A DNA stretch of 64,000 nt, from the IMG/VR virus record IMGVR_UViG_3300027881_000012, positions 1 to 64,000 of that record; one strand, given 5' to 3'. A program made the translations under genes and the position numbers. The notes under the pieces were generated by a model. The model made no database searches, had not been told where the DNA came from, and saw only the letters and a program-made list of their open reading frames with translations. Positions 1 to 64,000 of the stretch are shown in pieces; positions within the stretch are counted from its first letter, which is position 1; every line of letters begins with the position of its first letter. The DNA comes from a virus.

Positions 1-451
1 CGGTCACTTGCCTGTACGCTGTTTCGAATACGTCTTTGGGGCTCCATGAAATATAGCCATCCGGATATTTCACCTGGTAGCCTAACCGATCATCCCCGAT
101 AATGGCCTTGCCCTGGCTCTTTTTAAATTCAAATTCGGTCATGGGGATAGCTCTAATCAATTTTGATCCGATATACAATTTTTCCTCGCCACTGTCTAAC
201 TTTTCCTCGGCCATAGTGATCTCCTTTCTATGAGGTTTTAAACATTTACCGCAAAATTTATTTTGATGCTGCCCATCGGTGCGCCACTTGCCGCCGCAGC
301 TACAATGTATTTCCGGATCCAGAACTATATCCATCGGTAATTGATCGATGCAATCCTGGGCCAAATCAATGGCCGCCTGATAATTACCGTTTCGGATCCC
401 ATATACTATAAACTCTAAAATCCGCCTGGGTTTCATTTGAATTTGGTGCAT
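1..451 (-). CDS. Zinc-ribbon / N4 gp49-Sf6 gene66 family protein (3' end beyond window)
   Basis: Open frame running off the left edge. From an ATG at 214 the protein matches what I know of the Phage_gp49_66 family (PF13876): IGSKLIRAIPMTEFEF near the start and YPDGYISWSPKDVFETAYR at the visible end. The same frame is open upstream to an ATG at 451 and adds about 79 residues with a CxCGG...FCGKC zinc ribbon. The ATG at 214 has a strong AGGAG site, so translation may start at both positions. The ATG at 451 lies 4 bases past the stop of the preceding gene and has only a weak GGTGAT. Function is unknown. A fused or dual-start gene is likely; the C-terminus is missing. Confidence 0.75.
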   Translation of the reverse strand, partial: MHQIQMKPRRILEFIVYGIRNGNYQAAIDLAQDCIDQLPMDIVLDPEIHCSCGGKWRTDGQHQNKFCGKCLKPHRKEITMAEEKLDSGEEKLYIGSKLIRAIPMTEFEFKKSQGKAIIGDDRLGYQVKYPDGYISWSPKDVFETAYRQVT

Positions 452-455
452 CTTA

Positions 456-644
456 TCACCCTAACGCCTTGCTGGCCCGAATAGCTGCCTCCGGATCCTC
501 CGCCCGCCGCTCGGCCATCACCTTTGCATAATAATCGCCGGTCTTGCCCTGGAAAATCTCATCTCCTACCGCTGAAAACCGCCAGCGTTTCAACAATGTC
601 AAATAGCTGGCCTTATCAATAAAATCCTTTTGCTCTTTGGTCAT
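456..644 (-). CDS. Conserved small phage protein
   Basis: 62 residues starting MTKEQKDFIDKASY, with the conserved stretch LLKRWRF and GDYYAKVMAERRA. I recognise this as a widespread small phage protein of unknown role, usually encoded with the gp49/gene66 family. The ATG at 644 is chosen because GAGGGGG precedes it. An in-frame ATG at 728 adds 28 Pro/Arg-rich residues but has no clear ribosome site. Stop is 4 bases before the next start. Confidence 0.7.
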   Translation of the reverse strand: MTKEQKDFIDKASYLTLLKRWRFSAVGDEIFQGKTGDYYAKVMAERRAEDPEAAIRASKALG

Positions 645-745
645 AATTCCCCCTCGATCCCCTGGTGGATCCAAAAGATGAAATTTCGGCGGTCTGGCCG
701 GCGTCTTGGCCAGGCGCCGAGGTTTCATCTTTTTGATCTGCCAGG

Positions 746-1000
746 CTAAAAGACTCGATCATCGATTGCCGCGTGGGCCGCGCACTCTACACAAAGCTGG
801 CCGTCCGGACAAAGCCCGATAACAAGATGGTAATAGCAAAAATACCCGCCACAACCATGCTCGCCGCCGTCGTGCATCCCGCCGCACACATACGCCAGGC
901 CGCGATCAATCTGTGCGTCACAATCCTTATGATCGCACTCGGCCTCGATCGCATAGCCTACCGCTCGGCCGGCGCCGTTTGTGCAATTAGCCCACCCCAT
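746..1000 (-). CDS. Cysteine-rich putative zinc-binding phage protein
   Basis: 84 residues beginning MGWANCTNGAGRAVGY. At least eight Cys and several His are arranged in CDHKDC, YVCGGMH, HGCGGYFCYYH and LCVEC clusters, so it probably binds two or more zinc ions. The motif IDRGLAYVCGGMH is familiar from phage hypothetical proteins, but its role is unknown. The frame extends upstream to 1102; I prefer 1000 because the longer form would run over 100 bases into the preceding gene, which ends at 987. Confidence 0.65.
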   Translation of the reverse strand: MGWANCTNGAGRAVGYAIEAECDHKDCDAQIDRGLAYVCGGMHDGGEHGCGGYFCYYHLVIGLCPDGQLCVECAAHAAIDDRVF

Positions 1001-1187
1001 TTGATAGATCCGATATTTTGCCGCAGCGTTTACAATACATTTCTGAATATTTTTTGAAGCCAGCGAGGGGATCCCGCTTTGCCAGCTGCCTAATTTCTTC
1101 ATCGGGTGGGATCCCCTCGAGGCCCTTTCCGGTCCATTCGTGATCGCCTATAAGGCAAAGGAATTTGCCCCACAATTTTTTAAACAT
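987..1187 (-). CDS. Small zinc-binding protein, DUF1660-like
   Basis: 66 residues with GDHEW near the N-terminus and YCKRCGK near the C-terminus, the pattern of DUF1660-type prophage proteins that bind one zinc through a His and a CxxC pair. Function unknown. The gene starts 4 bases after the stop of the upstream gene and overlaps the next by about 14 bases, consistent with coupled translation. Confidence 0.65.
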   Translation of the reverse strand: MFKKLWGKFLCLIGDHEWTGKGLEGIPPDEEIRQLAKRDPLAGFKKYSEMYCKRCGKISDLSNGVG

Positions 1188-1190
1188 GGC

Positions 1191-1589
1191 TCACCTTTGT
1201 TGGATCGTGCTCATTATGCTGGTCTGAAAATTTTGTAAATCGTTTTGAAATTGCCAGGTTATTGCATCCATCAAAGCCGCGCCCATGCCCCTCTTGATAA
1301 TTTCTTCGATCGTTTCCGCGAGCTTATCTTTGTTTTCCTTCATATAGACATTTACGGCCGCCTGTACCTGGGGCTTTAAGATCTCGGTCAAGATGCCATG
1401 AATAAGGGGCTTTTCCTGGTGGCTGCTGTATCCATCCCGCAACTCTAAAGGCTCAAAAAATACCTTGTCCACTCCGCGCTCGATTATCTTTTTGAGCTCA
1501 TCGTCGGTCATTAGCTCCCCGATCGAATCGCGGATCCGGTCTAACATTCTATCTTCAAAACTTTTTGCTTTCTGAATTTCGCCGGCCAT
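1191..1589 (-). CDS. Conserved phage hypothetical protein, helical
   Basis: 132 residues, almost entirely predicted helix, with charged amphipathic segments: SFEDRMLDRIRDSIGELMTDDEL, a middle loop, then a C-terminal part containing FQNDLQNFQTSIMS. I recognise the general pattern from other phages (short helical proteins with RDSIGELMTD) but know no function. AAAGGAG precedes the ATG. It sits directly after a 37-residue membrane peptide gene. Confidence 0.7.
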   Translation of the reverse strand: MAGEIQKAKSFEDRMLDRIRDSIGELMTDDELKKIIERGVDKVFFEPLELRDGYSSHQEKPLIHGILTEILKPQVQAAVNVYMKENKDKLAETIEEIIKRGMGAALMDAITWQFQNDLQNFQTSIMSTIQQR

Positions 1590-1604
1590 TTAGATCTCCT
1601 TTCC

Positions 1605-1718
1605 TTATAGCCGCATCCACCAGCTCAATAAATGCGGTGTTATCCAGGCGCCAATCAAAACAGCGGCCAGGATAATTGCATAAACGAAAACGGTTGCATA
1701 CATTTTTTGCTTGGTCAT
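1605..1718 (-). CDS. 37-residue single-pass membrane peptide
   Basis: MTKQKMYATVFVYAIILAAV starts a peptide with one membrane helix (about residues 8-26), ending WWMRL. It has a GAGGAT ribosome site, and its ATG overlaps the stop of the previous gene in an ATGA junction, supporting real translation. Too short for standard gene callers. Role unknown; small holin-like or host-envelope-modifying peptides are possible. Confidence 0.6.
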   Translation of the reverse strand: MTKQKMYATVFVYAIILAAVLIGAWITPHLLSWWMRL

Positions 1719-1987
1719 TTCTTATCCTCAAAATCAAACAGAATTTGATCCGGATCATACTTCACGGTGGCATCATCCTTTACCCGCGTTTTAACAAAAT
1801 TGATCTCGGTTTTCTGGATGATCTTGCCGGCCTTATCCTGTTTAATTGTTACGCCAAAACCGATCTTGGCCTCTTTATCGCCGTTGACATACGCCTCGTC
1901 AATTTGATCCACATAATCATCAAAATACTTGCCGATCGTCGCCAGGGCATTTTCTTTAATCATGCTCATTTTCAATTTGTTGGCCAT
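1715..1987 (-). CDS. Conserved small phage protein
   Basis: 90 residues: an N-terminal helical segment (MIKENALATIGKYFDDYVDQ) followed by a beta-rich part (KIGFGVTIKQ, QKTEINFVKTRVKD) and an acidic end, FDFEDKK. The pattern is familiar from phage early regions but no function is known to me. An AGGAGGTAG ribosome site lies just upstream. Confidence 0.65.
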   Translation of the reverse strand: MANKLKMSMIKENALATIGKYFDDYVDQIDEAYVNGDKEAKIGFGVTIKQDKAGKIIQKTEINFVKTRVKDDATVKYDPDQILFDFEDKK

Positions 1988-1998
1988 CTTCTACCTCC

Positions 1999-2145
1999 TT
2001 AATAGCATTTCGTTAAAACCGCCATCGTCCATAGAATAGCTAAAATAAAAAGCACTCTGTTATCTTGCCGCCTAAATCTGCGCTGTGCTTCACCCTCTGG
2101 ACCTCTGCGTTTATAATATGCTCGTACTTTCCGCCGGCTCGCCAT
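1999..2145 (-). CDS. 48-residue basic membrane peptide
   Basis: Begins MASRRKVRAYYKRRG, a strongly basic 30-residue N-terminus, then a single hydrophobic segment VLFILAILWTMAVL. AGGAG precedes the ATG and a clean stop lies 11 bases before the next start. Positive-inside topology predicts the N-terminus in the cytoplasm. No family recognised. Confidence 0.55.
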   Translation of the reverse strand: MASRRKVRAYYKRRGPEGEAQRRFRRQDNRVLFILAILWTMAVLTKCY

Positions 2146-2155
2146 TTCTAAGCTC

Positions 2156-2362
2156 CTATTCGAATAGCTTTAATTGATCTTTGTCTTTGTCTTGTTTCTC
2201 GCGGAAGGTTATTGCCTGGGGCCCTAAGAAGATCTCAACTATCGCGCCGCATTTCCGGCACTCTAAATGCACTTCCTCGCCGCGCTTTATTTCCTGGTCA
2301 AGCTCCACAAAGGGCCGATCTTCAAGGCACTTCGGACATGGGCCAATATTCCTGGCGTTCAT
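2156..2362 (-). CDS. Small zinc-ribbon protein
   Basis: 68 residues with CPKC at residues 9-12 and CRKC at 35-38, a classic four-cysteine zinc ribbon, then a charged Lys/Asp tail (EKQDKDKDQLKLFE). Such proteins often bind nucleic acid or RNA polymerase; the specific role is unknown. Its start overlaps the stop of the upstream gene by 4 bases. Confidence 0.65.
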   Translation of the reverse strand: MNARNIGPCPKCLEDRPFVELDQEIKRGEEVHLECRKCGAIVEIFLGPQAITFREKQDKDKDQLKLFE

Positions 2363-2733
2363 CCTGGCTCGGTATCCTCGCTGGTTTCGGTTTCACCCTC
2401 GCGCCGCTCTCGATCGCCTGGGTGGTCCTCCGGATCCCGCCGCGTATCATCCGGCGCCGTTTCCGGTATTTCCTCGACGGTTTGGCCGCCGGTCAATGAT
2501 GGCCGCTCCGGTTCGGCTACGGCGCTAATCGATTTATTGCACTCATAAAAGGCCTTTTCGTATCCCTGGGGATCCGCCAGGTACTTTTTAAGATCGATTA
2601 GCATCCTGGCCGGCGTCGAATAAGACAAGCGAGCGCAGCCCACATTGACAATGCAGCCACCATTTACCGTCGGAATGATCTTAATGTCATACGGAAAGGC
2701 CAGCTCCAATTTGATCTCTTTTTTAGAGGTCAT
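2359..2733 (-). CDS. Phage hypothetical protein with acidic disordered tail
   Basis: 124 residues from the ATG at 2733 (MTSKKEIKLELAFPYDIK), chosen because GGAGGG precedes it; the frame is open far upstream but antiparallel to other signals. Residues 1-65 look folded and beta-rich (IIPTVNGGCIVNVGC), and the last 50 residues are Glu/Asp/Pro/Arg-rich and probably disordered. No family recognised. It overlaps the Tad1-like gene by 11 bases, so the two are probably co-translated. Confidence 0.6.
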   Translation of the reverse strand: MTSKKEIKLELAFPYDIKIIPTVNGGCIVNVGCARLSYSTPARMLIDLKKYLADPQGYEKAFYECNKSISAVAEPERPSLTGGQTVEEIPETAPDDTRRDPEDHPGDRERREGETETSEDTEPG

Positions 2734-3109
2734 GGGTGCCCTCCGTTCCCCGCGCCTCTCGGCCGGCGGTCCTGGTTTCAAGTGCGTAAAGCGCATCCTG
2801 TAAGTGTAAGAGGGCGGTCGCGTTCTCATCACACTTAAATTTAGATTTTTGATAAAACTGGATCCGATCGATAGCCGCAAAAATGATCTTCTCGACAAAG
2901 GCGCCGTTGGGGATCCGCCGATCTTTGCCGCGCCCCAGGGGCCCCATCTGCCATGAAATGTTAAAGCCCAGGCCGCTTGATACTCCGCCGGCCGGATTTT
3001 CGTCACTATCTACCCAATGCTCGCTAAAAAAATCCATCGGCGCCACTGCCATTTTTGCCAGGTCTTTTTCGGTGGTTTCAATTCCTGGTCGTTCTTCTTC
3101 ATTAATCAT
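2723..3109 (-). CDS. tad1: Tad1-like anti-Thoeris / anti-CBASS signal sponge
   Basis: 128 residues. The C-terminal half matches the Tad1 family as I remember it: PNGAFVEKIIFAAIDRIQFY (68-87), then CDENATALLHLQDALYALET (93-112), then REARGTEGTH, an antiparallel helical hairpin with the family's terminal E/RxxGxEGT signature. The middle, SSGLGFNISWQMGPLGRG, would be the beta segment. Known Tad1 proteins are 110-150 residues, oligomerise, and trap the 1''-3' gcADPR signal of Thoeris and some cyclic nucleotides of CBASS. The N-terminal 40 residues are variable. It lies in the early gene block, as expected for an anti-defence gene. The fold assignment is fairly secure; ligand specificity is inference. 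Confidence 0.75.
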   Translation of the reverse strand: MINEEERPGIETTEKDLAKMAVAPMDFFSEHWVDSDENPAGGVSSGLGFNISWQMGPLGRGKDRRIPNGAFVEKIIFAAIDRIQFYQKSKFKCDENATALLHLQDALYALETRTAGREARGTEGTHDL

Positions 3110-3603
3110 CTTTTAGGATCTCCTTTCCTTTTGTAAAATAATAATTCTGTACTACAACCCAATACCTTTGCCCATTCTTCTCGCGTTTTAGGGCTCAGAT
3201 CGCGCCGGCCCCAAATAACTTTTGAAATAATGGACTCATCTACCTTGATCGCCTGTGCAAAATCAGACGATGTTCCAAATTTTTCTATGATTTTTATCCT
3301 TAACATTAAACGCGGTGGCATGCCCTTTTTCCGCCGGTTTCTCCTTTTAAGGTCTTTTTCTATTATGTGTGACCACAAAGCTAATTTGCCTATATCTGGC
3401 AGGCTCTTTGGCTGTTCGGTCAACTCATCTAAAAACTGCATAACACAATCAAGCGCCTCTAAGTGGCTCGGATCCAGGCCCTCATATTTCTGTGGTTCAC
3501 CCTCATCAAGCGCCTGGTGTACTCCCTCGAGATAGCCGCTTAACCAAAAATGGATTTGCCGGATCGATTCTTTAATCGTATCATCAATGGGCATTTGCAT
3601 CAT
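3106..3603 (-). CDS. XRE-family helix-turn-helix regulator
   Basis: 165 residues. Residues 102-155 form a Cro/CI-type helix-turn-helix (EKFGTSSDFAQAIKVDESII, then KVIWGRRDLSPKTREEWAKV). The N-terminal 90 residues are helical with no recognised domain and may mediate dimerisation. GCGAGGAT precedes the double ATG. It ends in a 4-base overlap with the Tad1-like gene, so it may be a local regulator of that operon; targets are unknown. Confidence 0.75.
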   Translation of the reverse strand: MMQMPIDDTIKESIRQIHFWLSGYLEGVHQALDEGEPQKYEGLDPSHLEALDCVMQFLDELTEQPKSLPDIGKLALWSHIIEKDLKRRNRRKKGMPPRLMLRIKIIEKFGTSSDFAQAIKVDESIISKVIWGRRDLSPKTREEWAKVLGCSTELLFYKRKGDPKR

Positions 3604-3628
3604 TTTAGCAATCCTCGCTATTTATTCA

Positions 3629-3964
3629 TTAATTTATGGACTTCTCGCTGCCAATAATCGCGCTGGTTTTGGCATTGTTTAGATCGAGCCTGGCCGGCTG
3701 GTCGCCTGGGTTTCTCGCGCTGACGGCCGTTAATTCCTCAACTTTTTGCTGCCAATACCATAGCTGCTGCTGTGCCGCGCTGGTCTGTTGCGTTTTCTGG
3801 ATCTGGATCATTTGTTTTTGTAGGTCCGAGATCCAGAGCTCGGCCACTTCTCGAGTCGCGTATCTATCATCGATGCCCCAGGCCACACCGAGCAGGGCCG
3901 ATACGCCTAAAATAACCGCCGAAACTTGCTTGAATCTTCCATTGAAACTGGATTTTTTAATCAT
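3629..3964 (-). CDS. Membrane-anchored coiled-coil protein
   Basis: 111 residues. A basic start (MIKKSSFNGRFK) is followed by one hydrophobic segment (about 14-30, VSAVILGVSALLGVAWG) and then a Gln-rich coiled coil (ISDLQKQMIQIQKTQQ...). The topology resembles inner-membrane spanins (Rz) or small holin-associated proteins, but no partner outer-membrane gene is adjacent, so this is only a possibility. GGAGC ribosome site. Confidence 0.55.
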   Translation of the reverse strand: MIKKSSFNGRFKQVSAVILGVSALLGVAWGIDDRYATREVAELWISDLQKQMIQIQKTQQTSAAQQQLWYWQQKVEELTAVSARNPGDQPARLDLNNAKTSAIIGSEKSIN

Positions 3965-4170
3965 GTTTTGCTCCTTTCGAATTCTTCCCTTAGAAGTTTT
4001 AAAACACGATCCAGCTCCTTTGGATCACAATATGGGTGAAACTTCCTCCTGTGTCGTAAAATTAGATAGATAGCTGCTATATTTAAGATCTCGGCCTTTT
4101 TGCCTTGCCCTGCTATTACCTTATCCGATTTATCCGCGAAATCCTTAACAGCCTCGCCTATTAGGTCCAT
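3961..4170 (-). CDS. Small hypothetical phage protein
   Basis: 69 residues, helical: a charged N-terminus, a central AAIYLILRHRRKF segment and a C-terminal KELDRVLKLLREEFERS helix. It ends in an ATGA-type overlap with the membrane-anchored coiled-coil gene. There is no clear ribosome site ahead of the ATG at 4170, so the start is uncertain. No family recognised. Confidence 0.5.
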   Translation of the reverse strand: MDLIGEAVKDFADKSDKVIAGQGKKAEILNIAAIYLILRHRRKFHPYCDPKELDRVLKLLREEFERSKT

Positions 4171-4212
4171 GCTTTGTTGAATTTCGCAGACCGCGAGCTC
4201 TACTTTCTTATC

Positions 4213-4290
4213 TCAGAGATCTAAGACGGTCCGGATAATCTCATCGAGCGTTGATATTTTCCTGGGCCGCCCTGGTCCGCGCTTTTTCAA
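4213..4290 (-). CDS. Possible 25-residue AT-hook-like peptide (TTG start)
   Basis: A frame overlapping the stop of the upstream gene reads (TTG)KKRGPGRPRKISTLDEII and stops after 25 codons. RGPGRPRK resembles an AT-hook. It may be a remnant of a longer DNA-binding protein, since the homologous frame ends abruptly at a TGA. No independent support. Confidence 0.25.
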   Translation of the reverse strand: MKKRGPGRPRKISTLDEIIRTVLDL

Positions 4291-4844
4291 TCTAATCCCC
4301 AATAGGCAATATAGGCCGGTATATTCTCGGGGATCGGCTCATAAAGCGACGTAAACCCCTTGTGGCATTTTTTATTTTTATAGCGTACAGCCTTTATAAA
4401 TCTAGCAATCGCCGGCCGGCCGGCCTCTGTGTTGTCCGGTGACTCCTGGCTAAATCGCCAGGTTGGGCCAGTGGCCCTGCCCTCTTTTGGTGGTTCGATG
4501 CCCTGGGCCTTTAACCAATTCATTATATCCTCGGACGTAAAATTCTCACCTGGAAAAGCCCGCATGTATCTAATCGCGCCCTTTTTATATTCTTTGTTCC
4601 AAACCTTGTTTATCACTTTGCGGTCCTGGGCATTTTGGGCCCTCATTCCATCCTTGTCCGCATAATAATAACCGTCTTTATGAATATCGCCGTCTTTCCT
4701 TTTGCCATCATCCCCGAATAGGCCTCTTTGTTTTCCCATGCCGGCCCTATCTCTATGACATTTGCATGAGCATGAAACGCGATCTGTTAATCTTTTATCA
4801 ACCGCGCAGCGCCAGGCATCTGAAAATTTACAATCACAATCCAT
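4287..4844 (-). CDS. Hypothetical protein with Cys-rich N-terminus
   Basis: 185 residues. The first 30 hold six Cys and a His (MDCDCKF..C..CSCKCH), a probable metal site. The rest is a folded basic domain with GENFTSEDIMNWLKAQGIEP (helical, winged-helix-like appearance) and GPTWRFSQ. AGGAGG lies five bases before the ATG, which settles the start. No family recognised; DNA binding is a guess. Confidence 0.6.
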   Translation of the reverse strand: MDCDCKFSDAWRCAVDKRLTDRVSCSCKCHRDRAGMGKQRGLFGDDGKRKDGDIHKDGYYYADKDGMRAQNAQDRKVINKVWNKEYKKGAIRYMRAFPGENFTSEDIMNWLKAQGIEPPKEGRATGPTWRFSQESPDNTEAGRPAIARFIKAVRYKNKKCHKGFTSLYEPIPENIPAYIAYWGLD

Positions 4845-4857
4845 AGCAACCTCCTGG

Positions 4858-5223
4858 TTATTTATGTACCCAACACTGAAATTTCTTTTTATAAACCAAC
4901 TTGCCGTATTCTGCTATATTATCCCACACCCCAGGATCCGGATGAAACCAATTACCGCAGCGTTCATATTTTTGAGTGATCTCGCTACACTGAACATAAT
5001 AACCGCCCTCTCGATATTTTTCAAAAGCCCTTAAAGCCTCTACGCTTACGCCGTTAGCCTCGGCCTCCCAGGCCTCCGGATCCCTGGCGTACTTAATCAG
5101 TTCTTGTGGTGAGATATACCGAAAACCGCCATCGGTGCATGGCACCGTATATTCAGAGAATTTTGAATAATAATCTAAAACCTTCAAATCGCTCTTTCTG
5201 CGCATCCGTATTTTATCGGCCAT
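4858..5223 (-). CDS. Hypothetical phage protein
   Basis: 121 residues with a basic start (MADKIRMRRKSDLK), then ISPQELIKYARDPEAWEAEA and a C-terminal part with three Cys and aromatic residues (CGNWFHPDPGVWD). Strong AGGAGG site. No family recognised. It sits between the NlpC/P60 hydrolase gene and the Cys-rich 185-residue gene in the same transcript. Confidence 0.6.
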   Translation of the reverse strand: MADKIRMRRKSDLKVLDYYSKFSEYTVPCTDGGFRYISPQELIKYARDPEAWEAEANGVSVEALRAFEKYREGGYYVQCSEITQKYERCGNWFHPDPGVWDNIAEYGKLVYKKKFQCWVHK

Positions 5224-5237
5224 TTCAACCTCCTGGT

Positions 5238-5672
5238 TTATCTAAACGGATCCAAATAGCCGGCCAGGCGGTCTTTTCTAATCGGCCGGACCTTGATAAA
5301 GGCGTTTGACTTGCTGGCTGCCTCAAAGCTGGTTGTCTTAGATCCGCCGCCGCTCGCTCCGATCGTGCGCTTGCTATCGAGGCAAAATTCAACATGAATA
5401 ATCCGGTCTTTGGCTTTGTTCCACCAAAAAGCCAGGCATCCAAGTTGAGGCTCGGCCCTTTCTTTGCCGGCGAATTCATCCCATAAATGGTGGGCGGTAT
5501 AATCGCCGGACCTGGGCAGGCGCCCGACTGATTTGAGGATTTCGATTATATAGCCGCTGCAATCAAAGCCTGTGCCTGGATCATCGCCGCCCCATCTGTA
5601 AGGCAGGCCGTGTAATGACATAGCCACTTCCCGAGCTAATTTTAAATCTGAAATTAATTCATGGTTTTCCAT
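5238..5672 (-). CDS. NlpC/P60-family peptidoglycan peptidase
   Basis: 144 residues covering a complete NlpC/P60 fold. YRWGGDDPGTGFDCSGY carries the catalytic Cys38, and IIHVEF carries the His93 expected second in the triad. These enzymes cut peptide cross-links in the cell wall. No signal peptide is present, so export would need a holin or delivery in the virion. It could be the endolysin (a holin-type gene lies at the other end of the window) or a tail-associated hydrolase; its early-block position leaves this open. Confidence 0.85.
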   Translation of the reverse strand: MENHELISDLKLAREVAMSLHGLPYRWGGDDPGTGFDCSGYIIEILKSVGRLPRSGDYTAHHLWDEFAGKERAEPQLGCLAFWWNKAKDRIIHVEFCLDSKRTIGASGGGSKTTSFEAASKSNAFIKVRPIRKDRLAGYLDPFR

Positions 5673-5859
5673 CTTTAACCTCCCATGTTATTCGGCCGTT
5701 TTCTGTTTTGATCGAGCCCTTGCCGCCGATATAGGGCCCCTCTTGTTCAAGATAAGCGAGATGATTTTCTATTATTCTCTTAAATTTATCCGTTAAAAAT
5801 TCTTGATCGCCGCCATAGTCTACTTTGTATTCAACATTTAAAATTCTAATCAGGCTCAT
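5659..5859 (-). CDS. Small hypothetical phage protein
   Basis: 66 residues: beta-type N-terminus (MSLIRILNVEYKVDY), central helix (FLTDKFKRIIENHLAYLEQ) and a short C-terminal beta strand (GRITWEVKDGKP). GGAG ribosome site. Overlaps the genes on both sides by 13-14 bases. No family recognised. Confidence 0.6.
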   Translation of the reverse strand: MSLIRILNVEYKVDYGGDQEFLTDKFKRIIENHLAYLEQEGPYIGGKGSIKTENGRITWEVKDGKP

Positions 5860-6082
5860 CTTTTTGTTTCTCCGCTATCACTTTGGCCATAGCGGCCTTA
5901 TATGATTTATCAATTATCGCCTGCTCGCGCTGTACCCAGGCGATAAGCTCGCCGGCAAATTTTGGGTTTTTCTCTTTTATCGTTTCGGCGTATGTAAGCA
6001 TGGCCAGCCGGCTTGCCGATCCGAATAGATCGTTACTGGCCGGTTTTAAAACAAAATATTTCATAACTAAGGCGTCGCTCAT
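5846..6082 (-). CDS. Conserved small phage protein
   Basis: 78 residues. The stretch MKYFVLKPASNDLFGSASRL and AMLTYAETIKEKNPKFAGEL is a pattern I recognise from many phage early regions (xYFVLKPxGxDxYxxASRxAMxxYA). Function unknown. An internal Met at residue 8 could be the true start. Four-base overlap with the upstream gene. Confidence 0.65.
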   Translation of the reverse strand: MSDALVMKYFVLKPASNDLFGSASRLAMLTYAETIKEKNPKFAGELIAWVQREQAIIDKSYKAAMAKVIAEKQKDEPD

Positions 6083-6312
6083 TTGTTTATCCCCGCCTCT
6101 AAATGTTTAAGCGCATCGTCCAGGGCCTCGCGGTATCCTTTGCCGATACGCTGATAAAGTGCCCGCTGCATATCGTTTGGTAAAAACCGATAGCATCTAT
6201 AACAAAGCGATTTCATCTCCTTTTTGTAGCTGTCGCAGCCTGGGCACTCGTTTGATTTTAACGATTTTAGGTAAAAAGCGTTGTCGTTTGCTCTTGGTAA
6301 TCCATCGGCCAT
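6079..6312 (-). CDS. Small zinc-finger protein
   Basis: 77 residues with CPGC (23-26) and CYRC (37-40) followed by a helical FLPNDMQRALYQRIGKGYRE segment. The arrangement is that of a small treble-clef or zinc ribbon with a basic helix, common in phage early regions. Role unknown; nucleic-acid binding is plausible. Confidence 0.65.
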   Translation of the reverse strand: MADGLPRANDNAFYLKSLKSNECPGCDSYKKEMKSLCYRCYRFLPNDMQRALYQRIGKGYREALDDALKHLEAGINK

Positions 6313-6325
6313 TACCGGCCTCCTT

Positions 6326-6571
6326 TCAAATCCGCTCTATGCCCATAACGCATAAACTATTAGGCAATCCGAATTCGCCTTTTAAGAAATAAGTCACTTC
6401 TACCGCTACCTTGCGGCCGGTGTACCGCTCGGTTTCATTGTTCCATTCTCTTAAAACCAATACATCTTGCACGTTAAAATCTCGATCATCCTCGCGTACA
6501 TCAAATTTCTTAATGCCGGCAAAGATCGATTGAAAAGACTCTGGCCATGTTTTAAGTGTGTGGATTTCCAT
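6326..6571 (-). CDS. DUF3850 (ASCH/PUA-like) protein
   Basis: 81 residues from the ATG at 6571, which has a GGAGGAT site. HTLKTWPESFQSIFAGIKKF, EDDRDFNVQDVLVLREW and YTGRKVAVEVTYFL match the DUF3850 family (PF12961), an ASCH/PUA-like beta barrel thought to bind RNA or modified nucleotides. The ORF is open upstream to 6772 but that part overlaps the previous gene. The family is common in phages; its cellular target is unknown. Confidence 0.8.
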   Translation of the reverse strand: MEIHTLKTWPESFQSIFAGIKKFDVREDDRDFNVQDVLVLREWNNETERYTGRKVAVEVTYFLKGEFGLPNSLCVMGIERI

Positions 6572-6800
6572 TTTTATGATCCTCCATAGCTTGATTGAGA
6601 AAACTGTTAATATCTTCCAGGCATCCCTTATTAAAAATTGTTGCTGGCCTCGGATAAAAGCAATACTGGCGCCAGGGCCCATACCATTTGACGGTCCCGA
6701 GTTGAGCGCCGTAATCACGGTTGTTATGGCAAAACCAAGTTTTTGTTTTAGGATTGTCCGGACCAGGTTCAAAATGAATATACTGATATTTGGTTTTCAT
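6552..6800 (-). CDS. Conserved phage protein with WYGPWRQYCFYP motif
   Basis: 82 residues from MKTKYQYIHFEPG; the ATG overlaps the stop of the upstream gene (TAATG). The block KTKTWFCHNN...LGTVKWYGPWRQYCFYP is strongly conserved in phage and prophage proteins that I remember as unnamed. Aromatic-rich compact beta domain. Overlaps the DUF3850 gene by 20 bases. Function unknown. Confidence 0.7.
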   Translation of the reverse strand: MKTKYQYIHFEPGPDNPKTKTWFCHNNRDYGAQLGTVKWYGPWRQYCFYPRPATIFNKGCLEDINSFLNQAMEDHKNGNPHT

Positions 6801-7039
6801 TAACCGCCTTTTAAAATCTTCTTGCCATGCTTCATTAACAGCTTGCCGAGATCGATAGCCTGGCCGGCGTTCAAACCAAACCATTTAACCTCTTTTCCAA
6901 AATTAACTATGACCTTGCCCTGGCTGCGATAGATCCCTATTTGTATCTCGCCTTGATCGTGCGGGCTTATTTGGCCCTCCGGAAATTTACCGGTGGCGCC
7001 TAAAAAATCCTCGAGGGTGGCTTTCTTTTTAGTCGACAA
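6800..7039 (-). CDS. Hypothetical phage protein (TTG start)
   Basis: The frame contains no ATG. A TTG at 7039 preceded by AAGGA is the best start (STKKKATLEDFLGATG...), giving about 79 residues; another TTG at 7066 is possible. The protein has alternating strands (EIQIGIYRSQGKVIVNFG) and a C-terminal helix rich in Lys. No family recognised. Coupled with both neighbours by overlap. Confidence 0.55.
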   Translation of the reverse strand: MSTKKKATLEDFLGATGKFPEGQISPHDQGEIQIGIYRSQGKVIVNFGKEVKWFGLNAGQAIDLGKLLMKHGKKILKGG

Positions 7040-7478
7040 GTTCAAATCCTTTGTATTGAGCCTCAAATTTTTTCAATCTCAATTTACCTTTGGTGGATCC
7101 GAAACTCTTACGCCAGTTTTCGCATGATCCACAAAGAATTAAAGCCGATTGCGTTTTCTCGGCCTCGGCGTGAGGCGCGTATTTCACAAAATAATAGCCG
7201 GCGCCTTTGCACTCGTCGCACTGTTCATTAACCGCTTTCGGCTTTGCATCCGGATTGTCGACAAAATAAAGTTTGATGAATTCCTTTAATTTAAACAGCA
7301 TATTATAGGGCCGCCGGCCGAGCTCAACTTTCATTATATCCAAAACGGCCGCCAGTGTTTGCAATTCCAGTTTTTCAACGTGCCAAAACCAGCTATCGAC
7401 CGTCGCATATTGGGGCTTTTCTATGCCGGTCGACTCGTAAAACTCATCCATCAAGAGTCGATATTCTTTAATTTCCAC
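7029..7478 (-). CDS. Putative replication-accessory protein with zinc finger
   Basis: 149 residues. The N-terminal 75 are helical (WFWHVEKLELQTLAAVLDIM) and resemble helicase-loader or DnaD-like adaptors. The C-terminal half has a four-Cys finger, CDECKGAGYY...CGSC. It overlaps the end of the lambda-O-like replication gene by 28 bases, which is where lambda-type phages encode a helicase loader (P-like). The loader role is inferred from position; no AAA motif is present. Confidence 0.5.
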   Translation of the reverse strand: MEIKEYRLLMDEFYESTGIEKPQYATVDSWFWHVEKLELQTLAAVLDIMKVELGRRPYNMLFKLKEFIKLYFVDNPDAKPKAVNEQCDECKGAGYYFVKYAPHAEAEKTQSALILCGSCENWRKSFGSTKGKLRLKKFEAQYKGFELVD

Positions 7479-8350
7479 TGCTTAAATTCCTCCGCGTCTA
7501 TGTTGTTATCCAGGCAATATGTTAAGGCCGCTTGCTGGCCGCTATCTCTCAGGATCCCCGCCGCGATCGTAAACTTGCGCTCTTTAATCCGCTGCTTTTC
7601 AGATGTTACAAGTTTTTTGCTGCGCCTGGCCTCTTGTAAATATCCCTCAAATTTAGTCGGCCGAAATAAAGTGCCTGGCCTCAGATATGCGATCATCTTA
7701 GGATCGCCTAACCATTGATCGGTTTTGATTGTGATAACGTCTTTAATATCTTGCTCGGTGTATCCGGATTTAAACCGCGCTCGGATCGCCGCCCTGGTTT
7801 CCTTTGCCGTATGGTCAAATTTAGATCCGGTCATAGCATTTAGAAATTCAATGATTCGTTCATAAGGTGGGGGAGCTGGCGCCGGTTTTTTTTCGGCGCC
7901 CTTACTTTCTTTTATACTTTCTTTCTTATTTTCTTTTATAAAGGTGCGATTTACTCCTGGGCCAACTGGTGTGGCCCCTGGGCCAACTGGTTTGGCCTGT
8001 CGATCACGGTTTGGCTCCTGGGCCAATGGTTTCCATTTTTTATAATACTTATTAAATCGGTATGTTTTAACCTGTTGATTGGCTCCCAGGCTAACACTTA
8101 TTACATTTCTTTTTATCAGCTTAGATCTTGCTTTTCCTATGTGCCATGATGGTAGTTCGGTCAAGGCCATCAGCTCGCCGGTTTCAATTTTAGCTGACTT
8201 CCGACCATAAACACCATACGTTAATCTTAAAATCGCTGTTATTAATCGGCTCTCTGCATTGGTGAATTTTGTCTTGCAAAGCGCCTCCAAAATCTCGTTT
8301 GCTATCCTGGTATAACCATCCTCGAGCTGTGGGGCGCCTTTATCCGGCAT
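7451..8350 (-). CDS. Phage replication initiation protein (lambda O-like)
   Basis: 299 residues. Residues 8-105 look like the Phage_rep_O winged-helix origin-binding domain (DGYTRIANEILEAL, LRLTYGVYGRKS, IGKARSKLIKRNVI). A Pro/Gly/Lys linker follows (110-160). Residues 163-240 match the conserved phage C-terminal domain (PF09524: IIEFLNAMTGSKF...ITIKTDQWLGDPKM). It should bind the origin and recruit the host helicase. Tandem repeats encoding the linker resemble iterons, as in lambda ori inside O. GGAG precedes the ATG, and a structured RNA lies directly upstream. Confidence 0.85.
   Translation of the reverse strand: MPDKGAPQLEDGYTRIANEILEALCKTKFTNAESRLITAILRLTYGVYGRKSAKIETGELMALTELPSWHIGKARSKLIKRNVISVSLGANQQVKTYRFNKYYKKWKPLAQEPNRDRQAKPVGPGATPVGPGVNRTFIKENKKESIKESKGAEKKPAPAPPPYERIIEFLNAMTGSKFDHTAKETRAAIRARFKSGYTEQDIKDVITIKTDQWLGDPKMIAYLRPGTLFRPTKFEGYLQEARRSKKLVTSEKQRIKERKFTIAAGILRDSGQQAALTYCLDNNIDAEEFKQWKLKNIDS
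7905..8034. repeat. Tandem palindromic repeats with flanking AT-rich tract (candidate origin)
   Basis: Two directly abutting 21-base repeats at 7956-7976 and 7977-7997 share CCTGGGCCAACTGG and differ at two positions; a partial third copy lies at 8017-8034. Each holds an inverted repeat (GGCCAA...TTGGCC in the second). The 50 bases to the left (7901-7953) are AT-rich and strand-biased (CTTTC/TTTTA). The repeats encode the replication-protein linker PVGPG-x-x. The layout matches lambda ori, but a purely coding origin of the repeat is possible. Confidence 0.5.
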
Positions 8351-8370
8351 CTGTTTTGATCTCCGCCAAT

Positions 8371-8442
8371 AAAAAAGCCTGGTAGTTTTCCGCCGGTCTG
8401 TAAAACCGCTATGGCCTCACAACCATAGAAACTACCAGGCCC
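8371..8442 (-). ncRNA. c4: C4-antisense-like three-way-junction RNA
   Basis: Read on the minus strand, a perfect 12-bp outer stem (GCCTGGTAGTTT with AAACTACCAGGC) encloses two hairpins: CTATGG-TTGTGAGG-CCATAG and CGGT-TTTACAG-ACCG. The outer stem is followed directly by TTTTTT, so it can also end transcription. This two-hairpin junction and sequences such as GCGGTTTTACAGACCGGCGG resemble the C4 antisense RNA of phages P1/P7 (Rfam RF01695), which blocks translation of the antirepressor. Here it sits between the XRE repressor gene and the replication gene, so it may act on, or attenuate into, that transcript. The target is not identified. Confidence 0.6.
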
Positions 8443-8459
8443 GTAATAATGTAGCCTCC

Positions 8460-8684
8460 TTACAGAGTTGCGGATTCTTCTATATTAAATAGCTCGCCCC
8501 TGGGCATTTTAAGTGCCTTTGCTATCTTTTTTTCTTCCTCGTCGGTCGGCCGCATCCGGCCGCGTTTAATATTTGAGATTGTACCCTCCGCTATGCCGGC
8601 CAGTTTGGCTAAACCGCCTTGCTCGAGTCCATTGTCGCGCAGCGCCTTTTCCATAGCCCAATTATGATACTTTTCGATTTTCAT
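8460..8684 (-). CDS. XRE-family repressor
   Basis: 74 residues, essentially one Cro/CI-type helix-turn-helix (LEQGGLAKLAGIAEGTISNI, then KRGRMRPTDEEEKKIAKALK) with the PRGELF end typical of such regulators. GGAGGG lies before the ATG. It is transcribed away from the divergent promoter region at 8.7-8.8 kb and probably controls both promoters. It lacks a CI-type oligomerisation or cleavage domain, so it could be Cro-like rather than a lysogeny repressor. Confidence 0.8.
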   Translation of the reverse strand: MKIEKYHNWAMEKALRDNGLEQGGLAKLAGIAEGTISNIKRGRMRPTDEEEKKIAKALKMPRGELFNIEESATL

Positions 8685-8713
8685 TTATCCCTCCGATTTT
8701 GGGTGTAATCTAT

Positions 8714-8742
8714 TTCTTAAAAGGATAGGAAAACTTTGTCAA
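8714..8742 (-). promoter_or_regulatory. Candidate promoter for repressor and leftward genes
   Basis: On the minus strand TTGACA (8742-8737) is followed, 17 bases on, by TAAGAA (8719-8714), a weak -10. It points at the XRE repressor gene. Its -35 lies back to back with the -35 of the rightward promoter (TGTCAAT...ATTGACA), so binding at one would affect the other. Confidence 0.5.
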
Positions 8743-8757
8743 TAACAAAAAAAGGAA

Positions 8758-8787
8758 TTGACATAGTTTTTTTTAGTAGTGTATAAT
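8758..8787 (+). promoter_or_regulatory. Strong sigma70-type rightward promoter
   Basis: TTGACA (8758-8763), an 18-base AT-rich spacer and TATAAT (8782-8787): both hexamers match consensus perfectly. It faces the early plus-strand genes starting at 8894. A second TATAAT at 8841-8846 has no matching -35. The leader 8790-8893 contains no gene. Confidence 0.8.
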
Positions 8788-8893
8788 TGAAGTACGTCAA
8801 AGTGGGATAAAAAAGCTAAAGTTAAGCACAAAGCGGCCGATATAATGAATACCAGCTATTATCATATAACAACATAAAAAGAGAGGTAGCTTA

Positions 8894-9076
8894 ATGAAAA
8901 CAAGAATAAAAATGATCGAGGCAAAACACATGAACCAGGGCCAAGAAAAAACCATAAATGATGAGATCTGTATTCTCGAGGCCAGCCCGAATGTAGAAAT
9001 AAAATCGGTTAAAACACACTTTCTGCCTGGCTGTGGCTATTCGGCAATAATCACTTACACCATAAAGGATGAGTAA
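8894..9076 (+). CDS. Small protein, Cse60-like
   Basis: 60 residues. A start strand, then EKTINDEICILEASPNVEIK and YSAIITYTIKDE recall the small Cse60 family (beta-alpha-beta-beta proteins that also occur in phages), from memory only. First gene after the strong rightward promoter; GAGAGG ribosome site. Role unknown. Confidence 0.55.
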   Translation: MKTRIKMIEAKHMNQGQEKTINDEICILEASPNVEIKSVKTHFLPGCGYSAIITYTIKDE

Positions 9077-9090
9077 AAAGGAGCTTAAAT

Positions 9091-9546
9091 ATGAATTCGA
9101 TCACTTTAACTTTAGCGCAGGCCGTAACCATGTATGAGGATCATTTCAAAATCGAAATGAACCCCGAGCTGCCCTACCAGGACGCCGCTAAAATGGTTCT
9201 GGATGAAGTCGGCCAGGCCGAATTTTCAAGACGCCTATCCTATTTAACCGATACTGGAAACTGGATAAAAGACGATCCAGGCCGCAGAGCAAAACGCGCA
9301 CAAAAAACAAATCTGGAAACAACACGCGGAAACGCGCCGGAGTGCCCGAAATGCGGAAACTGGAACGCCATGCTTGATGGGGCTCTCGCCCAGGATAATT
9401 ACCGCCGCTTTTTTCAATGCCGCGATTGTGACCATAAGGTTTTCAAGGATAGCGCCATTATTATTCTGAAAGAGGCCGATGAGCCAGGCATGGGCGCTGA
9501 TACTACCTACCATGAGGTCAAGCGAATTGATGGGGAAAAATTCTAA
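9091..9546 (+). CDS. Zinc-ribbon protein
   Basis: 151 residues. Residues 1-75 are helical and charged; CPKC (85-88) and CRDC (110-113) with FFQC form a zinc ribbon of the transposase/transcription-factor type; the C-terminus is acidic. Strong AAAAGGAG site. DNA or RNA-polymerase binding is plausible, since it lies early in the rightward operon. No named family recognised. Confidence 0.65.
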   Translation: MNSITLTLAQAVTMYEDHFKIEMNPELPYQDAAKMVLDEVGQAEFSRRLSYLTDTGNWIKDDPGRRAKRAQKTNLETTRGNAPECPKCGNWNAMLDGALAQDNYRRFFQCRDCDHKVFKDSAIIILKEADEPGMGADTTYHEVKRIDGEKF

Positions 9547-9704
9547 TGACATACCGATTCAGAATGGAGCATTATCTAACCTTTAAACGCGCAACTATCA
9601 CCGTCAAATGCTCGGATCCGGCCGTAGTTATCGCCCGCCTGGCCCGAGCCGGCTGGATTGTGCAAATTCATTATGAGGTAGCGATTTATGACATTCAAAG
9701 TTAA
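9546..9704 (+). CDS. 52-residue hypothetical protein
   Basis: MTYRFRMEHYLTFKRATITV, then a DPAVVIARLARAGWIVQIHY helix-strand unit. It begins in a TAATG overlap with the previous stop and overlaps the next gene by 17 bases, supporting coupled translation. Too short for a standard ORF cut-off. No family recognised. Confidence 0.55.
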   Translation: MTYRFRMEHYLTFKRATITVKCSDPAVVIARLARAGWIVQIHYEVAIYDIQS

Positions 9705-9927
9705 ACAGGTACTTGTTTTAGTGGCAATGGTCGGCATGATGATCTTGGGCTTTTCTATTGGCCAGGAAAGGGCCCGCCAGGCCTGCATCGATGCTGTGGC
9801 TGAAAACTGCGAGTATATTTGTGGTGTTGGCTCCGATTTTTATTATCCGGATCAAGAGGCTCGAGAGTCGGATCCGGATTCAGAGCCGGTCAATGATACC
9901 GCGATCGCATTTAATCAAGGGTGGTAA
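9688..9927 (+). CDS. Small membrane or secreted protein
   Basis: 79 residues with a basic start (MTFKVK) and one hydrophobic segment, residues 7-24 (VLVLVAMVGMMILGFSIG), then a periplasm-type acidic domain with three Cys (ACIDAVAENCEYICG). It could be a signal anchor or an uncleaved signal. The acidic C-terminus would be outside the inner membrane. No family recognised. Confidence 0.6.
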   Translation: MTFKVKQVLVLVAMVGMMILGFSIGQERARQACIDAVAENCEYICGVGSDFYYPDQEARESDPDSEPVNDTAIAFNQGW

Positions 9928-9929
9928 AC

Positions 9930-10088
9930 ATGAGAATTTTCGTTATGGAATTAACCCAGGGCAAATGCCGGTCAAAGGTCGATGATAAGATGATCGAGTC
10001 TTTAAAGGGCCATCTTACGGCCGATGAATTGGTATTGCTCCAAATGGTAGCCTCGGAGAATAAAAATGATAGATTGGATGAAACTTAA
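9930..10088 (+). CDS. 52-residue hypothetical protein
   Basis: MRIFVMELTQGKCRSKVDDK, then a helical LTADELVLLQMVASENKNDR end. Starts 3 bases after the previous stop and overlaps the DUF6874-like gene by 23 bases. Absent from length-filtered gene lists but fits the packing of the operon. Confidence 0.5.
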   Translation: MRIFVMELTQGKCRSKVDDKMIESLKGHLTADELVLLQMVASENKNDRLDET

Positions 10089-10344
10089 AGACGATGAAGT
10101 GGTGGCAATTAACCACATAGCAAAAAAGGCCTGCCAGATGATGGCGGTCATGGACTTTGATTTTATGAAATTGGAAATGGACTTGCAGGCCGCGCACTTA
10201 GCCGTCGGCCTGGATCTTGACCAGCTGTATTACGGCGATAACGGCGACTTTAACCACGACGTAGCCGGCATTGTGGCCAATATTGACCGGACCACTGGCG
10301 AAATGAGAAACAGCTTTTTGCCGCGCTGCGCCACCAAACAATAA
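10066..10344 (+). CDS. DUF6874-like phage protein
   Basis: 92 residues. KACQMMAVMDFDFMKLEMDL, AAHLAVGLDLDQLYYGD, FNHDVAGIVANIDRTTGEM and the PRCA end match my memory of the phage DUF6874 family, which is small, alpha-helical and of unknown function. GGAG precedes the ATG. Lies in the rightward early operon. Confidence 0.65.
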   Translation: MIDWMKLKDDEVVAINHIAKKACQMMAVMDFDFMKLEMDLQAAHLAVGLDLDQLYYGDNGDFNHDVAGIVANIDRTTGEMRNSFLPRCATKQ

Positions 10345-10353
10345 AGGGGGCTT

Positions 10354-10569
10354 ATGGGTTTTGTAATCGCTACCGCCGCCTGTATAGGCTGCAATAAATT
10401 CTTTACTTTCAATCCTCATAAGGTGCCGTCGGTCCGGATCCAGGGCCGGCGCGAGCCGGTATGCCGCGCTTGCATCGAGGCCGCAAATCCGGAGCGCATC
10501 AAAAACGGTCTGGATCCGGTCAAGATCTTACCAGGCGCCTATGAATCGTTTGACGAATACGAATTATAG
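10354..10569 (+). CDS. Conserved small zinc-binding phage protein
   Basis: 71 residues with C10xxC13 and C37xxC40 (ACIGCNKFFTFNPHKVPSVR, EPVCRACIEAANPERIKNGL). This is a common, unnamed phage protein with a single zinc site. The end DPVKILPGAYESFDEYEL is also typical. AAAGGGGG ribosome site. Role unknown. Confidence 0.7.
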   Translation: MGFVIATAACIGCNKFFTFNPHKVPSVRIQGRREPVCRACIEAANPERIKNGLDPVKILPGAYESFDEYEL

Positions 10570-10585
10570 AAAGGGGGGATATGAT

Positions 10586-10669
10586 ATGAACCTTTTTGAT
10601 TTAATTTTCAACATGAAAACCTTAATGGTCCTTGCTGTTGTTCTAATCGTTCTAAAAATTGTTTTCTAA
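10586..10669 (+). CDS. 27-residue membrane peptide
   Basis: MNLFDLIFNMKTLMVLAVVL followed by IVLKIVF: almost entirely one membrane helix. AGGGGGGAT lies six bases before the ATG and a GGGGGCTC site for the next gene follows its stop. Probably a real micro-protein; function unknown. Confidence 0.5.
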   Translation: MNLFDLIFNMKTLMVLAVVLIVLKIVF

Positions 10670-10678
10670 GGGGGCTCG

Positions 10679-10882
10679 ATGATTACTAAAAAATGTGATT
10701 GCGGGGCCGATATTGCCTTTGTGCAAATGGCCTCCGGAAAGAAAATGCCGATCGATGAAAAGGCCGAGCAGATGGTTTGGATTGACCAGGAACACGCCGG
10801 CCACATGATGAAAGTTTACCGGCCTCATTGGGGTACTTGCCCACTGGCCAAACAGTTCAAAAAGAAAAAGAAAGGAGATTAA
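10679..10882 (+). CDS. Small zinc-binding phage protein
   Basis: 67 residues: CDCGADIAFVQMASGKKMPID, then HAGH...YRPHWGTCPL and a poly-Lys tail (KKKKKGD). The CxC...H/C arrangement with GKKMPID is a familiar phage zinc-ribbon type. It directly precedes the annealing-protein gene. Role unknown. Confidence 0.65.
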   Translation: MITKKCDCGADIAFVQMASGKKMPIDEKAEQMVWIDQEHAGHMMKVYRPHWGTCPLAKQFKKKKKGD

Positions 10883-10887
10883 GACCG

Positions 10888-11973
10888 ATGGTTGATCCAA
10901 AAAAACAATTAGCAGACGCGCTGGCGAAAGCCAAAAAGGATAAATGCAATATCCTTACGCCGGCGATTACAACCGGCGGGATAACTAAGCTCCATGCAGT
11001 TACGACCGAGCAAATAGAGCTCTCGCCCAATCCTAAAGACGGCGACGTTTACCCGCATGATAAAACCAAAATGATCGTTGCCAACAAGGGCCTTGAAAAG
11101 CTGGCCCTGCTGGCCAATATCCAAATGAACAAATCGATTAGGACCGATCCACAAAACGACCGCCAGTATATCAGCTACCAGGCCGGCGGTTTTTTATGGA
11201 AAGCGGACGCCTCGGCCGTTATGTGCATCAAATCTTATGCTATGGATTTTGAAGTGATCGAGGAAGAAGTTTTAGAAATGTACCAGGACCGCATGAAAAA
11301 ATATGTCAAGGACAAGGCCGCTAATCAGTGGCCGAATAATCTTGACGATCGCCAGCGTAGCGAGTGGATCCACGATAAGGCTAAAAAGGAAGTCCGCCGG
11401 CGCCGCAAATTTAAAGAACAACTTTGCGAGTCCGGCGCCCAGGCCAGGGTCAAGCGCGAGCTGTTAGGCCTTAAAGGCTGGTACTCGGCCGATGAATTGA
11501 AAAAGCCCTTTGTGGTGGTCCGCGTTACCCTAAAACCGGATTATGACGATCCGGAAATTAAAAGGCTTATGTTTGAGCGGGCCATGAGCGCCCAGGGTCA
11601 AATATTCGGTACGGCGCCTGGTTCAGCTATCACCCACCAGCCGGCGCCGCAAATTAGCCATGAACAGCCACCAATCGAACCGGCCGCTATTCCTAATGGG
11701 GATCTGGACGAGGATATACCGGACGCCGATTACGAGGACGCCGCCACCGAGGCCGCCGGCGAAAATGGCGCTCCGGATCCGGCCGAGGTTGCCCGCGCTG
11801 ATTTTGACGGCGCTCACACTTCAAGCAAGCTCGAGATCTTAAATAAACTCATCAAACAAAAGGCGTATGACAAAAAGCAGCTGAAAAGGCCTATGGAAAA
11901 CTGGACCGATAAGCAGCTGGTATCTTTTTATGATGCCCTGGTCGATATGCCCGATGATGATATTCCATTCTAA
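10888..11973 (+). CDS. Putative single-strand annealing protein with SSB-like tail
   Basis: 361 residues from the ATG at 10888 (AAAGGAG upstream; the frame opens earlier inside the previous gene). The core has DKTKMIVANKGLEKLALLAN, and RRRKFKEQLCESGAQARVKR followed by ELLGLKGWYSADELKKPFVV, which resembles RecT/ERF-type annealing proteins around their conserved helix. Ala/Pro/Glu linkers follow, and the protein ends DMPDDDIPF, nearly identical to the SSB tip that binds replication and repair enzymes. Encoded with SbcD/SbcC and a VRR-NUC nuclease, so a recombination role is likely. Family placement is tentative; the tail is plain to see. Confidence 0.65.
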   Translation: MVDPKKQLADALAKAKKDKCNILTPAITTGGITKLHAVTTEQIELSPNPKDGDVYPHDKTKMIVANKGLEKLALLANIQMNKSIRTDPQNDRQYISYQAGGFLWKADASAVMCIKSYAMDFEVIEEEVLEMYQDRMKKYVKDKAANQWPNNLDDRQRSEWIHDKAKKEVRRRRKFKEQLCESGAQARVKRELLGLKGWYSADELKKPFVVVRVTLKPDYDDPEIKRLMFERAMSAQGQIFGTAPGSAITHQPAPQISHEQPPIEPAAIPNGDLDEDIPDADYEDAATEAAGENGAPDPAEVARADFDGAHTSSKLEILNKLIKQKAYDKKQLKRPMENWTDKQLVSFYDALVDMPDDDIPF

Positions 11974-11986
11974 AGGAGTGTTTCAC

Positions 11987-12319
11987 ATGAAGCAGAAAGC
12001 TAGACCGGAATTTCCGCCGGACCGCATTAAGCGGATCCGCGCCTATTTCAAGGAAAACGCTGAAACATTCGCCAGGCGTTTTGAAGTTACCGGCAAAACG
12101 GTTGAGGCATGGGAACAAAACCGGCGCCAGGTCAAAGGGCCCGCCCTGGTGGTTTTCCGCCAGGTGGCCGAGGTAATGAAACATTATTGCCCTGTGTGCT
12201 CGCGCATCCTCTCAAAGGTCGGCCGCAAAAAGTATTGCCGCGTTTGTGAGGTAGGCGGTGGCCGCGTTCTCGAATTTAATAACGGTTATATTCCAAAAGT
12301 GACGAAAGGAAAGAGCTAA
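11987..12319 (+). CDS. HTH regulator with C-terminal zinc ribbon
   Basis: 110 residues from the ATG at 11987 (AAAGGAG). Residues 12-55 form an XRE-type helix-turn-helix (ETFARRFEVTGKTVEAWEQN, RRQVKGPALVVFRQV), as in MqsA/HigA-type proteins. CPVC...YCRVC (about 66-83) is a zinc ribbon. The order is reversed from MqsA, which has its zinc domain first. Its stop overlaps the SbcD start by 1 base. Probably a regulator of the recombination genes. Confidence 0.7.
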   Translation: MKQKARPEFPPDRIKRIRAYFKENAETFARRFEVTGKTVEAWEQNRRQVKGPALVVFRQVAEVMKHYCPVCSRILSKVGRKKYCRVCEVGGGRVLEFNNGYIPKVTKGKS

Positions 12320-13545
12320 TGAAAATCATTCATACCGCAGATTGGCACCTTGATGCCAACATAGTAGAGGCCGGCCGCTGCCTAAAGTTTTTGGTGAACG
12401 AGGCCTCGCGGATCCAGCCGGATCTTACGATCATAGCCGGCGATATGTTCAACTCGGCCGATGTGCGCCTGGATTCCCAGGCCGCCCGCCTGGCTATGGA
12501 TACAGTTTGGAAATTAAAAGAGTATTCCAGGTATGGCGTTATCATCTTAATCGGCACACCGTCGCATGACGGCCTGGCCGCCACTATCTTTGATGGGATC
12601 CCTAAAGTGATCGTCGCGGATAAACCTAACTCGATCATCTTTGATGTGCCCGACGTTGGATATGATAATTTTTTGGTTTCGGTCCTACCGCAGCCCACAA
12701 AGCAGTATCTTGAATCGGTACTCGAGGGGGATATTGAAGATTTAAACATGGCTATGGGCACGAAATTAACCGCGATCTGTACCGGTTTCGGCGCCTCGAG
12801 CGTTCAATATTCTGGCCCGCATATCTGCGTCGGGCACTTCTCGGTTAGTGGCGCCATGCTCTCGCCCACTCAACAAATGATCGGCTACGATATTGAGCTG
12901 TCCACATTTCAGCTAAAAATGGCTCGGCCTACTCTGTGGTGCCTGGGCCATATCCACCATGCCCAGGAAGTCGAACCAGGGATCCTTTATTCTGGATCTC
13001 TTTATCGCGTTGACTTTGGTGAACGCGCCTCGAGGCCTGGCTTTTGGGTCCATGAAATTATATCCGCCCAGGATCCAAAAGACGCCCTTAAATGGCTGCA
13101 TGATGTTCAATCGGTCTTTATGGAAACGCCGGCCAGTACCATGAACAAGGTCAAGCTCGATCGTTTAGACGCGGATCCGGATGCACCGATCAAGATTGAG
13201 GATAGCGAGATCGAGGATAAAATGCAGATCGAGGTCAAATGCTATGCCGATCAAATCGAGGTTTTAGATTTTCACATTATCAAGGATGATCTAATCGCCA
13301 GGGGAGCTAAAGAGGTCGACGTAATTGTGCAAAGGATCCCGCGCCCGAATATCCGCAGCGCCAAAATCCTGGCCGTTGAGGCCTTGCGCGATAAGCTAAT
13401 CGCCCGCGCCGAGCTCACCGATGATGAAGTGGCGCCAGGCGTATTGGAGAAAGCGGACCTGGTTGAAACGATGGAGTCCGAGGCGGTCCTGGCTATCATC
13501 AAAGGAAAATTTGCGAAAGGGGGATCTAAGAATGAAATTGATTGA
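12319..13545 (+). CDS. sbcD: SbcD-like nuclease (Mre11 family)
   Basis: 408 residues. Metallophosphoesterase motifs are in order: DWH (D8, H10), GD (41-42), GTPSHDG (79-85, in place of the usual GNHD/E), GH near 172 and GHIHH near 211. The N-terminal 270 residues are the nuclease; the rest would be the capping and SbcC-binding part. It should open hairpins and trim DNA ends together with SbcC, encoded next with a 14-base overlap. The altered third motif keeps the His and Asp but replaces the Asn that contacts metal in many relatives. Confidence 0.85.
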   Translation: MKIIHTADWHLDANIVEAGRCLKFLVNEASRIQPDLTIIAGDMFNSADVRLDSQAARLAMDTVWKLKEYSRYGVIILIGTPSHDGLAATIFDGIPKVIVADKPNSIIFDVPDVGYDNFLVSVLPQPTKQYLESVLEGDIEDLNMAMGTKLTAICTGFGASSVQYSGPHICVGHFSVSGAMLSPTQQMIGYDIELSTFQLKMARPTLWCLGHIHHAQEVEPGILYSGSLYRVDFGERASRPGFWVHEIISAQDPKDALKWLHDVQSVFMETPASTMNKVKLDRLDADPDAPIKIEDSEIEDKMQIEVKCYADQIEVLDFHIIKDDLIARGAKEVDVIVQRIPRPNIRSAKILAVEALRDKLIARAELTDDEVAPGVLEKADLVETMESEAVLAIIKGKFAKGGSKNEID

Positions 13546-16000
13546 TCTGAAATTAAAAGGCTTTATCGGCCTTAAAAAGGGAATGGGCCTTGACGAGATC
13601 TCGCTACCGCTCGGGGATCTTTCCGGCCTGGTCGCTTTTGATGGGCCCAATGGCAGGGGCAAAACTACCATACTTGAAAACATGCAGCCTTTCCGGACCT
13701 TCGCCAGCCGCAGGGGCACTTTGAAAAAGCACTGCTTTGCAAAGGATTCTCAAAAAGAGCTCACGTTTGAATATGACGGCGATATTTACCGGACCTTAAT
13801 CAAGATGGATGCACACACCACTCGACCGGATGAGGGCTTTATTTGGGTAAACGACAAGCCGGTGGTGGATGGCAAAGTCACCAGCTACGATGAAATGATA
13901 AAAACGATCTTCGGATCCTCTAACCTGTTTTTTTGGTCGATCTTCTGCGCTCAGAATTCCAAAAAGCTAACCGATCTGACAACCGGCAAAATGAAAGAGC
14001 TCTTTACAGAATTTTTAAGGCTCGATCGATACGCCGTTTATGAGGATACGGTCAAGCAGGCCCTCGGCATGGTGGCCGGCTTTGGCCAGGCTGCCGCGTC
14101 GACCGCGCTCCGGATCGATGAGGATCTGCAACAACTTAAAGGGATCCGGCCGGCCGAGATCATCCACGATGAAGGTGATCGCCTGGAAAAAAACCAGGCC
14201 ATCTTTGAGGAAAACGAAAAGAATATCGCGCTACTGCAAAAAGGCGTTGAGGATGCAAAGGCGGAAATCGCGGCCAATAATGAAAAGGCCAAACAGCGCA
14301 AAGCCTTATCGCTGGATCTTGTCGCTGCAAAGCATGAGCTCACGGATCTATCAGAAGAAAAAGGCGATAAGCTGACCGCGCTCGCTGAAAAGCAAATGCA
14401 CATTGATACCGAGATCAAGCGGATCAAGCGAATTTTAGGGGGCGCCCAGGCAATTAAAATAGCTGCCGATCGATGCTTTGTCATTGATACTCAAAGCAAA
14501 GCGTTGACCGGCGAGCTCGATATTGCATACAAGGCCCGCGAGAATCTTCAAAAAGAACGCGAAAACCTCAATCATCATGTAGCTGAAAAAGAGCGGATCC
14601 TTACCGAGTGCCTAAATAGCCCGCTGGTACTAAAGGCCGAGGAAAACCTGGCCGCCTTGCGCCAGCGGTTGATCGACGTTCAAGAAACGACGATTGAAAG
14701 GGATCCGGATTATACCGTCATGCAGGCCGAGATCAAAGGCTTAGAAAGCCGCTCGAGCGCCCTGGATAAAAAAGACGCCGATTGTATCAGTGAAAAATGC
14801 GGGCTCATTATCGATGCCATCCAGGCCGCTAAAGATCTCAAAGAAAGGCTGTTAGTTGTCAGCGAGTATGAAAAAGGCTGGCACCTGGGCCACCAGGAAA
14901 GTATTGACGAGATCCAGGTAAAACTTTCCGACGGCATTAGCCAGGTTGCCGCCTTAAAGGATAAATCCGGCGAGGAAATCAAAGAGTCTAAGATAAACCT
15001 ATCGGGAGCAAAGGCTAAAGTGCAAATCATCGATGATGATTTAGAGCCGATAAATAAATCGATAGGCGTTAAGCTGGCTCAAAGAAAAACGCTTGCTGTC
15101 GAATTCGGTGATCTTACCGACCTGGCCAAACAGGCGCCGGATCTGGAAATCGCTACCGCCAGGCTCATAACCCAGGAACAAAACGAGGATGCTATCAAAT
15201 CGGATCTGGCCGCCCTGGAAAAGGAATATGGCGCTAAGTTCATAGCCGGCAAGGAGAAGATCGACAAGGTAGCCGATCGCATGGCCACCATTCACGTTAA
15301 TGAAAAAGCTGAAAAGGCATGGTCCGATCTTGTCCTCGAGCTAAAGAACGCCGGCCAGGACCAGGAGCACGTTTCAAAGTGGATCCGCGATTCTGAAATA
15401 AAAATTATGGATGCTCAAAAGATGCAAGAAAAGATCGGTGCCATGCACAAGGATCTTGAAAAGGCCCTGGCCGATCAAAACGTGGTGTCGACCGAGCAGC
15501 TGGATTGGAATTATTTAAAAGATGCCTGTGGCAAAAAAGGCTTGCAGGCCTTAGAGATCGACGGCGTTTCACCGGTTATCGAACAGTACGCCAATGAGCT
15601 GTTGATCTCAACATTCGGGCCCATGAATACCATTAAATTTCAAACCCAGGACGAGGATATGAAAGAGGTTTTAAATATCATCGTCATGGATCCGGACGGC
15701 ACTGAAACGATGCTTGAAAACAAATCCGGCGGTGAAACGGTATGGATCCTAAAGGCTCTGCGCCTGGCGCTCACCTTGCTATCAAAGGAAAAATCCGGCC
15801 GTAACTTTCAAACGGTCCTCATGGACGAGGAAGACGGCGCCTTATCGCCGGCTAATGCGGTCAAGTTCATTAGCCTTTATCGATCAATGATGGATCTCGG
15901 CGGTTTTGATGATTGCTATTACATATCGCATAAGCATGAGGCCGTCGGATTGGCAAATCACCGGCTTGTTTTCGGTGAAACAGGCGTTGAAATTGACTAA
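13532..16000 (+). CDS. sbcC: SbcC-like SMC-type ATPase
   Basis: 822 residues from the ATG at 13532. Walker A GPNGRGKT (38-45); long coiled coils from about 180 to 690; ABC signature KSGGET near 731; Walker B TVLMDEEDG near 762. Length is somewhat below E. coli SbcC (1048). At the midpoint (about 417-422) is DCISEKC, a C-x4-C pair where the zinc hook normally has CxxC. Works with SbcD in end resection; phage T4 gp46/47 and T5 D13/D12 are comparable pairs. GGGGG precedes the start inside the sbcD end. Confidence 0.88.
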   Translation: MKLIDLKLKGFIGLKKGMGLDEISLPLGDLSGLVAFDGPNGRGKTTILENMQPFRTFASRRGTLKKHCFAKDSQKELTFEYDGDIYRTLIKMDAHTTRPDEGFIWVNDKPVVDGKVTSYDEMIKTIFGSSNLFFWSIFCAQNSKKLTDLTTGKMKELFTEFLRLDRYAVYEDTVKQALGMVAGFGQAAASTALRIDEDLQQLKGIRPAEIIHDEGDRLEKNQAIFEENEKNIALLQKGVEDAKAEIAANNEKAKQRKALSLDLVAAKHELTDLSEEKGDKLTALAEKQMHIDTEIKRIKRILGGAQAIKIAADRCFVIDTQSKALTGELDIAYKARENLQKERENLNHHVAEKERILTECLNSPLVLKAEENLAALRQRLIDVQETTIERDPDYTVMQAEIKGLESRSSALDKKDADCISEKCGLIIDAIQAAKDLKERLLVVSEYEKGWHLGHQESIDEIQVKLSDGISQVAALKDKSGEEIKESKINLSGAKAKVQIIDDDLEPINKSIGVKLAQRKTLAVEFGDLTDLAKQAPDLEIATARLITQEQNEDAIKSDLAALEKEYGAKFIAGKEKIDKVADRMATIHVNEKAEKAWSDLVLELKNAGQDQEHVSKWIRDSEIKIMDAQKMQEKIGAMHKDLEKALADQNVVSTEQLDWNYLKDACGKKGLQALEIDGVSPVIEQYANELLISTFGPMNTIKFQTQDEDMKEVLNIIVMDPDGTETMLENKSGGETVWILKALRLALTLLSKEKSGRNFQTVLMDEEDGALSPANAVKFISLYRSMMDLGGFDDCYYISHKHEAVGLANHRLVFGETGVEID

Positions 16001-16011
16001 AAACCTACAAA

Positions 16012-16049
16012 GTGGGGAAAAATAGGCTCGCTTTTTGAGCCTACCCCAC
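16012..16049. other. Hairpin after sbcC
   Basis: GTGGGG, AAAAA, TAGGCTC, GCTTTTT, GAGCCTA, CCCCAC: two nested perfect arms (7 bp inner, 6 bp outer) with a bulge on one side. No T-run follows, so it is not a typical terminator; RNA processing or end-stabilisation is possible. It begins 11 bases after the sbcC stop. Confidence 0.5.
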
Positions 16050-16189
16050 GATCGCGGAGTGGTCAAAATGGCACCATTTCTTAAATTCATCGCGGTTAAT
16101 TTTGGAGTCCTACGCGAGGATCACATTCTAACTACCTGGGGCCCTGGGATCCGGAGATCGTATCACCTGGGGCCTCTCAGCGTCGTATC

Positions 16190-16224
16190 TGATATAATTG
16201 TCTTATATGGCAGTAGTTTACTAC
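16190..16224 (+). promoter_or_regulatory. Extended -10 promoter with downstream palindrome
   Basis: TGATATAAT (16190-16198) is a perfect TGn-TATAAT extended -10; no good -35 is visible. Fifteen bases on, GTAGT-TT-ACTAC (16213-16224) is a 12-base palindrome at about the start-site region and could be an operator. Direct repeats of ACCTGGGGCC lie upstream (about 16134 and 16166). The unit would drive the VRR-NUC and prepilin genes. The stretch 16050-16281 otherwise shows only a doubtful overlapping ORF. Confidence 0.5.
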
Positions 16225-16281
16225 ACTTCCAGCACACAAAAGGCCTTATATCATTGACGCCAGAATGGGTGAGGGGGTACA

Positions 16282-16719
16282 ATGAAATTGAAACCAAGAT
16301 CTGAATACGATGAACAAGTGGCTATTTTTCAATGGGCTATGGTTTACCAGGCTACCTGGCCGGATCTATTCTTAATAAATGGATCCATTATGGGTGGCAC
16401 TGGCATGAGGCCCAAAATCTTAAACAAGCTGGCAAAGGCCGGCATGAAGAAAGGAAAGCCAGATATAAACTTACCGATCGCTCGCGGGGGATACATTGGG
16501 CTATGGATCGAATTAAAGCGCAGAGGGGGCCCAGATCCCTCAGAGGATCAAATCAGATGGTTAGTAAGGCTAAACGGTGCAGGGCATCTTGCGGTTTGTT
16601 GTAAAGGATCTGACGCAGCCATCCGGACTATAAAACAGTACGTTACCGGCGAATTAGTCAAAGGAGAGGTTTCTGATGCTATCCAAATTAACGAATCAAC
16701 AGGGGTTCACCCTAATTGA
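16282..16719 (+). CDS. VRR-NUC domain nuclease
   Basis: 145 residues. A PD-(D/E)xK core of the VRR-NUC type: E11 and Q12 in YDEQVAIFQW, GKPDINLP (D61), WIELKRRGG (E77, K79), then SEDQIRWLVRLNGAGH, complete at about 110 residues. Such stand-alone phage enzymes are flap or junction nucleases. GAGGGGG ribosome site. It completes the recombination cassette begun upstream. Its end overlaps the prepilin gene by 44 bases. Confidence 0.85.
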   Translation: MKLKPRSEYDEQVAIFQWAMVYQATWPDLFLINGSIMGGTGMRPKILNKLAKAGMKKGKPDINLPIARGGYIGLWIELKRRGGPDPSEDQIRWLVRLNGAGHLAVCCKGSDAAIRTIKQYVTGELVKGEVSDAIQINESTGVHPN

Positions 16720-17050
16720 AATGGTCGCGGTCATGGTAATTGTAGGCATCATGGCCTCGGTCGGAGTTGTAAAGTATGAGCGATTTACCAAGACCGCAAT
16801 CGAAAATGAATTTTATATCGCGCTGCGCGAGCTCAATGTGAGGGAGTCTTTACATTTTTTTGATGCTCGCCTATCCGATACATACATCGATGATGAAAAC
16901 ATTTTCGATCGGATTAATTTTGACCTGGGCGCCGCTCGATGGCGGAGCGGGCCGGCCAGTACCGGCGGCCAGCTGCAAATTCAAGGGGCGGTCGCGGTTT
17001 TAAGCAGGGCGGAAAGTAGCCGCGCCGGTCCGGCTCAATGGACAAAATGA
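16676..17050 (+). CDS. Type IV prepilin/pseudopilin-like protein
   Basis: 124 residues. MLSKLTNQQG|FTLIEMVAVM is a textbook class III leader: a 10-residue leader, Gly before Phe, Glu at +5, then a membrane helix (11-30, VAVMVIVGIMASVGVV). The globular part is short (about 90 residues) and its C-terminus (GAVAVLSRAESSRAGPAQWT) does not look like a classical pilin domain with Cys pairs. AAAGGAGAGG precedes the ATG. A host prepilin peptidase should process it. A pilin-like gene in a phage is unusual; it could join or poison host pili or a type II secretion pseudopilus. It may have been acquired from the host. Confidence 0.7.
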   Translation: MLSKLTNQQGFTLIEMVAVMVIVGIMASVGVVKYERFTKTAIENEFYIALRELNVRESLHFFDARLSDTYIDDENIFDRINFDLGAARWRSGPASTGGQLQIQGAVAVLSRAESSRAGPAQWTK

Positions 17051-17259
17051 TGGATGAAATACCTAAACACGTTGGAATATTTGCCGGCTCAAAGATATAT
17101 TATGCGGATCCGCATGATATGGAAAGGGCTAAACGGTGGGGTAGGCTCATTCACACCGAGAAAGGCCTGGCGTTTTATATTTGGAATAATGTTACCTACG
17201 TCGCGCCGATCGATGATCCGCCTATGCTTCAACTCCTAATCGGTGGAAAGGGCTCTTAG
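17038..17259 (+). CDS. Small hypothetical protein
   Basis: 73 residues: MDEIPKHVGIFAGSKIYYAD, HTEKGLAFYIWNNVTYVAPI, compact and beta-rich. It overlaps the prepilin gene by 13 bases and its TAG stop overlaps the stop of the giant minus-strand gene. Several in-frame Met codons make the start uncertain. No family recognised. Confidence 0.55.
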   Translation: MDKMMDEIPKHVGIFAGSKIYYADPHDMERAKRWGRLIHTEKGLAFYIWNNVTYVAPIDDPPMLQLLIGGKGS

Positions 17260-17290
17260 CGGGCCCTTTCCGCCGCCTTTTTCTTTAAGA
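17245..17290. terminator. Hairpin terminator at convergent gene ends
   Basis: GGAAAGGGC (17245-17253) and GCCCTTTCC (17263-17271) form a 9-bp stem whose 9-base loop contains both convergent stop codons. On the plus strand GCCGCC and then TTTTTCTTT follow, giving a rho-independent-like terminator for the rightward genes. In the other direction the hairpin lacks a T-run but could still stop or stabilise the late transcript. Confidence 0.65.
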
Positions 17291-20200
17291 ATTTCCGCCT
17301 GGTTTCATAGCGCAGTTTGCGGGGTTCTTCCTTCCGATAAGTTAAATCATACCATTTGATCGCTCTTTCCAGCGTTTTGAGTTGGGCCGGATTTAAGTCT
17401 TTTTTAAACTTGAACCGGTCCATTTTTTTGACGCCGGCCAGCGGGTGAGATTGTTTGATCGCCTGTTTTAAGCTCGAGGGCTTTCCGCCGAGGTCGTAAT
17501 ATTTCATTAGATACCGCTCGGCCGCTTTGAAATCACCGAATTTTAACGCCTGCTTGTAATAGTAAAGCGCATTTCCTCTATTGGTGGGCTTGCCATACGA
17601 TACCTCGATACCTTTATCCTTTTTCCAATCAAAGATCATATTGCGCGTATCATAATAGGCCTGCTCGCCTGGATCCGAATTATAAACCACCAGCCTTTCC
17701 AGGTCTGAAAGGAAATGAGTCGCCATGCTTTTGCCTCGCCCAGGCCTGCCCCTGGCCCGCCGGTAAATGGCATCCAGGCTAAAGGTTCTTAAAATATGCT
17801 CTTTTGTATCGCGGATCGGTCGCGGGCTAAAGGGATCCGGATAAGTGGCGTATCCGGTGGCGGCCTCCATGAGCATTTTAGGCTCTGGCCGGATGGCATG
17901 AAACAACCTGGTTACTAATGCCTTTGGCACTTCGATCAATTTCTGTTGGATCGTTTTTTCGCCCTTCCATAGCTCCTTAACATCTTCCGGAAAATCCTCT
18001 AAACCGAAAAAGCTCAGTGTATCTGATAAGGCGCCCTGGAAACGGATTGACATAATAGATCCATCCTCGCGCCGGCCTAAGATTAAATGCAGCTGCCGGC
18101 GTCCGGATTTTCCAAATTCTTCTTCTTCCTCTGGCCACAATAAATGATTGTAAATATTGATTAAGGTGTAAAGCATGGCCGCCTTTGCGCCGTATGCGAG
18201 CCCTTTTGTAAGTGCTTTTTTGGATGCAATCGCCAGCGGGCGGGCGCCTGGCTCTCTGCCCTCATAGCGCACATTTCGCAGCATATAGACATATCTTGGT
18301 GAATTGATCTCCATCCATGAATAAAAAGGCATCAACCGTTTGCGGATCCACTGGCCCGAGCTGCTTATATTTCCATAATCACCGACCAGCTCGCGGGATA
18401 GTTTGGCCGCTCGCTCTGTATCGTTCTGAATCGCGTCTATTTCGTCCGGCTTGGATGCACCATACACCCGCTTGCCTTTGGCTATTTCTTGCTTAAAATG
18501 CCTAAATGCGGCCAGCCTAAGTATGTTTTCCCTGGTGGTGGTGGCGCCTTTGGCCAGCTGCCAATAGCGCATAGCAATATTGGGCTTTTCACCCATGATG
18601 ATTTGACGCACAAATTTATCAGTGCCCATCTTTTTGGTTATTTCTTCAACCTCTTGAACGGCCCAACCGGATCCGGTCACTCCTAATTTGCGGGCTAATT
18701 GTAGCTCGGCTTTAACGGCCGCGCCGGCCTTGCCCTTATTAAAGGCCCTCAGATCTCGCAGTGATTTAAAAAATCCTTTTAAGATTTTCGGATTATAGGC
18801 CAGGGTAATGTCAAGATCGCCGCTCATGTTGTTGATATTGTATTTCATAACGCGCATCGGATTAATGAGGATATACTGTTTCCACATTCTAAGGGATGCC
18901 TCGGAGATCCGGCCGACCATGCGCTGCTCGATCTGCGCTTTGAAATTATCTAAGGTTTCGGTCAGGCCTGTGGGCATCACCCATATAATATCGCGGCCTT
19001 TAGCGAGGATCTGTTTTACATCATTGTCTTGCAGATCGCGCTCGCCGGCAATCACCTGTTGCAATACATTATCGGCCAGCGTATTGGCCCAAAACCAGCC
19101 TTTACCAGGCTCCGGTTTCCATTCCTCGTATCCTTCCGGTATGAGCTGGCGGAAAGTCAAAAAGTTTTTGCCCAGGGCAGTTTGAACGTGCTTATTTCGG
19201 GCATGAATATTTTTAAATATGGTGGCCGCCCAGGATGCCCCAGGTTGACCGGTCCGGACCAGGTAGGCCAAAAAGTCAAAATACCTGGCGTCGGAGATCC
19301 CCGCCGGCGCTCCCTCTAAATCTTCTTTTTTGGCCCGCTTGATCTCTGCGAGCTGGTCGATTATATCGGCAAATTCTGAATCGCCGCCGAGCTTGTCGTT
19401 AAATGCCATATTTTCAAGCTGGCTCGAGGCCATAGCGATCTTTTGACGATATGGAAAAAGCGGATCCAGTTTGCTATCGGCCATCACTTCGCCCACTGTT
19501 ATCTCGGTTTTAAATTGAATTGATAGCTGCCTGGCCGCTTGTTTGTAAAAATTAGTTAAATTCTCGCGCTTGGCCTGGTCTTTAAGCTGGCCGTAAATAT
19601 CCGCCTGGCGTTTGATCCGCTCTAAGGTTTTAGCGGTTTCCAGCTGGCCGAGCTGCTGTGATAATGCGGTAAATTCGGCCTCGATATACTCGGTGTTATA
19701 ATCAAGTAGGGATCCCTTTCTGGCTGCCATCCAGGGCCGCCAGTGCTGCCTTACATCGGCGGATCCGGTCGACACACCCTTATTAGTGTCTTTCAATCCC
19801 CAATATTGCAAAACCTGATGGTGAAAATAATCCTCATGTTGCAGTACTTCTTTTTTGAGGATCTTAAATTTAACCAGCTGGCCGACCATGTTATCAATAT
19901 AGGCCTTTCGATCGCTCAAAGCGGTGGCAATTTCCGGATGAATTTCAGCCAGGCGCTTAAATTGGGCATCGGCTGTCTGAACGTCTTGGATTGTTTTAAA
20001 GCCAAAAGGCAGGGTTTCGCCCTCGCGCAACATTTGATCGTTTAAAAGGCCGGTTTTAATATCGCGCATCATATCGGCCAAGATGATATTCATTGTGTAA
20101 ATATCATAGGCATCGGTGCTCAGATCCTTGATAAAGTCTTTCATCTTTTCGGCTGTTATCGATCTTGCGTTTTCGGGGATCTCCTGGTGGATCCGGAGTA

Positions 20201-23200
20201 TATCGGCCAGCTGCGCCCGCTGTTTTTTATTCTCGATCTTTTCTAAGCCTGGGAAGTGGGCCCGCTCCATTTTGAGCTCGGCCAGCTTTTCTTTTGTCGT
20301 TGCCATAAAAGAGCCCTTGCCCACACCTTTGGCCGCCGCCATGCGCCTTGCAACATCTTCGGGTAGGATCCCGCCGTAATCAATCGCTTTGCCGTATTTC
20401 TTCTTTTTAAATGCGGGGGTCTGGCCAGGAAAGGCGCTCACCCTTTGGCCGGTCAAAGTGAATTGCCGCGCTGCTGCAATAAGGGCTCTTATCTCCGGAT
20501 TAGATAGTTTAATATCAAGATCTAATTTCCGGAGCCAGTTTCTAATCGCCGCCACAAGGCGATCATACCATTTTGATTTAATGCCGAGCTGCGCCTGGTT
20601 AGCAAACCATTCCTCGGCTGCCTGCATCTGACCATCCATAGTGGTTAGATCAAAGCCCAATTCCCTGCCGATCTTATCGACTTCATTCTTTTTGGCGATA
20701 TAAAGATCTCGCAATACCTTAAAAACATCTTTCCCCTCTTTCCCCAGGGTGCCGCGTAATCCATGATGGCCGAATCCTTCATGCAAAATAGTGGTTACGA
20801 TTTCCTCATTGGATCCAATATTATCAGCTACCAGGTAAATGGTGTTTTTATAATAGGCGCCGGTAATTATTGAATTCTCGCGGCCGTCTTCTTTGATAAA
20901 GTCCATGACTTCTGGCGGTAAGCCCTGTTGCTCTTTATATACTCTGATTTTCGGCCCAGGCGCCGCCCATTGAGCTGTGACGGTTTCGACCGTCGTATTA
21001 ACATCTTCGACGGTTACAGGATCCGCCGGCGCTATTAGTTTCCTGGCAAAAACCGGACTATCACCTAAGATATAGTCAAAGGTTATCGGCGCCACTTTTT
21101 GATCTAAAATATCCTGGGTTTTCTTTGGGCTTGGCACTTTGCCCTGGTCCGCGAACGAAACGCCGTTGTGCCTAAACTCAAAGAGCTGCATCATATTGCC
21201 GCCGACGTTTTCATTCCACTCGGTTAAAAATTTCATCCGGCTATTTAATTCTGCATCGGTGCCTTTGGAATTGAATATAAAAACAGAGGCATTAAGGCGC
21301 TCGCCCTCGGCTATGATCTCCTTTAAATTTTCGCTTGCCGTTTGCCCTGGCGTAAACTCCACAAAGCCGAGATCGTTCAGCTTGTTATCTAAAAATAAAT
21401 AGCCCTGGCGGTCATTGTAATATTTTTCTAAATGCGCTGTTAATTCCCCTGAATTACTAATCGGGCCGCCGCGCCTTTTGCCGCGCTCAATAAATCTTTC
21501 AACAATCGGTATTGTTGTCTTGCGGGTTGTTTTTCTAATTTTACCTTTTCTTTTAACGCTTGGCGCTGCTGAAATGGGGCTGTAAAGTGCCCACACATCG
21601 CCGCCCACAATGATATTTTCGATCTCCACTCCGCCGGCTGCCGCCATTTCAATCAGCGTGTAGGCCATAGCGCGATCCTCCGGCGAGGGGTCCGCCTCTG
21701 CCGAGGGGTGATTGTGGATAAAATAGGCCTTTGTCACACCTGGGGTATTGAATAGCCGGCCGACCGTTTCAACAATGGGTATGCCGACCGCTCCCCTGGC
21801 ACCTTTGGCGATAAAATGCACTTCTTTAATATTGCCCTGGGCATCGACCGAAATCATATAGCCCTTTTCCTGGGCCTGCTCTGTGATCGGCTGTATAAAG
21901 GCCGCTGCATCTTCCGCGTTTGCAATAACATGGCTTTCAAAGCCCATTTCTCCGGTCGATCTAATTTCTACTTTCTGTGTCGGCTCCGGAAGTGCCTCGA
22001 CGGCCTTTTCGGTTTTGGCACTTTGAGCATATTCAAGCAGATCCATTTGAATGGCTTTTTTGCCGGCCTGGATCTTTTTAGCAACCTTGCCGGCAAATTC
22101 GGCGCTGGCCTCGCTTAATGTTGTATCTGCTATCCTGGGGCCCTGGTATCCGCCGGCTATGTTTGTAACCGGCCGGTTTAACAGGATCCGGTCAAAAATC
22201 TTTTTATTGTTTTTTGTGGGTATAAAGACGCGGGTTTTAAAATTTATTTCCTCGATGATCGCGCCTTGCTTTTCTAACAAATCAATATCTCGATGGCCAA
22301 AATCTAAAAGCTCGATCCGCTCGTCACCGGATACCATTGATTTTTTAAATGCCCATCCGTTTGCCAGGGTTACGCGAGCGCCGCCCAGGATCTTAGCGCC
22401 CAAAACGCCTGACTTTACCTGGGGTGCATCGGCGCTCGCTCCCAAATTGGTAAGCACTTGATCTAAAACATTGGGGTGAATTACGCGGCCCAGGAGCCTT
22501 TCACCGGCGTCTGTTTCCATCCGGTAAACGGTTGCAAAGCCTACCAGGCGATCCCAAACGCTTAAAAGATCTCCGGTTATTAAATGAATATCTCGGTCGG
22601 TGGTTTCTGGAATGTTGGCGTATTCTGCCGCCCATATCCGCGCCGGTGAAAGATCGGGCTTATCGGCTAATTTAATCCATTTATCCTCATCGGTTAAAAT
22701 ACTTTCATCCTGGCGCTGGATCGTATCGTTTGGAGATTGCATTTTCCGATAAGCAATAATGGATCCGGTTGTAGTGGTTCTATCCCTGGTTTCGCCGGCC
22801 GCCCATACCCTACCGGATTTTATATTTTGATAAAAATTAAGGTGTGAAACGTCCTCAAAGGCAACTCGCCTGGATGGCTCGGTCACGCTAACACGCACAT
22901 ATTTTGTTTCCGCTCCGCTTTCCGGATCTGTATGCACAACTCTTTCAGACTCCTTTTCAACTGCCAGGCCGTCGATCGTTTCAATTCCCACATCGAGGGT
23001 GCCGGCCTCCGCGTGTGCCTGGATGATCCTATCGAGCCGATCGGAAATATCACCAAAAAATGTATTTTGAGAATTGATGGTCATTGAAAGCATCCGGTTT
23101 AAAACCTTTGTCATTTCCGGAAGTTCGCCCGTAAGTCTGCCGGTCCGCTCATCGACAATCTGCAATCCGGTCTGGTGTTGAAAATCCTCGGCGCTCATTT

Positions 23201-26200
23201 CCAGGGTGCCGGCAACCATATCCTCAAAGGTCTGTACCAGGGCCTCGCGGGCATAATCAGACTCTAAATTATCTCTGGCTTGAAAGATGCCCTGGGATCC
23301 GGCTTGCCGCTGGCCTTTGGTTAATGCGCCGAGCTGGTCAAGGCGCCGAGCGATCGAGGTCACAAAACGCTTTTGTGCTTTTAGATTGGTAGTAATAAGC
23401 GTGTATTTCGGCGCCTGCCTTTGGTTGGATCTGTGAGAGCGGCCCAGGCCTTGCACTGCTGTCGAGGCTTTCCAGCCTGGCTGCAATAAATAATGTTGTC
23501 GCAGCCTTTGATTTTTATATCGTTTATCGGCGTGATAGCTGACTCCGGTACCGCCGGCCTCAGAAAAAATCAAGATCTGTTTTTCATCATTTTTAAAGGC
23601 CTCAACATCTGCTTTAGCTTTTGCGAGGCTCCATTTTTGATTGATATACTCGCCGGTTTCCAGATCTTTAACCACTCTTGATTTTCTGCCCGTTACCTCG
23701 GCAATCTTATCAGTTCCAAAAACATTAAATAATTGATCCAGGGGAGAATCGGGGATCCGGAGTGCTCCGATCTCGCGTAGCATGGCATCGCGCATGGCTA
23801 CTGCCTGCCTATTTTCAACCGGATCGCCGGCCTCGTCGCGGACTAAAACAGCATATTCATTTCCATCCTTATCGGTCCGTATCTCGTATTGTTCAATCGG
23901 AAAGGCCCTTTGTAGATATTCTGAAATTGCAATACGGGGGGTAAAGTCAAGGTCTTCCAGATCTTCGCCCTCTTGCCGGCGTTCAAGAGCTCGCTGGACC
24001 GCAGCATCATTAGTTTGTGTAAGCTGGATAATAACCGACTCACCATCTGCAATATTCTTTTCCATCTTCCTGATTAATGACGGCATCTGCATGGCGGTCA
24101 TTATCGAGTCAAACACTCTTATCTGTGTGCCAAATAGCCGGCCTCTGGCCGCCATCTTTGCCCTGCCGGACTTATTGCCGTTGGTCAGTTCAAGGGCGGC
24201 CTCAGTGTTGCGCATGATGACTTGCCAGGCCTCCGCTAATTTGTCGTAAATATCGGTTTGTTCCTCGGTTAATTCATGCACTAAGCGATCATAGATGACA
24301 CCATCATAAGAAAGCGACGGCGCCATATAAAGGCCCCTGGCTTTCATGCCCCTGGCGATCATTTCCATAGCGGCCAGGCCGGATTTATTAATCTCCGCGA
24401 TAAAGGCCCGCTTGTCTGCAAAGGAAGTGCCCTCACCCCACAATCCCAGGCGCTCGGCATAGGCAAAATTACTCACTTTGGTGGCGCCGGTGGCCGATAC
24501 ATATATCACCCTGGCTTTAGGCAACATCGTTTGCAGCAAGACGCCGGCCAGGGCTTTGTCGGCCGTCGGCTTTCTGCCCCTGGCGCCCTGTTCTTGCATC
24601 GAGTTTGCCATATTGTGTGATTCATCAAAGGCGATCACTCCATCATAATCGGCGCCGGCCCATTCCACTATTTGATTAATCCTGGCCCGCATATCGTCAA
24701 AAGACTCCGGCTTATTCAGATTGATCTTTTTAAAGCCCTGGCCCAATGTCGAATAGGTTGAAAATAATATCGTGTTATCTCTATGTTTAGCTTTTACTTT
24801 TCCGCCGGCTGCTGCCGCTTTATTCAAATTGACCAGGGCCTTTGCTCCCTCGCTCCATCCCATTTCAATTATATCGCGGCTGGCGTCATTCAATAAGCTC
24901 TGCTTTTCAGTTAGCCAGATAGCCTTTTTGCGGCCCTTGTTCCAGTTATCCATCATAATAGAGGCGATAATCCGGCCCTTGCCAACTCCGGTGCCATGAC
25001 CGGCAAAGGCGCCCATGCGGGTGCCATCCGGCAAAAATCGTTCGTGCGCCTGGCCGGCGTAAATACTAAATTCTAATTGCACATTGGAAATGCCGGCGCT
25101 CTTTTTCGTCGGCTTCAATATGTGTTTTGGTAGATCTGGCTTGTAGGTGGCCTTTGGTAAATCGGTATCGGACAGGGCGGCCGTTTCAACTAATGGCGTC
25201 GGGTGCGGCCTGGCGCCTTTGACTTCAACATTCGGCTGGTATTCCTCATATAATGAGGCCTTAATTTTTTCGCGCTTTTTCTTCCTGGCCTGGATAAGAT
25301 CTTTTCTCACTGGCGCTGGTGCTCGCGCCAGATCCGGCCGGTCGGTTGTATAATAGTATTTAATCCAGTTTCGGCCGACTTCCGGATCAATATTATATTT
25401 AGCCAGGTTCACCAAAACATAGCGGATCCACTCTTTTCTTTCGCCTTTAAATTCAGTGTAATTTGCATCAAGTATTGGTTTGGCCTGCTCATAAGCCTGG
25501 GGATGCAATAAGGCCTCAAATGCAGCGGCCGGCTCTCTGACTTCGGCCGCTGCCTCTAATTGCGTTTTAGGAAAGATCTTGGTGGTAATGTTGTCAAGCG
25601 TCTGAATTGATCGCGGAGCTGCGCCGGCCTGGTTAATTAAACCGCCATAGGCCAAATAATCATCGAGCACAGCATCATAGGCCTCTAAAAAATCCCTGGC
25701 GTCTTTTTGATTGGCAAAGAAAATATCTTGTTCCAGGCCTGGCACATTCATTTCAATCGGGTCCGAATCTGCGATATTTGATAGGGGCTCGATTAATTGC
25801 TTTAATATGCCTCTCGTATCTTGGGCCTTTTCGGTGCCGTATTTGCCTATTTCCTCGGCCCAGGTCTGCGTCATTAAATCAAGTTCTTTGGCTTTGACAG
25901 TGGGTTTATATTCTGCGGTGGGTTCTTTGATATTGCCTATAATATTGGCAATAGCAGCGAATTGGCCTTGATCGGTTTTAGGTATCTTGCCCTTTACAGG
26001 CGGTTTTTTAGGTGCGGCCTTTTTGCCGCCGGCCGGTTTCGCGGTTAGATCTTCTTCCTCGATAACCTCATTAATAAGAGCGTCTAAATCATCTAAGCTA
26101 AGGTCGGGGGCTTCGGGTATCCCCTCACGCTCTCGCTCATCGCCTGGTCTAATTCGTTCACCAGGTCGCTCGCCAGGTCTTGCGGGTTCTCCTGGTTCGA

Positions 26201-29200
26201 TTCCAGCTCCCTCAATCTCAGGTAGCCGGCCACCTGGTTCGGTTGGTGGTTCAATAGCTCCGCTAATTTCGATTCCAGGGGTTGCACCAGGTTCACCAGG
26301 CCGGACTCCTGGGCCCACACCAGGAATTGCAGCGGGTGGAGCTCCTGGGGGTTCGGCACCTGGCCGCTCTGTTTCAGGAATTTGCTCGACAGGCGCGACA
26401 CCGGCAACCGGTTCAAGTTCTTCGCCTGGTTTATATATTGTTTGTCGGTCATTTCTAACGCCCTCCAATAATGGGATTAAGTCTTCGATTTTATCGACTT
26501 TTCCACTTACTAAATTATACGCCTGTGGGCCTGTTTTGTCAATGATTATCAAGCGATTATCAAACGTGGTGCCATACTTCTTATACTCCTGGCCAGATAT
26601 GCCCACATTGGCCGAAACGGTGTAATCTTTTTTGATGCCTTTCCACCATTTTGTGAACGCCGGCGCGTTGTCTGCCATGCCCTTGCCGACGATCGCCACC
26701 AGGCGCCCGCCATCTTCTAACCTGGCCAGGGCTTGCTCTATTTGATCGGCGCCAAACTTGGTTGCTCGCTTGCCCAGGACTCGGCCGGCGGTCGCGGAAA
26801 AGGGCGGATTCATTACAATTACGGTGGGCTTAACAGTTTCGGGCAGTATATTATCAAGCTGGCTGGCATCCTCAGTGAAAACCGTTTTAAATCCCATCTC
26901 GCCCAATAGGGCCGCCCGCCGTTTGTCCAGCTCATTGACAACAATATTATCACCGACAATTTGCCGGCCAAAAATAGCAAGCCCGCCCACACCGGCCGAG
27001 GGTTCAAGGTATGCGTCATTTTCTTTAATGTTCGCTACCCAATTCGCCACATAGGCCAGTGGTGGCGGGGTGCTAAACTGTTGAAACTCTCCTTGTTCCC
27101 TGGTTCTTTTGGTCTGCGTCGGTAGTTTTGCGATCGTATCTTTTAACCATGCGATATTTTCGACCGCGTTTTCCGGATCCCGCATTGTGAGCTGGTCGTG
27201 AACATAGATATTAACGCCTTGCTCCATAGCATCATAGGCGTCTTTAGGCGTATATTTACCCTGGGCCTGGGTGCCGGCAAAATCTATATCGGCCTGCTTA
27301 AATAGATCTCGCCAGGTTATCGATTCATCTTTGACTAATTTTGTATTTATCCAATTAGCCAGCTTTGTGGATCCGGCCGCCTTTTCGTGCTCCGGAGCTG
27401 CCTTTTCAGCTGGCGCCGGCGCCTCGGCCGGTCGATATTTTTCAATTTCTTGCGTTGTGGCCAGGGCCAAGTCATAATCATTTTGGGTAAAATCCTTTTC
27501 GCCAGCTTGAAAACGCTGCATGGTTTCAACGGCTGTGTCAAAAACGTCTTGGATTTTTTCGGCCGTTTGGCTCTCGATAGGCTCGCCATAAAATACCTCA
27601 AAGGCGGTTTTCTTTTCTGCCGGTGCCTCGGCCTCTACTCTCCATCGGCCAGGCATCAAGGGCACAACATCTTTTTCAAGCACTAAACGCTCGGCATATC
27701 CGCCAGATACCGCGCCGACCAGCTCCATAAAATCATCCTCGGTCATAGCTCGCGGTGCATCTTCCGGAAAATAAAACTTGATCCCTTTATCCTCGGCCTG
27801 CTTAATCTTGCCGGCTAAAATGCCGGTGGCCTCGGTCCTGGCATCGTCGGTGCGTTTCGGCGGTTTTGCGATTACATCGGCATTTCGGGCCTGGATAAAT
27901 CCGAGCCTGGCTGCCGCATAGTTAGGATATTGAGTAATGGCTACAACCTCGCCGGCGTCTTTGTCGACCACTCTAACCGTTGATTGTGCGCCTGGGGCTG
28001 CATCGGCGGTCGGTCGCCATAGCTGCGTTAATACGCCGATATTCTCGCCTTTGGCAATCAGCTTGCTTTCTGTTTCTCTGATACTGCGCACTGTGCCGAT
28101 TTCATCATCTAAAAACGGTAACTCAGCCAGGGGCTTTTCTTCCGGCGCTGCCTCTGCCGGCGGTGCCTCAACTTTGGGCGCCTCGTCTACGATCCGCCGG
28201 ATTAATACGCCTTTGGTGCCAGTGGCTTTAATCCCTAATATTTGCGCTGCCTCTACCAGGTCCGGCTTTGAAAATGCGGTTAGCTGCCGGTGCGATAAAT
28301 CGATCTCGCCGCGCTGGATCCGGCCGGCCAAGATTTCGCCATCGGTCTTAGTGGTGATAGTGGGCGGGGGAGCCTCGACCGGCGCCGCCACTTCTGGCGG
28401 AGCTGCCAGGTCAATTTCAAAATGTTCTTGTAAAGATTCTTCCTGGGTTTTCGGCTTAAACATCTGTACTTGCTTTTTAGTATCTGCCGCCGCGTCGGTC
28501 GCGTATGCTTTCCAGCGTTCTTTGTGCCTGGTGGGCTTGTCTTTGATAAGCAGATCCGCCAGCTTTTCGGTAACAACCGTATATTCGGGCTTGGCTTCAA
28601 ATAAAGGTTGCTGTGCTAAAAGATCTCTGACGCTTAGATCCTGGGCCTGGGCTGCGGTCGCCAGACGTAAACCCTCTTTAAGATCCGACGTTATATCCCA
28701 TTTGCCGCCTCGAGCCTTAACCTTTGCCAGCTCGGCCAGGGATTTTTCAATCTTGTTTAGGTGGGATTTTTGGGCGCTATTGATAAGATCGAGATCATCC
28801 ACAATATTACCGAAAATGGCCAATTCGATTACTTCTTTACCCCTTTTGTTCAACAAATCGCCCTTTTCGTTCAAATATACGTTCTTTTGTGTCGCAGAGA
28901 TCGCGCCATCATCGATGAGCCAGCCGAGGATTTCAAGGCCGTCTTTCTTGCCCAGGAGCTCACGCAGTGAAATTTCGCGGTCGGTCAACCGGATCCCTAT
29001 TTTTTCCATCGTCGCCGGCTTTATCGCTTTGCCCATCGAGGCGGTTTCCGCTGCCTGGCCCATGCCCTGCGTCATGGTTTCGTTGAATTCTCGCGCCAGG
29101 GCCCGCATTACATACTCGCTTTCAATCCGGATCCGGCGGATCAATACCGGCTGTTTCATCGGCTTTATATCTTTGGGCGCCAGGCCAAATTTAGAGGCCG

Positions 29201-32200
29201 CCGCTATCAGCTGGTTTTTATACCTGGCTGCCTTTTTAGGATCCTTAAAGGCCAGCTGGATTGACATAGTTCTGGAATTTCCGGATATAACAAAATCGCT
29301 TTGATCGACAATCGGCGGGCCGCTGGTAGGCGTCGGATCATCTGAAAGTAAAATCCGAGGATCCAGCTTGTTTGCATTTGTTATAACTTTTGCTTGCTCG
29401 GCGGTATCAGAATGATAGGCGCGTTCCTGTATCCCTTCCGGATAATCGCCGTAAGGCTGGAATGTTTCGGGGTTGTGGCTTGGAAAGAGTGTGCCGGCCT
29501 CAACTACCGTGTAGTGTGCTCGATGGCCCTCTGCATTTTGCGGTGTTATGATCCTGGTTTCGGCCTTTTTTGATATGGGCTTTGGATAAAACTTTTCCGC
29601 GATCGGCCTAAGTTTATCCAGCAAATCATCCATATAGGCCGCTTTGCGTTTGAAATGATCGTATTTTAAGACCGGATTCTCAGTGACTCCTTTTTCCTCT
29701 AATTCCTTTGTGTAGGCGTTTGCCTCGTCGCGCTTATCAACAATCCACTGCCGCGCTTTGTCAATCGTTTCATAGCTGCGGGGATCCAAAACGCCCAGGG
29801 CTATCTTGACATAACTTTCCTCGACTCCACCAGGCTTGACAAATTCCTCCCAGGGTTTCGCCGGCAAAGTGGCCTCTGGCGGGCTGGTGGGCTCCGGAGT
29901 GGTTGCTCTCTGTGGCGCCACCCTGGGCCCGCCCTTTAAGTCCGGTTTTTCTTCTGGCACTGCTGGCATTTCCGGCGGGGCTGCCTCTAATTCTGCCGGT
30001 GGCTTTACGGTTTTGCCGGCCTCGACTTCATAGCCCTGGCGCCTTAATAATTCAGCGTAAAATTCATTTAAAGGATCAAGCGGATCCAGGGCCCGATCGG
30101 TGGCATACTCCGCGATCGTATTAATGCCCAGGCGCTCCATATCGGCTGGAATATTGGCCACATCTCGCTCAACCTGGGCCCTGGCCTCGGCTAATTGTTC
30201 CTCGGCGCTCATCTTATCCCAGGCTTTTAATCCGGCCATTTTTCTTAACGCCGGCATAACGCCTTTAACGGCCGCCTGGTTTTTTGCAAATTCTCTGACA
30301 ATCCGCTGCGTTGCTGCTGCACCTTTGGGCAGGGCGGGAGCCGGCGGGGGGGGTGCCGCCGGCTTTGCGGGTGGGGCTGCTGCGGTAGGTTCTTCAAACA
30401 TATCCTCGGCCGCTGTGGCCGCGCTCGGTCGATCTTTAAACATTCCCAGGCTGGCACCTTCGGGGCTTACAAGTTCAATTAAGGTGCCCTCCGGTAATTT
30501 ATGCTCAACAAGGCCCGCGCCTGTATCCAATATAAAAGAGGGCTCGCCGGCTTTGGCTGCCGGTGCCGCTTTCCATCGAGGCCCTAATTTTTTTACCGGC
30601 GGGGGAGCTGCCGGCGGTTTCTCTGGAACAACCTCGACTTTTTTAGGTGGCGCCGGCGGAGCTGCCTTTTTCATTTCAAAGGCTGCCAGGTCCGCCCGCA
30701 TGAGCCCTAATTTTTCTTTAAGGGCCATATCTTTGTCTTTAATCAGATCGAGGACCGATTTCTTTTGCTCCGGCGATAAGCTGGCCACTAAATCATTATA
30801 TTCTTTTTTCAAGGCCTCCGGCTTTTGTGCCTTTTTAATAATGCCGGCAATCTCTTTAAAGGGCTCGCCTTTCTTTTTGGCCTCGAGCGCCTGGGCATAT
30901 CCCTTGATAACAGTATCGACAAAACGCTGTGCCTCGGCCTTAGTTTTATGAGCTCGGCCAGATAATGTGAACGTGGCGCCTTTGGCCGCGCCGCTGGTCA
31001 CTGTCATTTGCAGGCCGACCGGTTTCTCGTTCTGATAGATCACATTGTCAAAGCGGATCTTAGCGCCGGACTTTTCGCCCATTTCATCGGCCAGGGCTTG
31101 AAAGGTTTTGCGCTTAGAGGGCGCTATCCTGGTCGGTGCCTCGCGCTCGGCCTCAACTTGCGCCACTCTGATAATACCCTCCGGAGCTTTCGGGGGCGCT
31201 TTTGCCGGCGGGGCTTTTTCGGGTACCAGCGCCGTTACTGGCTCTGCGGGCACTTCGACCGCCGGCGCTACTTCCGGAGCCTCGGCCGCTGCGGCCTCTA
31301 ATTCTTCCGCCGTAAATTCGGCTGCGACTTCCTCGGCCTCGATGCCCTCGGCTCCGACAAATTCCCTGGGCGCTGTGGGTGGGATTTCCTCGGCCGGTAC
31401 TCTTTCGGCTGCGGCCTCTGGCGCCAGGTCTTCATCTAATAAAATATCCTCGGCCGTCTGGCCGTCATAATCTTTTAAAAGGCGGTCTATTTGATCGCGG
31501 GCCTCTTTGCCGGCTGCCTCGACTTTTTTCTTGGCTCTGCGCTCGGCAACCACTCCATAACCGTATTGAGTAGATGCGGCCGGTCCGCCTAATACTGGCT
31601 CCATTACCGCGCCGATCCGGCCTTGTTCATGCACTCCCTCGAATAAAGACCGCTCGGATCCAACAAATTGGGCCGCCGCGTTTGACACCATTTTCTGGCC
31701 GCCTTCCTCAACATAACCGGCGCCAGATTGTTTTGCGGTCCATAAAGTCGGCCTGGCCACTGCCCAAACGCCTTTTTTTGCTAATTGGGCGCCCTTTTTG
31801 CTCATGGCTTTTTGTACGAATAGCCTGATGAGCTCGCGCTTCATGGCCTTTTTGCCAACATTCTTGCCAAAGTGTTTCAGTAAAGCAGGGCCAAAACCTA
31901 ACCGCTCACCCAGGCCCTCAATAAATGCTGATGGTATAGCGCCAATCAATGTGAGATCCGACTTAACCTCATCGGGCACCTTGATGCCCTCTCTCCTTTC
32001 CAGCTCCGTTAATTCGGCGTCGATTTCTTTAACAAATTGCGGAAATAAAACCGCGCCGGCCATTAAGGTGGCCAGGCCAGGGCTTTTGGTGGCGGTCTGC
32101 ACTCCCATGTAAGTGCCGATTGATAAAAATGAATTGACAATATTAGTTGAAATAGTTTCACCCCAAAAGATACCAGGATATTTGACTTCGCGTTCTTCCT

Positions 32201-33482
32201 GGTCTAATTCTTTCCAATCATCGGGGAGTTTATAGTCTGGATTGTCTTTATAAAACTGCTCAATATCTTTTTGAACATTCAAGTTGCGCTCAATAGTTTT
32301 TTTGCGCAATTCCTCCATGTTTTCGGGCGGATTAGACCAGGTTACAATATCATTCGGCCGCTCCCTTAACATGGCGCCGTGTTTTTCGGCCTCGGAAAAA
32401 ATCAAATCATCTACTAAATGGCCAGTTCCCCACAAATCGGATGCCTCTTGCTGGAATCTGACTTTATAGGCCTCTTGTTTTTGAACATTATCGGGGTGCG
32501 CTTTTTTCGCAATTTGATCTACTACTGAGTCCAGGCCTTTTTTTTGCTTGGTGTCTGCCTGTAACCATAAATAATAATTCGTGGTATAAAGGCCTTTCTG
32601 ATATTCCTTAAATCCGGTATAGCCACCAGGGCCCATACGGCTGCCAAATTGGTTTGCAAAGCTCCCGCCTGCCTCGCCGGTTAGATCCCTTTCTGCGTTT
32701 GAGTCTGTATCATCAGCATAGCCGGCGCGTAATTCGTGCAGCTCTCGCGGATCCTCGATCCAGGGCCCCTTGCCCTCTGGAAATTGAAAATTAGGATCCT
32801 TCTCTAATATCCTTTTCTTAGCCTCATTAAGCGTTTTTTGGTGCCGCTTTTCTCGTTCCTTGCGTTCTTTAGTCCAGGCCCTTACGTCTTTTTTTGCATC
32901 CGACCAGCGCCAGGGCTCGGTATCTGCAATTAACGGCCGGCCGGTTTCCGGATCCACTGTCGGCCCTGCCGGCGCCTCGCCGGTTTCCTCGGCCGCTTTA
33001 TCGGCCGCGAGCTGTTGCTCTAACTCATCTGCTGGCCGGCCCTCTAACTCGGCCATTTCCTTTTGATAGGCCTGTTCGAAAGGAGTAATCGGCCGCTCTG
33101 CCAGTTCCTCTTTAAGTATGGGCTCGCCCAACTGCCCAGGGGCGGCCATGAATTCGCTTGCCTCGCCTGGTCCTGGGATCCCTAAAGGCTCTCGCTCCGG
33201 TGCGACTCCCTCGCGCTCGGCTCTCAAATCCTCTGTTAAAGGCGTTGCCGGTTTTACTGGCTCCTGGGCCTCGATGGCCTCTTGCCGGCGCTGTTCTGTT
33301 TCGATCTCTGCCGGCGGTACCTCTTTTGGTGTAAAAAACTCTTTCGCCCTGGCAAAAATGCCCTTTTTCTTTTTTTCTTCCTCATCCTCAAAGGGGTCAT
33401 AATCGAGGGGATCGCCGGAGTGATAATCTCCAACATCTTCAAAAGGATCGTAATCAAGTGATTTGCCTGTTCGATAGGCCAT
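17256..33482 (-). CDS. Giant polyvalent protein (ParB-like, SAP, methyltransferase, helicase, JAB, zincin)
   Basis: 5,408 residues in one frame. In order: acidic N-terminus; hydrophobic Gly-rich stretch near 445-530; Ala/Pro/Glu linkers; ddrB-like ParB domain with SGNSRTMSIQLA (near 1403); SAP-like motif near 1750; N6-adenine methyltransferase with EPSAGVGG (near 2162) and NPPF (near 2226); Pro/Gly linker; strawberry-notch-type SF2 helicase with GHGTGVGKGR (near 2830), DESH (near 2951) and QGLGRSHRSNQ (near 3347); RadC-like JAB with HNHPS and PSPED (near 3924); zincin-like HEGFGHHG (near 4236); long helical C-terminal part. Such polyvalent proteins (P1 DarB, Bcep22 giant protein) are packaged and injected to counter host defence. 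Encoded beside the ejection proteins. Confidence 0.9.
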   Translation of the reverse strand: MAYRTGKSLDYDPFEDVGDYHSGDPLDYDPFEDEEEKKKKGIFARAKEFFTPKEVPPAEIETEQRRQEAIEAQEPVKPATPLTEDLRAEREGVAPEREPLGIPGPGEASEFMAAPGQLGEPILKEELAERPITPFEQAYQKEMAELEGRPADELEQQLAADKAAEETGEAPAGPTVDPETGRPLIADTEPWRWSDAKKDVRAWTKERKEREKRHQKTLNEAKKRILEKDPNFQFPEGKGPWIEDPRELHELRAGYADDTDSNAERDLTGEAGGSFANQFGSRMGPGGYTGFKEYQKGLYTTNYYLWLQADTKQKKGLDSVVDQIAKKAHPDNVQKQEAYKVRFQQEASDLWGTGHLVDDLIFSEAEKHGAMLRERPNDIVTWSNPPENMEELRKKTIERNLNVQKDIEQFYKDNPDYKLPDDWKELDQEEREVKYPGIFWGETISTNIVNSFLSIGTYMGVQTATKSPGLATLMAGAVLFPQFVKEIDAELTELERREGIKVPDEVKSDLTLIGAIPSAFIEGLGERLGFGPALLKHFGKNVGKKAMKRELIRLFVQKAMSKKGAQLAKKGVWAVARPTLWTAKQSGAGYVEEGGQKMVSNAAAQFVGSERSLFEGVHEQGRIGAVMEPVLGGPAASTQYGYGVVAERRAKKKVEAAGKEARDQIDRLLKDYDGQTAEDILLDEDLAPEAAAERVPAEEIPPTAPREFVGAEGIEAEEVAAEFTAEELEAAAAEAPEVAPAVEVPAEPVTALVPEKAPPAKAPPKAPEGIIRVAQVEAEREAPTRIAPSKRKTFQALADEMGEKSGAKIRFDNVIYQNEKPVGLQMTVTSGAAKGATFTLSGRAHKTKAEAQRFVDTVIKGYAQALEAKKKGEPFKEIAGIIKKAQKPEALKKEYNDLVASLSPEQKKSVLDLIKDKDMALKEKLGLMRADLAAFEMKKAAPPAPPKKVEVVPEKPPAAPPPVKKLGPRWKAAPAAKAGEPSFILDTGAGLVEHKLPEGTLIELVSPEGASLGMFKDRPSAATAAEDMFEEPTAAAPPAKPAAPPPPAPALPKGAAATQRIVREFAKNQAAVKGVMPALRKMAGLKAWDKMSAEEQLAEARAQVERDVANIPADMERLGINTIAEYATDRALDPLDPLNEFYAELLRRQGYEVEAGKTVKPPAELEAAPPEMPAVPEEKPDLKGGPRVAPQRATTPEPTSPPEATLPAKPWEEFVKPGGVEESYVKIALGVLDPRSYETIDKARQWIVDKRDEANAYTKELEEKGVTENPVLKYDHFKRKAAYMDDLLDKLRPIAEKFYPKPISKKAETRIITPQNAEGHRAHYTVVEAGTLFPSHNPETFQPYGDYPEGIQERAYHSDTAEQAKVITNANKLDPRILLSDDPTPTSGPPIVDQSDFVISGNSRTMSIQLAFKDPKKAARYKNQLIAAASKFGLAPKDIKPMKQPVLIRRIRIESEYVMRALAREFNETMTQGMGQAAETASMGKAIKPATMEKIGIRLTDREISLRELLGKKDGLEILGWLIDDGAISATQKNVYLNEKGDLLNKRGKEVIELAIFGNIVDDLDLINSAQKSHLNKIEKSLAELAKVKARGGKWDITSDLKEGLRLATAAQAQDLSVRDLLAQQPLFEAKPEYTVVTEKLADLLIKDKPTRHKERWKAYATDAAADTKKQVQMFKPKTQEESLQEHFEIDLAAPPEVAAPVEAPPPTITTKTDGEILAGRIQRGEIDLSHRQLTAFSKPDLVEAAQILGIKATGTKGVLIRRIVDEAPKVEAPPAEAAPEEKPLAELPFLDDEIGTVRSIRETESKLIAKGENIGVLTQLWRPTADAAPGAQSTVRVVDKDAGEVVAITQYPNYAAARLGFIQARNADVIAKPPKRTDDARTEATGILAGKIKQAEDKGIKFYFPEDAPRAMTEDDFMELVGAVSGGYAERLVLEKDVVPLMPGRWRVEAEAPAEKKTAFEVFYGEPIESQTAEKIQDVFDTAVETMQRFQAGEKDFTQNDYDLALATTQEIEKYRPAEAPAPAEKAAPEHEKAAGSTKLANWINTKLVKDESITWRDLFKQADIDFAGTQAQGKYTPKDAYDAMEQGVNIYVHDQLTMRDPENAVENIAWLKDTIAKLPTQTKRTREQGEFQQFSTPPPLAYVANWVANIKENDAYLEPSAGVGGLAIFGRQIVGDNIVVNELDKRRAALLGEMGFKTVFTEDASQLDNILPETVKPTVIVMNPPFSATAGRVLGKRATKFGADQIEQALARLEDGGRLVAIVGKGMADNAPAFTKWWKGIKKDYTVSANVGISGQEYKKYGTTFDNRLIIIDKTGPQAYNLVSGKVDKIEDLIPLLEGVRNDRQTIYKPGEELEPVAGVAPVEQIPETERPGAEPPGAPPAAIPGVGPGVRPGEPGATPGIEISGAIEPPTEPGGRLPEIEGAGIEPGEPARPGERPGERIRPGDEREREGIPEAPDLSLDDLDALINEVIEEEDLTAKPAGGKKAAPKKPPVKGKIPKTDQGQFAAIANIIGNIKEPTAEYKPTVKAKELDLMTQTWAEEIGKYGTEKAQDTRGILKQLIEPLSNIADSDPIEMNVPGLEQDIFFANQKDARDFLEAYDAVLDDYLAYGGLINQAGAAPRSIQTLDNITTKIFPKTQLEAAAEVREPAAAFEALLHPQAYEQAKPILDANYTEFKGERKEWIRYVLVNLAKYNIDPEVGRNWIKYYYTTDRPDLARAPAPVRKDLIQARKKKREKIKASLYEEYQPNVEVKGARPHPTPLVETAALSDTDLPKATYKPDLPKHILKPTKKSAGISNVQLEFSIYAGQAHERFLPDGTRMGAFAGHGTGVGKGRIIASIMMDNWNKGRKKAIWLTEKQSLLNDASRDIIEMGWSEGAKALVNLNKAAAAGGKVKAKHRDNTILFSTYSTLGQGFKKINLNKPESFDDMRARINQIVEWAGADYDGVIAFDESHNMANSMQEQGARGRKPTADKALAGVLLQTMLPKARVIYVSATGATKVSNFAYAERLGLWGEGTSFADKRAFIAEINKSGLAAMEMIARGMKARGLYMAPSLSYDGVIYDRLVHELTEEQTDIYDKLAEAWQVIMRNTEAALELTNGNKSGRAKMAARGRLFGTQIRVFDSIMTAMQMPSLIRKMEKNIADGESVIIQLTQTNDAAVQRALERRQEGEDLEDLDFTPRIAISEYLQRAFPIEQYEIRTDKDGNEYAVLVRDEAGDPVENRQAVAMRDAMLREIGALRIPDSPLDQLFNVFGTDKIAEVTGRKSRVVKDLETGEYINQKWSLAKAKADVEAFKNDEKQILIFSEAGGTGVSYHADKRYKNQRLRQHYLLQPGWKASTAVQGLGRSHRSNQRQAPKYTLITTNLKAQKRFVTSIARRLDQLGALTKGQRQAGSQGIFQARDNLESDYAREALVQTFEDMVAGTLEMSAEDFQHQTGLQIVDERTGRLTGELPEMTKVLNRMLSMTINSQNTFFGDISDRLDRIIQAHAEAGTLDVGIETIDGLAVEKESERVVHTDPESGAETKYVRVSVTEPSRRVAFEDVSHLNFYQNIKSGRVWAAGETRDRTTTTGSIIAYRKMQSPNDTIQRQDESILTDEDKWIKLADKPDLSPARIWAAEYANIPETTDRDIHLITGDLLSVWDRLVGFATVYRMETDAGERLLGRVIHPNVLDQVLTNLGASADAPQVKSGVLGAKILGGARVTLANGWAFKKSMVSGDERIELLDFGHRDIDLLEKQGAIIEEINFKTRVFIPTKNNKKIFDRILLNRPVTNIAGGYQGPRIADTTLSEASAEFAGKVAKKIQAGKKAIQMDLLEYAQSAKTEKAVEALPEPTQKVEIRSTGEMGFESHVIANAEDAAAFIQPITEQAQEKGYMISVDAQGNIKEVHFIAKGARGAVGIPIVETVGRLFNTPGVTKAYFIHNHPSAEADPSPEDRAMAYTLIEMAAAGGVEIENIIVGGDVWALYSPISAAPSVKRKGKIRKTTRKTTIPIVERFIERGKRRGGPISNSGELTAHLEKYYNDRQGYLFLDNKLNDLGFVEFTPGQTASENLKEIIAEGERLNASVFIFNSKGTDAELNSRMKFLTEWNENVGGNMMQLFEFRHNGVSFADQGKVPSPKKTQDILDQKVAPITFDYILGDSPVFARKLIAPADPVTVEDVNTTVETVTAQWAAPGPKIRVYKEQQGLPPEVMDFIKEDGRENSIITGAYYKNTIYLVADNIGSNEEIVTTILHEGFGHHGLRGTLGKEGKDVFKVLRDLYIAKKNEVDKIGRELGFDLTTMDGQMQAAEEWFANQAQLGIKSKWYDRLVAAIRNWLRKLDLDIKLSNPEIRALIAAARQFTLTGQRVSAFPGQTPAFKKKKYGKAIDYGGILPEDVARRMAAAKGVGKGSFMATTKEKLAELKMERAHFPGLEKIENKKQRAQLADILRIHQEIPENARSITAEKMKDFIKDLSTDAYDIYTMNIILADMMRDIKTGLLNDQMLREGETLPFGFKTIQDVQTADAQFKRLAEIHPEIATALSDRKAYIDNMVGQLVKFKILKKEVLQHEDYFHHQVLQYWGLKDTNKGVSTGSADVRQHWRPWMAARKGSLLDYNTEYIEAEFTALSQQLGQLETAKTLERIKRQADIYGQLKDQAKRENLTNFYKQAARQLSIQFKTEITVGEVMADSKLDPLFPYRQKIAMASSQLENMAFNDKLGGDSEFADIIDQLAEIKRAKKEDLEGAPAGISDARYFDFLAYLVRTGQPGASWAATIFKNIHARNKHVQTALGKNFLTFRQLIPEGYEEWKPEPGKGWFWANTLADNVLQQVIAGERDLQDNDVKQILAKGRDIIWVMPTGLTETLDNFKAQIEQRMVGRISEASLRMWKQYILINPMRVMKYNINNMSGDLDITLAYNPKILKGFFKSLRDLRAFNKGKAGAAVKAELQLARKLGVTGSGWAVQEVEEITKKMGTDKFVRQIIMGEKPNIAMRYWQLAKGATTTRENILRLAAFRHFKQEIAKGKRVYGASKPDEIDAIQNDTERAAKLSRELVGDYGNISSSGQWIRKRLMPFYSWMEINSPRYVYMLRNVRYEGREPGARPLAIASKKALTKGLAYGAKAAMLYTLINIYNHLLWPEEEEEFGKSGRRQLHLILGRREDGSIMSIRFQGALSDTLSFFGLEDFPEDVKELWKGEKTIQQKLIEVPKALVTRLFHAIRPEPKMLMEAATGYATYPDPFSPRPIRDTKEHILRTFSLDAIYRRARGRPGRGKSMATHFLSDLERLVVYNSDPGEQAYYDTRNMIFDWKKDKGIEVSYGKPTNRGNALYYYKQALKFGDFKAAERYLMKYYDLGGKPSSLKQAIKQSHPLAGVKKMDRFKFKKDLNPAQLKTLERAIKWYDLTYRKEEPRKLRYETRRKFLKKKAAERAR

Positions 33483-33489
33483 AATTCAC

Positions 33490-34662
33490 CTACTTAGTAG
33501 CTAATATTGGCTTTGAGTATTTTCCTGTTTCCGGATCCAATTCATACCAGGCTTTAGTTTTCGGGTGCTGCTTTACATCTTTCTTAGAATAGCCTGGCGG
33601 TGTGTTTTCGCCGGCATAGATCTCATTTCCGCCCTTATCCACATAAACATCTCGTTTTTCGGCCTTGCCCTCGACTCCGCCGGTGATCTTCTCGCGCCGC
33701 TTATCGAGTTTAGCCTGGCGTTTATCCAATTCGTCCGGATCCACACTTTCATTAGTACGCGCCTTATCGATTCGACCTTGCTCGGCCTTTATTAATGCGA
33801 GCTGGTGTTTTTCGCCTTTGCGCGTCCGCTCTTTTTTCGTTTCTGCTTTCTTTTCGGCGGCCTCTAAACTTTGCTTGTTCTCAGCCTCCGGATGGAAAAT
33901 AGCAAGGTATTTAAGAAATTCATCGTCATTGGCAAAGGTTTTAGGCTCATCCTCACCAGGAGATTCAACCGTGACAGATCCATCATCATTAAAAGTAACC
34001 GCCGGCCCTGGCAAAGCCTTTTCGCTTTCCGCGCCGGTTTTCGGATCTCGGCCGACGGTAAATTTTCGGTGCTGTCCTATTACCTCGCCGGTAACTGGAT
34101 CCGTTTCCTCGACCATTTCCTCTTTATACGCTGCGAATTCTTGCGACTCTTTCTCACCCTCTGGCATATCCGGACTTAACGCCGCCCAGGCTTCCTCAAC
34201 AAGGGCTTTGTTGTGGGATGCCGCGCCTTGTAATAGGCCTCGAAAAGCCTCAATCCGGTCCTCTTTTTTCTTAGATCGCTTAAACATCTCGGCCGCTTTT
34301 TCGCGTTGCTGCTGCTCGGTTGCCATCCTCGAGGCGTGGGTTTCCGCTGCGCGTTCTTCTCCCACTGCCGCTTGCTCCGCCTGGGCCTCGGCCGCTTGTT
34401 GCTCTGTGGCCATTTGTTCACGCTCTGCCATCTGGCCCGCCTCATACCGGCGCTTTTCTTCGGCTGCGGCCTCCTCTTGATCCTTGCGAGCTGTATATTT
34501 TTCATAGCTCGAGGGCCCGCTGCTGCCTGCAAATCTCACGGATCCGCGCTTATTGCGGGCCTGTATTCGATCAATCATGGATCCCAGGCCTTGAACGATC
34601 GGCATCATGCTCCGGCGATCGCCGGTGGCTAATCCTGTTCTAAATCCAGATGCAAAACCCAT
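33490..34662 (-). CDS. Putative internal virion/ejection protein (coiled coil)
   Basis: 390 residues. A Gly-rich start (MGFASGFRTGLATGDRRSMM) like other ejected proteins, then about 110 residues of Glu/Ala/Gln coiled coil (EEAAAEEKRRYEAGQMAERE), a central folded part with VTFNDDGSVTVESPG and a Lys-rich C-terminus. It lies between the giant polyvalent gene (7 bases away) and another ejection-type gene, the usual place for pore or ejection proteins in podophages. No enzymatic motif. Confidence 0.6.
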   Translation of the reverse strand: MGFASGFRTGLATGDRRSMMPIVQGLGSMIDRIQARNKRGSVRFAGSSGPSSYEKYTARKDQEEAAAEEKRRYEAGQMAEREQMATEQQAAEAQAEQAAVGEERAAETHASRMATEQQQREKAAEMFKRSKKKEDRIEAFRGLLQGAASHNKALVEEAWAALSPDMPEGEKESQEFAAYKEEMVEETDPVTGEVIGQHRKFTVGRDPKTGAESEKALPGPAVTFNDDGSVTVESPGEDEPKTFANDDEFLKYLAIFHPEAENKQSLEAAEKKAETKKERTRKGEKHQLALIKAEQGRIDKARTNESVDPDELDKRQAKLDKRREKITGGVEGKAEKRDVYVDKGGNEIYAGENTPPGYSKKDVKQHPKTKAWYELDPETGKYSKPILATK

Positions 34663-34691
34663 TTTATTTACCTCCCGTTATTTGTTAAATC

Positions 34692-35765
34692 TTAACGATT
34701 TCTTGCGGCGTATGAACCGGCACCCCAGGTTTTATCATAATTCCTTGCCAACTGTTGTTGATATACACTGCCGCCGCTCTGAGTTGTCGGCATGGCGGAT
34801 CTGCCGGAAATTGGATCATAGCCACCCCGCATGGCCATGCCCGAATAAACGCCGGCCGCCTCGCCCAGGGGAGCTGTTACCGTTTCACCCATACCGCGAG
34901 CTACCCCGCCAGCTGCGCCGGCCATAGAGCTGATTGCCTGGCCGACCCCTGCTTGCTGCCGCATTTGTGACTCGGCTAAACCGGTGCGTTGTTGTAGCAG
35001 CTGGCCTTTTAATCCCTGTATATCGGTTGCGACTTGTGCGGTTTTCGATGGATCGATCAATCGCATGGCCTCGCTGGTTACACCGGTCACGCGCTCTTTT
35101 TCGCCTCTGCGGGCCTGGGTGCCTACCTGGGCCTTTGCCAGGGCCTCTGCCCCCTGGATGGTATTCATAGCAGATCGGCCCCTGCCGGAAGTGGGATCAA
35201 TGCCCAGGGATGCCATACGCCTTTGCTCTGCCTGCCGGCCCATCTCCGCCTGTGCGGTTACATCGGCCATAGCTCTGCCGGCCGCTCCCTCATAATCTGG
35301 CTGTGCAAGGCTGGTTAATTGCCTGCCGAGCTCGCGCCGTTGCGTCATTTCCTCGCCGGCCATTTCGATAGCCTGGTCCGTAAGCCCGCCGAATTTTCCC
35401 TTGATATTTTCCCATTCGGTTTCAAGATCCTTAGACAGACCGGAAAAATCAAACGTCTTGCTCTGCATTTTATCGATGGCCGCCCATCCCTTACTTACGC
35501 CCTGCATGGCCTGATTATACATTCCCTGCGTTGACTTCAAAGACTTGCTCCACATATCCATATACTTTTTAGCCAGGGGCGCTGCCGATTTCGCCGCCGC
35601 CATTTGAGCTGCTGCCTGCGACTCGCCTAACTGCATTTCCCGCGTCATCATCTGCATTTGCATATCTTCCATCTGGCGGGCGCGGAGCCGATCCGACTGG
35701 CGCTCTGCCTCCGCTCGGTCGCGCTCTGCGGCTCTTTGTCTTAGATAGCGTGCTGTTGACACCAT
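34692..35765 (-). CDS. Putative internal virion/DNA ejection protein
   Basis: 357 residues, helical and Met/Gln/Ala-rich. MASLGIDPTSGRGRSAMNT is a signature I know from podophage internal or ejection proteins (xGINPxSGR), and AISSMAGAAGGVARGMGET is a Gly/Ala segment suited to membrane insertion. Encoded between the tail-tube-type piece and the coiled-coil ejection gene. Probably leaves the capsid with the DNA. Confidence 0.65.
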   Translation of the reverse strand: MVSTARYLRQRAAERDRAEAERQSDRLRARQMEDMQMQMMTREMQLGESQAAAQMAAAKSAAPLAKKYMDMWSKSLKSTQGMYNQAMQGVSKGWAAIDKMQSKTFDFSGLSKDLETEWENIKGKFGGLTDQAIEMAGEEMTQRRELGRQLTSLAQPDYEGAAGRAMADVTAQAEMGRQAEQRRMASLGIDPTSGRGRSAMNTIQGAEALAKAQVGTQARRGEKERVTGVTSEAMRLIDPSKTAQVATDIQGLKGQLLQQRTGLAESQMRQQAGVGQAISSMAGAAGGVARGMGETVTAPLGEAAGVYSGMAMRGGYDPISGRSAMPTTQSGGSVYQQQLARNYDKTWGAGSYAARNR

Positions 35766-35767
35766 TT

Positions 35768-36298
35768 TTAGCCTCCAAATTCACCTTGATCGTGTTTTAA
35801 TTCCCAAATAGAGGTAGCCAAGTCAATTCGTTTGACCCGCTCCACATTTCCCTCGATCGTGAAATAATGGCGCCTGCCTCGATAGCCTCCTGGCAATTTG
35901 AAAATTTCGGTTGTGTATAATTGCTTGGTGTGCCGGAGCACATCATTTGTATACAATTTAAAAATGATCTCCAATTCGCCGGCATATACAGGCTCCGCCG
36001 GTACTTCCTCGAGATTATCGCCCGCGATCGGATAAAGCGCATGCAGATACCCGCCCTCGTTGCCGCCGATCGTGCCGAGCTGGCCGGTAGCAAGTTTATC
36101 CAGGTTTCTTTTTATAATGGCCTCGCGGTCCTCGATCGCTTGCGCGTATTCATCCAGATCGCCGGTAATAAAGATAATCCGCGCCGCTGCAAAGCGGAGC
36201 TTTTTAGGATATAGGAATTCCTTTGACTTCCAAAACATATTGCCGAGGGCCTGGGTTTCGTCGCCCTCCCACTGCCAAATAGCATTTGCAAAGCCCAT
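35768..36298 (-). CDS. Tail structural protein, C-terminal piece
   Basis: 176 residues. WQWEGDETQALGNMFWKSKE, then YPKKLRFAAARIIFITGDLD, and a final beta part with FKLPGGYRGRRHYFTIEGNV and RIDLATS. In relatives I remember this forms the C-terminal half of one podophage tail protein whose N-terminal half matches the gene at 38288-39859. Here a 660-residue fibre gene lies between them. It would complete the tail by non-covalent assembly if both pieces are used. Confidence 0.6.
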   Translation of the reverse strand: MGFANAIWQWEGDETQALGNMFWKSKEFLYPKKLRFAAARIIFITGDLDEYAQAIEDREAIIKRNLDKLATGQLGTIGGNEGGYLHALYPIAGDNLEEVPAEPVYAGELEIIFKLYTNDVLRHTKQLYTTEIFKLPGGYRGRRHYFTIEGNVERVKRIDLATSIWELKHDQGEFGG

Positions 36299-36300
36299 AT

Positions 36301-38283
36301 TTAGCTCCTAAGTACCATCCAATTAAGCACATAATTAACGGAGTTTGTTGCAGCTGAAAACGTCGCGGTAAAGCCGGTGGTGGCCTTTGCTGTGATAACC
36401 GGTACCAAAAAAAGCGGGCCGCCATCGACCGTGTTTTCCATCGTGCAAAGCACCTGGTAATTAGCGTCGGCATGAGCGGTGCCGAATGTTACCGCCACCG
36501 AGCTCACGGCGTTGCCGATCGCCTGGGCGCCGGTTTGATCGCCTTTCAATTCCAGGGTATCGGCGCCGACCGTCACCTTGACAACATTGTTATACCTCAA
36601 ATCAACTCCGCCGTCTGGCTGTGCATCTATCATTGTGTGTACGGTGGGGCCTGTGACCATGCCCTGTATGTGCAAATCTCCGCCGACAAATTGATTGGTT
36701 ATATAAATGTGACCGGCATCGTGAACCATAGTAAAGTAATTGCCGTCTGATCCGCCTATATATATTTTCGCATTTTCGGCTTTTAGCAGTGACCAACCAT
36801 CGGACACTAACTCAACCAGGCCATCGGTGCCGGTGTCCGTTACCTCAACCTTTGTGTTTAAAACCTCGATTTTGGTATTGGTTATGGCTGCGATCGCATC
36901 GAAAACCGCCCCGCTGGTGGGTAGGTGCGTATCATCGTCGGTGAGCGTGGTTTCTATGTCATTGACCGCCGCGCCGGCTGCAAGTTGAAGACCGCCGGAT
37001 CCGGTAATTTGAAATATTCCAGAGCTGGCAATATATTTAAGCGCGTCCGGATCTATGTCTGGCCCGATAGTTAAATCCTCGCCGGTGGCTTGAAAAACAT
37101 AAAAATCGATCGTATCGTCACTGTCGCCCGCTGTGTAAATTCTTGATATGCCGCCCTGGGCGGTCGTTGATCCAAATATGTCTTGCACTCCGCCGATAAT
37201 ATTATCAAAACCGAGCTCTAAACCGCCGCGCATAAATACCGGATTAGCAGTATTGAAAAGCCATTTAGCATTGGCGCTATCATATTGCAGTGCGTCGTTG
37301 TCGTTGTTCGGACCGAGATAAAAGTGCCCATCGTCTACCCAAAAGAAATAATGATCCACTACGCCATCGGAGCTGGCGCCGTTATAGATCTTCAAAGATC
37401 CGCCGGTTAGTGAATTGCTGCCAAAAATATGAACCTGGGCCGCCCTAACATCGTCTTGGCCGAAATGTATCTGGCCGCTTGCCGGATAAAAATCAACCGA
37501 GGCCGCTGTAATATCTGCGATAACGGCACCATCGAGCTCAAAGGCAATTTGACCGGTGCCGGCGTCAATCACTTCAACCGAGGAATTACCCTCATGGATC
37601 TTATCGGCCTCTATGCCCGCGATCGCATCAAAAACCGCGCCGGAAGTCGGTAAATGCGTATCATCGTCAGTGAGCGTGGTTTCAATATCGTTTACACTGG
37701 CGCCAGATTTTAATGTCATGCCGCTTGAATTCAACTGAAATTCTAAAACTGCCGCGATCTCGGCGTTTATCGTGCCTGTTTGGAGCACTTCAATATGAGT
37801 GTCGCCGGCGCCGGTAGATCCTAAGATCTGCGCATCTGCTTTGATGCTCAACCATTCATCGGTGCCGCTCATTATCCTAAATGCTGGATCTGAGCCTATG
37901 CCCATTCTCGCGTGGAGCGCCGCCTGGCGCCCTATAAATATCGTACTGTTTGGACCGTCTAAATCTAAAACTAATTGAAGTGCTGCCGTTTCTCCTTCAT
38001 AGACGGTGTACTCCTGGGTGAGTCTTTTTAGGCTTGCAATCAGATCTCCATCGATAGTGGTATCAACCTGGCCAGTGCCCGCGTCGATAACCTCAACGGA
38101 GCTATCGCCCTCAAAGATTTTATCCTCGGCGCCGAATGAGGCCTCCAATGTTACCAGCTTAACCCGCTTGTTTTGATCTTCTACCTCTGCCTCTAAGGGA
38201 TCGATAACCTCAAATTGCAAATCATCGTGCAGATCGCCGCCTGTGACTTCTACCATCCCGCTTATTTTTAGATCGTCGGCCAT
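36301..38283 (-). CDS. Tail fibre with repeated modules
   Basis: 660 residues, Gly/Asp/Ile-rich beta protein. Internal repeats: EG(D/N)SSVEVIDAGTGQ twice (about 58 and 230) and NDIETTLTDDDTHLPTSGAV twice (about 197 and 440). The C-terminal 70 residues (VAVTFGTAHADANYQVLCTM) look like a receptor-binding tip that ends many fibres. The same SSVEV-DTGTGQ module is in the 468-residue protein at 49221-50627. Probably a trimeric adhesin. Confidence 0.75.
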   Translation of the reverse strand: MADDLKISGMVEVTGGDLHDDLQFEVIDPLEAEVEDQNKRVKLVTLEASFGAEDKIFEGDSSVEVIDAGTGQVDTTIDGDLIASLKRLTQEYTVYEGETAALQLVLDLDGPNSTIFIGRQAALHARMGIGSDPAFRIMSGTDEWLSIKADAQILGSTGAGDTHIEVLQTGTINAEIAAVLEFQLNSSGMTLKSGASVNDIETTLTDDDTHLPTSGAVFDAIAGIEADKIHEGNSSVEVIDAGTGQIAFELDGAVIADITAASVDFYPASGQIHFGQDDVRAAQVHIFGSNSLTGGSLKIYNGASSDGVVDHYFFWVDDGHFYLGPNNDNDALQYDSANAKWLFNTANPVFMRGGLELGFDNIIGGVQDIFGSTTAQGGISRIYTAGDSDDTIDFYVFQATGEDLTIGPDIDPDALKYIASSGIFQITGSGGLQLAAGAAVNDIETTLTDDDTHLPTSGAVFDAIAAITNTKIEVLNTKVEVTDTGTDGLVELVSDGWSLLKAENAKIYIGGSDGNYFTMVHDAGHIYITNQFVGGDLHIQGMVTGPTVHTMIDAQPDGGVDLRYNNVVKVTVGADTLELKGDQTGAQAIGNAVSSVAVTFGTAHADANYQVLCTMENTVDGGPLFLVPVITAKATTGFTATFSAATNSVNYVLNWMVLRS

Positions 38284-38287
38284 GATA

Positions 38288-39859
38288 TTACTCCAATAGT
38301 CTGTTGCCGCCTGCCTCGGTTAGCCTTACGCCATCCCTGGCGGGATACGCTGTGCCAGCTTCAAGCAGCCGGACGGTTAATACCCTGGGAATATAATAGA
38401 GCGTGTCGCTGGTTTCATCGTTAAATACAGCGGTCGCGTAAAAATCCAGGGTGGTTACATAATCCACAAGTCCGCCCTCGATCTGCATGACCAGGGCGCC
38501 TTGATTGTCGTCATTCTCTCGGAAAAAGGCGAAATACTTTGAATCGTGTATCTCGGAATTCATCGAGGCCGGATCAAACTCTTTCCATTCCTCTTTCGTG
38601 AAAAATTCCTTTGATACCACTCGGCCATCGGTGGGCCCGCATAAATAAAGGCCGTCTGTGGTCGGAAATAAAACGCCCTGGGGGATTGAATCAATGCCCC
38701 TTTTAGAAAGGCATGGGTGCGGATCCGGAAATTTTTGAGGCTGCATGACGCTTGGCTCCGTACCATAAATCACATACGGATTTTCTTCTGTGCCAACTAC
38801 TAAGATATTGCCTATCGTTCCCAATCCAACTATCGGAAAATCGAGCGTTATTTGATAGGCTGTGGGCCAGGCATGCACAAAATTAGCCTCTGAAAAATAG
38901 ATATTTTTGCCCACAAAGCCGGCGAAAAACCGGCCCAGGGATACAAGACCGATCATTCCATCGGGCGGGGGCTGGTTGTTTTGAGAAGATAAAGCCTCGG
39001 CCAGCTCGGTATCCAGCTTTGTATCGGTGTAAGTTGTGCTTGCCTGTGGGATCTGCGTAACAAATTGATATTGAGCGAATGTATCGCCGGTGTTTACTCG
39101 ATAGATCCGCTTGCCGCCGCCGGATCCGTAAAGGATCTCCTTTTTATAGGCTCTCCATAGCACTGTGCCGTCTGTGGTATCAGCGTCAACAACTGTGCCC
39201 CAGGTTGGTTCTCCGCCGCCGGAAGTGCCCGCCTGCACACATTTATAAACGTGATCCACCAGGGCTGTGGGCACTATCCAATCTTCGGTCGTGTATGCTG
39301 TGGCGCTCTGCCAGACTAAAGACATACCGGTTAAAAAGACTTGTTGGGCCTGTAATGCTGTAACCGTGTTGGATCCGGCCGAGGGCGGACCTTCTTCACC
39401 CCAGGAAGTTACGACGGTCCACACATAGGCCACTACCCGCGCATCTCCGGATCCGCCGGCGCCCAGGGCTGCCACTGGCGCCACTGCCGGCGTCGGCACT
39501 CCCATTGGATAAAAATTGATCGGCATATCGCCGGCGCCTGTGGTGGCCTCGGTTTCGTTTGTCTTTTTCGGGATCCCATCGCCGGTATAATACAATTTGT
39601 TTTCAGTATCGCCCGCGATCGGCCCAGGCAAAACATCTACGTCGGCATCCCAGGTTAGCCAATATTGTGAAAGATATAGATAAATGGTGCGGACCAGCTC
39701 GCCGGTTTCCGCCGTATCGGCTAAAAGCTGATTAGCCCAGGGCCTTAAATGCCCCTGGGTAATCTTGACCATTCGCGCTATTTGAGCCTCATTAGGCTCT
39801 AAAAGGCTGGCGCCTACTCGCGGCCGGATGCCTCTAAATACTTGAATTTGCTCTCGCAT
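38288..39859 (-). CDS. Tail structural protein, N-terminal piece
   Basis: 523 residues. Starts FRGIRPRVGASLLEPNEAQI and continues ITQGHLRPWANQ, the opening of a podophage tail protein family I know (xFxGxxPxxSxxLLPxxxA...GxLRPW). A long beta-rich middle has repeated fibronectin-like features (VVAYVWTVVTSWGEEGPPS). The usual C-terminal half is missing here; a matching piece is at 35768-36298. The last 30 residues repeat VRL(L/T)EAG twice. Confidence 0.65.
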   Translation of the reverse strand: MREQIQVFRGIRPRVGASLLEPNEAQIARMVKITQGHLRPWANQLLADTAETGELVRTIYLYLSQYWLTWDADVDVLPGPIAGDTENKLYYTGDGIPKKTNETEATTGAGDMPINFYPMGVPTPAVAPVAALGAGGSGDARVVAYVWTVVTSWGEEGPPSAGSNTVTALQAQQVFLTGMSLVWQSATAYTTEDWIVPTALVDHVYKCVQAGTSGGGEPTWGTVVDADTTDGTVLWRAYKKEILYGSGGGKRIYRVNTGDTFAQYQFVTQIPQASTTYTDTKLDTELAEALSSQNNQPPPDGMIGLVSLGRFFAGFVGKNIYFSEANFVHAWPTAYQITLDFPIVGLGTIGNILVVGTEENPYVIYGTEPSVMQPQKFPDPHPCLSKRGIDSIPQGVLFPTTDGLYLCGPTDGRVVSKEFFTKEEWKEFDPASMNSEIHDSKYFAFFRENDDNQGALVMQIEGGLVDYVTTLDFYATAVFNDETSDTLYYIPRVLTVRLLEAGTAYPARDGVRLTEAGGNRLLE

Positions 39860-39870
39860 GGATAAACCCT

Positions 39871-41409
39871 CTAAGTTTTCCCAAAAATTTTAAGAGTCGG
39901 CTTCATGTCATTGGGATGGTTGTCCAACCTTGAAGCTGTGGTTGTATTCTTCGGGGCCGTCATCGGCGGTGGGTTGGATATAAAATCATTGTCATAATCC
40001 CTCATGCAAATAATTAAGGTGCCAATGCCAACATAACTTTCAACCAAATTTATGCCGTAATCGTTAAACCAAAAATCGTGGCGGTTGTTAAACACAAAAG
40101 GGCCAACTTGATCCGCTAAAAGCTGTCCGGCAACCGCGCCATAATCCCCCACTGTGAGCGGTGGTCCGCCGGCGCTGCTCTGTTGAATACATCTTGCATT
40201 ATTGGTTGAAACGATTTTGCACTGGACAGCTAAAAGCACTTCTCGAACATCTGTGATCGTAATGCCGCTCAAATCAAAATACATAAAAGTTCGAGCGATA
40301 TTATAATTAAAAGCGCCCACATTACTTCTGTAACTTTGCTGGGTGCTGCTGGTCAGCGTGGTGAATACGCTTTGACCGGTGGCCGCGTTTCTAACCGCGT
40401 CATAATCCGGACCGGAGGGCCCATGAATGTGTCCATCGGCTATCGGTATCACTTCCTCTTTTTCACAATCAAAAAATTCAAGATTGCTCAATGCCACCTT
40501 GCCGCTAACAAATCCGCTCATATCAAATCTGCTAATATCAGCATCAAAGGGTGCTGGTGTGTGGGCTGGTAGATGATCGCTCGGAATTTCATACATTCTG
40601 CCGGTCGGGCCCACTTTAAGATTAGGAAAATTAACCATCTCGACCAGGGGCTCTTTTCGTAATGTAACATTTGTAAATCCCTCAACCGGCCGATATACTT
40701 TCATTAGCTGCGGCCGGTATCCATCCGACCAGATGCCTATCGGTAGTATCTGTAAGAAAGTGTCGGGCGGGTTATTTTCCCACTGGCTGCCGGTCCAAAT
40801 TGCCGAGCCTGCATCCGGCTCCCAAAAAGTGTCATCAAATTGCTGCGCCCAACATGGCGGAGTGGTCACAAGCCAGACTTTAGAAAGAAAAGATCCGGTC
40901 GGGTTTACAAATTCTTCCTGTGGAAGACAGGGCTCGCCAGCGATTAAATGCCAATAAGGGCTAACAGCATCAAAGCTCTGCCACCAGCGGACCGCGCAGC
41001 CGGCGAATTGAAAAACCTTTTCGCCGGCATAATTCGGACTTAAAACGGCGTTGGGGTTAAAATCTACTTGCCTGGTGCCGTCGGGTTGAAAGCAGGCGTT
41101 ATAATGGTCCGCGTGAGTCGATATAAAAAGCAGAGTGCCTGCCGGCCAATCCATTGAGCTGGTGCCGCCCTGGCCTCGAATAACTTTCAAATATTTGTCT
41201 GTGGTGCCCGAAAAGCTATTTATGAGATCTATTGCGACAATCTCGCGCTCGATCGGGCCTCTTAGGATCGCATACATGAGATCGCCGGACCGCGCATTTG
41301 ATCGCATGAAAGAGTTAAAGTCTGGCCAGGGGATCCGGAGCTCGGTTTCTGAATCAGTGACCGGAAAAGTTAAATGTGATACTCCGCGATTATTAAATAG
41401 AAAACTCAT
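39871..41409 (-). CDS. Tail protein with shared N-terminal anchor domain (paralogue 1)
   Basis: 512 residues. The first 170 residues (FLFNNRGVSHLTFPVTDSET, ILRGPIEREIVAID, GQGGTSSMDWPAGTLL) closely match the gene at 41413-42933 and more distantly the one at 42933-43379. The C-terminal part is different and beta-rich, with IADGHIHGPSGPDYD and a YGAVAGQLLADQ segment. Likely a fibre or tail-tip component using a common attachment domain. Confidence 0.65.
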   Translation of the reverse strand: MSFLFNNRGVSHLTFPVTDSETELRIPWPDFNSFMRSNARSGDLMYAILRGPIEREIVAIDLINSFSGTTDKYLKVIRGQGGTSSMDWPAGTLLFISTHADHYNACFQPDGTRQVDFNPNAVLSPNYAGEKVFQFAGCAVRWWQSFDAVSPYWHLIAGEPCLPQEEFVNPTGSFLSKVWLVTTPPCWAQQFDDTFWEPDAGSAIWTGSQWENNPPDTFLQILPIGIWSDGYRPQLMKVYRPVEGFTNVTLRKEPLVEMVNFPNLKVGPTGRMYEIPSDHLPAHTPAPFDADISRFDMSGFVSGKVALSNLEFFDCEKEEVIPIADGHIHGPSGPDYDAVRNAATGQSVFTTLTSSTQQSYRSNVGAFNYNIARTFMYFDLSGITITDVREVLLAVQCKIVSTNNARCIQQSSAGGPPLTVGDYGAVAGQLLADQVGPFVFNNRHDFWFNDYGINLVESYVGIGTLIICMRDYDNDFISNPPPMTAPKNTTTASRLDNHPNDMKPTLKIFGKT

Positions 41410-41412
41410 GCT

Positions 41413-42933
41413 TTAAGGCCCGTTATCCCAAAAATCCATTTGTGAAATTCTAAAGGGCAGTGGTGCCCACATTCTAATACCCGCTATGTCCACCCAATCA
41501 TTCAAATTAAATCTGTACCAATCAATTCGCCTGGAAAACCAATCATTAAACGCGCTCATTTTCATACCGATTTTGAGGTATCCGGCTGTGACCAGCCAGG
41601 GAACAGGACCGCTGGGCCCCTCCGATATATAAAGTTCGAGCCTATCAAAAGTTATATCGGCGCTGTATTCAGTAAATCTCACATATTGCAGGCGCCGGCC
41701 CCAATCCGGTGGCGGGCTCGGATAATTCGGGCAGGCGGTCCGGTTGTCAATCGTGCCTGGATTAATATACATCTGTAAATTTAAAATATACTTGCCGCCT
41801 AAAAAGCCTGGATCAAAGGAGCTTACCCATCCAGGCGGAGTGCCGCCGCCGCCGGTGCCCCAGGTGCCCTGGCCGGCTACCGGAGTCCAGCATATCTGAT
41901 TATTTAAGGATTTCCATAAATCTGTTTGATCGGCATCGGCTACCTCGATTAATGTAATTTGGTTGCTGGCGCCGGTGCCGGTCCATACTCGGATCCCATA
42001 AATCTCATCACTCGTATATCCTGGGTCACAAGTCGGTAATTCAAATTCAATATCGGCGCCGGATGCCACATTTAAAAATGTCTTTGTGCATAATTGCCAT
42101 CCTGGCGGGCCTGGGCCCATATCAATTTCCACCCTGGGCAAAACAGAGGCATTGCCGGTATAAATTCTTAGGCCTCGGATATTAACGGCTGAAATCGGCC
42201 AATTTGCTCTTAGATCCGGTCCGCCGTTTCGATAAACATCAAAAGTATGGATCAAATTAGGCGGATCATCATTATTTGATTGCCAATAATATTGAGGGTT
42301 AATAAAACTTTCGTGGCCGTCTGGCTGCCAATATTGCGGGCCGGTCGGGTATCGCTCCTTTGTGATCGGTAGCCAAGTTGGAATAATCGCCGGTGCAGGG
42401 ATCCACACATCTGAAATAAAAAAACCGGTCGGATTTTCAAAGAGCTCGCCCGCGCATGGCTCGCCGGCTATTAGGTGCCAGTAAGGATCAACCGGCGTAA
42501 TTGCTTGCCACCATCGGACCGCGCAGCCAAGATCTTGCATGATCTTCTCGCCGGCATAATCAGGCGATATAACGCCATTGGGATTAAAGCCCACTGTGCG
42601 CTCATTTCCGCGCTGTATGATCGAGCTGTAATGGTCCGCTGTGGTTGATAAATATAAGAGTGTGCCAGCTGGCCAATCTTGCGCCACTGTGCCGCCCTGG
42701 CCGCGTTCACATACCAGGTATTGATCCGGCGGATAATTACTTTCATCCGGAATAATCTTGACAATCTCGCGCTCGATCGGACCGCGCAAAATGCAAAACA
42801 TAAAGGCGTCGGCGCCGGAGCCAAATCTATTGAATTGCTCAAAATCAGCTAATGGGATCCGGAGCTCGGTTTCAGTGTCAGTGATCGCCTTTTCCAGGTG
42901 CGACACTGCGCGATTATTAAAGATAAAGGGCAT
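41413..42933 (-). CDS. Tail protein with shared N-terminal anchor domain (paralogue 2)
   Basis: 506 residues. N-terminal domain FIFNNRAVSHLEKAITDTET, ILRGPIEREIVKII, GQGGTVAQDWPAGTLL, then CAVRWWQAITPVDPYWHLIA shared with paralogue 1. The C-terminal 300 residues diverge and contain sugar-binding-like beta segments (DVYRNGGPDLRANWPISAVN, VEIDMGPGPPGW). The gene directly follows the 148-residue minimal version with a 1-base overlap. Confidence 0.65.
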   Translation of the reverse strand: MPFIFNNRAVSHLEKAITDTETELRIPLADFEQFNRFGSGADAFMFCILRGPIEREIVKIIPDESNYPPDQYLVCERGQGGTVAQDWPAGTLLYLSTTADHYSSIIQRGNERTVGFNPNGVISPDYAGEKIMQDLGCAVRWWQAITPVDPYWHLIAGEPCAGELFENPTGFFISDVWIPAPAIIPTWLPITKERYPTGPQYWQPDGHESFINPQYYWQSNNDDPPNLIHTFDVYRNGGPDLRANWPISAVNIRGLRIYTGNASVLPRVEIDMGPGPPGWQLCTKTFLNVASGADIEFELPTCDPGYTSDEIYGIRVWTGTGASNQITLIEVADADQTDLWKSLNNQICWTPVAGQGTWGTGGGGTPPGWVSSFDPGFLGGKYILNLQMYINPGTIDNRTACPNYPSPPPDWGRRLQYVRFTEYSADITFDRLELYISEGPSGPVPWLVTAGYLKIGMKMSAFNDWFSRRIDWYRFNLNDWVDIAGIRMWAPLPFRISQMDFWDNGP

Positions 42934-43379
42934 TAAGGCGCCTCAGTTATTCCCATTTCCAGCCAATTCATACCGCTTGTGTGTTTCCACCACTTACCAT
43001 TTACCGAGTTGTAGACTTCCTCGCCAAAATAATTGGCTGCCAGGGATCCGTCCGGATCCTCGGTCACAACTCGATTTTCGCCTTTCTGGAAAAAGAGCTC
43101 TAACAGCTCGCCGCTCATTCGGAGCTCAAAAGCTGAACCGGTGTCAAACGATTGCGGGCTGGCCGATCTAATCACTGTGCAAATATCTCCGGCGCGATCG
43201 GTGCAAGTTACCCACTCACTTTTTGAGCCCTCGAGTATAATCGCCAGGAATTGCTCGCCAGCTCCCAGGGTAGGAAACAGGGCGCCGTCGCCGGCCTCTA
43301 ATGTGATCGACGTATCGCCGGCGCCGATCGCATTTTCCAGCTTACCCTCGGCATTGTTTTCAAATTTGTAAACAGGCAT
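42933..43379 (-). CDS. Minimal tail anchor-domain protein (paralogue 3)
   Basis: 148 residues. YKFENNAEGKLENAIGAGDT, ALFPTLGAGEQFLAIILEGS, EWVTCTDRAGDICTVIR is the widespread fibre N-terminal domain (FxNNAxxxLAxxI...TxIxV...FP). The end SLAANYFGEEVYNSVNGKWW parallels ISPDYAGEKIM in the two larger neighbours. It may be the ancestral copy or an adaptor for the other two. Confidence 0.65.
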   Translation of the reverse strand: MPVYKFENNAEGKLENAIGAGDTSITLEAGDGALFPTLGAGEQFLAIILEGSKSEWVTCTDRAGDICTVIRSASPQSFDTGSAFELRMSGELLELFFQKGENRVVTEDPDGSLAANYFGEEVYNSVNGKWWKHTSGMNWLEMGITEAP

Positions 43380-43389
43380 AATTTACCTC

Positions 43390-44112
43390 TTAAAAATCAA
43401 TGTATCTGGTTGTGAGAATATCCCTGGTCCGGTGCCTCACAAATCCGGAAAACTTCTTTTGCCTGGCCCCTAAAAAGGATTCTTCAAAACCCACTCCATG
43501 AGCACTGGCCAGATCCGGATTAGTCCAGGGCTTATTTCCAATCAACAGTAGATCCGATAAGGCGCCGGCCATGATAATCTCTTTATAGTGAGTCCATAGG
43601 ATTTTAGGCACTGTTTCGGCCCATTCGAAAGGCATGATATTGATCCAGACTTTAAGGCCGGCCGTTATATCTACGTCCGGAATGTAAGTTAAACGCATCT
43701 TTAAGGCCTGGCCTACCCAAGCCGCGTCGGGATCATCGGCCGTTTGGCTGCGCCAATCGTCGCGCTCCAATGGGTTTGCATCGATGGCCAGCTCAGATAT
43801 TACCTTTTTCCGGTAAAAAGTATCGGTGCCGGACGCATCGCTCATAATTTCATAATGATCGAGGCTCACCATTTCGCCCAGGGGGCTTGCCAGATCATAC
43901 TCGGCCTGGTCAGAATTGATATTTAACAGTTCCAGCTCGACGGTCCAGAGCTCAGTTTCCCTAAAAAAAGTCCTGGCCGCGTCTAAAATGGCCTCTTTAA
44001 TCTTAGGGTTTGGGCACATCGGCACGTTTGGCCAAATATGATTATACCAATTTGAAACAGGCACAAAGCCAGTGCCTACCGGAGTTACCGGCGTTCCTTG
44101 TGTTAAACCCAT
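43390..44112 (-). CDS. Putative tail adaptor protein
   Basis: 240 residues. NHIWPNVPMCPNPKIKEAIL, AARTFFRETELWTVELELLN and a C-terminal KEIIMAGALSDLLLIGNKPW match a podophage structural family I recall (starting with HIxPDVPGCPxxxxxxAIRDAxxEFCxxS) encoded near fibres. It probably joins tail parts. Overlaps the next gene by 1 base. Confidence 0.6.
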   Translation of the reverse strand: MGLTQGTPVTPVGTGFVPVSNWYNHIWPNVPMCPNPKIKEAILDAARTFFRETELWTVELELLNINSDQAEYDLASPLGEMVSLDHYEIMSDASGTDTFYRKKVISELAIDANPLERDDWRSQTADDPDAAWVGQALKMRLTYIPDVDITAGLKVWINIMPFEWAETVPKILWTHYKEIIMAGALSDLLLIGNKPWTNPDLASAHGVGFEESFLGARQKKFSGFVRHRTRDILTTRYIDF

Positions 44113-46589
44113 TAGCTCACTACCTCCGTATCCGGATTTTCAAAGTTAAAGCCACTTTTCTGGCTCCATAAATAGTAAGTGCCGGCATCCAGGTAAAATG
44201 TCACATTTCCGAAAGCATCGGTTTTGCCGCTGGCTACCACATTTGCGCCTGGTTCATCGGTCGTTACCCAAACGTCAACATCACCGATCGGATTTCCGCT
44301 TACCTGGTTTGTCACGTTATAGACAAAGGTAAGTGCGCCCGCCGGCGGACCGCCGCCCACTGCTGCCAGGATTAAGGCCGTATCATCTAAAATATCGCTG
44401 GTATCGCTCAAAATGGCCGCTGTGTCTGTGAGTATATCGCCGGTATCCACAAGAACATCGTCAACGTCACTCTGCATGGCCGTTATGCTGGCCGGAATTG
44501 TGGTGCCAGTGTCCACCAGGATAGCATCGACGTTGCCATCCACTGTGGCCAGTGCCGCCGCTGTGGCCAGGGTGGCCAGGGTGGCGGGTAGGCTTGTACC
44601 GGTGTCAACCAGGATCGCGGTTGTATCTGCCAGGATCAAGGCTAAATCGCTCATGGCGCCTGCATCCGGTATCAAGTCGGTCACTGCCTTTATGGCGTCG
44701 ATATTACTGTCAATAGTGGTCAAGGCGCCTGCGTCTGGCAGTAGGTCGGTCACTGCCTTAATCGCGTCGACCACTGTATCGACCGTCGCCAGGGCTGCCG
44801 AGGTAGCAAGCCCGCTCACATCGGCCTTGTAATCGTTTAAGGTTGCGCTCGGCACTCCTATTTGATTCTTGCCTCCAAAGGTGGTGCCGCCGGTGTGTCC
44901 GGAAATGGCTTCATCCCAAACGGCCGCCGCTACCACTGCCGCGCTCGGTGGGGTGCCTCCGCCGTCGGTCTGGCCCTCTAAACTATCGGTGGCCCGCGCA
45001 AAGGTCTGGCTGCCGTCTTTGTTCATAATCAGATCAATGAGGGTGTCGGCCACTGGATCGCCGGTCGGGTGTGCCACTTTCGCCAGGTGGTCAAGATCAT
45101 TGGTTTCTAAGACGGTTTGAATATCGGAGCTGGAAAGGTTGTTTAAGAGTGCGATCGAGGCCGCTGTGGCCAGCAAGGAATGTTGCCCCGATAAGGTCGC
45201 GTGTTCTGCTGGTAGCGTCGTGCCGGTGTCGGTCAAGATCAAAGCCAGGTCAAGCAGCTGGCCGGAGTCTGGCAGGGCATCGGTAATAAGTTTGATTGCA
45301 TCGACTACGCTATCCACTGTGGCCAGGGCTGCCGAGGTCGCCAGAGCTGAAACATCGGCCTTGTAATCTGCCAGTGTTTCAGAGGGCACCACTTTTTGAT
45401 TCTTTCCGCCAAATTTAGTGCTGGTTGTGTGATCTGCAATATCTTCATCCCATACCGCGTCTGCCACTTGGGCCGCTGTCGGTGCGGTGCTTTCGCCGTC
45501 TGAAATGGCCTCTAATGAATCGTCGGCCCTATCAAAAGTCTGCGAGCCGTCTTTATTCATAACCAGGTCAAAGATCGTGCTCGCAACCGGATCCCCTGTG
45601 GGATGGGCAATTTTAAGCAGATGATCCAGATCGTTTGTTTCAAGCACTGTCTGAACATTGGCCGCGCTTAGATTTTCTAAGGCTCCTATCTGCGCCGGCA
45701 AAGTCGTGCCGGTATCGGTCAAAATCAATGCCAGATCTAAGAGCTGGCCGGAGTCCGGCAAATTGTCGGTAACTGCCTGGATCGCATCCACAACCGTATC
45801 GACGGTATCCAGCTTGCCGTCATGGGTAGCCAGGGCCGCCGCTGTGGCTAAGAGTGCGTGTTCGGCCGGCAAAGTTGTTCCAGTGTCGACCAGGATAGAA
45901 TCGATATTGCCGTCAATCGTGGTCAGAGCTCCGGCATCCGGTAGCAGATCTGTGACCGCCTTAATGGCGTCGACTACGGTATCGACGGTATCGAGCTTGC
46001 CGTCATGGGTGGCCAGGGCTGCCGCTGTGGCTAATGCGGAGTGCTCGGCCGGCAAAGTGGTGCCGGTATCGACTAAAATCGAATCCACAATGCCGTCGAC
46101 CACTGCCAGGGTGGCCTCTAATGCCAGGGCGGAAACGTCGGCTTTATAATCCGCGATCGTTTCAGACGGCACAACCTTTTGATTTTTCCCGCCAAATTGT
46201 GTAACCGTCGTATGATCCGCGATCGGTTCATCCCATACCGCGTCTGCGATCTGGCCCACTGTCGGCGCTGTGCCTGCCGCGCCAATCTGCAAGGCGTGGC
46301 TTAACGTGCCCTCGGTGCTGTTCACTGTGGCCGAGATATAAATGCTATACGACTTGCCATCCTCAAAACCGCTGGCCGCTGTGAGCTGGATCCGCTCGGA
46401 ATAATAGCCGGCCGTGTTTGCGCTATCTAATAGCGCCATAACGCCGGTCAAGATCGGTGTGCCGGTTTCATCCTCATACACGCGATAGCTCGGCACTGCG
46501 TCGGCGTCGGTGGCTGCGCCGGTTTCCGGATCGTGCGTGTTACAGGTGAATGTCACAAAATCGTCTATTTCCCATTTTCCTAAATTCAT
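44112..46589 (-). CDS. Long repetitive fibre or whisker protein
   Basis: 825 residues. The N-terminal 100 form a beta domain (VTFTCNTHDPETGAATDADA, a BppU/Ig-like start). Residues 110-720 consist of repeats: VDTVVDAIKAVTDLLPDAGA, SILVDTGTTLPAEH and ADAVWDE-IADHT...FGGKNQKVVPSET (three to four copies each), with a heptad-like pattern suited to a trimeric coiled coil. The C-terminal 80 residues (GNPIGDVDVWVTTDEPGANV, GKTDAFGNVTFYL) form a carboxypeptidase-regulatory-like domain. Probably a long fibre ending in a carbohydrate-binding or structural head. Confidence 0.75.
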   Translation of the reverse strand: MNLGKWEIDDFVTFTCNTHDPETGAATDADAVPSYRVYEDETGTPILTGVMALLDSANTAGYYSERIQLTAASGFEDGKSYSIYISATVNSTEGTLSHALQIGAAGTAPTVGQIADAVWDEPIADHTTVTQFGGKNQKVVPSETIADYKADVSALALEATLAVVDGIVDSILVDTGTTLPAEHSALATAAALATHDGKLDTVDTVVDAIKAVTDLLPDAGALTTIDGNIDSILVDTGTTLPAEHALLATAAALATHDGKLDTVDTVVDAIQAVTDNLPDSGQLLDLALILTDTGTTLPAQIGALENLSAANVQTVLETNDLDHLLKIAHPTGDPVASTIFDLVMNKDGSQTFDRADDSLEAISDGESTAPTAAQVADAVWDEDIADHTTSTKFGGKNQKVVPSETLADYKADVSALATSAALATVDSVVDAIKLITDALPDSGQLLDLALILTDTGTTLPAEHATLSGQHSLLATAASIALLNNLSSSDIQTVLETNDLDHLAKVAHPTGDPVADTLIDLIMNKDGSQTFARATDSLEGQTDGGGTPPSAAVVAAAVWDEAISGHTGGTTFGGKNQIGVPSATLNDYKADVSGLATSAALATVDTVVDAIKAVTDLLPDAGALTTIDSNIDAIKAVTDLIPDAGAMSDLALILADTTAILVDTGTSLPATLATLATAAALATVDGNVDAILVDTGTTIPASITAMQSDVDDVLVDTGDILTDTAAILSDTSDILDDTALILAAVGGGPPAGALTFVYNVTNQVSGNPIGDVDVWVTTDEPGANVVASGKTDAFGNVTFYLDAGTYYLWSQKSGFNFENPDTEVVS

Positions 46590-46595
46590 GGCTAT

Positions 46596-47642
46596 TTACC
46601 TCACTATTCGGTTTCCAAATACAAGCGCGTCGGGTTCTCGATCGCTCATAATTGGATATGGTGAAAAATATTCATCAAAGCCTATATCCCAAGTCCAGGC
46701 CGCTATCCTGGTCCGGAAATCAATATCATCGTCAAAGGCATAATCGCCATCGGCGCTCAGATCCGCGCCAAAATCCCTGGCGCCGGCGTCGTTTATATCA
46801 AGATGCCAATCATCGGAGCCCGCATTTCTAAAGGTAAATGTTTGGTTTATTCTCTCGTTTACGCCTGGCGCGGTCGCATCTTCCGAGGCGTTATTAGTTG
46901 AATTTGTTTCATCAAACTCGCCGCCGGTTTCAAAATCCTCGCCGCCGTTGCCGTATGCCAGGCAATTTTTAAGCACAATATTAGCGGTGCCGTCGCTGTT
47001 CGAACTAAGAAATCCATCTTGCCCGTTGTTAATCGCACAACAATTATAGAGATAAACAAACAATCCACTGCCAGGCCTCGGGTCATATCCAAATCTATCG
47101 GTATCTTGCACCAGGCAATTTATAAAAAAGTTGTCCTCGCCGGCTAACATCATCCCCCTGCCAGCTGAAAGGCCTCCGTCTGCGTGGTGCTGAATTACTC
47201 CTACTGCTGCCTGAAATGTGCCTGGATCTTCCATTCTTAGGCTAAAATTATTTTGATCCGCTCTCGTATAGCCTATGATTAGATCCTGTAATTGGTAATT
47301 GTCCTCGTCGCTGTCAAAAACAATATCATCGCCGGTAGAGTGGATATATACGCCGTTATTAGGTGTTCCATCGTGGCCTTGCCATGAGGCCTGGCCCTTT
47401 ACTCCGGCCGGTCGGATTATTCTAAAATAGGTTGAATTCGCTGTTGCTCCGCTCACCTTTACAAAATCGTCAAAGCTGGCCGCATCGTCGTAAAGTTCGA
47501 GCACTTCCGATTGGGCCGCTGAAATGAGATCCAAATCGCTGGCCGCCTCCCAGGTGCTTAAAACAGTGAAATCGCGGCCAAATCCGCCGGCGCCATAAGT
47601 GGAAATGTTCTCATTGGTGGCTACTTTTCGTGAAGATGCCAT
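46596..47642 (-). CDS. Tail spike-like beta-helix protein
   Basis: 348 residues. Repeating short strands with Asn/Gly turns (NYQLQDLIIGYTRADQNNFS, NFFINCLVQDT, LFVYLYNCCAINNGQDGFLS, ANIVLKNCLAYGNG) are typical of a right-handed parallel beta helix (pectate-lyase-like). Such spikes bind or cut surface polysaccharide; no catalytic residues can be assigned from sequence alone. Overlaps the next gene by 1 base. Confidence 0.7.
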   Translation of the reverse strand: MASSRKVATNENISTYGAGGFGRDFTVLSTWEAASDLDLISAAQSEVLELYDDAASFDDFVKVSGATANSTYFRIIRPAGVKGQASWQGHDGTPNNGVYIHSTGDDIVFDSDEDNYQLQDLIIGYTRADQNNFSLRMEDPGTFQAAVGVIQHHADGGLSAGRGMMLAGEDNFFINCLVQDTDRFGYDPRPGSGLFVYLYNCCAINNGQDGFLSSNSDGTANIVLKNCLAYGNGGEDFETGGEFDETNSTNNASEDATAPGVNERINQTFTFRNAGSDDWHLDINDAGARDFGADLSADGDYAFDDDIDFRTRIAAWTWDIGFDEYFSPYPIMSDREPDALVFGNRIVR

Positions 47643-48100
47643 TATAAATATGCTCCGGTCACTTTATCGAAAATAAGGCCCTCATGGGAAAGGGGCCCCA
47701 TATCGGTTAGCCATAAATGATCGTCTTGATCCAGGGTATAAAATGGCTGGTAATCGTCGGCTGTATCTCGGATCCTGGCCAGATTAATGGTAGGTGCTAC
47801 TTGTAAGAGTCTGGCCAGGGGCACACAAAATCGCTTTTTATCGAACCTGGTTTTAGCGTCGTTATATTGGCCGGTGGGATCAAAGGGCTCATATACCGGC
47901 GTATTTAAAATGGAATATTCGTTTGCTTCAAGGCCCTCGATTAAAAGCCATAAAAACTGGCTGGCCTCTTTTAATCCTATGCCGACCTGGGGCTTGCGCA
48001 CTCCGCAAATATCGCCCTCTTGGATCCTTTCGGGCACTCTTGACTCTACCGCGATCGCAATCTCAGCGATCGGATAGGCTCTCGGGATAAAGGTTGTCAT
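47642..48100 (-). CDS. Hypothetical virion protein
   Basis: 152 residues. AEIAIAVESRVPERIQEGDI suggests a virion assembly factor; there are aromatic-rich central and C-terminal strands (LDQDDHLWLTDMGPL). Encoded within the tail gene block and in a tight chain with its neighbours. No family recognised. Confidence 0.5.
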   Translation of the reverse strand: MTTFIPRAYPIAEIAIAVESRVPERIQEGDICGVRKPQVGIGLKEASQFLWLLIEGLEANEYSILNTPVYEPFDPTGQYNDAKTRFDKKRFCVPLARLLQVAPTINLARIRDTADDYQPFYTLDQDDHLWLTDMGPLSHEGLIFDKVTGAYL

Positions 48101-48547
48101 TTAATCATCCTCGCTCATGCGGTTAAGCATGGCCGTTTTGAGCTGCGCCAGGGTGCGATCGGGCAGGCTTTGAGTTGCCCTTAAAATATTGATCTCATCT
48201 TTGAGAATATCGGCAAAGGCCACCATCATTTTTCTAAATCGCGGGTGGTTTTCGAATAGATCCCTGGCGCCGTCGCGGTCCATTATGTTTTCGTCGGCCG
48301 TTTCCGCCGCTGCAAAGGCGGTTATTTCCGGAGCTGTGGCATTTCTGCAATCGCCGCCATCGATGATTTTTGCAAAGCCAAGCACTCTTAGCGGACCGTC
48401 GCCGCCCTGGCGGAGCTCGGTGCCATCCGGAAAATTGGGATCTGTGGCCACTGCCCAATAGTTCGAATCCCTTTGATCGAATGTTTGATTAGTCGGTGAG
48501 ATCTTGAAAACCTCGCCGCCATTTGATCGATATAATACGGTTGTCAT
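48101..48547 (-). CDS. Hypothetical tail-region protein
   Basis: 148 residues. A beta-rich first half (VLYRSNGGEVFKISPTNQTF, YWAVATDPNFPDGTELR) resembles fibre-tip pieces; the second half is helical (MMVAFADILKDEINILRATQ). It directly follows the head-tail adaptor gene. Known relatives are unnamed. Strong AAAGGAG site. Confidence 0.5.
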   Translation of the reverse strand: MTTVLYRSNGGEVFKISPTNQTFDQRDSNYWAVATDPNFPDGTELRQGGDGPLRVLGFAKIIDGGDCRNATAPEITAFAAAETADENIMDRDGARDLFENHPRFRKMMVAFADILKDEINILRATQSLPDRTLAQLKTAMLNRMSEDD

Positions 48548-48558
48548 GGTTTGCTCCT

Positions 48559-49221
48559 TTAGGTCTGGCGTTGCCTGGGCCGGCCGGTATCCAGCTGCAA
48601 GGCCACTGCAAAGCGTTGATAAAACACTTGTGATCGCGGAGTGTTGCCTGGATTATCGCTATCATCGTCATAAAACATATAAAGCATGCCGTTGTGAATC
48701 GCGTCGATATATTGATCCTCGAGCGGGATGGTTAGCAGTTTCCAATCTCCGCTTACGTCATAAGTTATCGGCGTCGGTAAGGTGCTCATTTGAATTAAAA
48801 CGTAAACTTGGTCTTGGCTATGCACTGGCGGATAAACATAATAGCGTTTGCGATCGTTATCATCTTTCATAAAGTGCTCAATGACGGTGGCCTCCGGATC
48901 CGAGGCCCATTGTGGATACACATCATTGAATATTTTTAGCGTGGTTTCGCGCAGCGGGTCGCCAGGTACTTGGCCGTCGGATCCCATATTTAGGGGAATA
49001 TCAACAAGCTCGATAGCCTTTGCCGGCAAATATTGAAGTACACCAGGCGCCAATAATTGAGCCTCGGTATCGCTATGCAGCCTGGGCACTAATAAAATTA
49101 TGGTCCGGATGCAATTATTAAAAATCGTTATGTTTTCATCCTCGCTCAAATCGTCGTTGCTCTCATCGAGGACTTTTCTTTCGAATTGGTCAATGACGCT
49201 GCCTACTGTTATTGTTCCCAT
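48559..49221 (-). CDS. DUF6682-like head-tail adaptor
   Basis: 220 residues. FNNCIRTIILLVPRLHSDTE, LQYLPAKAIELVDIPLNMGS, GDPLRETTLKIFNDVYPQWA and RYYVYPPV match my memory of the DUF6682 family, which in podophages occupies the adaptor position after the capsid genes. It probably attaches to the portal. Overlaps the 468-residue gene by 1 base. Confidence 0.7.
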   Translation of the reverse strand: MGTITVGSVIDQFERKVLDESNDDLSEDENITIFNNCIRTIILLVPRLHSDTEAQLLAPGVLQYLPAKAIELVDIPLNMGSDGQVPGDPLRETTLKIFNDVYPQWASDPEATVIEHFMKDDNDRKRYYVYPPVHSQDQVYVLIQMSTLPTPITYDVSGDWKLLTIPLEDQYIDAIHNGMLYMFYDDDSDNPGNTPRSQVFYQRFAVALQLDTGRPRQRQT

Positions 49222-50627
49222 TATTTGACTCCTATTTGCCTGGATCCTAAAGTATCAACCTCGTAATGCAGGCCGGCCGTAAGCACAAGCGCATCTCCGA
49301 GGTATGCGTCGCCGGCTGCCGCTATTCTCCTGGCGGTAAGCAAGAATTGATCGCCCATCTGAATGGGCCCGCCATTGTTGCCGCCGGTGGATCCGCTTAT
49401 GATCGGAAAAACGGAAGTGTTGTTTTTATATTGGGTATCGATCGCGGTTTCGATAACGATTACTGTTGAGGCATCTATGGTTGCATCAAATCTTACGATC
49501 GTATAGGTGAGCTCCCATTTAACAAAATCGGTGCCGCTCGGCGCCGCGATCCCCTGCCAGTGAATATGAAATGATATGTCTGTGCCCTCTTTGTAATCGT
49601 GCTGGATCTCAAAGGATCCGGAGGCGCTTTCATTCACTGCAAAGGCCAGGGTGTAAATACCGGTATCGCCGCCGCCCTCGTCTAAAAACTTTTCCAGGTC
49701 CGGTGCAAAGGCCGGTATCGGGTTTAATTGAGCTCCGCCGACGTTTGTATCTTTCCAAACGCCCTCGGTAAGTTTCACCGTTTTATCGGTACCGCAATTA
49801 ATGGTTAGATCAATCGGTGTGCCGATATTAGTTATTAGCTGGCCGTCTACAAACTGAATCGGGTGTTTAAAAATCCACTCATCGATGGCGGTATCAAATT
49901 TTAAGGCGTTGTAATCTGTATTCGGGCCTATCCGTAAATTTCCGCCGTTGGCCTCAATCCCAAAATTTTCAGCGTTTGAATCGTTTGCAGCATCGTTATA
50001 AATGTAAATCGTGCCGCCGCCGGCCCCTATGCCGCCGGTGCCGCCTAATATAAATAACGTGCCTTGCACCAGGTCGTTTTGACCGATAAGCACATTGGCG
50101 TTAGTTCCTAATAAGGATAGGCCGTTGCTTTTCCACTGTCCGACCACTTGGCCATCGATGGTAATATCAACCTGGCCAGTGCCGGTGTCGACAACCTCGA
50201 CCGAGCTGTTACCCTCTGTGATTATGTCCGGTGGGTGTAGGTTGCCATATTCGGTGGCCGTTAAATGGTAATACTCGCCGGCGGTACCGCCTTGCTTTCC
50301 GGTCGTATCGTTGTGAGCTGGAATTGCGCCCAGGGCGCCATATTCGGCTAAAGTTAAATGATAATACTCCGGTCCGGCGCCCTGTTTGGCTGTGGTTTCA
50401 TTATGAGGGTGAGAATGAGCTCCTGGCAAAACGGTAATCGTGATCGTTTCATCGCCGGCCAGGAGCTCGATTAATTCGTAATAATCTATAAATCGGAAAT
50501 TGGTATCGCCCAGGCGCCCCTCGCGTATATCGAGAGTCTGCTTGATCTCTTTTAGGATCTCGATAAGCTCCGGATCTTCACTACTTATTACGATGTCCTT
50601 TATTGGTGGCGTCGGTGCTGTTGGCAT
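49221..50627 (-). CDS. Fibre protein sharing modules with the 660-residue fibre
   Basis: 468 residues. A helical N-terminus (DPELIEILKEIKQTLDIREG), two copies of a short unit around YYHLTLAEYGALGAI and YYHLTATEYGNLHPP, then EGNSSVEVVDTGTGQVDITI, also found in the fibre at 36301-38283. The C-terminal 180 residues (SFEIQHDYKEGTDISFHIHW) look like a distal binding domain. GGAG five bases before the ATG fixes the start, 47 bases inside the previous gene. Confidence 0.7.
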   Translation of the reverse strand: MPTAPTPPIKDIVISSEDPELIEILKEIKQTLDIREGRLGDTNFRFIDYYELIELLAGDETITITVLPGAHSHPHNETTAKQGAGPEYYHLTLAEYGALGAIPAHNDTTGKQGGTAGEYYHLTATEYGNLHPPDIITEGNSSVEVVDTGTGQVDITIDGQVVGQWKSNGLSLLGTNANVLIGQNDLVQGTLFILGGTGGIGAGGGTIYIYNDAANDSNAENFGIEANGGNLRIGPNTDYNALKFDTAIDEWIFKHPIQFVDGQLITNIGTPIDLTINCGTDKTVKLTEGVWKDTNVGGAQLNPIPAFAPDLEKFLDEGGGDTGIYTLAFAVNESASGSFEIQHDYKEGTDISFHIHWQGIAAPSGTDFVKWELTYTIVRFDATIDASTVIVIETAIDTQYKNNTSVFPIISGSTGGNNGGPIQMGDQFLLTARRIAAAGDAYLGDALVLTAGLHYEVDTLGSRQIGVK

Positions 50628-51219
50628 ATTTCTCCAAATCTAAGCCTGGGATCTCCGGATCCAGTTTGGGCCAATTCTTTTTGACCTTCTTGGCCAGTGC
50701 GATTTTAACATCTTCGGGCATTGTGATTATTTGATCGCGGTTCGCCTCTAACCATCCGGAAAACCGTTTTTTGTCCAGTGTTTTAAAGCTATTGATAATG
50801 GTCTTTATTTTTGCCTCTGCCATGCCGGCTGCCGCGCTTTGTGCCACTGCCGGCGGATCCTCGGCCGCCTGCTTATCTTCCAGGGCTTTTAGCCTGGCCT
50901 CCGGATCCTGGGCCGCCTTTTCCTTTTTTTCGGCCTCGATCTGTTCTCCGTCGGCTATATCCTGGCGGATCTGCGCCTTTTCTTCCTCGTAAACGCCCTC
51001 CGGCGCTGCCAAAATATCCTTTGCGGCCATTTGCTCAACCGGTATCGGCGGGTGATACTCAACATAACAATGCGATCCCATATCCAACAACTGCTTGATA
51101 TGCGCCTCTTTTGTGACGCTGCAAAGCGGGTTTCCGGCCGCGTCCGGTCTAAAAGTGTAGCGATAACCTTCAATCACTGCCTCGGTTACGCCCTCGCGCA
51201 TCGTGCATTTAATCAACAT
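50581..51219 (-). CDS. Head-region hypothetical protein
   Basis: 212 residues. The N-terminal 65 have mixed strands (EAVIEGYRYTFRPDAAGNPL), the centre is a long charged coiled coil with Glu/Lys/Ala (ADGEQIEAEKKEKAAQDPEA), and the C-terminus is helical. AGGAGG ribosome site. Encoded between the decoration-type gene and a fibre gene, so perhaps a head or connector component. Confidence 0.5.
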   Translation of the reverse strand: MLIKCTMREGVTEAVIEGYRYTFRPDAAGNPLCSVTKEAHIKQLLDMGSHCYVEYHPPIPVEQMAAKDILAAPEGVYEEEKAQIRQDIADGEQIEAEKKEKAAQDPEARLKALEDKQAAEDPPAVAQSAAAGMAEAKIKTIINSFKTLDKKRFSGWLEANRDQIITMPEDVKIALAKKVKKNWPKLDPEIPGLDLEKYANSTDATNKGHRNK

Positions 51220-51244
51220 AATAGGCCTCCTGTCCTTTAGTTGC

Positions 51245-51269
51245 GGGCGGACCGCCTGCCGGCCCGCCC
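51245..51269. other. GC-rich hairpin between head genes
   Basis: GGGCGG (51245-51250) and CCGCCC (51264-51269) form a 6-bp stem with a GC-rich loop in the 97-base gap between the decoration-type gene and the next. No T-run follows on either strand. It may stabilise or process the abundant capsid mRNA. Confidence 0.4.
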
Positions 51270-51316
51270 TTCATTAGGTGCCTGGTCAACTATTGTTCAA
51301 TTAAAGACCGAGCCTA

Positions 51317-51793
51317 TTAAACGTCTTGCTGCTCCTGGGCTCGATAAGTGAGGATCCCGCGCACTGCTCCGACTCCGCCGCCGGCCGGTGCTGTCGTGAC
51401 TTTCAAAGCCACAATGGCCTCGACGGTCTGCGAATATGCGGCCCGCAGATTGTCGAAAGACGCAGCGATCCATTCCTTTGCCTGTATGCCGCCTGCCTGG
51501 CCCACTGTCGAATCGACAAAGAAATTGTAGTTGGTGAGAATGTCGGTGCCAGCTCGCAGCATAAGCGCCGCTGTCAAAGTGAGATCCGCCACTGTGTCAA
51601 GATCCTCACTTTCCAGTACAAAATCCAGCGGGATGCACTTAGGCGGTAGGACGCAGAGCTGCACAAGATCGTCTACCACTAAGGCCGTCACAATATCGAT
51701 ATAGCCATCGCTGACATATACCTCGCCGGCCGAATGAGGGCTCTTGCCTGGCGCCTTTTCCCCTGCCATGTTTGCGATATAAATTTCTGCCAT
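51317..51793 (-). CDS. Putative capsid decoration protein
   Basis: 158 residues, beta-rich: PHSAGEVYVSDGYIDIVTAL, DDLVQLCVLPPKCIPLDFVL and a C-terminal GAVRGILTYR strand. Its place directly after the major capsid gene and its size fit decoration or head-stabilising proteins of N4-gp56-type phages. No enzymatic motif. AGGAGG ribosome site. Confidence 0.6.
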   Translation of the reverse strand: MAEIYIANMAGEKAPGKSPHSAGEVYVSDGYIDIVTALVVDDLVQLCVLPPKCIPLDFVLESEDLDTVADLTLTAALMLRAGTDILTNYNFFVDSTVGQAGGIQAKEWIAASFDNLRAAYSQTVEAIVALKVTTAPAGGGVGAVRGILTYRAQEQQDV

Positions 51794-51806
51794 GATTTTT
51801 CCTCCT

Positions 51807-51840
51807 GTAAAATTCGGTTAATATCGAATGATAATTTTAC
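51807..51840. other. Inverted repeat upstream of the decoration gene
   Basis: GTAAAATT (51807-51814) and AATTTTAC (51833-51840) form a perfect 8-bp AT-rich stem with an 18-base loop in the gap after the capsid gene. It ends next to the ribosome site (CCTCCT on this strand), so folding could influence translation. Confidence 0.4.
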
Positions 51841-51873
51841 AAATTAAAGGTTAAAGTCAAAAGATCCGGCTGT

Positions 51874-53010
51874 TTAGGTGGTCGGATTCTTAGCAGCGGT
51901 ATCAATTACATAAATACCGTAATCCTTGCCGTTGAAAGTGACCTTTTTCACGCCGAAAATACTGTGCGTGGTGATAACAAGCTGATTGCCGTTATCGCGG
52001 GTTTCCTCGAACCAGCCAAACCTCAAACCGGTGCCAGGGGATCCAAACGCGCAGACTCCCGCCTGCTCACCCAGGAAAAGGGCTCGGCATGCCTCAATAT
52101 CGGATCCGGAGCCATAATCATCAAAGCGGATCAGATTTTCGTGTTCGTGCAACACGATATTGTTATACATGCCCAGGGCGCCCTTAAAAATCGGGTTGTT
52201 ACGCCCTTCGGCCGCCGCTGCCGCTTTTTGAATATCGAGCCACTGCCCAACATTCACGTTGGTTCGCACGTTATAAACTTGCCACGGATTCATAACCGTA
52301 CAGAAATGGTTTTCACCATTAATCATAATCGGCATGATCTTAGGCGTCTGCGTGTTGCCATCGGTGCCGGCGTCGCCGCCTCCGGATCCGCCGCCCATCA
52401 TGGTTGCTACCGCTTTGGCCTTGTCGAGCTCGCTCAGAGTTAAAACATCGGTAACAAGCAAGGTGGCTTTGGTTTTGCCGTTGGCCACCTGGATATGCTC
52501 GCTATCCGGAGCGGTCAATGAATTGCCGGCAAAACCGGTATAGGTTGACGGAAAAACAAACTCGGCATTGATGCCTCGAGCTCCGGAAAGATACATGAAA
52601 TGGAGCTCATCGAATACGCGGGCCCACCACTCGCTTTGACGCTTGCGCGATACTTTGCGCAAATTGTGGATGGTCCGCTTTCGGGTCATGCGGCCGCCGG
52701 AATTCACACCGCCGCGCATCTGGTCGATAAAGACGCCATCGGTGTAAAATTTCAGTTCTTCTTCCTTGTTCTCGAGAACATCATCCCCCTCGACCGGCTG
52801 CATTTTCAGCTGCATGGAAAGATCAAAAGAAATGAATTCGCCGGCGTCATTTTCCAGCTCATTGAGCTGATGAATGGGCATGCCACTCTCAACTCCCTGG
52901 CCAAAAAATTTCCGGCTCCAATAGGAAGTACGCGCTACGTCGACCGCGAGAAATGCCGAATACTTCTTGACAGCTTTGGGGTCATTTACCCCAATAATTG
53001 TTTGTGCCAT
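51874..53010 (-). CDS. Major capsid protein, N4-gp56 family
   Basis: 378 residues. Landmarks of the N4-gp56 (HK97-fold) family: YWSRKFFGQG early, VSRKRQSEWWARVFDELHFM, KIMPIMINGENHFCTVMNPW (about 224-243) and NNPIFKGALGMYNNIVLHEH (271-290), then FGWFEETRDNGN. No N-terminal delta domain is obvious; a separate scaffold gene lies upstream. AGGAGG ribosome site. Part of this sequence type reappears in the Tat-tagged gene at 60943-61284. Confidence 0.9.
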   Translation of the reverse strand: MAQTIIGVNDPKAVKKYSAFLAVDVARTSYWSRKFFGQGVESGMPIHQLNELENDAGEFISFDLSMQLKMQPVEGDDVLENKEEELKFYTDGVFIDQMRGGVNSGGRMTRKRTIHNLRKVSRKRQSEWWARVFDELHFMYLSGARGINAEFVFPSTYTGFAGNSLTAPDSEHIQVANGKTKATLLVTDVLTLSELDKAKAVATMMGGGSGGGDAGTDGNTQTPKIMPIMINGENHFCTVMNPWQVYNVRTNVNVGQWLDIQKAAAAAEGRNNPIFKGALGMYNNIVLHEHENLIRFDDYGSGSDIEACRALFLGEQAGVCAFGSPGTGLRFGWFEETRDNGNQLVITTHSIFGVKKVTFNGKDYGIYVIDTAAKNPTT

Positions 53011-53157
53011 TTTATAGCCTCCTGTTCAGATAGTTATGGGTAAAGGTTTAGCAGTTAATAAAAAACTCCTGCACTCGCCAGCGCCATCGTCGGCGCCTTT
53101 CCGGCTGGCCTCTACCCTGCTCTGTTTTAACAGGGGGCTATAAATGAACCTCGGCCT
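53011..53157 (-). promoter_or_regulatory. Structured leader of the capsid gene
   Basis: 147 bases without a gene. On the minus strand it holds CCCTGTT...CAGGG, a GCGCC-GACGAT-GGCGC hairpin inside a longer GCCAGC...GCTGGC pairing, and a TTTTTT run 11 bases later. AGGAG occurs twice, one copy being the capsid ribosome site, plus one CGGAA. It lies directly after the csrA-like gene, so GGA-rich structure may be a CsrA-type target; no direct evidence. Confidence 0.4.
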
Positions 53158-53322
53158 TTAATCTTCTGATATTTTCTCTTTGGAAATACTCACTTCTTTA
53201 GGTGCATCTATGCAAATGCGTACCTTTTTGCCGCTTTTCTTAATCACTTTTAATCTGATTAAGATCTTGTCGACGGCTAATTTCACTATTTCGGTTTTGG
53301 ATACGTCGGTCAGTAATGCCAT
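53158..53322 (-). CDS. csrA: CsrA-like RNA-binding translational regulator
   Basis: 54 residues, missed by length cut-offs. The C-terminal half (KKVRICIDAPKEVSISKEKI) aligns with the CsrA signature (VRIGVNAPKEVAVHREEIY). The N-terminal half (ALLTDVSKTEIVKLAVDKIL) fits the family's first strands loosely and lacks the usual LILTRR-GE start. The key Arg44 of CsrA is Lys here. AGGTG precedes the ATG. CsrA dimers bind GGA motifs at ribosome sites. It lies between scaffold and capsid genes. The family call is secure at the C-terminus; RNA binding may be altered. Confidence 0.75.
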   Translation of the reverse strand: MALLTDVSKTEIVKLAVDKILIRLKVIKKSGKKVRICIDAPKEVSISKEKISED

Positions 53323-53354
53323 TTTCAATCACCTAATCCGCTTTTGTCGTGGCA

Positions 53355-54317
53355 TTAATGATGATCCTCGTATTCTTTGAGCTGCGCCGGCGTCAATTTA
53401 TCCAGGGCCTTTTGAAATTCATCGCCCTCTAAGTTATCGATCGCCGCCCACTTGCTCACATCGGCGTTATCCTTTGCGGCCGGTACTCTCGCCAGGGTTT
53501 CTGGCGGTAGTTTACCGGACTCGGCCGCTTTAGCTGCTTTCAAGGCGTCTTTGGCCCTTTTGTCGGCTGTTTCTTTTTCGCCGCCGGCCGGCCTGCCGTT
53601 TGGTGCTACCGCTCCGGATCCTGGGCCCGCTACGCTGTCAATTTCAGCTGCTACCCGCCTGTGGGCCTCGTTTAGAATCTGAAAGCCTGGCTGCGTGTTC
53701 CATTCCTCATCGGCCAAAAGTGCATTGACCTGGGCTGCAAAGGCGCCATAAATTACCTGTGATTGATTAAGCTCGGCGTTTGATTGCATGTACCAATCGC
53801 GCTCCCACTGCCAGCGTTGCTCTATGGCTCCCTCGTTTTGCATTTCCGCTTGCTCATGGTGCCAGATTAGCTTTTCCAGCTCTAAACGCTTATCGGTGTA
53901 CTTCTCATAATCAATATCGCCGTCATCGAATGATTTTCTAAGAGTGACCATTTCTGTATCGATCTCTTTTAAATCATCCTCTGTTAGCGTTTCCGCCATC
54001 GCAACAAAGTGATCCGGTATTGGTTCGGCTGCCTCGGTGGTTTTATCGTCTGTTTTGGTTTCGGCGCCGGCTTCACCAGCTGCCGCCTCACCCTCGGCCG
54101 GCTTATCCCCTTTGGTGGCATCGTCGGCCTCCTTTCCGGTGGGTTTGTCGGCATCCTTGCCGGCCTCACCCTTATCGGCCGCCTTTGTTTCATCCTCGCC
54201 CTTTAGGGCGGCCAATTCTTCTGGCGATAAGCCAATATCGCCTAATTTTTCTTTGTCGGTCCGACCGTCGCCGGCCGGAGCCTCTACCTTTGCCTGGTCC
54301 TCGGCTTTTGCTACCAT
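53355..54317 (-). CDS. Putative scaffolding protein
   Basis: 320 residues. Highly acidic, Ala/Glu/Lys/Asp-rich N-terminal 100 residues, helical middle (AIEQRWQWERDWYMQSNAEL) and a C-terminal helix-rich end (DEFQKALDKLTPAQLKEYED). Charge, disorder and position just ahead of the capsid gene are typical of podophage scaffolds. GAGGTAGATC site before the ATG. Confidence 0.7.
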   Translation of the reverse strand: MVAKAEDQAKVEAPAGDGRTDKEKLGDIGLSPEELAALKGEDETKAADKGEAGKDADKPTGKEADDATKGDKPAEGEAAAGEAGAETKTDDKTTEAAEPIPDHFVAMAETLTEDDLKEIDTEMVTLRKSFDDGDIDYEKYTDKRLELEKLIWHHEQAEMQNEGAIEQRWQWERDWYMQSNAELNQSQVIYGAFAAQVNALLADEEWNTQPGFQILNEAHRRVAAEIDSVAGPGSGAVAPNGRPAGGEKETADKRAKDALKAAKAAESGKLPPETLARVPAAKDNADVSKWAAIDNLEGDEFQKALDKLTPAQLKEYEDHH

Positions 54318-54350
54318 GATCTACCTCCTGGTTAAGTTAAGGATTAATGA

Positions 54351-54620
54351 TTAATCGCCCGCCGCCTCGGCCATCCGGCGCTTACGCTCTTTAATAATAT
54401 CCATGACGCCGGCCACCCCGCCGCGTTTCTTTTTCTTTTTAGGCGGTGCTGTGGCCACTGGTTCTTTTTCCTCGGCTGCCTCGGCTGCTGCTATCTTCAT
54501 CGGCCGCCTGGGTGGCCTGGTTTCGGCCATCGGTTCACGCCGGCCCATGTAGGCACCATAAATCGCCTTGCCCATTTCAATTAAACCTGGTTGTTTCTTT
54601 TTCTTTTTGTCCTGTGCCAT
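54351..54620 (-). CDS. Small Lys/Arg-rich protein
   Basis: 89 residues with DKKKKKQP at the start and PPKKKKKRGG in the middle, between short helices (GLIEMGKAIYGAYMG, MDIIKERKRRMAEA). Predicted largely disordered and DNA- or acid-scaffold-binding. One of six consecutive basic genes between portal and scaffold. Confidence 0.55.
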   Translation of the reverse strand: MAQDKKKKKQPGLIEMGKAIYGAYMGRREPMAETRPPRRPMKIAAAEAAEEKEPVATAPPKKKKKRGGVAGVMDIIKERKRRMAEAAGD

Positions 54621-54632
54621 CCTGGGCCTCCT

Positions 54633-54863
54633 TCAATAATTCGATTTTTTGCGCCGGTAGTCTTGCCGGCCGTAGTTTTTGCGCTCCGGCATACGCCGGC
54701 GGTTGCGCATATAAGAATTGTGCTTTTTCTTTTTCCGCTCTTTATCGACTCCCGAAATTCTGCCTTTATTCTTGCTGGCATAAAAAACGCGCTCGCCCTT
54801 TTCGCCGCCATAGGTTTCTTTCATGGCGCCCATGATCTTGCGGCCTTTTTTAGTCAACGGCAT
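54633..54863 (-). CDS. Small basic phage protein with YASKNKG motif
   Basis: 76 residues. MPLTKKGRKIMGAMKETYGG and KGERVFYASKNKGRISGVDK match a small conserved phage protein type that I recall, followed by an Arg/Lys-rich tail (KERKKKKHNSYMRNRRRM). Role unknown; virion-internal DNA binding is possible. Confidence 0.6.
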   Translation of the reverse strand: MPLTKKGRKIMGAMKETYGGEKGERVFYASKNKGRISGVDKERKKKKHNSYMRNRRRMPERKNYGRQDYRRKKSNY

Positions 54864-54900
54864 GGCTAAACTCCTAAATTCTTATTAGGTAAAATCCGGA

Positions 54901-55104
54901 TTAATAGCCCTTATCCCTCGAGCTGTTTTTCACTGGCCGCTTTTGCGGTTTCGGGTTTTTCTTTTTGCCTGGGCTCTTGCCTCCGGATCCGCTCGCCGCG
55001 CCCTCGGTGGCCGCTCTGGTCTGGCCGCCGGCTGGCTTTCCGGTGTAGGTGTCCTTTTGCGGTTTCCTACCGTGTTTTGATGGTGCTGTTCCTTCTCCTG
55101 ACAT
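54901..55104 (-). CDS. Small basic disordered protein
   Basis: 67 residues, Gly/Ser/Lys/Pro-rich throughout (SGEGTAPSKHGRKPQKDTYT, GKKKNPKPQKRPVKNSS). No hydrophobic core, so it is probably disordered. AGGAG precedes the ATG. Member of the basic gene cluster. Confidence 0.5.
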   Translation of the reverse strand: MSGEGTAPSKHGRKPQKDTYTGKPAGGQTRAATEGAASGSGGKSPGKKKNPKPQKRPVKNSSRDKGY

Positions 55105-55115
55105 TTGGATGCCTC

Positions 55116-55355
55116 CTAACTTTTATTCCAGGGGTTAATATCAACTCTCGGGCCCTCCGGAGTCATTAACGATCGGCGGGCCATGAGCTCTTGCTGTGCT
55201 TCATGGATCCTGGCCATGCGCTCGGCTTGATCCTTTTTCTTTTTTTTGCGGCCTAAACTGGTGGCCCTTTCATCTGACGGCCTGGTAACAGTTTGAGATC
55301 TGCCTCTGCCGAATGTTGGATAGGTTGAAAATACGCCTTGTGGGTCTGTTGCCAT
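55116..55355 (-). CDS. Small basic protein
   Basis: 79 residues from the ATG at 55355, which overlaps the previous stop (TAATG). Contains SLGRKKKKKDQAERMARIHE and ends VDINPWNKS. The N-terminal 30 residues have scattered aromatic residues (FSTYPTFGRG). The frame is open upstream but that part is antiparallel noise. Member of the basic cluster. Confidence 0.5.
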   Translation of the reverse strand: MATDPQGVFSTYPTFGRGRSQTVTRPSDERATSLGRKKKKKDQAERMARIHEAQQELMARRSLMTPEGPRVDINPWNKS

Positions 55356-55666
55356 TATCTCGCTCCAAAAGTAGGCATAGCAGATCGCGCTTGCCGTTTC
55401 CGCTTGGCCTCGGCTGTTAGAGCTTTCATCTTGGCCAGGCGCTCTTTGTTCTTTCTCTTTTTTTCCTCGGCCGCAGCCTTTCTCGCTGCTCCGCCGCCCC
55501 ATATTGCGCCGGCGCTTATACCTCCGCCCGCTGCCTTTTTGGCTGCCCGCTCGGCTTTATACTCGGTGCCTGGTGCTGTTTGTGCTTTGGTTGCCGCTCG
55601 GCTGGCTGCGATCGCGGCCGTCTTGCCTGGGCCAAATTTCCTTTTTGTCGCTTTGGGTGCTGCCAT
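55355..55666 (-). CDS. Ala/Lys/Arg-rich protein
   Basis: 103 residues. TKRKFGPGKTAAIAASRAAT and AAEEKKRKNKERLAKMKALT; histone-like composition with an Ala/Lys pattern. A short Gly segment (GGGISAGAIWGGG) in the middle. Member of the basic cluster. No family recognised. Confidence 0.5.
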   Translation of the reverse strand: MAAPKATKRKFGPGKTAAIAASRAATKAQTAPGTEYKAERAAKKAAGGGISAGAIWGGGAARKAAAEEKKRKNKERLAKMKALTAEAKRKRQARSAMPTFGAR

Positions 55667-55668
55667 TT

Positions 55669-56283
55669 TTATGCTCCTTGATAGAATCTGGATTTTCTTT
55701 TCGCCGGTTGTCGTGCCGCTCTAAAACCTGGTGGCATGTTTGACCGCTTTTGCATATACGCGCCTAACATCGGCGCCGCTCCTGGGGCTGGTCCGGCCGG
55801 TCCGGCCTGCATGGCCGGTGCAAATCGTTGCGCGAGTCTATCACGCAGACCTGTAAAGCTCTTTGGTGGCCCTGTGACCGGTCCGCCAGCTCCGGCGCCG
55901 GCGTCTTGTACTCCCCTGGGCACTGGCCCCATTTCGGCGCCGGCTGCTGGAATAGGCGCCTGGTTTGGCTGTGCCGGCGGAGCTATCGGCGTTTGTGCGT
56001 CGGCCGCTGCCACTTCCGGTATTGCCTCGCCCGAGGTTGTTAAAGGTGGCTGTGGCTGTGGCTGCGCTGCGCCCCGCTTTCTTCCCATTACGCCCGCAAT
56101 CCCCCTTTGTGCGGATCCCTGAAAGCCTGGTGTGCCTACTATTCCCCTGGCTTTCTTCATCGCGCCGAGTGTTCTGCCTGGTCTGAATTCGCCGGTTGAT
56201 ACGTCGCCGCCGCGTTGGCCTCTCATCCGGCCGCCCGCTCGAGCGCCCATAACATTACTTAGTTGTTTTTTTAGTCGTGGCAT
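55669..56283 (-). CDS. Basic Pro/Ala/Gly-rich protein after the portal gene
   Basis: 204 residues from the ATG at 56283 (GGAG upstream). A Gly/Arg-rich start (GARAGGRMRGQRGGD), a Pro/Gln/Ala-rich middle (PQPQPPLTTSGEAIPEVAAA) and a Lys/Arg end (FRAARQPAKRKSRFYQ). Mostly disordered. It starts 29 bases inside the end of the portal gene. Confidence 0.5.
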   Translation of the reverse strand: MPRLKKQLSNVMGARAGGRMRGQRGGDVSTGEFRPGRTLGAMKKARGIVGTPGFQGSAQRGIAGVMGRKRGAAQPQPQPPLTTSGEAIPEVAAADAQTPIAPPAQPNQAPIPAAGAEMGPVPRGVQDAGAGAGGPVTGPPKSFTGLRDRLAQRFAPAMQAGPAGPAPGAAPMLGAYMQKRSNMPPGFRAARQPAKRKSRFYQGA

Positions 56284-58558
56284 TGGTTTTAATCTCCGAT
56301 CGGTTTTGCGCTCCCTCGCGCTTTGATTTTTCAACGTCACTCAGGACTTTGGCCCTTTCGATCTGCCGGCCGGCTGCCGCGTCGGTCTTTTTAAAGTCTA
56401 ATTCCTCGTCGGCCAGCTCGACCGAGCTCTCAATGGCCATTGTTTCGGCCTCGATCTTCTCGACTTCGGCGCCGGTTTTATCGGCCTCGACTTCCGTTTT
56501 CATGCCTTTGTCGACGGCCTCGGCCTCGACTTTGGCCGCCTGGCCCTCTTTCAATCTCATTTCGATCATCTGAAAAGCCTCTAACAGTTCTTTCTCGCGC
56601 TGCTGTTCCTCGGCTTTGGCCTGTTCCTCTGCCACTACTTCTGGATCCTGGGGATCCTTGCTCGGATCTTTTTGACCGGTGATCTCGCGGATCCGCGCCA
56701 CTAAGGTTTCTTTCAAGGGCACATCGGACATATCCACCACAATATCAAGCAGGCTCATGGCCAGCTCCGGCGGTAGTTTCTCGATCATGCTCATTAATTG
56801 CTCAAAGGCTGCCTGCCTCATGGTCGCGGTATAGTTCTGGCTATCGATAACGAAATCCGCCTGGCTGGCTGTAATATCGTTGGTCATTTCGCCGGTTTCC
56901 GGATCCTCGTAATTAAGATCTATGAAATCCCATTGGTTCGGCGCTCCCTGGATCCGGATTGTTTTCTCATCAGAATAGAATTGCTCGACCAGGCTCAATT
57001 TGAGCTCGCCTACCAGCTGAAAGGCTAACCGGAGATTGTCAAACATGGTCATGGTCAAGGTGGTGCCGAGCTCCTGGCGGGCTGTGATCGCTCGGCCTGA
57101 TACCGCGTTTGTCTGCCGGCCCATCATTTCATCACTAACGCCGCCGGTCCGCTCGATATATTCGGCGTCTTGATTCATCAGCATAATGTGTTCGCCGGCC
57201 AGCTGTGTGTCGGTCTGGAAATCAAAGCGGGTGCCTTGCTTGACGCGGATCAATCCGTCTGGCCTATCGACTTCGGCCTTAATATCATCCCAATCGTCGG
57301 TTGCGTTTTCATCGGCTACAACCTGGCGCGTGTTTAGAATATGCAGGGCTTTGGATCTGCGCTTGTTTAGATCTTCCTGGGGATCGCGCAGCTGGCGGAT
57401 CATTCCATAAGGTGAGTTGTCGGTCTTTTTTCTGTGGGCCCAAATAGGAACAAAAGGAAAGCGGTTGTGATTGTATGGCGTCGGTCCATCGTGCAAAACG
57501 CCTCGGCTGCAAAAGATCATTACTCTGACGCCCATTCGAATGGCATCTATCGTGCTGGCCAGGCCCTCGTTGACAAGCGCAACATGATTTTCATTCTTCT
57601 CATCAAACATGATGCCATTTAAGGTGCCGATCTCGCGGCCTTTCATTACCTTGCCGCGCATAGGCTCTTTGTACCAGGCCTCGATCAATCTGACTCGGTT
57701 TCTCGACCAGGTTGTAATGCCGGTATCTCCGGACAGCTCGAGCGCAAAGCCGGCCTCGCCCTCGACCGGATCCACATCGATCTGTTGATCTTCCTCTTGC
57801 CAGTACAGATCATCTTTTTGCACTGCCAGCTTGACCACTCCTATCCGCTTTGGAAACATCGAGGCCGCTATATCGAAATCCACCCATTTAGATCTAAAAA
57901 GATAACGCGCATCTGAATAGTCCGGCTCAACGTGCAGGCTATCCCACCAAATATTACGCCAATCTTCCCATCTGACAAATACCGGCTCATCGTCAATATC
58001 GGATTTAACGCCGGCCTCGAGCCATCCCACTCCGGACTTGACCGAATCTTCAAAGGCCCTCGAGCGGTGAAAGGCCTCCTTGCTCACATCGGATACATAT
58101 TTCAAGATCTTGGTTTTGGTTTCCGCCAGTGGCCGATCCTCTTTGCCTCGAGGCAATACCATATAATCCATGCGGGTGCGTTTCTCGGTGCCGATAACCC
58201 AATCACAAGTAGGCTTGATCTGATTAAAGACGGTGGCCTTTTGGCCTCTGCCTTTGAGCTCGGTCTTATCGTCTTCCTCCCATTGATCGCCATCATAAAA
58301 CTTGTGGTCTTTCATTTGCTCGATCCGGAAATCACCATGCAGCTGGCGCTCGCGCTTATACCAGCCATTAAGGCGCCGGTATCGAGTCAAGATCACTTCA
58401 TCGAAATCATAGGGATGCTTGGCCAGGTCGCGGGTTTCCGCATCGGTAAAGCCCGCGAGTGCTAATTCTTCTCCCTGGGATAGGCCTTGATTGTATCCGT
58501 AGTCCGGATCATTAAACCGGTCGGGCTCAACTGCCGGAGTATTGCTTATATCCGCCAT
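56255..58558 (-). CDS. Portal protein (P22-type)
   Basis: 767 residues. YNQIKPTCDWVIGTEKRTRM-type landmarks (here VFNQIKPTCDWVIGTEKRTR), VGWLEAGVKSDIDDEPVFVR, and VSDEMMGRQTNAVSGRAITA typical of P22-like portals. The C-terminal 130 residues are a long charged helix (EAEAVDKGMKTEVEADKTGA) as in the P22 barrel. The protein forms the dodecameric DNA gate at one capsid vertex. Confidence 0.88.
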   Translation of the reverse strand: MADISNTPAVEPDRFNDPDYGYNQGLSQGEELALAGFTDAETRDLAKHPYDFDEVILTRYRRLNGWYKRERQLHGDFRIEQMKDHKFYDGDQWEEDDKTELKGRGQKATVFNQIKPTCDWVIGTEKRTRMDYMVLPRGKEDRPLAETKTKILKYVSDVSKEAFHRSRAFEDSVKSGVGWLEAGVKSDIDDEPVFVRWEDWRNIWWDSLHVEPDYSDARYLFRSKWVDFDIAASMFPKRIGVVKLAVQKDDLYWQEEDQQIDVDPVEGEAGFALELSGDTGITTWSRNRVRLIEAWYKEPMRGKVMKGREIGTLNGIMFDEKNENHVALVNEGLASTIDAIRMGVRVMIFCSRGVLHDGPTPYNHNRFPFVPIWAHRKKTDNSPYGMIRQLRDPQEDLNKRRSKALHILNTRQVVADENATDDWDDIKAEVDRPDGLIRVKQGTRFDFQTDTQLAGEHIMLMNQDAEYIERTGGVSDEMMGRQTNAVSGRAITARQELGTTLTMTMFDNLRLAFQLVGELKLSLVEQFYSDEKTIRIQGAPNQWDFIDLNYEDPETGEMTNDITASQADFVIDSQNYTATMRQAAFEQLMSMIEKLPPELAMSLLDIVVDMSDVPLKETLVARIREITGQKDPSKDPQDPEVVAEEQAKAEEQQREKELLEAFQMIEMRLKEGQAAKVEAEAVDKGMKTEVEADKTGAEVEKIEAETMAIESSVELADEELDFKKTDAAAGRQIERAKVLSDVEKSKREGAQNRSEIKTNATTKKTTK

Positions 58559-58922
58559 CGGTATCTTCCTTTATTTCATGCGTGAATTTCTCGCCGGCTG
58601 CTACCACTTCTACCTCTACCACTCCTTGCCTTTCGGGTGTTAGGGGTGGCATCTTAATGAGATCATCGATCCTCGATTGAATGGCAGCCGCAATATCCGC
58701 GAGTTTACGCGAATCGGGCACTCCCATGTCAAATAGAGCGTGGATCTGGTTGCCTACCCTAAACAAATGTTCCTCAAACGTGGCGTTATGGTCCTCTGAC
58801 CACTCATGCAGCTGGCCCATACTCACTAAAAACCGGTTATTCGATCGGCGCTCATGCTTTGGCTTGACCATGATAACCGGCTGGCCTTTGTAATATCCGA
58901 GCTCTGTTGCTATCTCTGCCAT
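58527..58922 (-). CDS. Hypothetical protein between terminase and portal
   Basis: 131 residues. RFLVSMGQLHEWSEDHNATF, then a helical LADIAAAIQSRIDDLIKMPP and a C-terminal beta segment (VVEVEVVAAGEKFTHEIKED). Overlaps the portal gene by 32 bases. No family recognised; the tight packing suggests a packaging or connector role. Confidence 0.5.
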   Translation of the reverse strand: MAEIATELGYYKGQPVIMVKPKHERRSNNRFLVSMGQLHEWSEDHNATFEEHLFRVGNQIHALFDMGVPDSRKLADIAAAIQSRIDDLIKMPPLTPERQGVVEVEVVAAGEKFTHEIKEDTDGGYKQYSGS

Positions 58923-58924
58923 CT

Positions 58925-59425
58925 TTAATAAATTCCTTTCACGGCCAATAAGCCATCATCCTTAATGGCGCTGGTGGTTTCCTTGATCTTGGGCACTATC
59001 CGAATTGAAATGATCGCTGATACCTTTTTCAAATTGCCAGGGGTGCCGATCGGAATATCAACCGCGTGGCTAATCTCATTCGACCAGCCTCCGCAATCGG
59101 TAGTATCATCCGGACCTATGCAGGCCCGCAATTTCATATACTTGGTAACGGTTTCCCCTGGGGTGCCGGTATAGATAATATCGGCGTCGCCCTGGTAGGT
59201 ATCTGGATTAGTTGATACTGGATTGCTTTTAGCAATATCGATAAATTGAGTGTAGCCGGCGCCTGGTCCGGTGCCGACTCCGAGCTGCCAGCGGGTCATT
59301 ACGCTAAATGTTTCGGTGTCTTGCTCCCATTCTAAGCCAATCGTTTGGTTCGAATCGGCCGCGCCAGCTGGTAAGACAAACAGACCGACAAATAATACCG
59401 CGATAATAAATGCTAAAAATTTCAT
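58925..59425 (-). CDS. Secreted protein with Sec signal peptide
   Basis: 166 residues. MKFLAFIIAVLFVGLFVLPA is a clear Sec signal, with likely cleavage after GAA (about 22-23). The mature part resembles a fibronectin type III domain: a strand with a Trp (TIGLEWEQDTE), a central YMKLRACIGPDDTTDCGGWS with two Cys, and a conserved SNEISHAVDIP end. An exported protein between terminase and portal genes is unusual; a role at the cell surface, such as blocking superinfection, is only a guess. Confidence 0.65.
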   Translation of the reverse strand: MKFLAFIIAVLFVGLFVLPAGAADSNQTIGLEWEQDTETFSVMTRWQLGVGTGPGAGYTQFIDIAKSNPVSTNPDTYQGDADIIYTGTPGETVTKYMKLRACIGPDDTTDCGGWSNEISHAVDIPIGTPGNLKKVSAIISIRIVPKIKETTSAIKDDGLLAVKGIY

Positions 59426-59437
59426 GGCATCCTCCCT

Positions 59438-60922
59438 TTAGACGCTCATAGCTGTGCGCCGTTTGCGTTTCCATTTTTCGGATCCGCGCTTTTTAGGTTT
59501 GTTGCCCACCAGGCGGACCATGACATATTGAAAGGCGTCGTGGATATGTGCAAATCGGTTCTTTTCCGCCTTATCGAAAAACTCGCCGGTGTTCATTATC
59601 TCTTTGTAATGATAACCGCCTAAGAATCCATTGAGCAGCCTGGTACAGGTCGGATCTATCAAACAGCCATCGATCCTGGCCAGGATGCTATCGACCGCCT
59701 GAGTGCGAGCTGTAAAGTTTTGCTCCGAGCTCTCAACGGTGATACCTTCCTCGCCCATCAGTATTTGATTGCTGGTGAATCCGCCCTCCTTCTTTGAAAA
59801 CTTGGCCGCGCCGGCCGGATCCCCATAGTCCACCCAATCGGCATTAGGAAATCGCTTGTTACATTCTTCTTTCACCCATTTGGAAAAATCAACGATGCCC
59901 ATCTTATCGTGACAGAATTCTTTTAAAACTTGGTAGCGCAGGGGTGAAGGGTTATAAACGACGACGGCTGCCGGCACGTTTCCGGAGTTATCCCATCCTC
60001 GATACAGTGTGCCAGGGCCCACCCATACAAGCGGAGCTCTCGCCTGGTGCAGATCCCGCCGGAAATTATAATATACCAGCTTGCCTTTGACTAAGACGCC
60101 AGGCTTGCCGTCGATATACATTTCGATCCAATCCGGAGTATCTTTATAGTCCAGCATTAGATCGTTGTAATAGCCAGGCCGCAGATACTTTTCGTTTTCT
60201 CGCGGGGGCTGCCAGAATCCTTCATGGTTTGCCAGGGGCTCTATTTCCGGTATGGGCCCTGGCACTTCGTTTTGCCAGGCGAATTGGTGATAGGTGGGCA
60301 TCTCAATATCGGGGGGGTTGGTGGTTTCGAGGCCAAAACGAGGCAGGGGGAATGTTTCGTTTCCATCGATGATCCACTCCGGCGGGACCGCGCCAAACTT
60401 CTGCTTGTACCACTCGACGGCCTTTTTCATCTTTGGATAGCGGCCGATCCTGTTTTTGAGCATACGCTTGATCGAGTCGGCCACTTCGATTGACTCATCG
60501 ATCCAATAGCCAGTTACCTCGAGGCTCTTAAACTTCTTAACGTCTTGCTCTCGATCGCATGATCTAAAAAGGAGTGTTACGGTGGGGCCGTCCGGATGCT
60601 TGATCGTGTACTTTTGCTCTTGCTTTAGAAATGCGCCGAATGGGAACCACTCAAAGATGGTTGTTTGCGTAGTATCTCGGAGCTCGGCATAGGTATTGCG
60701 GACAACAACAAACTTGGTCTGTTTGATATTGAAATGCTTGAATAGATGCCAGGGGATAAGGTTGCACACTTCCCAGGCTGCGCCGGTGGTTTTGCCTGAT
60801 CCGACCGGACCGACTATGGCGCGTAAAGGGGCTCCCGACTTATGAAATTGCCTAATCGTCGGAATGGCATCGTATGTGACCTTTTCCTCATTGGTTTCGT
60901 AGCTGTGTTGAGCTAATGCCAA
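59438..60922 (-). CDS. terL: Terminase large subunit
   Basis: 494 residues. Walker A GPVGSGKT (38-45); Walker B GYWIDES (138-144); nuclease-domain acidic motifs at RGWDNSG (near 309), DYGDPAG (near 367) and HIHDAFQY (near 460). ATP-driven DNA packaging and headful or site cutting. The C-terminus is Lys/Arg-rich (KWKRKRRTAMSV). Encoded between the small-subunit genes and the portal, the usual order. Confidence 0.92.
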   Translation of the reverse strand: MALAQHSYETNEEKVTYDAIPTIRQFHKSGAPLRAIVGPVGSGKTTGAAWEVCNLIPWHLFKHFNIKQTKFVVVRNTYAELRDTTQTTIFEWFPFGAFLKQEQKYTIKHPDGPTVTLLFRSCDREQDVKKFKSLEVTGYWIDESIEVADSIKRMLKNRIGRYPKMKKAVEWYKQKFGAVPPEWIIDGNETFPLPRFGLETTNPPDIEMPTYHQFAWQNEVPGPIPEIEPLANHEGFWQPPRENEKYLRPGYYNDLMLDYKDTPDWIEMYIDGKPGVLVKGKLVYYNFRRDLHQARAPLVWVGPGTLYRGWDNSGNVPAAVVVYNPSPLRYQVLKEFCHDKMGIVDFSKWVKEECNKRFPNADWVDYGDPAGAAKFSKKEGGFTSNQILMGEEGITVESSEQNFTARTQAVDSILARIDGCLIDPTCTRLLNGFLGGYHYKEIMNTGEFFDKAEKNRFAHIHDAFQYVMVRLVGNKPKKRGSEKWKRKRRTAMSV

Positions 60923-60942
60923 ATTTCAATCTCCGCATTGGC

Positions 60943-61284
60943 TTATCCTCTCCTTTTGCTTTGCCGGCCTCCTGGCCGGTATAGTTCATCAAATGGGATC
61001 CGCTCGGCCGTACACACATAATAATCAGTGCCATCGATCTTGACCGGTTTGATCTTCGACCATGCAGATCCCCATCGTTGCGCATCTTCAATTTGCGATA
61101 GGCTTAACTTGTCCTCATAGATATGGACGCCATCATATTGGCCCAGGGCGCCGGTGAAAAGCGGATTAGGGTAGGCCGCTGCCGGCGCCTTTTCTGCTGC
61201 CGCCACCAGGACCGCCGGCGCCATGACGGCCGCAGCTGCCCCGATACCGATCTGCTTTAGAAATTTCCGCCTTGTAATTTTCAT
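60943..61284 (-). CDS. Tat-signal protein carrying major-capsid-like segments
   Basis: 113 residues. MKITRRKFLKQIGIGAAAAV starts a textbook Tat signal (TRRKFLK, then a hydrophobic Ala/Gly run to about 30). Residues 40-60 (NPLFTGALGQYDGVHIYEDK) match the capsid protein at 272-293 (NPIFKGALGMYNNIVLHEHE; ten identities in about 21). Residues 76-94 (SKIKPVKIDGTDYYVCTAE) resemble capsid 223-241 (PKIMPIMINGENHFCTVMN). In the capsid the two blocks occur in the opposite order. No strong ribosome site. Either an exported capsid-derived domain or a remnant fused to a signal. Confidence 0.65.
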   Translation of the reverse strand: MKITRRKFLKQIGIGAAAAVMAPAVLVAAAEKAPAAAYPNPLFTGALGQYDGVHIYEDKLSLSQIEDAQRWGSAWSKIKPVKIDGTDYYVCTAERIPFDELYRPGGRQSKRRG

Positions 61285-61320
61285 GTAATTATCAAGCGAT
61301 TTACTTAAATTGGGCTATTT

Positions 61321-61334
61321 GGGTGAAATCACCC
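61321..61334. promoter_or_regulatory. Perfect short palindrome between terminase genes
   Basis: GGGTGA-AA-TCACCC lies alone in the 120-base gap between the small-subunit-like gene and the Tat-tagged gene. It could be an operator, an RNA hairpin or part of a packaging recognition site; nothing decides between these. Confidence 0.35.
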
Positions 61335-61404
61335 ACAAAACGGGCTCGCCATTTGCTCGAGGATCGATGATCTCGGACCACCCAGGGGTATGAGTACCAG
61401 GATA

Positions 61405-62037
61405 TTAGGCGCTTTTGATCTGTGCCATGCCGGCATCGACCGGTTTCTCTAAGTCGCCTATAATGTAGTAGGTGATCTTTTCGACTCCGGATCCGTCGCC
61501 ATCGAGGCCGTAAGTTTGCCTTTGCAGGGGCACTATCTTATCAACCACATAGGCCACTGTTCGCAAAAGATTGTTGCGCTCTTTCAATGCCAGCTGCGCA
61601 GCCATGACGATATTTTTCTTGACTCGATCGCCGCCTGCCAGCTTGGCCATGATGCCGCTCGAGCTCTTTAAATCTTCGACGGTTACATCTATCTGTTGCA
61701 AGATTTTGGAAAATAAAATCTTGTGAGCTCCCACCACTCCCGCGCCTACCTCGCCATAGCTCTCGATGGACTCATCATAGTTATCGGGTGTAACCGCATG
61801 CTGTAACTCAGCCTCGAGTAGCTTGTGGTTGACCGAATTTTTAACATCGGTGGCCAGCTTGCGCGTTAATCCGAGGCCATCCATGTGTTTCATTATGGCC
61901 TGGCGGGTCGGTCCATAAGCCCTTGAAATCGCTGCAACACTTAGCTGGCCGAGCTGGTACTCATTCTCAACCTTTTGCCAAATCTTAACCGGATAACCGT
62001 TGCCGTTAGCCTGGCCGTTTTTCTTCTCTTGTGACAT
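61405..62037 (-). CDS. terS: Putative terminase small subunit
   Basis: 210 residues. An N-terminal helix-turn-helix (YQLGQLSVAAISRAYGPTRQ, AIMKHMDGLGLTRKLAT), then helical oligomerisation segments (KILFSKILQQIDVTVEDLKS, VAYVVDKIVPLQRQTYG). Size, HTH and position just upstream of the large subunit support the call, which is otherwise unverified. Overlaps the previous gene by 32 bases. Confidence 0.7.
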   Translation of the reverse strand: MSQEKKNGQANGNGYPVKIWQKVENEYQLGQLSVAAISRAYGPTRQAIMKHMDGLGLTRKLATDVKNSVNHKLLEAELQHAVTPDNYDESIESYGEVGAGVVGAHKILFSKILQQIDVTVEDLKSSSGIMAKLAGGDRVKKNIVMAAQLALKERNNLLRTVAYVVDKIVPLQRQTYGLDGDGSGVEKITYYIIGDLEKPVDAGMAQIKSA

Positions 62038-62410
62038 TTCGATTATGCCTCATTAGGATCCTGGTGAGTTGCACCTGTAACCTAAACCTGGTTTTTTGAA
62101 CGATGCCCAATCCACCAAAAGGTATCATGTAAATATTTAATCTTGCAATAATATTTTCATCCAGGGCGCCGTCCGCGATCAATTTTTGGCCTGTAACCTT
62201 AAAATATTGGTGTAACTCATGCGGTCTTAGCCGGATATTTTTAATAATCCTCTCCACTTGCGCCACTTCCAGGGCCTTTAATTCATTATTTAGGCTGTCA
62301 AAAGGCTGCCAGGGTGTAACCGGATCCGTAACCTTTTCCAATTCCAGCCAGGAAGTATAAATAATCTGAGCCATTTCAGTGGTTGTCAATTCCTTTAACG
62401 TGCTGGTCAT
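62006..62410 (-). CDS. Hypothetical protein before terminase genes
   Basis: 134 residues. MAQIIYTSWLELEKVTDP resembles the AxxIHxxW start of some phage packaging-region proteins; a HELHQYFKVTGQKLIADGAL helix follows and the C-terminus is basic. Could be an accessory packaging protein. No family is certain. Confidence 0.5.
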   Translation of the reverse strand: MTSTLKELTTTEMAQIIYTSWLELEKVTDPVTPWQPFDSLNNELKALEVAQVERIIKNIRLRPHELHQYFKVTGQKLIADGALDENIIARLNIYMIPFGGLGIVQKTRFRLQVQLTRILMRHNRNVTREEKRPG

Positions 62411-62427
62411 ATTTCTTGCTCCCCTAT

Positions 62428-62507
62428 GCCCAGGGGCTCCGCCGGCCCCTGGGCCCTACTGGTTATCGGCTGCCGGCCACCTCAAATAACCGGCGCCTTT
62501 GGTTATT
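62428..62507. other. Two strong adjacent hairpins
   Basis: GCCCAGGGGC (62428-62437) with GCCCCTGGGC (62445-62454) is a perfect 10-bp stem with a 7-base loop. AATAACC (62485-62491) with GGTTATT (62501-62507) is a 7-bp stem with a 9-base loop. No T-run follows either. They fill the 92-base gap ahead of the terminase-region genes and may mark mRNA processing or a packaging-related site. Confidence 0.45.
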
Positions 62508-62703
62508 CGGGTTCTGTGGTATCTGCTGCGTTTGTGCCGCCGAATTCTTCCTCATAAGCGGCCCGCACTGTTTTAGTTCGTTCTTCCTCGCTTGCGGCCA
62601 TGACCTCTAATTCCTCCGGCGTCTTGCCGGCGGTGGCTTTGTCATATAGCCGGATGCCTGCCTCTAAAAACGATAGTAAAATCGTTAATTCTGCTGCTCC
62701 CAT
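62503..62703 (-). CDS. Small conserved phage protein
   Basis: 66 residues: GAAELTILLSFLEAGIRLYD, KATAGKTPEELEVMAASEEE, an acidic end. Hydrophobic first 20 residues make a short membrane-associated helix possible. I recognise the type from lysis/packaging regions but know no function. AAAGGAC ribosome site. Confidence 0.55.
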   Translation of the reverse strand: MGAAELTILLSFLEAGIRLYDKATAGKTPEELEVMAASEEERTKTVRAAYEEEFGGTNAADTTEPE

Positions 62704-62776
62704 TGTCCTTTACTCCTTGTTAAGGTTCGATTCGATCGTCTACCCTGACCGATATTAGCCCTATTCAGAGCTAAAT

Positions 62777-63172
62777 TTAACCATCGTCAAGGTATTTGGC
62801 GATAATCCCCGCCATCTTTGTCCTTAACTTAATCCAGGCACCATCATAGGAGCTCGCATCTTTGGCCGGATCCATCAAAGCGAGTTTCCAGCCGTCTAAC
62901 AGGGTTTCAATCGAGTCAAGCACTGGATCTAACTTGCCTTTCATTTCGGCCTTATCCTCTGCCGTCAAAAGGGTGCCGTAAACGGTTAGAGATTCGAGCT
63001 GGTCATTATAAAACTTCCGAGCTGTGACATACTTGCCTTTCGGCGTATCCGGTATGGGATTACCGGCAAATCGAGTACCCGCGCAGCCCGCGACCGCGAT
63101 CACCAGGAACACTGCTATAATTAGCAGTATGCTATCGCAAAATTCGTGAAAAATCTGTTTCCTCAGTTTCAT
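62777..63172 (-). CDS. Phage lipoprotein
   Basis: 131 residues. SILLIIAVFLVIAVAGC ends in a lipobox (VAGC, Cys30), so the mature protein should be lipidated. The rest is helical (YNDQLESLTVYGTLLTAEDK, KMAGIIAKYLDD). In lysis regions such lipoproteins are often outer spanins, but this one is long and has no overlapping inner-membrane partner, so superinfection exclusion is an alternative. Confidence 0.7.
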   Translation of the reverse strand: MKLRKQIFHEFCDSILLIIAVFLVIAVAGCAGTRFAGNPIPDTPKGKYVTARKFYNDQLESLTVYGTLLTAEDKAEMKGKLDPVLDSIETLLDGWKLALMDPAKDASSYDGAWIKLRTKMAGIIAKYLDDG

Positions 63173-63199
63173 TGAAAAGGCCCTCCTTTCCTTTAGGGA

Positions 63200-63637
63200 T
63201 TATGCCGGCGGTGGTACTCTCGGCTCCATCGCGCCGGCGTCGATTTTGAGCCGCTTGGTTGTCAAGACGGCCGCCTCGACCTGGCCGGAAATAAATTCAG
63301 CCAGGTTATCGTTTGCGAGCTCTAAAATTTTCTTGGTGGCTGTTGGTAGCTGGTCGGTAATTGATTTAATCGCGGCCTCTTTTAGCACCTGGCCCTCATC
63401 CTGGGTAATCGCGCCATCGGCGCCTACTTGCTTAACCGTTTCATTTACCCGCACAACCGCGCTTTGCACCACTCCGCTTAAAATCACCATAGCATCATCG
63501 ACGGCCTGGCTATCGGTCTTGGTTTTAATCCATTTTTTCAGCTCGTACAGGGCCCAGGTTGTCAAAGCCGATACGGCCGCCACTGCAAATGGAATAATAA
63601 TTGCTAAAATCTGCTGCGATATGGTTGATTCATCCAT
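63200..63637 (-). CDS. Holin-type membrane protein (LLH-like)
   Basis: 145 residues. One membrane helix (about 10-31, ILAIIIPFAVAAVSALTTWA) and then a cytoplasmic LYELKKWIKTKTDSQAVDDA and long helical tail. The organisation matches the Holin_LLH family (PF09682) as I recall it. It would time membrane permeabilisation. Encoded beside the lipoprotein and a coiled-coil protein. Confidence 0.7.
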   Translation of the reverse strand: MDESTISQQILAIIIPFAVAAVSALTTWALYELKKWIKTKTDSQAVDDAMVILSGVVQSAVVRVNETVKQVGADGAITQDEGQVLKEAAIKSITDQLPTATKKILELANDNLAEFISGQVEAAVLTTKRLKIDAGAMEPRVPPPA

Positions 63638-63654
63638 CTGTTAGCCTCCTGCGT

Positions 63655-63990
63655 TTAGGTTTTTAATTGAGCTGCGCTAAAGCCATTTTTCTTTAGCAGC
63701 ATTAACACGCGCTCATCGAGCCTGGTTAAAAGTGTCTGGCCTGCATCCATCTTTTTAGCCAGGAGATTAACATCTTTCTTGATCGCATCTTTATAATCCT
63801 CAAAATCTCCGCGTGATACCGTTTCCAGCCTGGCCCGCTCCCGCAGCCGGTCCATGCCTTTTAGATCGTGCCTGACCTCATCGATCCGGCCGATTAACAT
63901 AGATTGACAAACTCCCTGGTGCGCTACTAATTGATCGTCTAAGCGGGTGATCTCCTTTTGAAAATCGACCTGGCTCACGGCCTTTTCCAC
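63655..63990 (-). CDS. Coiled-coil protein in the lysis region (GTG start)
   Basis: 111 residues from a GTG at 63990 with GGAG seven bases before it, at the window edge. Helical throughout (FQKEITRLDDQLVAHQGVCQ, LDERVLMLLKKNG), with no membrane segment. Often seen next to phage holins; probably a structural or regulatory partner. The upstream context is outside the window. Confidence 0.55.
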   Translation of the reverse strand: MEKAVSQVDFQKEITRLDDQLVAHQGVCQSMLIGRIDEVRHDLKGMDRLRERARLETVSRGDFEDYKDAIKKDVNLLAKKMDAGQTLLTRLDERVLMLLKKNGFSAAQLKT

Positions 63991-64000
63991 TTTATGCTCC

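Follow-up and report, generated by a model that had tools for sequence, protein, structure and literature searches.

The window analyzed here comprises 64,000 of the 65,064 bases of an IMG/VR virus record. The locus of interest lies on its minus strand, in an apparent leftward operon. The first gene of this operon (8460-8684, minus strand) encodes a 74-aa Cro/C1-type HTH regulator (HTH_3, E 4.3e-8; phrog_8, transcriptional regulator). It is followed on the same strand by a gene for an O-like replication initiator of 299 aa (7451-8350; Phage_rep_O, E 1.3e-20; Phg_2220_C, E 7.6e-26) and by a conserved gene of 149 aa (7029-7478), which matched nothing in Pfam or PHROG and is 70% identical in the related contig L002. 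From 8894 onward the genes to the right point the opposite way. The record was also searched for an integrase (PF00589) and a resolvase (PF00239); neither was found, so the HTH protein could not be called a lysogenic repressor on that ground.

Several other features of the window were recorded. One minus-strand reading frame (17256-33482; 5,408 aa) takes up about a quarter of its length, and the phage encodes SbcD-like and SbcC-like proteins, a palindrome-specific nuclease, at 12319-16000. Near the left end, the gap between two leftward genes is filled by a 31-nt inverted repeat with 84% complementarity (661-745), whose inner stem is followed by T5 on the plus strand and T4 on the minus strand, and which looks like a bidirectional terminator. 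The protein encoded by its upstream neighbor (746-1102) had no match in the five relative records described below.

Visual inspection of the sequence upstream of the HTH gene suggested a putative leftward promoter (8714-8742, minus strand) made up of TTGACA (8742-8737), a spacer of 17 nt and TAAGAA (8719-8714). The TTGACA is kept in relatives, also as read by eye. This promoter is absent from the list of our promoter scan because its -10 box is poor and fails the -10 rule of the scan. Divergent from it, a rightward promoter with TTGACA, an 18-nt spacer and TATAAT (12 of 12 matches) is present at 8758-8787.

The stop codon of the HTH gene and the start codon of the O-like gene are separated by a gap of 109 nt. 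A Shine-Dalgarno-like GGAGG directly follows the HTH stop codon (8455-8459, minus strand), a candidate site that the element described here now separates from the O start. This element (8371-8440, minus strand) lies inside the gap on the same strand as both genes, and its stem starts 19 nt after the HTH stop codon. It consists of a 64-nt stem structure (8440-8377) and a U6 tract (8376-8371). The 5′ arm of the outer stem (GCCTGGTAGTTT, 8429-8440) and the 3′ arm (AAACTACCAGGC, 8377-8388) were located with an inverted-repeat scan and with pair probabilities; they form a perfect 12-bp inverted repeat (8440-8429 with 8388-8377) that runs straight into six T, leaving the U6 tract (8371-8376) flush with the stem. 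The first-pass annotation had described a 12-bp outer stem with a TTTTTT end between a repressor and a replication gene. The stem, the T run and the position between the HTH and O-like genes were confirmed in the sequence. The arrangement is that of an intrinsic terminator, with a stable stem immediately before the U tract, located at the 3′ end of a gene or operon segment and in the same orientation.

The folding of the element was predicted on both strands. On the minus strand, the minimum was one long unbranched rod (-37.5), in which both of the loops proposed in the first-pass annotation pair with each other. The nine outer-stem pairs nearest the U run had probabilities of at least 0.999 in the element alone and stayed at 0.97-1.0 when up to 337 nt of leader were co-folded, while the three innermost pairs of the outer stem were looser (0.75 to 0.25). 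The 12-bp arms are 40 nt apart, a long distance for the loop of a terminator, but the rod fold closes this region. The same annotation had placed two hairpins inside the outer stem. They can indeed be drawn, as a hairpin of 6 bp with the loop TTGTGAGG (8409-8428, minus strand) and a hairpin of 4 bp with the loop TTTACAG (8394-8408, minus strand). As the minus-strand fold, however, they did not hold up: the branched two-hairpin form reached only -33.7, about 4 kcal/mol worse than the rod, and its inner pairs had probabilities of about 0.001, as expected of a minor conformer. Only on the plus strand was the branched fold the MFE structure (-28.0), and there no T run follows the stem.

The anatomy of the element was compared with chance. 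Under the requirement of a perfect 12-bp arm immediately followed by five or more T, with a spacer of at most 60, the window contained one case and 300 first-order Markov shuffles contained none. In a looser scan, six cases with arms of at least 7 were present in the window (shuffle mean 2.6); the next-longest arm in the window was 8, and the longest in 40 shuffles was 10. The MFE of a 91-nt stretch was -37.9 compared with a dinucleotide-shuffle mean of -22.1 (z -5.4), and none of 200 shuffles was as low. These results show that the terminator anatomy is non-random. Energy alone does not single it out: when all structures of at most 90 nt with a T run at their end were considered, the value of -37.5 was unexceptional, as the best folds in four shuffled windows were -37.2, -30.7, -39.2 and -31.2.

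Relatives of the locus were collected with the neighboring proteins, which yielded five other IMG/VR contigs that carry an HTH as well as an O gene; a search with the O protein alone found nothing. Two of the contigs, L020 and L039, agree in 99.9% of 1,500 bases, which reduces the five to four distinct lineages. The order of the HTH and O genes was kept and the hairpin was absent in all five (four distinct). The distance between the HTH stop and the O start was 9 nt in L002, 14 nt in L004, L020 and L039, and 12 nt in L041, compared with 109 nt in the window. With the HTH stop only 9-14 nt from the O start in relatives, the two genes look co-transcribed. L041, whose record is 63,192 bases long, is the nearest relative; its O protein shares 73% identity with that of the window. 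Blastn of the gap against the relative records revealed no homologous DNA beyond 20-base matches (E 0.03). Ten further, distant O-like loci were found, and seven of them were checked for terminators upstream of O; the matches of the other three (L013, L016 and L017) begin inside the gene and were left out. No 12-bp-type stem was present upstream of O in these seven loci, and one of them (L008) showed a weak terminator candidate at a T4 run. The simplest history suggested by this comparison is that about 95-100 nt were gained in the lineage of the window; loss of the element in all the other lineages appears less likely than gain. Because the element is present in one assembled metagenomic record only, it may also be an assembly error.

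No second copy of the element was found in its own record or in the five relatives, and patterns with 11- or 12-bp arms at the spacing of the element had no match in viral_contigs. The arm-pattern search of genome_contigs gave one match, inside an ABC permease reading frame, which folds ordinarily (z -0.7 and -0.5) and was rejected as a second copy. Blastn of the element against phages returned 14 records (best E 0.05), and the best of these, an unannotated faecal record, contains a different hairpin with different arms. The single plasmid record (E 7) was without structure, and was likewise discarded. Short matches were present in records G003 and G005 (E 0.03); the one in G003 lies inside a portal gene and folds ordinarily, and it was not accepted as a copy.

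The first-pass annotation had called the element a C4-like antisense RNA, and we were particularly interested in whether this assignment would stand. C4 RNAs (RF01695; C4 of P1 and P7, cI of P4) share with the element a small size, a place in an early phage operon and an outline in which an outer stem can be drawn enclosing two hairpins. In P4, the C4 homologue, which RF01695 detected in the P4 sequence, belongs to the leader of a replication operon and controls this operon by termination. If the element were a divergent RNA of this type, it would be processed from the leader, and its two loops would pair with phage or host mRNA, either blocking translation or triggering termination in the manner of C4 in P1. 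In PMC5320573, C4 RNA is described with three stems, processing by RNase P and loops a′ and b′, and PMC2864571 lists C4 RNA as a table entry. The cmsearch with RF01695 that had been proposed as a check gave no match at the element in the record of the window, even at E ≤ 10, while the controls P1 C4 and P4 cI matched with 68.8 and 74.9 bits. The scan of the window at Rfam gathering scores showed no Rfam match of any kind at the element, and a permissive cmscan of 8200-8700 gave no C4 but four chance matches, the best of which was mir-196 (17.7 bits, cut-off 55.4). We also built our own covariance model from nine C4 RNAs and ran it with filters off. On the minus strand the element received 2.0 bits, which ranked it fourth among ten matches at chance level in 501 bases; its plus-strand score was 4.9 bits. 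Twelve other places in the window scored 8.7-17.6 bits, above the element, and three members of the model, used as controls, scored 75.1, 86.9 and 101.5 bits.

The structure and the possible targets also speak against a C4 RNA. The outer stem is 17 bp in the C4 model and 12 bp in the element, and the element differs further in its unbranched predicted fold and its U6 end; an outer stem around two hairpins is not its main fold on the minus strand, where that branched form has a probability of about 0.001. In a C4 RNA the loops should be complementary to target sites (a1/b1) close to a ribosome-binding site. Loop complementarity, another check that had been proposed, was not above shuffles in the three flanking stretches: 41 to 302 of 500 shuffles did at least as well as the best duplexes that the two loops formed with the upstream gene, the O start and the right-operon leader. 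The c4-a1b1 target family, which in P1 adjoins C4 just upstream (Rfam scan), had no gathering-level match in the window. An alignment of the element with P4 that was better than 498 of 500 shuffles was discarded, as it used the plus strand of the P4 record (L024) and the C4 RNA is on the minus strand; with the corrected strand, no convincing similarity to the P4 C4 was seen. In the same record, the Rfam isrK family matches at 1696-1773, just upstream of the C4 homologue (60.8 bits, cut-off 50). The element is not a C4 RNA and the antisense reading is unsupported, and we consider a divergent member of this type very unlikely.

Other explanations of the element were weighed as well. The rod and the branched form are about 4 kcal/mol apart, and the first of the two hairpins would be the first transcribed, which is consistent with a regulated RNA switch whose state would set the readthrough into the replication gene: the loops would pair together (rod, terminator), or else fold into two hairpins of their own or bind a factor. 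However, the outer stem is kept in both forms, so both would terminate; co-folding revealed no antiterminator in the upstream leader that competes with the outer stem, and a homologue for a covariation check was not found. We regard such a switch as unlikely. Slightly less probable still is a lineage-specific, non-C4 RNA device inserted at the cro-O junction, where a phage or host factor would select the rod or the two hairpins and the resulting readthrough would switch phage DNA replication. A similarly low chance is given to the insertion of a small mobile palindromic (MITE-like) element between the genes, either neutral or with termination as a side effect. The perfect terminal inverted repeats and the absence of the insertion from all relatives seen would fit such an origin, as would a TTATT (minus strand) 4 nt outside each arm (8449-8445 and 8372-8368), read by eye as a possible 5-bp target duplication. 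Against it stand the lack of a second copy in the record and the five relatives, and the arm patterns at this spacing, whose sole match in viral_contigs and genome_contigs is the ordinarily folding one in the ABC permease gene. Moreover, a T6 run placed precisely at one end would fit a terminator, but a transposon would not be expected to have it. The least probable explanation, to which we give hardly any credence, is a put-like RNA antiterminator as in HK022, that is, a leader RNA of about 70 nt that would modify RNA polymerase to pass later terminators. According to PMC9378689, putR measures about 70 nt, has two stem-loops and lies about 270 nt past the start of PR; the element is of similar length and starts about 267 nt after the predicted transcription start, at a like distance into an early operon. 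On the other hand, putRNA as described in PMC9378689 consists of two side-by-side stem-loops with no enclosing stem, whereas the element is enclosed by a 12-bp stem and ends in U6; its predicted effect is opposite to that of put, and it has no Rfam match at gathering scores.

Taken together, we consider it likely that the element is a strong intrinsic (factor-independent) minus-strand terminator, gained in this lineage and serving as a cis-acting attenuator within the regulator-replication operon. The first-pass annotation had offered an attenuator role as an alternative to the antisense RNA, and this alternative is supported by the stem with its T run, by its place in an apparent operon and by its absence from relatives with the same gene order. 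Leftward transcripts would start at the promoter upstream of the HTH gene and yield the HTH mRNA. Most of them would end in the U6 tract, which would leave a short regulator mRNA (about 337 nt) with a stable stem at its 3′ end. Leakage or a putative antitermination factor would let a fraction read through, and this fraction would supply O and the genes downstream of it. The promoter scan gave no sigma70-like minus-strand promoter in the interval from the HTH start to O, so expression of O seems to rely on polymerases reading through the element. Such an attenuator in cis would lower the expression of the replication gene relative to the regulator, and an antisense target would not be needed. 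The ratio of regulator to replication protein would be raised relative to the relatives without the element.

The closest known counterpart in position is found in lambda, where tR1 separates cro from the replication genes in the PR operon. Like tR1, the element is placed after a Cro-type regulator and before an O-type replication gene, in what appears to be one operon. The two differ in their signals: tR1 is Rho-dependent and overlaps nutR, according to PMC3526286, whereas the element has an intrinsic stem and U6.

The feature is ordinary in kind but new in this phage lineage, where it is a putative attenuator. The locus also shows that the outline of an outer stem with two hairpins is insufficient for calling a C4 RNA. 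It provides a clear example of a terminator arising inside a regulator-replication operon in one lineage, while in at least four related lineages the two genes almost touch. If termination takes place as predicted, gaining such an element would be a one-step way for a phage to shift the ratio between its regulator and its replication protein.

Follow-up and report, generated by a model that had tools for sequence, protein, structure and literature searches.

The gene between TerS and TerL and its surroundings

The window, by which we mean the whole stretch of 64,000 nucleotides that was analysed, comes from a virus record with a length of 65,064 bases and carries the genes listed in Table 1, including those for the small and large terminase subunits (TerS and TerL), the portal protein and a major capsid protein (MCP) of the N4-gp56 family. 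This MCP is 44–50% identical to the capsids of Bcep22-like and related podoviruses, and the solved capsid PDB 8h89 is close to it. Between TerS and TerL, where the first-pass annotation had correctly placed it, lies an open reading frame (ORF) whose product is MKITRRKFLKQIGIGAAAAVMAPAVLVAAAEKAPAAAYPNPLFTGALGQYDGVHIYEDKLSLSQIEDAQRWGSAWSKIKPVKIDGTDYYVCTAERIPFDELYRPGGRQSKRRG. Residues 3–27 of this protein match the twin-arginine (Tat) signal profile TIGR01409 TAT_signal_seq at 25.1 bits (curated cutoff 16.7). The twin-arginine motif and the hydrophobic stretch that define a Tat substrate at the sequence level are both present, and Tat targeting, which had been claimed from the leader by eye, is therefore well supported as a prediction. 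The protein resembles known TIGR01409 proteins in its RRKFLK leader, its hydrophobic stretch and its AxA-type end, but its passenger is a string of phage-head motifs, unlike any known Tat cargo, cofactor enzymes included.

Table 1. Positions of the Tat gene, its segments and the neighbouring or parent genes in the window.
Feature	Position	Strand	Basis
Tat-leader mosaic gene	60943..61284	(-)	ORF, ATG start, 113 aa; TIGR01409 above cutoff; capsid matches
Tat leader (residues 1-31) with RRKFLK, a hydrophobic stretch and an AxA-type cleavage region	61192..61284	(-)	TIGR01409, invariant RR
Block 1, residues 40-57, NPLFTGALGQYDGVHIYE, capsid-like	61114..61167	(-)	MCP profile, phrog_334
Block 2, residues 58-92, DKLSLSQIEDAQRWGSAWSKIKPVKIDGTDYYVCT, capsid-like; before block 1 in real capsids	61009..61113	(-)	MCP profile
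Tail at the C-terminus (residues 93-113 plus stop) with an ERIPF / WIPF-type motif common to relatives	60943..61008	(-)	Family alignment
TerS, upstream neighbour of the Tat gene	61405..62037	(-)	phrog_1206, E 9.9e-17
TerL, downstream neighbour; motif parent in some relatives' mosaics	59438..60922	(-)	phrog_2, E 8.6e-22
Portal protein; parent of motifs in relatives' mosaics	56255..58558	(-)	Size, place, portal matches of its family
MCP, N4-gp56 family; parent family of blocks 1 and 2	51874..53010	(-)	TIGR04387, 165.5 bits
Own-MCP counterpart of block 1, NPIFKGALGMYNNIVLHE	52144..52197	(-)	
Own-MCP counterpart of block 2, LTLSELDKAKAVATM...KIMPIMINGENHFCTVM (approximate limits)	52291..52446	(-)	

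Where the Tat gene ends, positions 60888-60938 (-) contain AAAAGGAGAGG followed by ATGCGGAGATTG, both conserved in relatives; they open a mini-ORF of 16 codons (MRRLKFGISSTQLRNQ), which overlaps the start of TerL and may serve translational coupling. A scan of the TerS-TerL interval for promoters and terminators gave nothing above chance level. Directly downstream of TerL, the product of positions 58925-59425 (-) has a Sec-type signal peptide (MKFLAFIIAVLFVGLFVLPAGAA...), and Pfam and PHROG searches returned no match for it. Immediately upstream of TerS, inspection by eye revealed a lipoprotein-like ORF (62777-63172) and a one-helix, holin-like ORF (63200-63637), both on the minus strand, which suggests that a lysis cassette adjoins the Tat gene. 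One quarter of the window (17256-33482, minus strand) is taken up by an ORF of 5408 aa encoding a giant polyprotein.

Capsid-like blocks in the passenger

The best match of the Tat protein among 38,880 PHROG families is phrog_334, a major head protein (E 0.0041; residues 33–57 on profile positions 254–278), and its best Pfam match is Phage_capsid_3 (PF13252; E 0.06, 12.7 bits against a cutoff of 23), so that two independent libraries both put residues 31–57 on the capsid. With a broad MCP profile, residues 32–60 align to columns 254–282 (24.4 bits) and residues 58–92 to columns 188–229 (14.0 bits); since the later columns come first in the small protein, the order of the blocks is inverted relative to the MCP. 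The two capsid-like blocks in swapped order that had been noticed by eye are thus recovered by profile, although block 2 had been drawn too short, as it also takes in the preceding helix segment. A narrower MCP profile, built without the capsids fetched by the block-1 motif, finds the blocks in the same places at 5.7 and 5.3 bits (E about 0.006), scores low enough that the protein of the window alone makes a moderate case, the strength of which comes from its family. None of 3600 trials in which shuffled mature parts were compared with three profiles exceeded 7.5 bits. Further, when six homologues were compared with 28 capsids, profile against profile, block 1 matched at 96% probability (E 3e-9); the hhalign probabilities for two sub-families are 96–97%.

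The first-pass annotation had likened the blocks to the phage's own MCP; the capsid likeness stands, but other N4-gp56 capsids are nearer than the phage's own. Block 1 agrees with one of them (NPLFTGALGVYDGVILYE) at 15 of 18 positions and with its own-MCP counterpart (NPIFKGALGMYNNIVLHE) at 9 of 18, a closeness to "foreign" capsids that is biased by the presence, in the broad capsid set, of sequences fetched with the block-1 motif.

The protein shares with the N4-gp56 MCP (TIGR04387 / PF13252 / phrog_334) the NPxFxGALG and KIxPxxIDG motifs, confined to two short segments. However, it has 113 residues compared with about 378, carries a Tat leader, and lacks a full-length match, PF13252 falling below its cutoff and TIGR04387 giving no match at all. 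Because of this, and because its MCP motifs are present in inverted rather than native order, we do not regard it as a member of the capsid family.

Structure prediction gave a model of the MCP (pLDDT 85.4) in which block 1 corresponds to a short hairpin and block 2 to a helix and a hairpin, joined by a low-confidence, glycine-rich loop that is missing from the small protein. The AlphaFold model of the small protein itself has no confident fold (pLDDT 52.8, pTM 0.22) and is too poor to use, and PDB matches for the mature protein were judged not credible. A LamG-like reading of YDGVHIYEDKLSLSQI, made by eye, was dropped, since Pfam gave no LamG match and the capsid matches are specific.

Mosaic genes in related phages

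Relatives were gathered by TerL-anchored searches in which the passenger sequence was not used; as they were found through TerL synteny, the matches of their passengers to capsid, portal and TerL are not circular. Every relative with a TerL identity of 59% or more and with this interval covered has one to three Tat ORFs between TerS and TerL, which amounts to a family of 16 distinct Tat proteins on 17 contigs from 11 phage lineages. In phages with a TerL 50–58% identical, no Tat genes were found in this interval, and the mosaics are confined to one phage group. Both leader arginines are invariant in all 16 family members, 10 of which match TIGR01409 at E<=0.01. Close homologues, which had been named beforehand as a check, keep both the Tat leader and the capsid-like blocks. 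Additional loci returned by the family search (L165-L182) proved to be genuine full-length capsids and were set aside.

The passengers differ between relatives and consist of varied stitchings of short conserved motifs from the MCP, the portal and TerL. For example, L006 and L010 combine block 1 with a portal motif (KFFEGDQWSKAQRELLTRGSTAIKVN in L006), whereas L013c, L098b and L101b have an N-proximal MCP motif (LKAQPIEGDSALEGQEERLEY in L013c) followed by the block-1 motif in native order. An MCP C-terminal motif is joined to a portal motif (QRELNRRASKILDI) in L013b, and two portal motifs are found in L101a. The passenger of L098a contains two TerL motifs (DPKKFKNLESTGTWV and RFSHIDDAYQYMV), one MCP C-terminal motif and one portal motif, while that of L112a is made of pieces of TerL, portal and MCP. 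The passenger of L013a could not be assigned with the MCP, portal and TerL profiles, and many of the stretches between motifs in the mosaic proteins match nothing assignable. Given this variety, the permuted order in the window is one instance of free re-stitching. The first-pass annotation, which described capsid-like segments, was right about the MCP motifs and missed the portal and TerL motifs of the relatives, in view of which the gene is a mosaic drawn from head as well as packaging proteins and more than a capsid decoy.

Two ORFs outside this pattern were also seen. The L101 interval contains a leaderless ORF of 78 aa (L101:820-1056) that ends in the MCP C-terminal motif KVIFNSKDYGVIQI (17.5 bits), and L146 has a Tat-leader ORF (L146:3887-4108) downstream of a TerL that is 52% identical, with a passenger, KLKMQICPFLTDSDVWYLQKPT, to which no assignment could be given.

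An ordinary Tat protein that merely happens to look capsid-like would account for the weak single-library E-values of the window protein (PHROG 0.0041, Pfam 0.06) and for the 5–6 bits per block obtained with the narrow MCP profile. By contrast, the profiles of MCP, portal and TerL gave 27 matches at E<=1e-4 in 16 of 18 proteins, where shuffling the mature parts 200 times led to an expectation of 0.005 proteins, and the matches of the relatives were already visible with the narrower profiles. Among 40 protein families from these phages, only these three profiles match the mosaics. Further, the loci were found to contain 1165 small, non-nested ORFs, and outside true gene fragments similar matches were restricted to the Tat ORFs and two others, namely the leaderless ORF in the L101 interval and a contig-edge ORF beside a Tat gene of L113. 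In view of these controls and of the hhalign probabilities for two sub-families, chance resemblance is highly improbable. The same motifs are reused across different mosaic architectures, and in conservation they rank between the 78th and the 100th percentile of their parent proteins, a figure that partly reflects detection bias, since less conserved pieces would be missed.

We found no earlier description of phage genes in which an export leader is followed by short conserved motifs stitched together from unrelated virion proteins. The literature searched describes no Tat-targeted capsid or portal mosaic, in agreement with the first-pass annotation, which knew of no phage protein of such design. 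A search of GTDB genome contigs with the mature window protein returned no homologue, and GenBank phages and plasmids gave just weak matches (E>0.5), namely to real capsids and, with the window protein as query, to unrelated genes, with none for its L005 homologue. The mosaic of head motifs behind a Tat leader looks real, and a precedent was not found in the sources searched.

Selection, origin and possible function

Block 1 has a pooled pN/pS of 0.34, compared with 0.57 in the leader, 0.55 in the C-terminal motif and 0.71 in the fast-evolving middle region, and its dN/dS between closely related pairs is 0.08–0.15. Block 1 is therefore under purifying selection, and its constraint is stronger than that of the leader. 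These values bear on the view that function resides in the leader while the passenger is incidental, in which case the host's Tat translocase might be saturated or jammed, or the TerS-TerL interval might be kept translated for coupling to TerL, the passengers being scraps of nearby late genes. Such a view would fit with the leader being the sole part common to all members, with the fast evolution of the middle region, and with the strong ribosome-binding-like stretch AAAAGGAGAGG and the conserved ATGCGGAGATTG that follow the gene just before TerL. However, it does not readily explain why block 1 should be more constrained than the leader, or why the passengers are drawn from just three of 40 families, with the same motifs recurring in different contexts, and we consider it rather unlikely.

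At the DNA level, the mosaics and their parent genes are about 75–80% similar over about 50 bases, a similarity at the codon level only, so that the segments are old; recent copying from the phage's own genes finds no support in this comparison. Illegitimate recombination might nevertheless keep yielding fused, decaying and functionless ORFs at this site, as the variable number and content of the ORFs, the sequence without assignment and the leaderless piece in L101 might suggest. Against this, every motif match falls in an intact sense ORF, and a search of the TerS-TerL interval for broken-frame or antisense remnants found none. The ORFs are intact and free of remnants in all lineages, the gene is present in 11 of 11, DNA-level copies of recent date are lacking, and block 1 is under purifying selection. 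Taken together with the controls above, this makes recombination debris decidedly improbable, and it disfavours the "decayed insertion" that had been offered as one explanation in the first-pass annotation, since intact genes with a pN/pS of 0.34 in block 1 are unlikely to be decaying.

The segments show middling similarity to the parent proteins of their own phage. The TerL blocks and the portal block of L006 rank near their own clade and the MCP blocks do not, and a consistently foreign origin is therefore not supported. Such a pattern could be expected in part if the gene were an accessory factor of the phage's own head assembly, tethered to the membrane, whose homotypic motifs bring the phage's capsid, portal or terminase to the inner membrane or nucleate them there. 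The position of the gene between packaging genes, the derivation of all motifs from head or packaging proteins, and the TerL and L006 portal motifs near their own clade are consistent with such a role. However, the MCP blocks are nearer to other capsids than to their own, and phages with a TerL 50–58% identical manage without the gene, which makes an assembly role improbable.

We hypothesize instead, with a probability of roughly 0.4, that the gene encodes a functional Tat-targeted mosaic that works by molecular mimicry as a competitive antagonist. In this model, the Tat leader would route the passenger to the inner membrane or periplasm, and the passenger would present short, highly conserved head-protein motifs, two inverted MCP motifs in the window and assortments of MCP, portal and TerL motifs in the relatives. 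These motifs may occupy the usual binding partners of capsid, portal or terminase in place of those proteins, the two leading candidate partners being a host sensor of head proteins and the head or packaging complex that a related, co-infecting phage is assembling. The Tat genes of the family are always intact and always within the TerS-TerL interval, which we count in favour of mimicry. The main difficulty is that a passenger exported by Tat could no longer reach cytoplasmic sensors or heads under assembly, so the protein would have to stay at the membrane or act before it is exported. A periplasmic decoy and an exclusion factor, both suggested in the first-pass annotation, are likewise candidate roles.

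Terminase is sensed by Avs systems. The capsid is sensed by the host systems CapRel (PMC9712102) and Thoeris (PMC11312562), a short capsid peptide triggers Lit (PMC11312562, PMC9712102), and the portal is sensed by SpbK and some Avs systems (PMC12847820). The three parents of the mosaics are thus, or belong to, known triggers of head-protein sensors, but none of the counter-defences described against these sensors is a Tat-routed mosaic of trigger motifs. A comparison with PADLOC defence proteins gave no relationship to the mosaic protein, a result that says nothing on binding. As for rival phages, PICI capsid redirection is a form of interference with phage assembly. Tail-assembly interference (Tai) acts on tails (PMC11364771). 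If the mosaics work in a similar way, they would share with Tai and PICI interference the antagonism of another phage's assembly, but no such system has been described in which head motifs are strung behind a Tat leader.

More tentatively still, the family might represent a new class of proteins, in which strings of the most conserved capsid, portal and terminase motifs, predicted to be routed by Tat, are selected to antagonise whatever recognises them, host sensors or rival assembly alike, and are repeatedly re-stitched between TerS and TerL. The family shows that a single locus can give rise to chimeras of this kind, and keep them, again and again. If functional, the mosaics would reveal which few capsid, portal and terminase peptides merit mimicry, and hence are read by hosts or rivals, and they would serve as small natural tools for probing immunity to head proteins and competition between phages.

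Insertions were also observed in two of the parent genes of relatives. A Group I intron (Rfam RF00028, 88.8 bits; L013:17206-17431) lies within the major capsid gene of L013, where it splits the frame after the codons for ...LKFYTD. TerL of L015 (L015:9971-12319) is interrupted by an intein-like insertion between ...KNKYSH and CHDALQY..., and probably so is TerL of L150. The insertion falls exactly in the TerL C-terminal motif that recurs in the mosaics L098a and L112a.
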